From assembly GCA_902547175.1 (NCBI GenBank), contig CACCMS010000015.1, forward strand, positions 1-20,902: a DNA stretch of 20,902 bases. The letters are read 5' to 3'. The notes under the pieces are model-generated. The model did no database searches. It saw only the letters and a list, made by a program, of their open reading frames with translations, and was not told where the DNA came from. Below are positions 1 through 20,902 of the stretch, one piece after another. Every line of letters begins with the position of its first letter. Positions within the stretch are counted from its first letter, which is position 1. Both the position numbers and the translations under genes were made by a program. This stretch comes from Rhodospirillaceae bacterium (GTDB lineage: Bacteria; Pseudomonadota; Alphaproteobacteria; TMED109; TMED131).

Positions 1-2
1 AA

Positions 3-482
3 CCAATTGATGGCTACATTATAACATCTATGGTTAATACGGTTAAAAATTTAAAAGCAAAAAAAGCAGTTAATAGAAAAAGGAAAAAAGAAATAACTGC
101 TCATTACATAACTGAAAGTTCAAGTTATACAAAAAAAAATGAGGGTGGATTGTCTGGTGAAAAAAAAATAAATAGCTCTGAGTCTCCAGAGTCTTCGTTA
201 GAAAAAAAAGAAAATCAAAATAAAATGAGTAAAATATTAAATAGTCTTAAAGAATATATTACAACTAATATGAACCCTAAAAGAGCTAAAATTTTTTTGC
301 TTTATATTCAATACAAAGCTAATGAAAGCTTTGGGCCTGAAGATATACCACAATCACTTCAAGAAATAGCTGATATTGTAGATGCACCGCTAGGTACAGT
401 AAAGTCTAACATTGAAAGAGCAGCTGAACAAATTGGCGAAAGATTTCAATTTGAAACATTATTAAAAGAGGAAGAAATTTAA
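3..482 (+). CDS. Sigma-70 family (ECF-like) RNA polymerase sigma factor, 5' end outside window
   Basis: The reading frame is open to the left edge. The first possible internal ATG (base 30) has no Shine-Dalgarno site, so the gene almost certainly starts upstream of the window. The first ~30 visible residues (GYIITSMVNTVKN, then a Lys/Arg-rich run) resemble the end of sigma region 2, the -10 recognition part. A Ser/Glu/Lys-rich linker of about 50 residues follows. The C-terminus has a typical region 4 helix-turn-helix (LQEIADIVDAPLGTVKSNIE, then RAAEQI) that would bind the -35 element. Its TAA stop overlaps the ATG of the next gene by one base, the usual sigma/anti-sigma arrangement. The family call rests on motif recognition. 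The long linker is unusual for an ECF factor. It probably reads the four GGAAC-N17-GTC promoters found downstream, which is inference. Confidence 0.77.
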   Translation, partial: PIDGYIITSMVNTVKNLKAKKAVNRKRKKEITAHYITESSSYTKKNEGGLSGEKKINSSESPESSLEKKENQNKMSKILNSLKEYITTNMNPKRAKIFLLYIQYKANESFGPEDIPQSLQEIADIVDAPLGTVKSNIERAAEQIGERFQFETLLKEEEI

Positions 483-1240
483 TGGTTTTTTCTGAAGGTG
501 AAATATTTGATTATGTAGAAAAAAATCTTCCAAAAGAAAAGTTAGAAGAAATGAAAAAAATAATAGATGCAAATATTGAACTTAAGGAAAAAGTATCAAA
601 AATTGAAAATGGTATTGCGATAAGTATGAAATTAGTACAGCATGAGGCAGATAATACAAATCTAAACTTTGATGCTGTAAGGAAAAAGGCAGAACAAAAG
701 CTTAAGGAGCTAAATAAAAATCAAGCTAATAGAAATAATTTTAAAAAAAAAAACAATATAATTTCCATTCTTAAACAAAAAAAATACTTTAATTTTAAAT
801 TACCTCAGATATCAGCGGTAGCTGCTTCTTTAGCTATGGCTTACTTTGCTGTAAATTCTTTCATAAGAACACCGATGCAATATGTATGGGTAGCAGAATA
901 TGCTGCTGTAAGATCATCAACAGAGGAGGAAAAAAAACCTTATAAATGGAATGTTAAGGAATTAGGTTTAAATCTAAGATTATATACAATCAAAAATCCA
1001 GACATATCATTAGAAAATAATGACAAAGTTTTACTTGATAATTACTTATTTTTAAAAATTAACTCTGAATTAGGTGATGCTAAGGTGCAAATAAACAATA
1101 AAGCTGTATCAGTAATTAAAAAAGGGAGAAATGATCATGACCCTATAATTGCTCCTACTAATTCTATAGGAGTTCAGAATATTTTTATTGAGGTTTTAGG
1201 TGAAAAACTTATTTTTACATACGAAGTAGTGGCAAAATAA
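482..1240 (+). CDS. Putative membrane-anchored anti-sigma factor
   Basis: A 252-residue protein whose ATG shares its first base with the stop of the sigma-like gene, so the two are translationally coupled. Residues 1-50 are charged and helical (EGEIFDYVEKNLPKEKLEE), like the cytoplasmic sigma-binding segment of anti-sigma factors. No zinc-binding His/Cys cluster is seen. A basic stretch (about 80-108) precedes one transmembrane helix at about 109-128, and an extracytoplasmic domain of about 120 residues follows. This is the layout of RskA/RseA-type regulators, which hold an ECF sigma factor at the inner membrane until a signal releases it. Sequence similarity to a named family is weak, so the call depends on topology and gene order. 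Confidence 0.65.
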   Translation: MVFSEGEIFDYVEKNLPKEKLEEMKKIIDANIELKEKVSKIENGIAISMKLVQHEADNTNLNFDAVRKKAEQKLKELNKNQANRNNFKKKNNIISILKQKKYFNFKLPQISAVAASLAMAYFAVNSFIRTPMQYVWVAEYAAVRSSTEEEKKPYKWNVKELGLNLRLYTIKNPDISLENNDKVLLDNYLFLKINSELGDAKVQINNKAVSVIKKGRNDHDPIIAPTNSIGVQNIFIEVLGEKLIFTYEVVAK

Positions 1241-1384
1241 TATCAATAACTTTTATAAATATAATTAAAACAATCTATAATATTATTTAATAGATATATT
1301 ACACATAAACTTAAAAGAAACTGCTCTAAAAAGACCCAACATAATAAATATATTATAATTTTATTTATCATAAATATATTAATA

Positions 1385-1693
1385 TTAAGCAATAAGTGAG
1401 TACTTTATATTTCTTCTATATACAGGCCTATTAGTTCTTACTACAGTTAACAGACTTTCTGATTCTGAGATTATCAGATAAATATTCTTACTTTTTTCTA
1501 ATACATCTTTTTTATATGTATTAAGTTGATGTAGTTTGCTTACTTTTATTTTAGATATGTATATAGCTCTAGCATTTCCCATTTTTTTTACTATTTTGTC
1601 TGCTTCTTTATAAATCATTTCTATAATTTCTTTTTTAATTCCTCTTTGTCTTGCTCTCTTTAAAGAGTGAGTGGTGTAAGTTATATTTTTCAT
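1385..1693 (-). CDS. DUF4258-like small protein under an ECF-type promoter
   Basis: A 102-residue basic protein that begins with the pattern typical of DUF4258 proteins (THSLKRARQRGIKKEIIEMI) and ends with a strand-rich segment (IYLIISESESLLTVVRTNRP), as in that family. DUF4258 proteins are small, of unclear biochemical role, and have been compared with toxin-like folds. There is no catalytic evidence here. The start is well supported: AAGGAG lies just upstream of the ATG. An ECF-type promoter (GGAAC at 1742-1746, GTC at 1722-1724, minus strand) ends about 30 bases before the start. The gene stands alone and diverges from the Sel1/caspase gene. No partner antitoxin gene is visible beside it. 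Confidence 0.72.
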   Translation of the reverse strand: MKNITYTTHSLKRARQRGIKKEIIEMIYKEADKIVKKMGNARAIYISKIKVSKLHQLNTYKKDVLEKSKNIYLIISESESLLTVVRTNRPVYRRNIKYSLIA

Positions 1694-1721
1694 ATTTTTC
1701 TCCTTTTATTACACCTTTAAA

Positions 1722-1748
1722 GACAACTAAAAAGCAGAAAAGTTCCAA
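1722..1748 (-). promoter_or_regulatory. ECF-type promoter P1 (DUF4258-like gene)
   Basis: On the minus strand TTGGAACTTT is followed by GTCTTTA with exactly 17 bases between GGAAC (1742-1746) and GTC (1722-1724). It precedes the Shine-Dalgarno site and ATG of the gene starting at 1693. The same motif and spacing occur three more times in this window. Confidence 0.85.
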
Positions 1749-1761
1749 AAAATAACAAAAA

Positions 1762-1789
1762 TTGATATTTTTAAAGAAGTATTTAAAAT
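1762..1789 (+). promoter_or_regulatory. Sigma-70-like promoter predicting a leaderless caspase transcript
   Basis: TTGATA (1762-1767), a 16-base spacer and TAAAAT (1784-1789). The second ATG of the following frame (1796) lies exactly 6 bases after the -10 hexamer, where transcription would start. No Shine-Dalgarno site is present. This selects 1796 over 1790 as the start codon. Confidence 0.55.
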
Positions 1790-1795
1790 ATGAAT

Positions 1796-3691
1796 ATGCA
1801 AATAATATTAAATTTTATTATTTTTATTTTGTTTATTATTAATTCTAGGGCCGAAGAAATAAATAAATGTAATTTATTTGCTTCTTCAGAAAATGTTCAA
1901 CAGTTAGAAGATATTGAAACAGATAAGGCGATTAAATATTGCCGCGAATACGTAGATAAATTTCCAAAAAATAAAAATTATACTTTTCAATTAGCTAGAG
2001 CCTATTATGCAAAAGAAGATTTTAATAATAGTTTTAGCTTTTCAAAAAAGGCTGTACAACTTGGCTCTGCAGAAGCAATTAATTTATTAGCATTACATTA
2101 CCATTATGCGGAAGGTACTGATGAAAACTTTACTAAAGCTATAGAGTTATATCAAAAAGCTATTGAAATGGGTAATACTGATGCCTTAGTTAATCTTGGA
2201 ATAATGTATGAAGAAGGCAATGATTTTATTAAAAAAGATTTAGATAAAGCTCTTTCTTTATATAATCAAGCTTCTAATCTTGGAAATATGACAGGCACTT
2301 TTTTTTTAGCAGAAATATATGCATATGGTTTTGAAAATATTAAAAAGGATGAAAAAAAAGCTTTTAAACTGATGGAGTTAGCAGAGAAACAAGGGTTTTC
2401 CCTTGATGTTATAAACTATTTAGGTACAGCATATATACATGGAATAGGAGTGCCTAGGGACATTAATAAGGCAATTTATTACTTAGAAATAGCAGAAAAT
2501 AATAATGACCCGCAAGCACCTCTTAATTTAGGGTATATTTATCAGTTAGGAGACGGAGGAATTAATATAGATTTAGATAAAGCATTTAAATACTATAGAA
2601 ATGCACACAATAGAAAAAACTTTGCTGGTACTCTCATGCTTGCACAGCTATATGAACAAGGTCTAGTAGATGATAGAATAGACCTAGACGTTGCTTTCGA
2701 CTTATATTTAAAAGCAGCAGTTGAAGGTGGAGACTTAACAGCTATGGGTATCGTAGGAGATTATTATAAGGAGGGCAAAGGTAAAGTAGAGAAAAATTTA
2801 GACGAAGCAAAAAAATGGTATTTAAAAATTGTAAACTTCAAAGAAGATGACTTTAATACTATTATTAACAATAATGAGGTGACTGGAAAGGATGCTATTC
2901 TAACTGCTCAGGCTAGGTTAGAAGAAGTGGAGAAAAGTCTTGAAAATATTTATGCAAATGTAGAATTCGGAAATTATTATGCCTTATTAATAGGAAACAA
3001 AAATTATAAAAGCCTTCCTGCCCTGCAAAACAGTCTAAATGATGTTAGAGCTTTAAAAAATGTTTTAGAAAGTCAATATAATTACACCGTTGAAATTTTA
3101 GAAGATGCTACAGAAGAGGAAATTTGGAAATCATTTTATAATTATAGAAAACTTACAGAAAAAGATAATCTTTTAATTTATTATGCTGGACACGGTGAGT
3201 TGGATAAGCAAACAGATAATGGTTACTGGTTGCCAATAGACGCAGACCCTAAAATACCAAATAGATGGATATCGGATGTAGATATCAAGAGTAATCTTCG
3301 TGCAATAAAAGCACAGCACATAATGGTCATTGCAGACTCATGTTTTTCAGGAAAATTATTAAGAAATATAAGCAAGATAGATTTAGTTGACCTCAAGAAA
3401 AAAGCACTATTGAAAAAACTATTAGATAAAAAAATAAGAGTAGCACTTACCTCTGGAGGAGAAGAACCTGTTTTAGATAGCGGAGGAGGTAAACACTCAA
3501 TTTTTGCAAAGCATTTTATAGATATATTAAAGAAAAACTCAGATATCCTTTCAGGAAATAAAGTTTACAATGCTTTAAAGGAAGAACTAATATTAAATGC
3601 TCAACAAACACCACGTTATAATTTTATTCAAAACTCTGGATCACAGGTAGACGCTGACTATGTGTTTGTACCAAAAAAATTCTTACAATAA
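1796..3691 (+). CDS. Exported Sel1-repeat protein with C-terminal caspase-like (C14) peptidase domain
   Basis: About 631 residues. A signal peptide (MQIILNFIIFILFIINSRAEE) leads into about eight Sel1/TPR-like repeats of roughly 36 residues (recurring A..LG..Y..G...KD..KA..). A caspase-like peptidase domain starts near residue 391 (FGNYYALLIGNKNYKSLPAL). Both catalytic residues are present: His in IYYAGHG (about 466) and Cys in IADSCFSG (about 516). The family cleaves peptides after acidic or basic residues, so it is predicted to be an active protease in the periplasm, with the repeats as a protein-binding module. A frame-compatible ATG six bases earlier (1790) is possible, but the promoter geometry favours 1796. 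It lies between the P1 and P2 ECF promoters without having one itself. The domain is closely related to that of the protein at 9739-11184. Confidence 0.93.
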   Translation: MQIILNFIIFILFIINSRAEEINKCNLFASSENVQQLEDIETDKAIKYCREYVDKFPKNKNYTFQLARAYYAKEDFNNSFSFSKKAVQLGSAEAINLLALHYHYAEGTDENFTKAIELYQKAIEMGNTDALVNLGIMYEEGNDFIKKDLDKALSLYNQASNLGNMTGTFFLAEIYAYGFENIKKDEKKAFKLMELAEKQGFSLDVINYLGTAYIHGIGVPRDINKAIYYLEIAENNNDPQAPLNLGYIYQLGDGGINIDLDKAFKYYRNAHNRKNFAGTLMLAQLYEQGLVDDRIDLDVAFDLYLKAAVEGGDLTAMGIVGDYYKEGKGKVEKNLDEAKKWYLKIVNFKEDDFNTIINNNEVTGKDAILTAQARLEEVEKSLENIYANVEFGNYYALLIGNKNYKSLPALQNSLNDVRALKNVLESQYNYTVEILEDATEEEIWKSFYNYRKLTEKDNLLIYYAGHGELDKQTDNGYWLPIDADPKIPNRWISDVDIKSNLRAIKAQHIMVIADSCFSGKLLRNISKIDLVDLKKKALLKKLLDKKIRVALTSGGEEPVLDSGGGKHSIFAKHFIDILKKNSDILSGNKVYNALKEELILNAQQTPRYNFIQNSGSQVDADYVFVPKKFLQ

Positions 3692-3714
3692 TTTTCATAT
3701 TTTTTTTTAAAATT

Positions 3715-3745
3715 TTGGAACTTTTTATAAGTTTAGTTGTCTTTA
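3715..3745 (+). promoter_or_regulatory. ECF-type promoter P2 (Sel1-repeat gene)
   Basis: TTGGAACTTT with GGAAC at 3717-3721, 17 bases, then GTCTTTA with GTC at 3739-3741. The downstream leader has a Shine-Dalgarno site (AAAGAGGA) before the ATG at 3773. Confidence 0.87.
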
Positions 3746-3772
3746 AAAGTAGATAATAAAGAGGATTAAACT

Positions 3773-4993
3773 ATGAAAAAAAATAATTTTATAAATAATA
3801 TTAATTACAATAATCAGATACTTTATAATTTTCTTAAGGATATCGTAAAATTCTTTGGATTTTTAGCTTTTATATTAGGGATATATTTTTTCCTATTAAT
3901 TAAACAAGTAAATTCAAAAAATTTATATTTAAGTAATTATTCTGAAGTTCAAATAGATGTTGCAATAGAGTTGCAAAAAAAAGGTAATTATGTAGCTGCG
4001 GAAGAAGTATTATTGAATGCTTATTCTAATGGTAATAAAGAGGCAGCATATAATTTAGGTTGGTTATACAAAGCAGATAACAAATTTTATGACTTAGAAA
4101 AAGTTTATGGATGGTGGGAATTAGCTGCGTTATCAGGAGATAAGCGTGCCATATATAATATAGCAATTGCTTATTCAGAAGGTGAATTTTATGAAAAAGA
4201 TGTTAATAAGGCAATAGAACTATTTATCTATGTTGCTGAATATTATAATGATGCTTTTATAATTATAGGTGACATATATAGAATGGATAAAGCTGATTAT
4301 AAACAAGCAGCTTATTTTTATTCGAAAGCATTAAATGCTAAAGAACAAGACATTAAAAAAGATGCTCACTCTGCCCTAGCTAGCCTGTATTTTAGTGATG
4401 AGTACTTAGATTTTTTAAAAGGTTTTGAGCATGCTGAATTAGCAGCCAACTATGGAGACAAGCACTCTTTATTTGCTATAGGTACTGCTTACGTTAAAGG
4501 TATTGAAAGTAATAATAGAGAAAAAAATATTATAGAAAAAGATATAATTAAGGGCATGCTATATTTAGAAAAAGCAGCTGAGAAGGGACATGAAGAAGCA
4601 ATGCTACATTTTTCATATATAGGTCTTGAATTTGCGGAGACAAAAGAAGAAGAAATGAAAATTGCTAAATATATATTAGCTCTAGCTGAGAAGAATAATT
4701 TGGAAGGAATTAAGTTAGCTGCTGGAATTTATGGAAAAGGTTTTGGTGTTAATGTAGATGAGTTAAAAGCATTTTCCTTTATAACTCAAGCTGCTAAATT
4801 AGGGGATAATTATTCTCAGTTTTATTTAGGTCAAATTTATAAGATTGGTAATTATTTTATAAAGCCTAATGCAGACAGGTCAAAATATTGGATAGAACAA
4901 GCTGCGAAAAATGGTAGTGTACAAGCTCAAGAAGAGCTAGCTAAAATCAAACTTAATAGTAAAACAAATGATAATGAGTTTTTTATTAATTAG
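3773..4993 (+). CDS. Membrane-anchored Sel1-repeat protein
   Basis: A 406-residue protein with an Asn-rich cytoplasmic N-terminus, one transmembrane helix at about 25-43 (VKFFGFLAFILGIYFFLLI), then Sel1/TPR-like repeats to the end. Examples include AAYNLGWLYKA, AIYNIAIAYSEG, AMLHFSY and SQFYLGQIYKIG. Sel1 repeats form alpha-solenoids that bind other proteins, and no enzymatic domain is visible. The repeat region should face the periplasm. The ATG is preceded by AGAGGA at normal spacing and by an ECF-type promoter. A strong hairpin terminator follows, so it is a single-gene transcript. It may act with the neighbouring Sel1/caspase protein, since both carry the same repeat type; that is inference from proximity. 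Confidence 0.88.
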   Translation: MKKNNFINNINYNNQILYNFLKDIVKFFGFLAFILGIYFFLLIKQVNSKNLYLSNYSEVQIDVAIELQKKGNYVAAEEVLLNAYSNGNKEAAYNLGWLYKADNKFYDLEKVYGWWELAALSGDKRAIYNIAIAYSEGEFYEKDVNKAIELFIYVAEYYNDAFIIIGDIYRMDKADYKQAAYFYSKALNAKEQDIKKDAHSALASLYFSDEYLDFLKGFEHAELAANYGDKHSLFAIGTAYVKGIESNNREKNIIEKDIIKGMLYLEKAAEKGHEEAMLHFSYIGLEFAETKEEEMKIAKYILALAEKNNLEGIKLAAGIYGKGFGVNVDELKAFSFITQAAKLGDNYSQFYLGQIYKIGNYFIKPNADRSKYWIEQAAKNGSVQAQEELAKIKLNSKTNDNEFFIN

Positions 4994-5007
4994 ATATCTT
5001 TAAGAGT

Positions 5008-5045
5008 AGTGTTGTTGATTCATTATTCTATCAACAACACTTTTC
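5008..5045 (+). terminator. Rho-independent terminator after the Sel1 gene
   Basis: A perfect 12-base inverted repeat (AGTGTTGTTGAT at 5008-5019, ATCAACAACACT at 5030-5041) with a 10-base loop, followed by TTTTCT. It begins 15 bases after the stop codon of the Sel1-repeat gene. Confidence 0.85.
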
Positions 5046-5062
5046 TAAAATAAATATTTAAA

Positions 5063-5812
5063 ATGGAGCTTAAATTGAAATATTTAATAATTATAATATT
5101 GCTTTCAACATATTCAATGGTAAGTAGCAAAGATGAAATTATAAACATAAAAAGTGTAAAAGAAATGTTTAAAGACAGAAACCCCAGTTTAGAATTTGAA
5201 TATAATTATTTTTTTAATTTTTCTGTTGGAGATGAGTCGCCAATGAACACGCTAATAGAATTATCAAAAAAATTAGAAAATGATGACGATTATATTGTGA
5301 TAAAAAAAGGCTCATTTAGGCTGATAAAAGATAAAATAAATGATTATGTATATTTTGGTAATCACCATATAGTAATTGAAGCAGAAAATCAGTTGATATG
5401 GCAAAGTGTACATTTATTAATCGATAAGCCTATTAAAGGAAAAGGAAATGTTTTGGTTTCTGATGACTTTGGTTGTCGGGATTGGAATGTATTAGACTGG
5501 ATTGAAAGAAATGATTTTGAGGAATATAATTATCTTCCATTAATCAGGCTGAATGATGACGACTTTAATAAGACAAAGCATGATTTATTCACAATACCAT
5601 ATTTTAATAGAAAGCCTAATACAGTAGTAATAGCACTTGGTGAGTCAGGTAACCATGGAGGAGGACATAGGTATATTTTATTTGATACTAATACACATGA
5701 ATATGCAGTATTAGGTCCTTTTAAAAATTGTGGAAAGTTTCCTGATACTCTAACTAGCAAAGAGCATAAAAGAACAAACATCTTTTTAAAAATTAAAGAA
5801 ATTTTTAACTAG
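5063..5812 (+). CDS. Hypothetical exported protein
   Basis: A protein of 245-249 residues with a clear N-terminal signal peptide (KYLIIIILLSTYSMVSS). I recognise no family. The mature part is acidic and rich in Asp, Asn and aromatic residues. Notable segments are a His pair (GNHHIVIE), a Cys-containing segment (SDDFGCRDW) and a glycine/histidine motif near the C-terminus (GESGNHGGGHRYILFD). The second Cys is in GPFKNCGKF, so one disulfide is possible. Start choice is open: ATG 5063 has no Shine-Dalgarno site, whereas TTG 5075 has GGAG six bases upstream and would begin right at the signal peptide. It follows a terminator, so it needs its own promoter. It ends 11 bases before the convergent HIT gene. 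Confidence 0.8.
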   Translation: MELKLKYLIIIILLSTYSMVSSKDEIINIKSVKEMFKDRNPSLEFEYNYFFNFSVGDESPMNTLIELSKKLENDDDYIVIKKGSFRLIKDKINDYVYFGNHHIVIEAENQLIWQSVHLLIDKPIKGKGNVLVSDDFGCRDWNVLDWIERNDFEEYNYLPLIRLNDDDFNKTKHDLFTIPYFNRKPNTVVIALGESGNHGGGHRYILFDTNTHEYAVLGPFKNCGKFPDTLTSKEHKRTNIFLKIKEIFN

Positions 5813-5823
5813 CAAATTAAAAT

Positions 5824-6222
5824 CTATTTAGTTTTATATATTCTTTTACTAGGAATTACTCCCCTTATTCCTCCTTCAGGGTTTCGCATATCTTTATGTC
5901 TTCTTGGGATAAGATGTATATGAGTATGAAAAATTGTTTGTCCTGCGTCTTTACCTATATTTATACCTACATTAAAAGCAGAAATAGTTTTATCCAAATT
6001 AGTTAATTTTCCTTTCTCTTTATTCAATATTAAATGTAATTCAATAATTTCTTCATTGGTAAGATTAAAGTAGCTTTCTTCATGTCTATACGGAATTATA
6101 AGATAGTGAAATTTAGATACAGGATATAAGTCTTCTAAAACATAGAAGAATTTATATTTACTAATTATTCTTTCTTCTGGAGGAAAACAGAAAATACAAT
6201 CTTTAACTAAATTTTTTTTCAT
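5824..6222 (-). CDS. HIT-family nucleotide hydrolase
   Basis: A 132-residue cytoplasmic protein of the histidine-triad superfamily, which hydrolyses or transfers nucleotides at an alpha-phosphate (for example Ap4A or AMP conjugates). The catalytic triad motif is intact: FHTHIHLIPRR with His 99, 101 and 103. A CxxC near the N-terminus (CIFC, 9-12) resembles the zinc-binding pair of many HIT proteins. The downstream GGIRGVIPSKRIY is usual for the bacterial Ap4A-hydrolase-like branch. The start overlaps the end of the upstream HNH gene by 20 bases, so the two are co-translated. The transcript probably starts at the P4 ECF promoter. The physiological substrate cannot be told from sequence. Confidence 0.93.
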   Translation of the reverse strand: MKKNLVKDCIFCFPPEERIISKYKFFYVLEDLYPVSKFHYLIIPYRHEESYFNLTNEEIIELHLILNKEKGKLTNLDKTISAFNVGINIGKDAGQTIFHTHIHLIPRRHKDMRNPEGGIRGVIPSKRIYKTK

Positions 6223-7216
6223 TTATTTTTGTTATTAACTTTCTATAGAATACATCTTTTTCTGGATTATACTCTTTTTTTCCACCCCAGTAAGCATTAC
6301 CTCTAATAACTTTAGCATTTTCATAGTGCCTTAAAGTATTTTGTTTTCTTTTTTGTGGAGTATTTCCTAATTGTTGAGAAATTCTATGTTTCCATGGGTG
6401 GCTGCTTCCCATAATATTTTCATTTCTAATAATTAATTTTTTTATGAAGTGAGGAGCTACTAACAAATCTGTTTTGAGCATATTACACGTAGAGTGAGCA
6501 ATAACTAAATTCCAAATTTCATCGTGATTTATTATTTGTCTAGGTATAACATGATCAACATGCATAGATGTCATTGATTCCCCGCAGTAAAAGCATACAT
6601 TTCCTTGATAAGGGTTTAAAAAATTTATATTTTTAGTAATATCTTTTCTTTCATAACCACTCTTTATGTAAATATCTCTTAGATCATTAGCCAATTGGAA
6701 ATTATATTCGGAATGATTTATTTTAAATGCAGACTCAACTAATTTCCATCTTGTATCAACTTCTTTAAATAGTTCATCTTCAAATTCGTTTACAATTTCA
6801 AAAATATTATCTTTAAGAGTGATTTTTTTTCCAAATTCATAATCATAAAAATAATTTTTTGCAAATTTACTATCTAATCCTATTGTATGAAATCTTGGGA
6901 CAACATCATTTAAACCTTCTAAAGCGACCGACTGTACTGCTTTATCCATATCTATTTTATTTAGATTTAATTGTTTTGTAATTTTTTCTATTTTTGATAA
7001 TTTCCCTCTTGTATTATGTTGAGGAAAGTCAGATGTAGATAAATGCTTTATATATAAATTTAGGAATTGCTTAGAAAAATCTTCCCATTTAATATTAGTA
7101 ATTCCATTTTTAGCAAATAATAGAATATTTTTGGCTAAAGCAGGTTTGTACGTCGTAACATTCAGCCCTAACAGTGTGATAGCCTTCCAATACTCTATAT
7201 TGCTAATCTTATTCAT
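6203..7216 (-). CDS. HNH endonuclease domain protein
   Basis: A 337-residue protein. The N-terminal 200 residues are mostly helical and not recognised. An HNH nuclease module lies at about 204-262: CFYC (208-211) and a second zinc pair formed with HSTC (Cys 244), MHVDHVIPR with the metal-binding HxxDH core (219-222), WNLVIAH, then CNMLK (Asn 245, Lys 248). This order, CxxC, HVDHVIPR, WNLV, H..CN..K, is that of metal-dependent HNH nucleases, and all key residues are present. The start has AGAGGA eight bases upstream. It follows a 37-residue membrane peptide gene and overlaps the HIT gene. Nuclease plus nucleotide hydrolase under a sigma-type stress promoter suggests a conflict or DNA-damage role; this is inference. 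Confidence 0.9.
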   Translation of the reverse strand: MNKISNIEYWKAITLLGLNVTTYKPALAKNILLFAKNGITNIKWEDFSKQFLNLYIKHLSTSDFPQHNTRGKLSKIEKITKQLNLNKIDMDKAVQSVALEGLNDVVPRFHTIGLDSKFAKNYFYDYEFGKKITLKDNIFEIVNEFEDELFKEVDTRWKLVESAFKINHSEYNFQLANDLRDIYIKSGYERKDITKNINFLNPYQGNVCFYCGESMTSMHVDHVIPRQIINHDEIWNLVIAHSTCNMLKTDLLVAPHFIKKLIIRNENIMGSSHPWKHRISQQLGNTPQKRKQNTLRHYENAKVIRGNAYWGGKKEYNPEKDVFYRKLITKINEKKFS

Positions 7217-7232
7217 TACTTTTGTCCTCTAT

Positions 7233-7346
7233 TTAAAATAATATTGAGTAAACAATCAATATTATAATTAATAAAAAAAAGAAAAAGAATCTAGGATACA
7301 TAAACATAATAACAATTATAAAAAGTATCCAGAACATCCAATGCAT
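7233..7346 (-). CDS. 37-residue membrane peptide, first gene of the HNH-HIT operon
   Basis: A short open frame of 37 residues, nearly all hydrophobic (MHWMFWILFIIVIMFMYPRF, then a Phe/Leu/Ile run). It can form one long or two short transmembrane segments broken at Tyr-Pro-Arg. AGAGGA stands just before the ATG, and the P4 ECF-type -10 is 19 bases upstream. The stop is 16 bases before the HNH start, which has its own Shine-Dalgarno site. Promoter, ribosome site and hydrophobic composition together argue that it is real despite its size. I recognise no family. It could be a membrane sensor or toxin-like peptide. Confidence 0.65.
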   Translation of the reverse strand: MHWMFWILFIIVIMFMYPRFFFFFLLIIILIVYSILF

Positions 7347-7361
7347 ATAATCCTCTATTAT

Positions 7362-7392
7362 TAAAGACACATAATTAGTTAGAAAGTTCCAA
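7362..7392 (-). promoter_or_regulatory. ECF-type promoter P4 (membrane peptide, HNH, HIT operon)
   Basis: On the minus strand TTGGAACTTT (GGAAC at 7386-7390), then 17 bases, then GTCTTTA (GTC at 7366-7368). It is divergent from P3, with the two -35 elements 38 bases apart. Confidence 0.85.
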
Positions 7393-7426
7393 CTTTTTTA
7401 AATTTTTTTAAAAAAACAAAACTTTT

Positions 7427-7457
7427 TTGGAACTTTTAGCTTTGCGAGGTGTCTTTA
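7427..7457 (+). promoter_or_regulatory. ECF-type promoter P3 (ARPP-1-like gene)
   Basis: TTGGAACTTT (GGAAC at 7429-7433), 17 bases, GTCTTTA (GTC at 7451-7453). The open frame can be extended upstream through this promoter from a TTG at 7427, but that codon is part of the -35 element. The true start is therefore the ATG at 7481. Confidence 0.87.
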
Positions 7458-7480
7458 TAGGTAATAAAAGGAAAATACAT

Positions 7481-8362
7481 ATGAAAATTTGCGATAACTT
7501 ACTTAACGATTTTAAATTAAAAAAAATTATTAATATAGAAAATATAAATATTTATCTATTAAAGACTAAAAATAAAAACAATATAGCTGGAATAGCACTT
7601 TTAAAGGATTTAATTGATAAAGGGTTAGCATCAGTTCAGGAAATAAATGATTCTGGCAGGGTTGATACGGTTCGTGTCATCAATAATAGTAATCAGGATT
7701 TATTATTACTATCAGGGGATATATTAGAGGGTGCAAAACAAAATAGAATGATAATGGAACACGTTATAATAAAAAAAAATAGCAGTCTTGCAGTAAGTGT
7801 AAGTTGTGTAGAAAGAAATAGATGGAATTATAGAACACATAAAAACTTTCATCCCGCAGACATAAAAATTAGTCCTAAAATAAGAGCAACTAAAGATGAA
7901 TATAGTAAAAATAGATACACTGAAAACATACAAAATAAAATATGGGATGATATAGATAAAATATCTTCTAAAGCAAAAATGAATTACTTTTCTAGTGATT
8001 ATTGTGAATTTAAAGATTTATATAATAATCTAGATAATGATAAAGCAAAAAATATAATAGAAAATACTGACTTTAATGCTTATTTGGTTGAAGGCGTAGG
8101 AAAAGTATTTTTTGAATATTTTTTTTCTAATAAATTAGCAAAAAGTAACTTATTAAAATCTATTCCTTCCTACTTATGTGATCAGGATGGAAATAATTTA
8201 AATGATATTAAAGTTTTAAATTTAAGTATGCTTAAAAATTCTCAATGGCATGAATTGGATAGTATAGGGATAGGTAAAAGTTTTTCAACTGATGCAGATA
8301 ATCTAGGAAAAGCCATAATTTATAAAGATGAAATAGCACACTTATATTTTTATTTTAAATAG
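7481..8362 (+). CDS. ARPP-1-like (DUF6569-type) domain protein
   Basis: A 293-residue cytoplasmic protein. Two segments match what I know of the ARPP-1 domain: LLLLSGDILEGAKQNRMIM (about 77-92) and VSVSCVERNRW (about 105-115), i.e. the G(D/E)...GAKQNR and V-SCVE..RW signatures. The domain's biochemical activity is not established. It has been described in association with stress and nucleotide-related gene neighbourhoods. The start at 7481 is chosen because it has AAAGGAAAA upstream and lies 27 bases after the P3 -10 element, whereas the upstream extension runs through the promoter. The DUF2130 gene follows after 51 bases and may share the transcript. Confidence 0.77.
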   Translation: MKICDNLLNDFKLKKIINIENINIYLLKTKNKNNIAGIALLKDLIDKGLASVQEINDSGRVDTVRVINNSNQDLLLLSGDILEGAKQNRMIMEHVIIKKNSSLAVSVSCVERNRWNYRTHKNFHPADIKISPKIRATKDEYSKNRYTENIQNKIWDDIDKISSKAKMNYFSSDYCEFKDLYNNLDNDKAKNIIENTDFNAYLVEGVGKVFFEYFFSNKLAKSNLLKSIPSYLCDQDGNNLNDIKVLNLSMLKNSQWHELDSIGIGKSFSTDADNLGKAIIYKDEIAHLYFYFK

Positions 8363-8413
8363 TATTTAAATTTATATTTGATAATTTGTTAACATATAAC
8401 TCTAGGAAAAATT

Positions 8414-9610
8414 ATGAATGAAATAATATGTCCACACTGTAATAAAGCATTCCAAGTAGATAAGAAAGGATATGCAGATATTTTGAAACAAGTTTATGAT
8501 AAAGAATTTGAGTCTAAACTAAATGAACGTCTTCTTCAGGTTGAAAAAGATAAAACTATGGAAATTAAAATAGAAAAAAAAGAAGCAGAAAGAAAACTTC
8601 AATTAATTGAGACCGAAAAAAATAAAATTATAGATGAGCTTAAATTTAGTATTCAACAAGCAAATAGCGCAAAGCAGCTTGCAGTTTCAGAAGCAGTTAA
8701 AGATATAGAAAAAGAGAGGGATAAATTAATAAATGAATTAAATAATGCAGAGCTGATCAGAAAAAACTCTGAAAACAGCCTTAAAGATAAATACAAAGGT
8801 GAAATTAGACATAAAGATGATCTAATTAAGGTTAGAGAAGAAACTATTCAACAGCTTAAAAATATGAAAACTCAACTTTCAACTAAAATGGTAGGTGAAA
8901 CCCTAGAACAACATTGTGAAAATGAGTTTAACTCTTTACGTTCAACTGGTTTTCAATCAGCATTTTTTGAAAAAGATAATGATTCAAAAACAGGGAGTAA
9001 GGGAGATTATATATTCAAAGATTATCAGGATGATATAGAAGTGATTTCAATTATGTTTGAAATGAAAAATGAAAGTGATGCAACTACTACTAAAAGGAAG
9101 AATGAAGACTTTCTAAAAGAACTTGATAAAGATAGAAGAGAAAAAAATTGTGAGTATGCTGTTCTAGTCTCATTGTTAGAAACAGAAAATGACTTCTATA
9201 ATAATGGCATAGTTGATATGTCTCATAGATTCCCAAAGATGTATGTTATCAGGCCACAATTTTTTATACCTATAATTACTCTTTTAAGAAATGCAGCCAG
9301 AAATTCTTTACAATACAAACATGAATTAATGTTGGTAAAACAGCAAAATATTGATGTTACAAACTTTGAAACCTCACTGGCAGAGTTTAAAAGTTCTTTT
9401 GGCAGAAATTATGAGCTAGCATCACGAAAATTTTCAACTGCTATAGAGCAAATTGATAAATCAATTAATCATTTAAATAAAACAAAAGATGCACTATTGA
9501 GAGCTGATGATAATTACAGAATAGCTAACAAAAAAGCACAAGATGTGACAATAAAAAAATTGACTAAGAATAATCCTACTATGGCAAAAAAGTTTGATAA
9601 GATTAATTAA
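8414..9610 (+). CDS. DUF2130 family protein with zinc-knuckle N-terminus
   Basis: A 398-residue protein that matches DUF2130 over its length. The N-terminal CPHC (6-9) suggests half of a zinc knuckle. A long coiled coil spans about 20-155 (Lys/Glu/Ala-rich heptads). The conserved globular part then includes TGSKGDYIF (193-201) and, after a strand, MFEMKNE (Glu 216, Lys 218). RKNEDFLKELDKDR and MYVIRPQFFIPIITLLRNAA follow, both typical of the family. The D198...E216-x-K218 spacing resembles a PD-(D/E)XK nuclease core; I offer that as inference. AGGAAA precedes the ATG. It sits downstream of the ARPP-1-like gene and is probably co-transcribed from P3. Confidence 0.88.
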   Translation: MNEIICPHCNKAFQVDKKGYADILKQVYDKEFESKLNERLLQVEKDKTMEIKIEKKEAERKLQLIETEKNKIIDELKFSIQQANSAKQLAVSEAVKDIEKERDKLINELNNAELIRKNSENSLKDKYKGEIRHKDDLIKVREETIQQLKNMKTQLSTKMVGETLEQHCENEFNSLRSTGFQSAFFEKDNDSKTGSKGDYIFKDYQDDIEVISIMFEMKNESDATTTKRKNEDFLKELDKDRREKNCEYAVLVSLLETENDFYNNGIVDMSHRFPKMYVIRPQFFIPIITLLRNAARNSLQYKHELMLVKQQNIDVTNFETSLAEFKSSFGRNYELASRKFSTAIEQIDKSINHLNKTKDALLRADDNYRIANKKAQDVTIKKLTKNNPTMAKKFDKIN

Positions 9611-9738
9611 TAATGAGTTTGCGGTTTTAATTTTAATTGATGTATTCATTTTTTTTCCTTTTGTTAAGTTAATATGTTTATAGAACGGAGAAATAATATT
9701 TTTATTTCAATTTTTTTTATTTTTTTTAAAATATATTT

Positions 9739-11184
9739 ATGTTGAGATTTAAAATAATCTTTTTTCTAATTTTTGGGTTTATTGTATCAGCTGGATTTTC
9801 TATTGAATTTACAGAAATCATTGCTCCAGATGGCAAAAAAATAAAGATAGCAATACCTAAAAATATTTGTAATGCACCAGAAAATATTCAAAAAAGTCAA
9901 AAAAAGTATGTAGAAAATTTATATAAGGCACTTAATTTCAATGATGTAATAATAAAAAACATTTTAATGAGCTGTGGTTTTGATAAAAATTATCCATGGG
10001 GTTATATTACTATAGAAAAAAAAATATATGATGATAAGTTTACTCAGCTTGATTTAAATGAGGAAGTAGCACCAAGTTTTGAGTTATCTAAAAAAGATGT
10101 AGATAGTATTAAGCAAGCCCACGAAGAAGTAGACACTGATATTAAAAATCAAAAAGTTGGATCATCCCAAATTATTATTTCTGATGAAAATGCATTTATT
10201 GCTACTATGCCAGTAAGTGTAGAAGCAGCAGGAAAAGGTTTTAAAGAAATTAGTACTGTCGCAACTATGCGATATAAAAATTATGTTATAACTTATTTCA
10301 TTTATGATTTAGAAAAAAATTATTCTACTTTTGAATTTGCTGGGACATTAAATGATGCTATTAAAAATACTAAGTTAGGTGAGAAAAGTTTAAGAGGTCA
10401 ATTAGAGCTAGAAAAAAATAAAGAAGAAAATAAAAATGATGAAAAAAATTTAAATTTCGGAAACTATCATGCCTTAATAATTTCTAATAATGAATATAAA
10501 TATCTACCAAAATTACAAAATGCAGTTAATGATGGAAAAGCAGTAGATGTAATTTTAAGAAAAAAATATGGCTTCAAGACTACTTTCATTAAAGATGCTA
10601 GTGAAGAGGATATATTTTTAGCTTTAAATAAATTTAAAAAACTTAATAAGAGTGATAATCTACTAATTTACTATTCGGGACATGGACAATTGGATGAAGT
10701 TTCTAATTCAGGATATTGGCAACCAGTTGATGCTAGAGAAGACGTCAAAAATAATTGGATTTCTGACATAGATATTAAAAATGAATTAAAATCAATAAAT
10801 GCTAAACATATCTTAGTAATTGCAGATTCTTGTTTTTCAGGAACACTATTAACTAGGGGTAAAAAAATTAACAATAAAAAATATGATCTTGATGAAAAAG
10901 TATTATTGTATAGACAGATTAATAAAAAAGTGCGACTAGCTCTCACATCAGGAGGAGAAAGTCCTGTATTAGATAAAATAGGCTCTCAAGAAAATTCTAT
11001 ATTTGCTAAAGAATTAATAAAAATACTTAGTGGTTCTGAAGATATTATTTCAGCTCGTGAAATACATAGCAAAATATTCCCTAGACTAAGTTTTGAATTT
11101 CGACAGGAACCTCTTTTATCAGAAATAAGAGGTGTAGATAGTGATTTAAACGGAGATTTCTTTTTTGTTCCTACAAACGAATAA
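9739..11184 (+). CDS. Exported caspase-like (C14) peptidase
   Basis: A 481-residue protein with a signal peptide (MLRFKIIFFLIFGFIVSAGF), an unrecognised N-terminal domain (about 25-215), a Lys/Glu/Asn-rich linker and a C-terminal caspase-like domain from about 238 (FGNYHALIISNNEYKYLPKL). Catalytic His 315 (IYYSGHG) and Cys 365 (IADSCFSG) are both present. The peptidase domain is a close paralogue of the one at 1796-3691, with long shared blocks such as WISDIDIKNEL against WISDVDIKSNL. The Sel1 repeats of the first protein are replaced here by a different domain, so this looks like duplication with domain exchange. No Shine-Dalgarno site is seen. A TAAAAT hexamer (9727-9732) ends 6 bases before the ATG, so translation may be leaderless; its -35 is weak. 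Confidence 0.92.
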   Translation: MLRFKIIFFLIFGFIVSAGFSIEFTEIIAPDGKKIKIAIPKNICNAPENIQKSQKKYVENLYKALNFNDVIIKNILMSCGFDKNYPWGYITIEKKIYDDKFTQLDLNEEVAPSFELSKKDVDSIKQAHEEVDTDIKNQKVGSSQIIISDENAFIATMPVSVEAAGKGFKEISTVATMRYKNYVITYFIYDLEKNYSTFEFAGTLNDAIKNTKLGEKSLRGQLELEKNKEENKNDEKNLNFGNYHALIISNNEYKYLPKLQNAVNDGKAVDVILRKKYGFKTTFIKDASEEDIFLALNKFKKLNKSDNLLIYYSGHGQLDEVSNSGYWQPVDAREDVKNNWISDIDIKNELKSINAKHILVIADSCFSGTLLTRGKKINNKKYDLDEKVLLYRQINKKVRLALTSGGESPVLDKIGSQENSIFAKELIKILSGSEDIISAREIHSKIFPRLSFEFRQEPLLSEIRGVDSDLNGDFFFVPTNE

Positions 11185-11427
11185 AATTAAATTATTTTTT
11201 TTAATAAAGTTATATTTGATTTCTGTAAAGTATATTATAATAAGAATCATTCCTGCTACATAATCCATTATTATATCAATGAAATTAATGAATGAGTTTT
11301 CGATATCAAGATACTCTTTAGGCAAGATTAAATATATAGATGCTCCAATTATACAAAAGGGTAGGTATAATATTTTTGAGATATACCTAAATCTATACAA
11401 AAAATATAAGTTAATTAGATAGCACAT
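11146..11427 (-). CDS. Small membrane protein, hypothetical
   Basis: A 93-residue frame with hydrophobic segments (SKILYLPFCIIGASIYLIL and DYVAGMILIIIYFTEI) separated by an acidic loop (PKEYLDIENSF), as expected for a small two- to three-helix inner-membrane protein. I recognise no family. ATG 11427 is preferred to a TTG nine bases upstream. Neither has a Shine-Dalgarno site. Its C-terminal coding part overlaps the 3' end of the convergent caspase gene by 39 bases, which is unusual and lowers confidence. The repeat unit at 11468-11580 lies just upstream and, in its second copy, carries the promoter of the equivalently placed minus-strand gene. Confidence 0.5.
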   Translation of the reverse strand: MCYLINLYFLYRFRYISKILYLPFCIIGASIYLILPKEYLDIENSFINFIDIIMDYVAGMILIIIYFTEIKYNFIKKNNLILFVCRNKKEISV

Positions 11428-11467
11428 AGTAAACAAGAATAAAGACCAATCAATTAGAGTTAAATCT

Positions 11468-11580
11468 TCACTACTTATTCACAACTGTAGTTTTAATTGT
11501 AGAGTAGAAATCACTATGATATGATTTAGGCTTATTTATTAACGCGTTTGAGGTAGAAAAGGGCAGAGGGCCTATCCGCC
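11468..11580. repeat. Long dispersed repeat, copy A
   Basis: About 113 bases similar along their length to 17650-17760. The first ~45 bases are almost identical (TCACTACTTATTCACAACTG, then GTAGTTT, AATTGTAGAGTA). Later blocks GTTTGAGG, AGAAAAGG and a GGCAGAG-centred hairpin are also shared. Each copy lies immediately upstream of a minus-strand gene and before a plus-strand gene. Confidence 0.8.
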
Positions 11581-11700
11581 GCCTAGATCACTATGTTATG
11601 TCATACTATGTTATAACCCTAAGGTGGCCTTGAGGCTCTTGATGAAAGCTCCTCAAGCTATTTCAACTTAAATAATCATAATCACGTCCCTTTGTGGATT
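11546..11700 (+). ncRNA. Candidate structured RNA between genes
   Basis: This stretch is clearly more GC-rich than its surroundings and has no convincing open frame. Two adjacent stems can form: GCCGCCT (11578-11584) with AGGTGGC (11622-11628), extendable by two pairs, and CTTGAGG (11629-11635) with CCTCAAG (11651-11657), the second starting at the base after the first ends. The first loop holds a near-repeat of ACTATGTTAT. A smaller GGGCAGAGGGCC hairpin precedes them, and its counterpart in copy B (AGGCAGAGTGCCT) also pairs. I do not recognise a known RNA family. The strand and ends are uncertain. A cis-acting leader for the gene at 11761 is an alternative. Confidence 0.35.
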
Positions 11701-11724
11701 AACATGACTTCTATGAACAGACAA

Positions 11725-11753
11725 TTGATAGGATTAGTTAAATTAGTTATTAT
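11725..11753 (+). promoter_or_regulatory. Sigma-70-like promoter, leaderless, in a shared 27-base repeat
   Basis: TTGATA (11725-11730), 17-base spacer, TATTAT (11748-11753), followed 7 bases later by the ATG at 11761. Bases 11722-11748 are near-identical to 14042-14068 and 14526-14552. Confidence 0.7.
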
Positions 11754-11760
11754 TTGAAGT

Positions 11761-12063
11761 ATGTATATTAGATTTGTAACATTTAGATTTCCTTCACAAA
11801 ACAAAGCTGAGGCTTTCATTTCTATGATGAGTACTCCCCTATGGCAAGAAAAGTTTGAAAAAGAAACAAAAAGTATAGAACAAATACTAATAAGAAGTGG
11901 TGAAGGAAAGCTTGCTGGTATGGGTATTTATAAGTCCCAGGAAGATTTTGATGAGTCTTCAAAAATGTTAAAAACTATGTTTATGGATTTAGTTAAATCT
12001 TTTGATGGTATTTTAGAATGGCATGATGGAGATGTAGCATTTCATTATAAAAGGAAGAAATAA
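11761..12063 (+). CDS. Small protein, possible dimeric alpha-beta barrel (antibiotic monooxygenase-like) fold
   Basis: A 100-residue cytoplasmic protein with no signal peptide or membrane segment. The predicted order is strand (MYIRFVTFRF), helix (QNKAEAFISMM), a strand region (EQILIRSGEGKLAGMGIYKS), helix (QEDFDESSKMLKTMFMDL) and a final strand (GDVAFHYKRK). This resembles the ferredoxin-like fold of dimeric alpha-beta-barrel proteins such as ABM-like monooxygenases. No catalytic residue can be assigned, so the fold call is tentative. There is no Shine-Dalgarno site; the ATG lies 7 bases after a good -10 hexamer, predicting a leaderless mRNA. Its promoter repeat is shared with members of the four-cysteine family although the protein is unrelated. 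Confidence 0.75.
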   Translation: MYIRFVTFRFPSQNKAEAFISMMSTPLWQEKFEKETKSIEQILIRSGEGKLAGMGIYKSQEDFDESSKMLKTMFMDLVKSFDGILEWHDGDVAFHYKRKK

Positions 12064-12134
12064 GATGAGAAATAAAATCTAAGTGATAATCTAAAATAAT
12101 TTAAAATAAACTTCTTTAAAATTTATATTACAAC

Positions 12135-12470
12135 TTACTTCCAATTATTAAGTTTAAATTTATTTTCAACTATTATATTAGCCTTAATTTGAAAATCTTT
12201 TATTTTAAATTCAATTTCTTTAAAAGATATATTTATTTTTCTACTAGCAAAGTCATCTTCAATTTTTTTAATAATAAATTTATTTTCTTGTTTTTGAAAG
12301 TAAGCATTGGTAACTTTTTCGATATATATTAATTTTTCCTTATCATTTAGTTCTAAAATATTGGATGCCCACTCTGCCAAAAATTTATTTCTTAAATTAA
12401 TAACATTAAGTCTTTGCTTTTTTAATAAAGCCTTTTTTGATTTATTTTCTATTACACTATTTTTAAACAT
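12135..12470 (-). CDS. DUF1476 / F1F0-ATPase zeta-subunit-like protein
   Basis: A 111-residue protein resembling DUF1476, known in alphaproteobacteria as the zeta subunit, a regulator that inhibits ATP hydrolysis by the F1 part of ATP synthase. The family core RRNKLLGLWAA..LGL...A..Y appears here as LRNKFLAEWASNILELNDKEKLIYIEKV in register. It is followed by equivalents of the ADFE..G...V..K...D segment (NAYFQKQENKFIIKKIEDDF) and a C-terminal helix. The length is normal for the family. The inhibitory N-terminal segment is strongly diverged and Lys/Asn-rich, so activity is not assured. No ATP synthase genes are nearby and no Shine-Dalgarno site is visible. This is the best lineage marker in the window. 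Confidence 0.78.
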   Translation of the reverse strand: MFKNSVIENKSKKALLKKQRLNVINLRNKFLAEWASNILELNDKEKLIYIEKVTNAYFQKQENKFIIKKIEDDFASRKINISFKEIEFKIKDFQIKANIIVENKFKLNNWK

Positions 12471-12792
12471 AAATATTTTTACTAAAATACTTATATCAAA
12501 ATATAGGATTTACTCAAACTACTTATATATAAATTTACTTTATACATACAAGTTCATAAGATTACTTCTATAGTTTGGACCTGAAAAATATTTAATACTT
12601 TACCTAAAAGAATTTAGATACACAAGTGCAAACAAGGCATTGATAAATGATTAATGCTATTTGTAAAAAAAATTTGATAGTAATAATATAATTTTTATAC
12701 TTTAATTATATACAAATTATTTTTGTTAATAATTTTTTGTTTCTAACTTGACATAATTAAAAAAATTTATTCGGTTGCGACGAAATTTATTT
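12471..12792. other. Gene-free AT-rich interval
   Basis: I see no credible gene here. An imperfect inverted repeat around 12633-12665 (GCATT/AATGC arms flanked by CAAA and TTTG) has no poly-T tract on either side and is not called a terminator. The right end holds the terminator of the minus-strand pair starting at 13236. The left end should contain the promoter of the zeta-like gene; TTGAGT and a TATAAG-like hexamer can be read on the minus strand but are weak. Confidence 0.6.
12755..12788 (-). terminator. Probable rho-independent terminator
   Basis: On the minus strand, AAATTT plus an inner TCG can pair with CGA and AAATTT (arms 12783-12788 and 12763-12768, a two-base mismatch between the inner and outer stems), followed by a run of T. 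It starts four bases after the stop of the membrane peptide at 12793-12963. The stem is AT-rich, so strength is uncertain. Confidence 0.5.
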
Positions 12793-12963
12793 TTAGCTGT
12801 GTAAAAAATTTATGGCGAACGGTACCCAAATAAACATTGCAAACCATATAAAAAGTGTCAATAAGCCATAATTTATGAGTTTTTTATTCTGTATGAGATT
12901 GCCTATTTTCATGTATCCACAAGTAATAGAAAATATACAGACAAATAATATTAATTCAGACAT
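12793..12963 (-). CDS. 56-residue two-helix membrane protein
   Basis: A short frame (MSELILFVCIFSITCGYMKI and onward) of 56 residues. It has two hydrophobic segments, about 3-17 and 33-53 (LLTLFIWFAMFIWVPFAINF), joined by a basic loop (NLIQNKKLIN), so both ends probably face the periplasm. Its ATG lies three bases after the stop of the upstream gene, which suggests translational coupling. There is no strong Shine-Dalgarno site of its own. A probable terminator follows the stop directly. I recognise no family. Gene order and composition make it likely to be real. Confidence 0.65.
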   Translation of the reverse strand: MSELILFVCIFSITCGYMKIGNLIQNKKLINYGLLTLFIWFAMFIWVPFAINFLHS

Positions 12964-12966
12964 ATT

Positions 12967-13236
12967 TTAACTTATCCAACACCTTAATATTTTTAAAGAA
13001 GTAGCGCCCACCTCTCCATACTCACTATCATATATTTCTTGTGGAACTTTAAACAGCTTATTTATTTCTCCTAATTTATGGACGGTTTTAACATAATCTA
13101 CTGCATCAGCTTCATTATAAACACTGCAGTTTCTTTCTCCATTAAAGTAAGACAAGCCATTATATACTTTAATAGTGTCTTCTATTTCTTTGTTAAAGGT
13201 ATGAAAGAATAGTTTATACTTAACAATATACTGCAT
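12967..13236 (-). CDS. Hypothetical protein
   Basis: An 89-residue protein with no signal peptide or transmembrane segment. It starts with a strand-like segment (MQYIVKYKLFFHTFNKE), continues with an Asn/Tyr-rich part (GERNCSVYNEADAVDYVKTV) and ends with ATSLKILRCWIS. I do not recognise a family. There is no Shine-Dalgarno site. It is divergent from the four-cysteine gene at 13271, with 34 bases between, so the two probably share a promoter region. The coupled membrane peptide downstream suggests the two products work together. Confidence 0.62.
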   Translation of the reverse strand: MQYIVKYKLFFHTFNKEIEDTIKVYNGLSYFNGERNCSVYNEADAVDYVKTVHKLGEINKLFKVPQEIYDSEYGEVGATSLKILRCWIS

Positions 13237-13270
13237 ACTATTAATACGTAATTAAGAAAGGAAAGATGAT

Positions 13271-13708
13271 ATGAAAAAAATTATACTGATAACTTTGGTA
13301 CTAATTGTATCTTATGGGAATGTTACCGCAGAAGGATACTCTATGAAAAGCATAGGAAAGAATAACTTTAAAAGTATGATAATTAATAATGAAAAACTCA
13401 CTATAGTAGAAAATAATTTTACTTGGATAGACTCTTTTGCTAATTATGGAATAGGTTTTTGCTATGGTAGTATTATAAATGATAATGATAATATTACTCT
13501 TAATAATTTTTGTGAATTTACTGATAGTAATGAAAATAAATTTTGGTCAAAAGTACATAGAGTTTCCTCAAATTTAAAATCTGGTTTGGGGAAACAACAG
13601 TTTTTGAAAGCCTCTGATAAATATATATTTCTCTTAGAGAAAGATTGCAAATACGCAGTATCTTTTTTTCATGAAGTTAATTATTTATTAGAATTAAAAT
13701 GCAAATAA
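13271..13708 (+). CDS. Exported four-cysteine family protein, paralogue 1
   Basis: A 145-residue protein with a signal peptide (MKKIILITLVLIVSYGNVTA). It shares with five other proteins in this window an aromatic residue then DS.xNYG.xxC.G (here WIDSFANYGIGFCYG), a second Cys before Glu (FCEF), a glycine turn (SGLGK), then KY..L...CKYA and a final KC. The four Cys probably form two disulfides in the periplasm. The pattern suggests a small beta-rich domain. I do not know a named family or function. Unlike most paralogues it has a Shine-Dalgarno site (AAGGAAAG). The divergent start also sets its promoter apart from the others. Its stop overlaps the small membrane gene that follows by 10 bases. 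Confidence 0.85.
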   Translation: MKKIILITLVLIVSYGNVTAEGYSMKSIGKNNFKSMIINNEKLTIVENNFTWIDSFANYGIGFCYGSIINDNDNITLNNFCEFTDSNENKFWSKVHRVSSNLKSGLGKQQFLKASDKYIFLLEKDCKYAVSFFHEVNYLLELKCK

Positions 13709-13899
13709 TTCATAAATTAAATTTAAAGATAATAGCAATATTGTTGAATGTTCTTCTTATATTCTTATGTGTAGGATTTTTTATAGAAGATGGTTTGCCC
13801 CAAATTTTAATGTTGTAGGTATCACTTTTACTATGGTTCGTATCTCCAATAGTAAATCTTTTTTATATTTTTATGAATAAAAAGACTAGGCAAATATGA
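13699..13899 (+). pseudogene. Small membrane protein gene interrupted by an in-frame TAG
   Basis: An ATG at 13699, overlapping the end of the previous gene by 10 bases, opens a frame for a hydrophobic helix and the segment GFFIEDGLPQILML. It then meets TAG at 13816-13818. The same frame continues without another stop to TGA at 13897-13899 and encodes a second plausible membrane helix (VSLLLWFVSPIVNLFYIF) with a basic tail (MNKKTRQI). The joined product of 66 residues looks like a normal two-helix small membrane protein. The TAG is therefore best read as a recent nonsense mutation, with sequencing error or readthrough as alternatives. The final codons lie inside the terminator stem. Confidence 0.6.
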
Positions 13900-13928
13900 T
13901 AATAAAAATTTGCCTAGTCTAACTTTTT
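13883..13928. terminator. Strong, probably bidirectional terminator
   Basis: A perfect 13-base inverted repeat (AGACTAGGCAAAT at 13883-13895, ATTTGCCTAGTCT at 13908-13920) with a 12-base loop. AACTTTTT follows on the plus strand; A-rich sequence precedes it, giving T on the minus strand. Confidence 0.87.
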
Positions 13929-14044
13929 GAACATTTTTCTTTCCTTTCTACTAACATTGTAATTAATTTATAACTAATAAAATAGATCAACCAAAGTTAC
14001 ATGTTTCTATACTCTTCTACCAATAAACCTGTATGAACGGGTAA

Positions 14045-14073
14045 TTGATAGTATTAATTAATTAAGTTATGAT
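14045..14073 (+). promoter_or_regulatory. Sigma-70-like promoter, leaderless (paralogue 2)
   Basis: TTGATA (14045-14050), 17-base spacer, TATGAT (14068-14073), 6 bases, then ATG at 14080. It lies in the repeat shared with 11722-11748 and 14526-14552; upstream, TATGAAC is also shared with the copy before 11761. Confidence 0.72.
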
Positions 14074-14079
14074 TGTTTT

Positions 14080-14511
14080 ATGAAAATAATTATGGGACTA
14101 TTTTTTTTTTATTCACTTAAACTTCTATCAACAGACTATATTTTTGACTCTCGTGGTGGTAGTGAGCAGAAAACATTAAAGTTTCAAGATAATAGTAAAT
14201 TTATTCACATTACTACTAATGGATTATGGGTAGACTCTAAAGGCAATTATGGTAACGAAGTATGTTATGGTAGTGTGGAAATAGCTGGTGACAATCAAAA
14301 AATTGATATCCTATGTGAACTGATAGACCAAGAAGGAATAGTTTTTAAAGTTTCAAGGAAAAGAAATTCTTTAGTTGGTGGTGGCGTAGGTATGAATACT
14401 TATATAGAAGTACCAGAAAAATACAAGTTTCTTAAAGAAAAAAAATGCACATATGCTGTAACGCAATTAAATACAGATTTTTTTTATAAACAAAAATGTA
14501 AGTTAGATTAA
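14080..14511 (+). CDS. Exported four-cysteine family protein, paralogue 2
   Basis: A 143-residue protein with an N-terminal signal sequence (MKIIMGLFFFYSLKLLSTDY), followed by the family pattern in full: LWVDSKGNYGNEVCYG, LCELID, a glycine turn (GGGVGMNTYIE), KYKFLKEKKCTYA and a C-terminal KQKCK. It is closest to paralogue 3: both have F-[VW] before the RNS block and both end FFYKQ.C, so the two look like a recent tandem duplication. The promoter and start are immediately adjacent with no Shine-Dalgarno site. Function is unknown. Confidence 0.87.
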   Translation: MKIIMGLFFFYSLKLLSTDYIFDSRGGSEQKTLKFQDNSKFIHITTNGLWVDSKGNYGNEVCYGSVEIAGDNQKIDILCELIDQEGIVFKVSRKRNSLVGGGVGMNTYIEVPEKYKFLKEKKCTYAVTQLNTDFFYKQKCKLD

Positions 14512-14525
14512 TTAAATAGACAAAA

Positions 14526-14552
14526 TAATTGATAGGATTTGTTAATTAAGTT
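14526..14552 (+). repeat. 27-base promoter-region repeat, third copy
   Basis: TAATTGATAG followed by GATTTGTTAATTAAGTT; about 24 of 27 bases match 14042-14068, and it is also close to 11722-11748. In this copy the hexamer 17 bases after TTGATA is TGAGGA, so the original promoter seems lost and replaced by a new one just downstream. Confidence 0.65.
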
Positions 14553-14578
14553 GAGGAATCTTAATAGTAAGTTATAGT
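14551..14578 (+). promoter_or_regulatory. Sigma-70-like promoter, leaderless (paralogue 3)
   Basis: TTGAGG (14551-14556), 16-base spacer, TATAGT (14573-14578), then 5 bases to the GTG at 14584. AGTAAGTT is directly repeated around the -10 element. Confidence 0.55.
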
Positions 14579-14583
14579 AAGTT

Positions 14584-15015
14584 GTGAAAATTTTTTACAC
14601 AATGATTATTATTTTTTTGTATATAAGCAATTCATATTCTAAAAGTTATGAATTGGAATGGACGGGAGATATAGAATTTACAAAAAGTATAATTTATCAA
14701 GATAAAAGTATTTTTAAAATTGTTCATCCCACCGGTTATTGGAAAGATAGTGATGGTAATTTTGGAAATTTTAGTTGTATAGGATGGGTTAAAAATATAA
14801 AAGATAAAGAGAGTTTAGAAGTAAATTGTGAGGCCCTAGATAATGAAAACGATAGATTTTGGGTTATATTAAATAGAAATTCTGAAATAGGTGCTGGTGT
14901 AGGTATTACAACTTATATTGATGCTACTGGTAAATACAAAAAATTACTTAATAAAAAGTGTAAATATGCAATAAATTACTTTAAAACTGGCTTTTTTTAT
15001 AAACAAGTATGTTAA
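14584..15015 (+). CDS. Exported four-cysteine family protein, paralogue 3
   Basis: A 143-residue protein that begins at GTG; no ATG in frame gives an intact signal peptide (residues 1-19, ending ISNSYS). The family pattern is complete: GYWKDSDGNFGNFSCIG, NCEALD, GAGVGITTYIDATGKYKKLL, NKKCKYA and a last Cys one residue before the stop. It has a two-residue shorter tail than paralogue 2. Initiation seems leaderless at GTG. The segment DATGKYKKLLNKKC resembles the G.GKY..L.G turn of calycin- or AOC-barrel-like secreted proteins, which hints at a beta-barrel fold but does not prove it. Confidence 0.86.
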   Translation: MKIFYTMIIIFLYISNSYSKSYELEWTGDIEFTKSIIYQDKSIFKIVHPTGYWKDSDGNFGNFSCIGWVKNIKDKESLEVNCEALDNENDRFWVILNRNSEIGAGVGITTYIDATGKYKKLLNKKCKYAINYFKTGFFYKQVC

Positions 15016-15139
15016 ATATGTTTATTAATAGGTAAAATTATATAAGTAAATTATACTGTATATTGCACAAATAAATGTCTTATTTACTTTATATTTAGTA
15101 TTAATAATGTAAATTAGTATAAAAAGATATTTATACTTT

Positions 15140-15901
15140 ATGAAAAATAACTTGGTACAACTAGAGTTACTAGACAATTTGGCAATCCTATTTATGAATA
15201 ATCCGCCAAATAATTTAATAAATAATCAATTTTTGGATTCTTTACAAAAAAGTATTTATGATGCTGAGAAAAATGAAGCAAGGGCATTGTTAATAACTAG
15301 TAAAATTAAACATTTTTGTGCAGGAGCAGATCCAGATTTTTTTTTAGAAGATTCTTCCAAAAAGAAAAATGATCCCATGAGGTTAATACGTATTATAGAA
15401 AGTGTTAAAATACCTACTGTAGCAGCCATCAAAGGAGCAGCTTTAGGAGGTGGTTTTGAATTAGCTTTGGGATGTGATTTTATTATTGCAGCAGATACTG
15501 CTCGTATAGGATTAGTAGAAACCTCAGTAGGACTTATACCACTTTCTGGTGGGGTTCAGAGACTAATTAATAGAGTAGGCTCAGCAAGAACGAAAGAAAT
15601 TGCAATGTTCGGTAGAAGATATGATGCAAGAACACTAGAAAATTGGGGTGCTATAAACATGGTTGTTCCAGAACTAAATCTTTTAGATGCTTCTATGGCA
15701 TTTTCTAAGCAATTGTCTAATGGACCAACTAATGCACTAAAGGAAATAAAAAAAATAGCTGATAATACAGCTATGTATGGTATTAAGAAAGCTGATACAG
15801 AGGTTAAAAAATCAATTAAAAATGTTCTTAAATCATCCGATGCAAAAATAGGTATAAATTTCTTAGCAGGTAAAGAGAAAAAAATAAACTTTAAAGGATA
15901 G
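15140..15901 (+). CDS. Enoyl-CoA hydratase/isomerase (crotonase) family protein
   Basis: A 253-residue soluble enzyme of the crotonase superfamily, acting on acyl-CoA thioesters, typically hydrating enoyl-CoA. The two oxyanion-hole segments are present: KHFCAGADPDFF (58-68) and AALGGGFELALGCDF (100-114). Both catalytic glutamates of classical hydratases appear to be kept: Glu 127 in LVETSVGLIPLSGG and Glu 153 in RTKEIAMFG. Length and domain order are normal. The C-terminal part is Lys-rich. It lies four bases before the CoA-transferase start, so the pair forms an operon. A possible leaderless -10 (TATTTA) ends 6 bases before the ATG. The exact substrate cannot be predicted. Confidence 0.94.
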   Translation: MKNNLVQLELLDNLAILFMNNPPNNLINNQFLDSLQKSIYDAEKNEARALLITSKIKHFCAGADPDFFLEDSSKKKNDPMRLIRIIESVKIPTVAAIKGAALGGGFELALGCDFIIAADTARIGLVETSVGLIPLSGGVQRLINRVGSARTKEIAMFGRRYDARTLENWGAINMVVPELNLLDASMAFSKQLSNGPTNALKEIKKIADNTAMYGIKKADTEVKKSIKNVLKSSDAKIGINFLAGKEKKINFKG

Positions 15902-15905
15902 TAGA

Positions 15906-17129
15906 TTGTCTGGACCACTTAAAGGAATAAAAGTTATAGACTTCACAAGAGTTTTAGCAGGACCACATTTTACAAAGATCTTGTGTGACATGGGAGCAGA
16001 AGTAATTAAGATTGAACATCCAGATAATGGTGACTTATCAAGATTAGGTCCACCTATAACTAAAAACTTTTCACATTATTATGTTCAACAAAATATAGGA
16101 AAAAAATGTATCTCTTTAGATTTAAATAAAAAAGAAGGAAGGGCTATAGTTGAACAATTAATAAAGAAAGCAGATATAGTTGCTGAAAATTTTAGACCGG
16201 GTACTTTAGCTGCATTTAAATTAGATTATGAAAGTATCAAAGACTTAAATAAAAAACTAGTATATGTTTCTATAAGTGGCTATGGACAAAATGGTCCTAT
16301 GAGAGGAAAAGCTGCTTTTGCTCCTACAGTTCACGCAGAATGTGGAACCGCTTTTGCAAAGTTTAAACATGAAAATATAAAATTGACTGATTATGAAGCT
16401 ATGCAAAGTGATTTTTCACATGCTGATGTTTATACAGGTTTAGAAGCTTCTATCTCTTGTCTTGCAGCTTTAAATAATGCTCAAAAAACAGGAATAGGAC
16501 AGCATATTGATATTAGTCTTGCAGCTACTATGATTGCAGTTAATGAAAGAGCACATGCAGAATTATCTGGAGATAACGATAGCAGTGATGAGCCATTTGC
16601 TCTATCTGCTCCTATTTCTCCGTATTTAAAATTAAATTCTGGGGAAATAGTAGTTATTGCTGCAAGTCCTATTTTAAGTTTTGTTTTCTTTCGATATGCA
16701 AGAATGATGAGAAGATTAGACTTGATTGATAATCCAAAATACAAAACTGCCAAATTAAGAAGAAAAAATTATAAAGATCTAATGAAAGAAGTTAATGATT
16801 GGGTAGCCACATTCAGAAACGCGGAAGATTTAGAAGCTCAAGTAGGTGAAGCAGGATTAGCTATAGGAAAATTAAGGAGCATGAAAGATTTTGCTGAAGG
16901 TCCCTGGGGAGATTATTGGCAAATAATTAGAAAAATTAAAATTGATAAGGATAATATAATTAAAATACCTGGATTACCTTGGAAGTTTTCTCGTACAAAA
17001 TGTGAACCTCAAAATCATTTAGCTAGTAGAGGAATGGACAATGAAAAAATATTATTTGACCTTGGTTATACAAAAAAAGATATAAAGAAATTGTACTTAA
17101 AAAATATATTATCAGAGGGTAGTATTTAG
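15906..17129 (+). CDS. Family III CoA-transferase (CaiB/BaiF type)
   Basis: A 407-residue protein of the CaiB/BaiF family, which moves CoA between carboxylic acids. The N-terminus is diagnostic: PLKGIKVIDFTRVLAGPHFT, then LCDMGAEVIKIEHP. The catalytic Asp is kept at 174 in HADVYTGLEA, followed by TGIGQHIDISL. AENFRPGTL and SISGYGQNGP are also typical. The start is TTG at 15906, supported by AAAGGA seven bases upstream within the end of the crotonase gene. The two probably activate and process the same carboxylic acid, as in carnitine- or bile-acid-like pathways; the substrate is not known. It ends 17 bases from the convergent four-cysteine gene. Confidence 0.95.
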   Translation: MSGPLKGIKVIDFTRVLAGPHFTKILCDMGAEVIKIEHPDNGDLSRLGPPITKNFSHYYVQQNIGKKCISLDLNKKEGRAIVEQLIKKADIVAENFRPGTLAAFKLDYESIKDLNKKLVYVSISGYGQNGPMRGKAAFAPTVHAECGTAFAKFKHENIKLTDYEAMQSDFSHADVYTGLEASISCLAALNNAQKTGIGQHIDISLAATMIAVNERAHAELSGDNDSSDEPFALSAPISPYLKLNSGEIVVIAASPILSFVFFRYARMMRRLDLIDNPKYKTAKLRRKNYKDLMKEVNDWVATFRNAEDLEAQVGEAGLAIGKLRSMKDFAEGPWGDYWQIIRKIKIDKDNIIKIPGLPWKFSRTKCEPQNHLASRGMDNEKILFDLGYTKKDIKKLYLKNILSEGSI

Positions 17130-17146
17130 TTATAAAGAAAATTAAG

Positions 17147-17632
17147 TTACTCATTCTCAAAAAAAGAAAACAACTCGTTGTCAATACTACATTTCACTTT
17201 TGCATGTGACGCTCCTTCTTCATATTCGAAATATACAAAATTACATGATTGACCTTTTAACTTTTTCCAACGCCCACTGCCACCTATAAATAAAACTTTA
17301 ACAGCTAGCTCTGTTACCTCACCCTTTCTAGAACTCTCAGTATTATTATTTTTTAAAACATAATAGCCTTTATTTTCTCCCTCTCTAAGCTCACATATAA
17401 TATTTAACACTACATTTTTATTGTAGATTTCAGTTGTTCCAGCACACTCACTATTGCCATAAATATTGGTATTAGTTTTAAAAACGCTTTGAGTAGTTAC
17501 CATCCTAAAAAAATTATTTTCATCAATAGCATATGTCTTTACTTCTTCTTTTCCAAAAACATCTATGACTAGTTCTTTACTTGATATATTTACAGAAAAT
17601 ATAACGAGTGCAAAAATTAGAATATATTTCAT
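17147..17632 (-). CDS. Exported four-cysteine family protein, paralogue 4 (most diverged)
   Basis: About 161 residues. The signal peptide is MKYILIFALVIFSVNISS. The family skeleton is recognisable but worn: the aromatic-DS motif is missing (VFKTNTNIYGNSECAG), the second Cys is in ICELREG, and GGSGRWKKLKGQSCNFVYF and KVKC complete the four Cys. A 12-residue acidic and aromatic tail follows. An upstream ATG cluster would add seven residues, but TTGTGA-N16-TATAAT ends exactly 6 bases before the ATG at 17632, so that start is preferred and the mRNA is predicted to be leaderless. Its promoter lies across the edge of the long repeat at 17650-17760. Confidence 0.78.
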   Translation of the reverse strand: MKYILIFALVIFSVNISSKELVIDVFGKEEVKTYAIDENNFFRMVTTQSVFKTNTNIYGNSECAGTTEIYNKNVVLNIICELREGENKGYYVLKNNNTESSRKGEVTELAVKVLFIGGSGRWKKLKGQSCNFVYFEYEEGASHAKVKCSIDNELFSFFENE

Positions 17633-17638
17633 ATTCAT

Positions 17639-17666
17639 ATTATATATCATCACTACTTATTCACAA
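17639..17666 (-). promoter_or_regulatory. Sigma-70-like promoter, leaderless (paralogue 4)
   Basis: On the minus strand TTGTGA (17661-17666), a 16-base spacer and TATAAT (17639-17644), with 6 bases to the ATG at 17632. The -35 and much of the spacer lie in repeat copy B. Confidence 0.65.
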
Positions 17667-17760
17667 CTGTAGTTTCAATTGTAGAGTAAAAACCGTTGTG
17701 ATATAGCAAAAGTTTATTTATATAGGAGTTTGAGGCAGAAAAGGCAGAGTGCCTGCTCAC
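17650..17760. repeat. Long dispersed repeat, copy B
   Basis: Counterpart of 11468-11580, and about 6.2 kb away in the same orientation. The block ATTCACAACTGTAGTTT and the following AATTGTAGAGTA are conserved. GTTTGAGGCAGAAAAGGCAG near the end matches copy A closely, and a hairpin (AGGCA, loop GAG, TGCCT) can form. The rest of copy A's GC-rich hairpin region (11578-11657) has no match here. Confidence 0.8.
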
Positions 17761-17789
17761 CAGCAAAGTAAATATCTATTAACTAAAAG

Positions 17790-17817
17790 TTGTGAAATTT
17801 TAGTAAGAATATATAGT
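17790..17817 (+). promoter_or_regulatory. Sigma-70-like promoter, leaderless (paralogue 5)
   Basis: TTGTGA (17790-17795), 16-base spacer, TATAGT (17812-17817), then 6 bases to the ATG at 17824. It uses the same -35 hexamer and spacing as the divergent paralogue 4 promoter. Confidence 0.65.
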
Positions 17818-17823
17818 TAATTT

Positions 17824-18252
17824 ATGCGATTTTTTATTTTTTTATTTTTTTTTTCAATAAATTCTTACGCTATAGATTGGAGTTTTAAATACTCTGGTTT
17901 TAGTGAAATAAAAAAGCTAAATTTTAATACCAGTGATGAAGCAATTAATTTTAATAATTATGGAACCTGGGAGGATAGTTTAGGAAATTATGGAGAAGGA
18001 AAGTGTCAAGGGATGTCAACCATAGAAGATAATCAGAACGACATGAAGTTTTATTGTGAATATATTGATCAAGATAATGAAAAAATGATAGGTAAAGGAA
18101 TAAGAAAATCAGATATTAACGCAGGTGTAGGTAAGATGGTAATGATAGATGGTGAAGGCAAATGGAAAAAAATAATAGGTGCTGAATGTACTTATGCGAT
18201 TAAGTACAAGGGAAGAGTATTTTTTGCTGCACAAAAATGTAAAAAAAAATAG
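17824..18252 (+). CDS. Exported four-cysteine family protein, paralogue 5
   Basis: A 142-residue protein with a short, Phe-rich signal peptide (MRFFIFLFFFSINSYA, cleavage likely after SYA). The family pattern is complete: GTWEDSLGNYGEGKCQG, YCEYIDQ, INAGVGKMVMIDGEGKWKKI, AECTYAIKY and a C-terminal QKCKKK. The GEGKWKKIIGAEC segment is one of the clearest instances of the conserved turn and is shared in near form with paralogue 4 (GSGRWKKLKGQSC), its divergent neighbour. No Shine-Dalgarno site is present. Function is unknown. Confidence 0.86.
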   Translation: MRFFIFLFFFSINSYAIDWSFKYSGFSEIKKLNFNTSDEAINFNNYGTWEDSLGNYGEGKCQGMSTIEDNQNDMKFYCEYIDQDNEKMIGKGIRKSDINAGVGKMVMIDGEGKWKKIIGAECTYAIKYKGRVFFAAQKCKKK

Positions 18253-18347
18253 TTATATCAAAGTATTTGAAATTATATATATATTTAATTTAATAATAAT
18301 TTATCAGATATTACTTACATTATAGAAGAAAAGAAAAATAAATTTAA

Positions 18348-18791
18348 TTAAAACTTGCACTTTTGCATAGAGAAATAGTCTGAAGACTTTAAATAAGTGA
18401 CTGCATGAGAACACTCGGCTCCTATTAAATAACTATAACTTTTTGATGCTTCTACTATTTTAGCTACTCCTGCACCTGATTCTTGATATTCCGAATCTCT
18501 GTAGATTTTTATTATAAAATAGTCATCTTTTTGAGATGTATTTTTACAATAAACATTAAATCCATTCTTTCCGTTTTTATCAGAAGTAACAGTACCCATA
18601 CATGTATGTAGTCCGAAGTCTCCAGTAGAACTTTTCCAATGGCCATTAGACTTATAAAGCTTGTATGAGCTATTATCATTAAAGGTATATCCACTGATGT
18701 CAGCTTTGCCAGTACCTTCAATTATTATTTCTCCTGCTTTTACAAAAGATACAAATAGAAACGTAAGTATTAGTATTAATCTTCTAATCAT
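18348..18791 (-). CDS. Exported four-cysteine family protein, paralogue 6
   Basis: A 147-residue protein with signal peptide MIRRLILILTFLFVSFVKA. The pattern is kept with changes: GHWKSSTGDFGLHTCMG (Asp replaced by Ser), YCKNTSQKDD (Glu after the second Cys replaced by Lys), SGAGVAKIVEASKSYSYLIG, AECSHAVTYL and MQKCKF. It lies second in a minus-strand operon, eight bases after the stop of a 30-residue membrane peptide. It has no Shine-Dalgarno site, so it may depend on translational coupling. It is convergent with paralogue 5. Confidence 0.84.
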   Translation of the reverse strand: MIRRLILILTFLFVSFVKAGEIIIEGTGKADISGYTFNDNSSYKLYKSNGHWKSSTGDFGLHTCMGTVTSDKNGKNGFNVYCKNTSQKDDYFIIKIYRDSEYQESGAGVAKIVEASKSYSYLIGAECSHAVTYLKSSDYFSMQKCKF

Positions 18792-18799
18792 ATTTTATT

Positions 18800-18892
18800 T
18801 TAAGAACCGTGCCCAAAGTTATTTAAAATTATATATACTAATAAAATTATGACTATAATTGTTAAATGATTTTTTTTGAAATATTCTTGCAT
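18800..18892 (-). CDS. 30-residue single-helix membrane peptide
   Basis: A short frame of 30 residues: a charged start (MQEYFKKNH), one transmembrane helix (LTIIVIILLVYIIL) and a short polar tail (NNFGHGS). The ATG is preceded by CGGAG at a normal distance, one of the clearer ribosome sites in this part of the window. The stop lies eight bases from the next ATG. Ribosome site, topology and tight spacing to a real gene support it, but its small size limits confidence. No family is recognised. Confidence 0.55.
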   Translation of the reverse strand: MQEYFKKNHLTIIVIILLVYIILNNFGHGS

Positions 18893-18993
18893 ATTATTCT
18901 CCGCTAGCATTTTAGTATAACTCATTTAGCTATTCAACAAAAGTAGATAGGAGTTTTTAACAAATACTAAATATATAATATCACAATTATAAA

Positions 18994-19416
18994 TTATTTA
19001 TTTTTCTTAATTTGACTATTTAATTCCTTTTTTCTTTCTTCCAATAAATCAAAAAAAAATTTTTCATTTTTTGCTAGTTCACACCTAGCTGTAATATTAT
19101 TATTAAAACTATGTTCTAATGTTTTTCTATTTATAAACAGATTACCAAATTCTAGATCCATAATTATAAAGTTTTCATTAATATTATATTTTACATTTGG
19201 AATATTATCTATCTCATACATGCCATTATTCATAACTGAGTTATAATAGTAATCAACAGATTTATTATTAAAGATATATCCAAAGATATAATCACTTTTA
19301 GTAATATCTTTATTTATATATTTTTCTTCATCTATGCAAATTAATACTTTTTCTTTTATTTCTGTAGAATAGGAATGAATAGAAAAAAAAAATAATAATA
19401 TAATTAAGTGATACAT
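18994..19416 (-). CDS. Hypothetical exported protein
   Basis: A 140-residue protein with a signal peptide (MYHLIILLFFFSIHSYS), an Asn/Tyr/Ile-rich mature part and a Lys/Glu-rich helical C-terminus. It has two Cys (VLICIDEEK and ARCELAKNE), which could form one disulfide. It does not show the motif pattern of the four-cysteine family. No known family is recognised. A TATTCT hexamer ends 6 bases before the ATG on the minus strand with no Shine-Dalgarno site, so it fits the leaderless group, though its -35 is weak. Confidence 0.75.
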   Translation of the reverse strand: MYHLIILLFFFSIHSYSTEIKEKVLICIDEEKYINKDITKSDYIFGYIFNNKSVDYYYNSVMNNGMYEIDNIPNVKYNINENFIIMDLEFGNLFINRKTLEHSFNNNITARCELAKNEKFFFDLLEERKKELNSQIKKNK

Positions 19417-19586
19417 AATAATAGAATATTACAATTATTATATTAGAAAAAGAAGTAGTAACTTTACAAAAATTAAAAATAAGAAAATTATAAATTTATG
19501 AAAAATTCTTTTATTTATTTAATATTTAATTAATATTATTACATTTAGTACTATGCATTAAATAATAATTATAATTAGGTATCACC

Positions 19587-20051
19587 TTGAACAATAAAAA
19601 AAATTGGCTAGAAGATGGAGTAAAAGTAATTTCAGAAGATGATCTTGATGATAACACTCCTCAAACGAAAGGTATGAAAAGATATGCTGCTGTAGCAAAA
19701 AAAAATGTAGGAGCAGAAAAAATATGGGCAGGAAAGGTTGATATAGAACCAGATGCAAAAACTGGTGCTCATCATCATGGTGAGCTTGAAAGTGTTATTT
19801 ATGTATTATCAGGTATAGCAAAGATGAGGTGGGGAGAAAAGCTAGAGTTTGAAAAATATGCTTACCCTGGAGATTTTATCTTTGTTCCTCCTTATGTTCC
19901 TCATCAAGAAATTAATGCTTCTAAAGATAAAATGCTTAGGTGTGTTTTATTTAGAAGCGGGCAAGATCCAGTAGTAGTTAATTTAGATATACCTGAGGCA
20001 GAAGAACATAATAACAAAATGTGGATTGACGATATTCATTCAAAAAATTAG
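19587..20051 (+). CDS. Cupin-domain protein
   Basis: A 154-residue single-domain cupin, cytoplasmic. Cupin motif 1 is GAHHHGELESVIYVLSG (His 62-64, Glu 66 and 68), giving the usual His/Glu metal ligands. Motif 2 is PGDFIFVPPYVPHQEIN, with His 106 and Asn 110. Such small cupins bind a divalent metal and act as dioxygenases, isomerases or sugar- and metabolite-binding proteins; the substrate cannot be assigned. The start is TTG at 19587 with a weak TTAGG seven bases upstream; no ATG in frame keeps the N-terminus before residue 30. It precedes the oxidoreductase gene by 83 bases on the same strand. Confidence 0.9.
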   Translation: MNNKKNWLEDGVKVISEDDLDDNTPQTKGMKRYAAVAKKNVGAEKIWAGKVDIEPDAKTGAHHHGELESVIYVLSGIAKMRWGEKLEFEKYAYPGDFIFVPPYVPHQEINASKDKMLRCVLFRSGQDPVVVNLDIPEAEEHNNKMWIDDIHSKN

Positions 20052-20134
20052 TTATATAATTTTTACCAATTTTTATAATTTTACTTATCATTTTAGTAAT
20101 AATGAATAATATATTAATATAAATATCATAAATT

Positions 20135-20902
20135 ATGCATAATGTTGCTATAATAGGAGCTGGAATAACTGGAATTACTCTAGCTAATTTACTTCAGAAA
20201 AAAGTAAATCTAACTGTGTTTGAAAAGTCTAGAGGTGTGGGTGGAAGAATTGCAACTAGAAGAGCGCAACCTTATCAATTTAATCATGGTACGCAGTATT
20301 TTAAAATACAAAATAAGGAATTCAAAGATTTTCTGCAACCATTAATACGAAACAAAATTATTAAACCATTGGAAACTAATTATATAGAAATTTTAAATAA
20401 AAAAGTTATTAAAAGGACTAAAATATATAATAAAAAATATTACACAGCAGAGTCTAATATGAACTTAGTAGTAAAATGTTTGATAAATAATAACTTTTTT
20501 ATCAAGCTTTTATGTAAAACTGAGAAAACTATAAAAAAAAATGGTAAATGGTTTATCATAGACTCTGAAAACGTATCTTATGGCCCATATGATTGGTTAT
20601 TCATTACTATTCCTTCAAATCAAGCAATAGAAATATTGAATAATGATTTTAAATTTCTAGATATTATTAAAAAGTTAAAAATGAGAAGTTGTTTTTCTCT
20701 TATGCTAGGCTTTGATAAAATCAAAGAATTTGACTTTGATACAGCATTATTTTTAGATGAAGATGTACGGTGGTTATCTATAAGTAAAAAAATATTAGAA
20801 AAGAAAAAATATTATAATTTATTGATTAATTCATCATTTAATTTTGCTGAACAAAATATTAATTGCAATAAAGATAAGATATCAGATTATTTAATTAAAC
20901 AA
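20135..20902 (+). CDS. Renalase-like FAD-dependent oxidoreductase, 3' end outside window
   Basis: At least 256 residues are visible, and the frame is still open at the right edge. The N-terminal FAD-binding Rossmann motif is VAIIGAGITGITLANLL (GxGxxG), followed by VFEKSRGVGGRIATRR, the second nucleotide-contact motif of the amine oxidase/renalase group. NHGTQYF (about 49-55) corresponds to the D/N-H-G-x-Q-Y-F motif of renalase-like bacterial NAD(P)H oxidoreductases. PYDWLFITIPSNQA resembles the later FAD-domain strand. The start ATG has no Shine-Dalgarno site; TATCAT ends 5 bases before it. The reaction is not known beyond FAD-linked oxidation. Confidence 0.88.
   Translation, partial: MHNVAIIGAGITGITLANLLQKKVNLTVFEKSRGVGGRIATRRAQPYQFNHGTQYFKIQNKEFKDFLQPLIRNKIIKPLETNYIEILNKKVIKRTKIYNKKYYTAESNMNLVVKCLINNNFFIKLLCKTEKTIKKNGKWFIIDSENVSYGPYDWLFITIPSNQAIEILNNDFKFLDIIKKLKMRSCFSLMLGFDKIKEFDFDTALFLDEDVRWLSISKKILEKKKYYNLLINSSFNFAEQNINCNKDKISDYLIKQ

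Follow-up and report, generated by a model that had tools for sequence, protein, structure and literature searches.

Four copies of one bipartite sequence in the analysed window (the whole 20,902-nt stretch of DNA) probably act as promoters of a single ECF sigma factor, most likely the one whose gene end opens the window, and would form a local regulon in a variable-looking island under an anti-sigma/caspase switch. Observed were the four sites with their spacing, the arrangement of the genes (Table 1), a sigma-E-like region 4 and, in the related genome G014, a module with a local motif. The initial annotation, which placed ECF promoters in a local regulon next to a sigma/anti-sigma pair, remained the best reading of the region, G014 having the same layout with its own clustered motif. 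Clustering of the motif on a genome-wide scale is seen in G014 only. The host of the window probably has a small genome.

Table 1. Genes and promoter-like sites of the island (positions in the window)
Feature	Position	Strand	Remarks
3' end of ECF-like sigma gene, 159 codons	3..482	+	5' part outside the window
Candidate anti-sigma factor	482..1240	+	start overlaps the sigma stop codon
102-aa protein, weak DUF4258	1385..1693	-	PF14076 E 0.0029 (sub-threshold)
Promoter-like site 1 (ECF type); predicted target 1693-1385 gene	1718..1748	-	17/17; 28 nt from GTC to ATG
Sel1-repeat and caspase-like protein	1790..3691	+	PF08238 E 2.9e-43, PF00656 E 4.7e-22; YYAGHG/DSCF His/Cys motifs
Promoter-like site 2 (ECF type); predicted target 3773-4993, possibly also 5063-5812	3715..3745	+	17/17; 31 nt to ATG
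Sel1-repeat protein, N-terminal hydrophobic segment (by eye)	3773..4993	+	PF08238 E 2.6e-18
249-aa protein, signal-peptide-like start (by eye)	5063..5812	+	without Pfam or NCBIfam match
HIT-domain protein, encoded after the HNH gene	5824..6222	-	PF01230 E 5.9e-14
HNH endonuclease gene	6203..7216	-	PF01844 E 5.4e-8; PADLOC PDC-M01B E 2.5e-5
Hydrophobic 37-aa ORF, next downstream of site 3, precedes the HNH gene	7233..7346	-	translation; 19 nt from GTC to start codon
Promoter-like site 3 (ECF type); predicted targets 37-aa ORF and HNH gene	7362..7392	-	17/17
Promoter-like site 4 (ECF type), diverging from site 3; predicted target ARPP-1 gene	7427..7457	+	17/17; 27 nt to ATG
ARPP-1 domain protein	7481..8362	+	PF20208 E 1.2e-43
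DUF2130 protein	8414..9610	+	PF09903 E 1.3e-84
Caspase-like protein	9739..11184	+	PF00656 E 2.5e-20; YYSGHG/DSCF

Four promoter-like sites in the window

The sequence TTGGAACTTT-N14-GTCTTTA was detected at four sites of the window, each agreeing at all 17 fixed positions. Against chance expectations that are post hoc, the pattern having been derived from the window itself, a search allowing up to three mismatches to the 17-position pattern gave 4 matches in the window (0.28 expected), and GGAAC-N17-GTC was counted exactly four times in the window with 0.04 expected from dinucleotide shuffles and 0.05 under an order-3 model, in line with the earlier estimate of far below one match per window. 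The window held no site with 1-3 mismatches to the 17-position pattern; its next-best matches had four mismatches, a level which most other scanned loci reached too. In a de novo 5-mer-pair test of the window the motif was represented by three copies, because the TTG-extended ORF hid the fourth site, and the best pair per shuffle (30 shuffles) had 2-4. The top 5-mer pair of the window in this test was an inverted repeat of a different sequence.

The exact distance of 17 bases between GGAAC and GTC, reported for every case, was present at 4/4 sites. Coordinates of three sites stood as annotated; the remaining one, on the minus strand, covers 1718-1748 and had been placed at 1722-1748, short at one end. 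The sites had been called intergenic, which applied to three of the four, lying outside any ORF of at least 80 codons; the site at 7427 overlapped only the TTG-extended form of the 7481 gene. Their position close to start codons was confirmed, the range from the end of GTC being 19-31 nt (about 20-30 proposed; Table 1).

GGAAC-N17-GTC has the spacing of sigma-E (RpoE) promoters. The combination of a GGAACTT -35, a GTC -10 and the N17 spacing was found at 4/4 sites, and the blocks match the sigma-E promoter elements, -35 GGAACTTTT and -10 GTCAAA, given in the accessible part of one report (PMC1804206), in agreement with the RpoE-type architecture assigned initially. For a set of promoters, exact agreement of every site at 17 positions is strict and would suit an operator bound by an unrelated regulatory protein; such an operator is nevertheless quite improbable, as the blocks are neither palindromic nor repeated, every site is oriented toward a gene at the distances given above, and the blocks closely resemble sigma-E promoters, as far as described in that source (PMC1804206).

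Between the sites, the pairwise identity was 1.00 for both blocks, 0.29-0.57 for the spacers and 0.23-0.57 for the 60-nt flanks; base composition alone gives 31% identity, and the highest flank value belonged to the divergent AT-rich pair. Identical blocks could reflect duplication in the recent past or the spread of a small mobile repeat, but because the spacers and flanks differ, the sites are not recent copies and such an origin is hardly credible.

The sigma factor and the candidate anti-sigma factor

The window begins, as annotated, with a sigma/anti-sigma pair, namely an ECF-like sigma factor with a sigma-E-like region 4 followed by a candidate anti-sigma factor. The part of the sigma gene inside the window (its final 159 codons) matched the NCBIfam models sigma70-ECF (E 2.6e-7), SigW (E 8.8e-7) and RpoE (E 6e-6), all below curated cut-offs, and the best match in the PDB search was 2h27 (E 0.015), which is region 4 of E. 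coli sigma-E bound to the -35 element. Region 4 was of the ECF type, best to sigma-E and SigW. Judged by sequence, protein P0009 (349 aa) is a likely full-length relative, its residues 192-349 being 89% identical to the window sigma over 158 residues. The C-terminal end of P0004, a relative of the G014 type, was modelled as sigma region 4 with AlgU and sigma-E as the nearest structures, all at E >0.001. In the relatives the region-2-like helices were split by a long stretch, where model confidence was low, and region 2 falls mostly outside the window; Pfam reported no Sigma70_r2 in the relatives scanned. The likely full-length relatives comprise 285-349 aa including the long extra stretch, so the factor is termed ECF-like and not a canonical ECF. 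No protein relatives were found with the last 159 codons alone. A sigma alignment (A4) gave no relative in viral_contigs, and among 385 class genomes it retrieved only G014 itself at E <=1e-6. EcfG was set aside as the reader of the sites; its canonical -10 is CGTT in the portion of the source available (PMC8103513).

In a low-confidence model (mean pLDDT 50, N-terminus mostly <50), the 482..1240 protein began with helices, had one hydrophobic helix around residues 109-124 and ended in a beta domain. It matched no Pfam or NCBIfam family, including the zf-HC2/RseA-type profile, and the fold search with its model returned no match at E <=0.001; its G014 relative reached zf-HC2 at E 0.041 only. 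An overlapping membrane-protein gene was located beside the sigma gene in the window, in G014 and in a further relative, G011. The protein is named a candidate membrane anti-sigma factor with a presumed inhibitory role. Its alignment A1 included three relatives (93, 57 and 49% identity) and detected nothing in genome_contigs, viral_contigs or 385 evenly drawn class genomes, the last being a weak null because A1 also missed G014, whose relative was found only with the wider alignment A2. Five genomes with the closest CoA-transferase relatives contained no anti-sigma relative and one two-mismatch match to the motif. In the order of the relatives, 2/28 genomes carried anti-sigma relatives, both with caspases on the same contig, and in 3/28 caspases were present and no anti-sigma relative was found.

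The motif in related genomes

The G014 module (contig C6) consists of, in order, a Sel1-caspase, the sigma factor, the anti-sigma factor and a PG-binding caspase. GGAACA-N16-CGT occurred five times in this genome, with four occurrences within 10 kb around the sigma/anti-sigma pair, and GGAACA-N15-CGT four times, with two on the contig of the module; 6/9 of these matches fell within 18.2 kb, a clustering that is partly circular since the motif had been derived de novo from that very region. Its own 5-mer pair had 3 copies, not above the 2-3 in shuffles. The top G014 pair, AT-rich and different from the motif, had 4 copies vs 2-3 in shuffles. Twenty other small genomes contained 0-5 matches of GGAACA-N16-CGT each (37 in all); the G014 total is not high and only the clustering is unusual. 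For a template fixed beforehand, GGAAC-N17-CGT, six matches were counted in G014, four of them local, and 2-9 in each of five other genomes, mostly on different contigs; the same template read backwards gave 19 in G014. Six sites of GGAACA-N15/16-CGT were local; of these, L074 8996 was inside the sigma gene and L074 4300 overlapped an extended form of its gene. No site was present in the ~60 nt before the G014 sigma gene, so autoregulation is not supported there.

One GGAACA-N15/16-CGT site was located 35 nt before MzaB, the first gene of an MzaB-C-D-E operon. PADLOC recognized MzaB (E 3.9e-76), MzaC (4.3e-77 and 3.5e-42, two pieces scanned apart), MzaD (E 1.1e-25) and MzaE (E 1.5e-62), which were found together; MzaA was not identified. 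By its sequence, a similar module seems to control the Mza virus-defence operon in G014.

In 21 genomes of up to 1.7 Mb from the relatives' order (~27.7 Mb), GGAACTT-N15-GTC was found seven times, always inside ORFs, and was rarer than the pattern read backwards (77); the seven larger genomes of the order, with 60 matches, were excluded from this rate. The four sites could also be ECF promoters read by another RpoE-like ECF factor encoded elsewhere, with the window sigma reading something else, and a GTC -10 is common to sigma-E promoters generally, according to the portion of PMC1804206 at hand. This is unlikely, however: the scarcity of the core motif and its confinement to ORFs in the small genomes are expected without a resident sigma using it, and the comparable pair of G014 has a cluster of a similar motif around it.

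The exact motif gave three single matches in viral_contigs, and megablast searches of phages and plasmids with the window gave no match. A DNA search with positions 1385-11184 against 28 genomes returned some strong matches and many short ones; in the 21 small genomes it was not exhaustive, 10 of 161-457 first-look candidates being scored per genome. The sister island of G011 (L060) had no GGAAC-N17-GTC even with one mismatch. Its loose AAC-N15..17-CGTT sites were disregarded as too degenerate.

Proposed switch and comparison with known systems

Inferred are the sigma-promoter pairing, the function of the anti-sigma factor, caspase export and activity, and a role in defence. In the resting state, the single-pass membrane protein of the neighbouring gene would sequester the sigma factor, and an envelope signal would lead to loss of this anti-sigma factor, with the caspase-like proteins of the island as candidate periplasmic proteases or sensors for the step. 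The freed sigma could then direct RNA polymerase to the four GGAACTT-N15-GTC promoters, yielding the 102-aa DUF4258-like protein, the Sel1-repeat membrane protein, the 37-aa peptide with the HNH nuclease, and the ARPP-1/DUF2130 unit, and the island may thereby provide inducible stress or anti-phage defence. The Peptidase C14 domain with its His/Cys dyad motifs was present in two window proteins (starting at 1790 and 9739), both starting, by eye, with a sequence resembling a signal peptide. The Sel1-caspase gene at 1790 has no copy of the motif ahead of it, and the 9739 gene follows DUF2130 by ~130 nt, which leaves its membership in the ARPP-1/DUF2130 unit uncertain.

Under the same regulatory logic, the island might serve an envelope-stress or cell-surface function instead of defence, which is a real possibility. 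Sigma-E logic usually concerns envelope stress; the Sel1 protein, the 249-aa protein and the 37-aa peptide look secreted or membrane-bound (by eye); and of the PADLOC matches for 10 window proteins, all were weak except the generic caspase model (E 1.7e-10 and 3.2e-7). Against it, the regulated set includes an HNH nuclease and ARPP-1, one G014 site lies at the start of the Mza operon, and the G011 contig also carries vsr and a UvrD-type helicase. A fuller scheme, put forward tentatively and rather doubtful as a whole, is that in streamlined marine bacteria exported caspase-like sensors of envelope damage or phage destroy the anti-sigma factor, and the freed sigma, with its region-2 insert, reads private island promoters and switches on defence cargo (HNH/ARPP-1; Mza in G014), with one sigma-promoter pair per island.

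Streamlined bacteria are thought to have few regulators. A sigma/anti-sigma switch limited to one island, carrying a promoter code of its own and governing defence genes, would illustrate how such cells can leave expensive defences off until they are required, the common promoter would offer a route to linked defence genes, and the circuit would be a non-CRISPR parallel to the CASP and Calp protease-anti-sigma-sigma circuits.

The window resembles the sigma-E/RseA/DegS system of gamma-proteobacteria in its GGAACTT-type -35 and GTC -10, in the ECF-like sigma adjoining a candidate single-pass membrane anti-sigma, and in a region 4 closest to sigma-E. It differs in the island-local layout, the 349-aa length of the closest full-length sigma relative, caspase-like proteins instead of DegS near the pair, and the autoregulatory site not seen in G014. 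Titles and abstract openings of the papers listed on ECF sigma/caspase/anti-sigma, caspase/sigma, Sel1/conflict systems and sigma factors in defence islands did not reveal the module.

With CASP-sigma/Csx30/Csx29 of type III-E CRISPR, as outlined in the available part of PMC10028731, the window shares the grouping of an ECF sigma with a candidate inhibitor and a caspase-type protease, together with local targets that are predicted, a comparison of layout, not sequence; unlike there, the inhibitor looks membrane-bound and the proteases look exported. Neither Cas7-11 nor CHAT (TPR-CHAT Csx29) was matched among 20 window proteins in Pfam or 10 in PADLOC, and the window had no CRISPR-like repeat array. 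CalpL/CalpT/CalpS has a similar protease, anti-sigma and sigma logic in a defence setting, but uses a Lon-SAVED protease and a cyclic nucleotide trigger, in the text seen of PMC12751052; the Pfam and PADLOC scans of window proteins revealed none of these families. Compared with EACC1/EACC2-caspase conflict systems, in the portion of PMC8195603 available, the window adds a promoter motif and a candidate anti-sigma; its scans reported neither TRADD-N nor EACC domains above cut-off. The EACC1-caspase model, applied to the 1790-3691 protein, scored 74 (cut-off 140), and the window shares with these systems the co-occurrence of a caspase, an ECF sigma and TPR/Sel1-type proteins.

Promoter-like sites in the window and the genes behind them

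The scan of the window with TTGGAACTTT-N14-GTCTTTA revealed four sites with every fixed base matched (Table), as claimed in the initial annotation; no place was found at one to three mismatches and the runners-up had four. The constant gap of 17 nt and the rarity by chance proposed there were also borne out, as GGAAC-N17-GTC occurred four times against 0.04 expected from dinucleotide shuffling, a value obtained with a pattern read from the window itself. For this reason, an outside control weighs more. Of the 28 genomes searched in the relatives' order, the 21 of up to 1.7 Mb contained seven matches to GGAACTT-N15-GTC in about 27.7 Mb, all of them within ORFs, which corresponds to 0.005 expected in the window; the seven larger genomes, with 60 matches, were excluded from the rate. 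In the same 21 genomes the pattern read backwards was commoner (77 matches), the forward form being about 10 times rarer, which could reflect the avoidance of stray promoters or a plain base-order bias.

The motif blocks were identical at the four sites, with only 29–57% identity in the spacers and 23–57% in the flanks, and such divergence makes recent copying a very unlikely origin. Each site also lies just ahead of a gene, with the start codon 19–31 nt downstream of GTC. No copy of the motif was present upstream of the second caspase-like gene of the window, encoding a protein with Sel1 repeats. Both caspase-like proteins kept the His and Cys motifs and, judged by eye, their N-termini resemble signal peptides. 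No CRISPR-like repeat array was detected within the window.

The window also encodes six small look-alike secreted proteins (by eye) of about 140–170 aa in both orientations, and a Pfam scan of three of them gave no match. A similar protein adjoins DUF2130 in locus L083.

Coordinates of features in the window and in the genomes of its relatives
Feature	Position	Strand	Description
Motif site 1	1718–1748	minus	ahead of the gene for a 102-aa DUF4258-like protein
Motif site 2	3715–3745	plus	ahead of the gene for a Sel1-repeat protein, then that for a 249-aa protein
Motif site 3	7362–7392	minus	ahead of a 37-aa hydrophobic ORF, then an HNH gene and a HIT gene
Motif site 4	7427–7457	plus	ahead of an ARPP-1 gene, then DUF2130 and a caspase-like gene about 130 nt further on
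Second caspase-like gene	1790–3691		with Sel1 repeats
Small secreted-type protein	13271–13708		
Small secreted-type protein	14080–14511		
Small secreted-type protein	14584–15015		
Small secreted-type protein	17147–17653	minus	
Small secreted-type protein	17824–18252		
Small secreted-type protein	18348–18791	minus	
Small secreted-type protein	L083 7531–8061		adjoins DUF2130
Gene ahead of anti-sigma relative	L060 2557–3723		388 aa; G011
Broken Sel1-repeat gene	L060 4544–4882, 4875–5774		two overlapping frames; G011
Small hydrophobic ORF(s)	L075 9290–9690		beside ARPP-1; G011
Caspase-domain genes	L076 5935–7572, 12191–15523		G009
GGAACATTTAAATCTTATTATTCGT	G008:C34:12319–12343		
GGAACATTTAAATCTTATTATTCGT	G011:C5:39230–39254		

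The sigma factor and its candidate anti-sigma

The window starts inside the sigma gene, so that 159 codons are present and the first half lies beyond it. These codons matched the sigma70-ECF, SigW and RpoE models, all under the model cut-offs. In the PDB a single entry matched at E ≤ 0.05, namely 2h27 (E 0.015), the complex of E. coli sigma-E region 4 with its -35 DNA. P0009, a relative of full length (349 aa), showed 89% identity to the window protein over 158 residues; the sequence and a low-confidence model indicate a long stretch between the apparent regions 2.2 and 2.3 in relatives. The gene that follows overlaps the stop codon of the sigma gene, and a low-confidence model of its product shows helices at the N-terminus, a single hydrophobic helix and a C-terminus rich in beta structure. 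It matched no family in Pfam or NCBIfam and was called an anti-sigma by its position and layout. Of the sigma/anti-sigma pair suggested initially, the ECF-like sigma end with a region 4 similar to that of sigma-E stood, and the partner is a candidate on position and layout.

Sigma-E promoters carry GGAACTTTT and GTCAAA, as given in a passage of PMC1804206, which makes the combination of GGAACTTT sites with a region 4 resembling that of sigma-E, in their putative reader, a coherent one. The best reading of the four sites and the pair is a local ECF regulon, which the candidate membrane anti-sigma would gate; the caspase-like proteins could act as gatekeepers from the periplasm. The proposed switch has its logic in common with DegS-RseA-sigma-E, CASP-sigma/Csx30 (PMC10028731) and CalpL-CalpT-CalpS (PMC12751052). 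Passages of earlier papers describe neighborhoods of caspase, ECF sigma and TPR genes (PMC8195603) and metacaspase operons with sigma factors (PMC3501461). Within the literature searched, the pairing of such a neighborhood with a membrane anti-sigma candidate and with a defined promoter set specific to the island, in alphaproteobacteria of small genome size, appears to be the novel part.

An apparently variable left half and similar modules in relatives

The window CoA-transferase was 94–97% identical to proteins of five genomes, four named Rhodospirillaceae bacterium AG-... and one Rickettsiales bacterium SP3058 (one match being partial). Their loci aligned to the window only from base 11706 onward, and no anti-sigma relative was found in these genomes, whose completeness is not stated; hence, the left half of the window looks like a variable island. 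The motif scan of the five genomes gave one match, at two mismatches, and one of them (G004) showed a 67% match to the HIT gene region. The window lineage, which we take from the record names to be marine, has a G+C content of 26.6% in this stretch. Values of 27.0–32.5%, just above it, are reported for the HIMB59/AEGEAN-169 clade in a passage of PMC10308909; the relatives are similar in size to this clade.

Among the 28 genomes of the order, anti-sigma relatives were found in two (G011 and G014) and caspases in five, including these two. On contig C6 of G014 the gene order was Sel1-caspase, sigma, anti-sigma and PG-binding caspase. De novo analysis of this module gave GGAAC...CGT with 16–17 nt between, a motif discovered in the same region in which it was then counted. 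Five matches to GGAACA-N16-CGT were found across the genome, four of them in the 10 kb that surround the pair; as each of the remaining 20 small genomes held 0–5, the count is ordinary and the clustering unusual. GGAACA-N15-CGT had four matches, two on the contig of the module, and six of the nine N15 and N16 sites fell within 18.2 kb. T preceded CGT in all six clustered sites and in none of the three distant ones. With the fixed canonical template GGAAC-N17-CGT, six matches (four local) were obtained, and 2–9 in five other genomes. Of the clustered sites, one falls within the sigma gene itself, and another overlaps its gene when that gene is taken in an extended form. Sigma autoregulation in G014 is not supported.

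One of the six clustered sites is located 35 nt upstream of MzaB, followed in the operon by MzaC, MzaD and MzaE, and a second one stands ahead of two genes just past this operon, a 116-aa gene and a Sel1 gene. It may well be, therefore, that in G014 the sigma module governs an anti-phage system of a known type. The defence link is weaker in the window, where it comprises the HNH nuclease, ARPP-1 and caspases, and PADLOC gave weak matches there except for its caspase model. The ARPP-1/DUF2130 genes of G011 and the window shared 81% DNA identity, with the similarity beginning at window base 7467, just past the promoter site, and the promoter is not common to both. In G008, DUF2130 lies close to a gene that looks pirin-like by eye, and ARPP-1 does not adjoin it on the stretch read; DUF2130 may therefore be part of the neighborhood rather than of the regulon.

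Of the three islands compared, that of G011 did not show a motif of the same clarity. The 388-aa gene ahead of the G011 anti-sigma relative has a C-terminal HTH (PF08281, E 0.016) as its sole sigma-like part, and possibly encodes a strongly diverged sigma. The same genome contains a Sel1-repeat gene broken into two overlapping frames and small hydrophobic ORF(s) behind repeated (T)ATCGTTAA sequences, possible promoters of another sigma. G009 has two caspase-domain genes, one with MORN-like repeats (by eye), and no anti-sigma relative was found there. GGAACATTTAAATCTTATTATTCGT was identical in G008 and G011, and might be an ECF-type promoter conserved between them or a coincidence of coding sequence.
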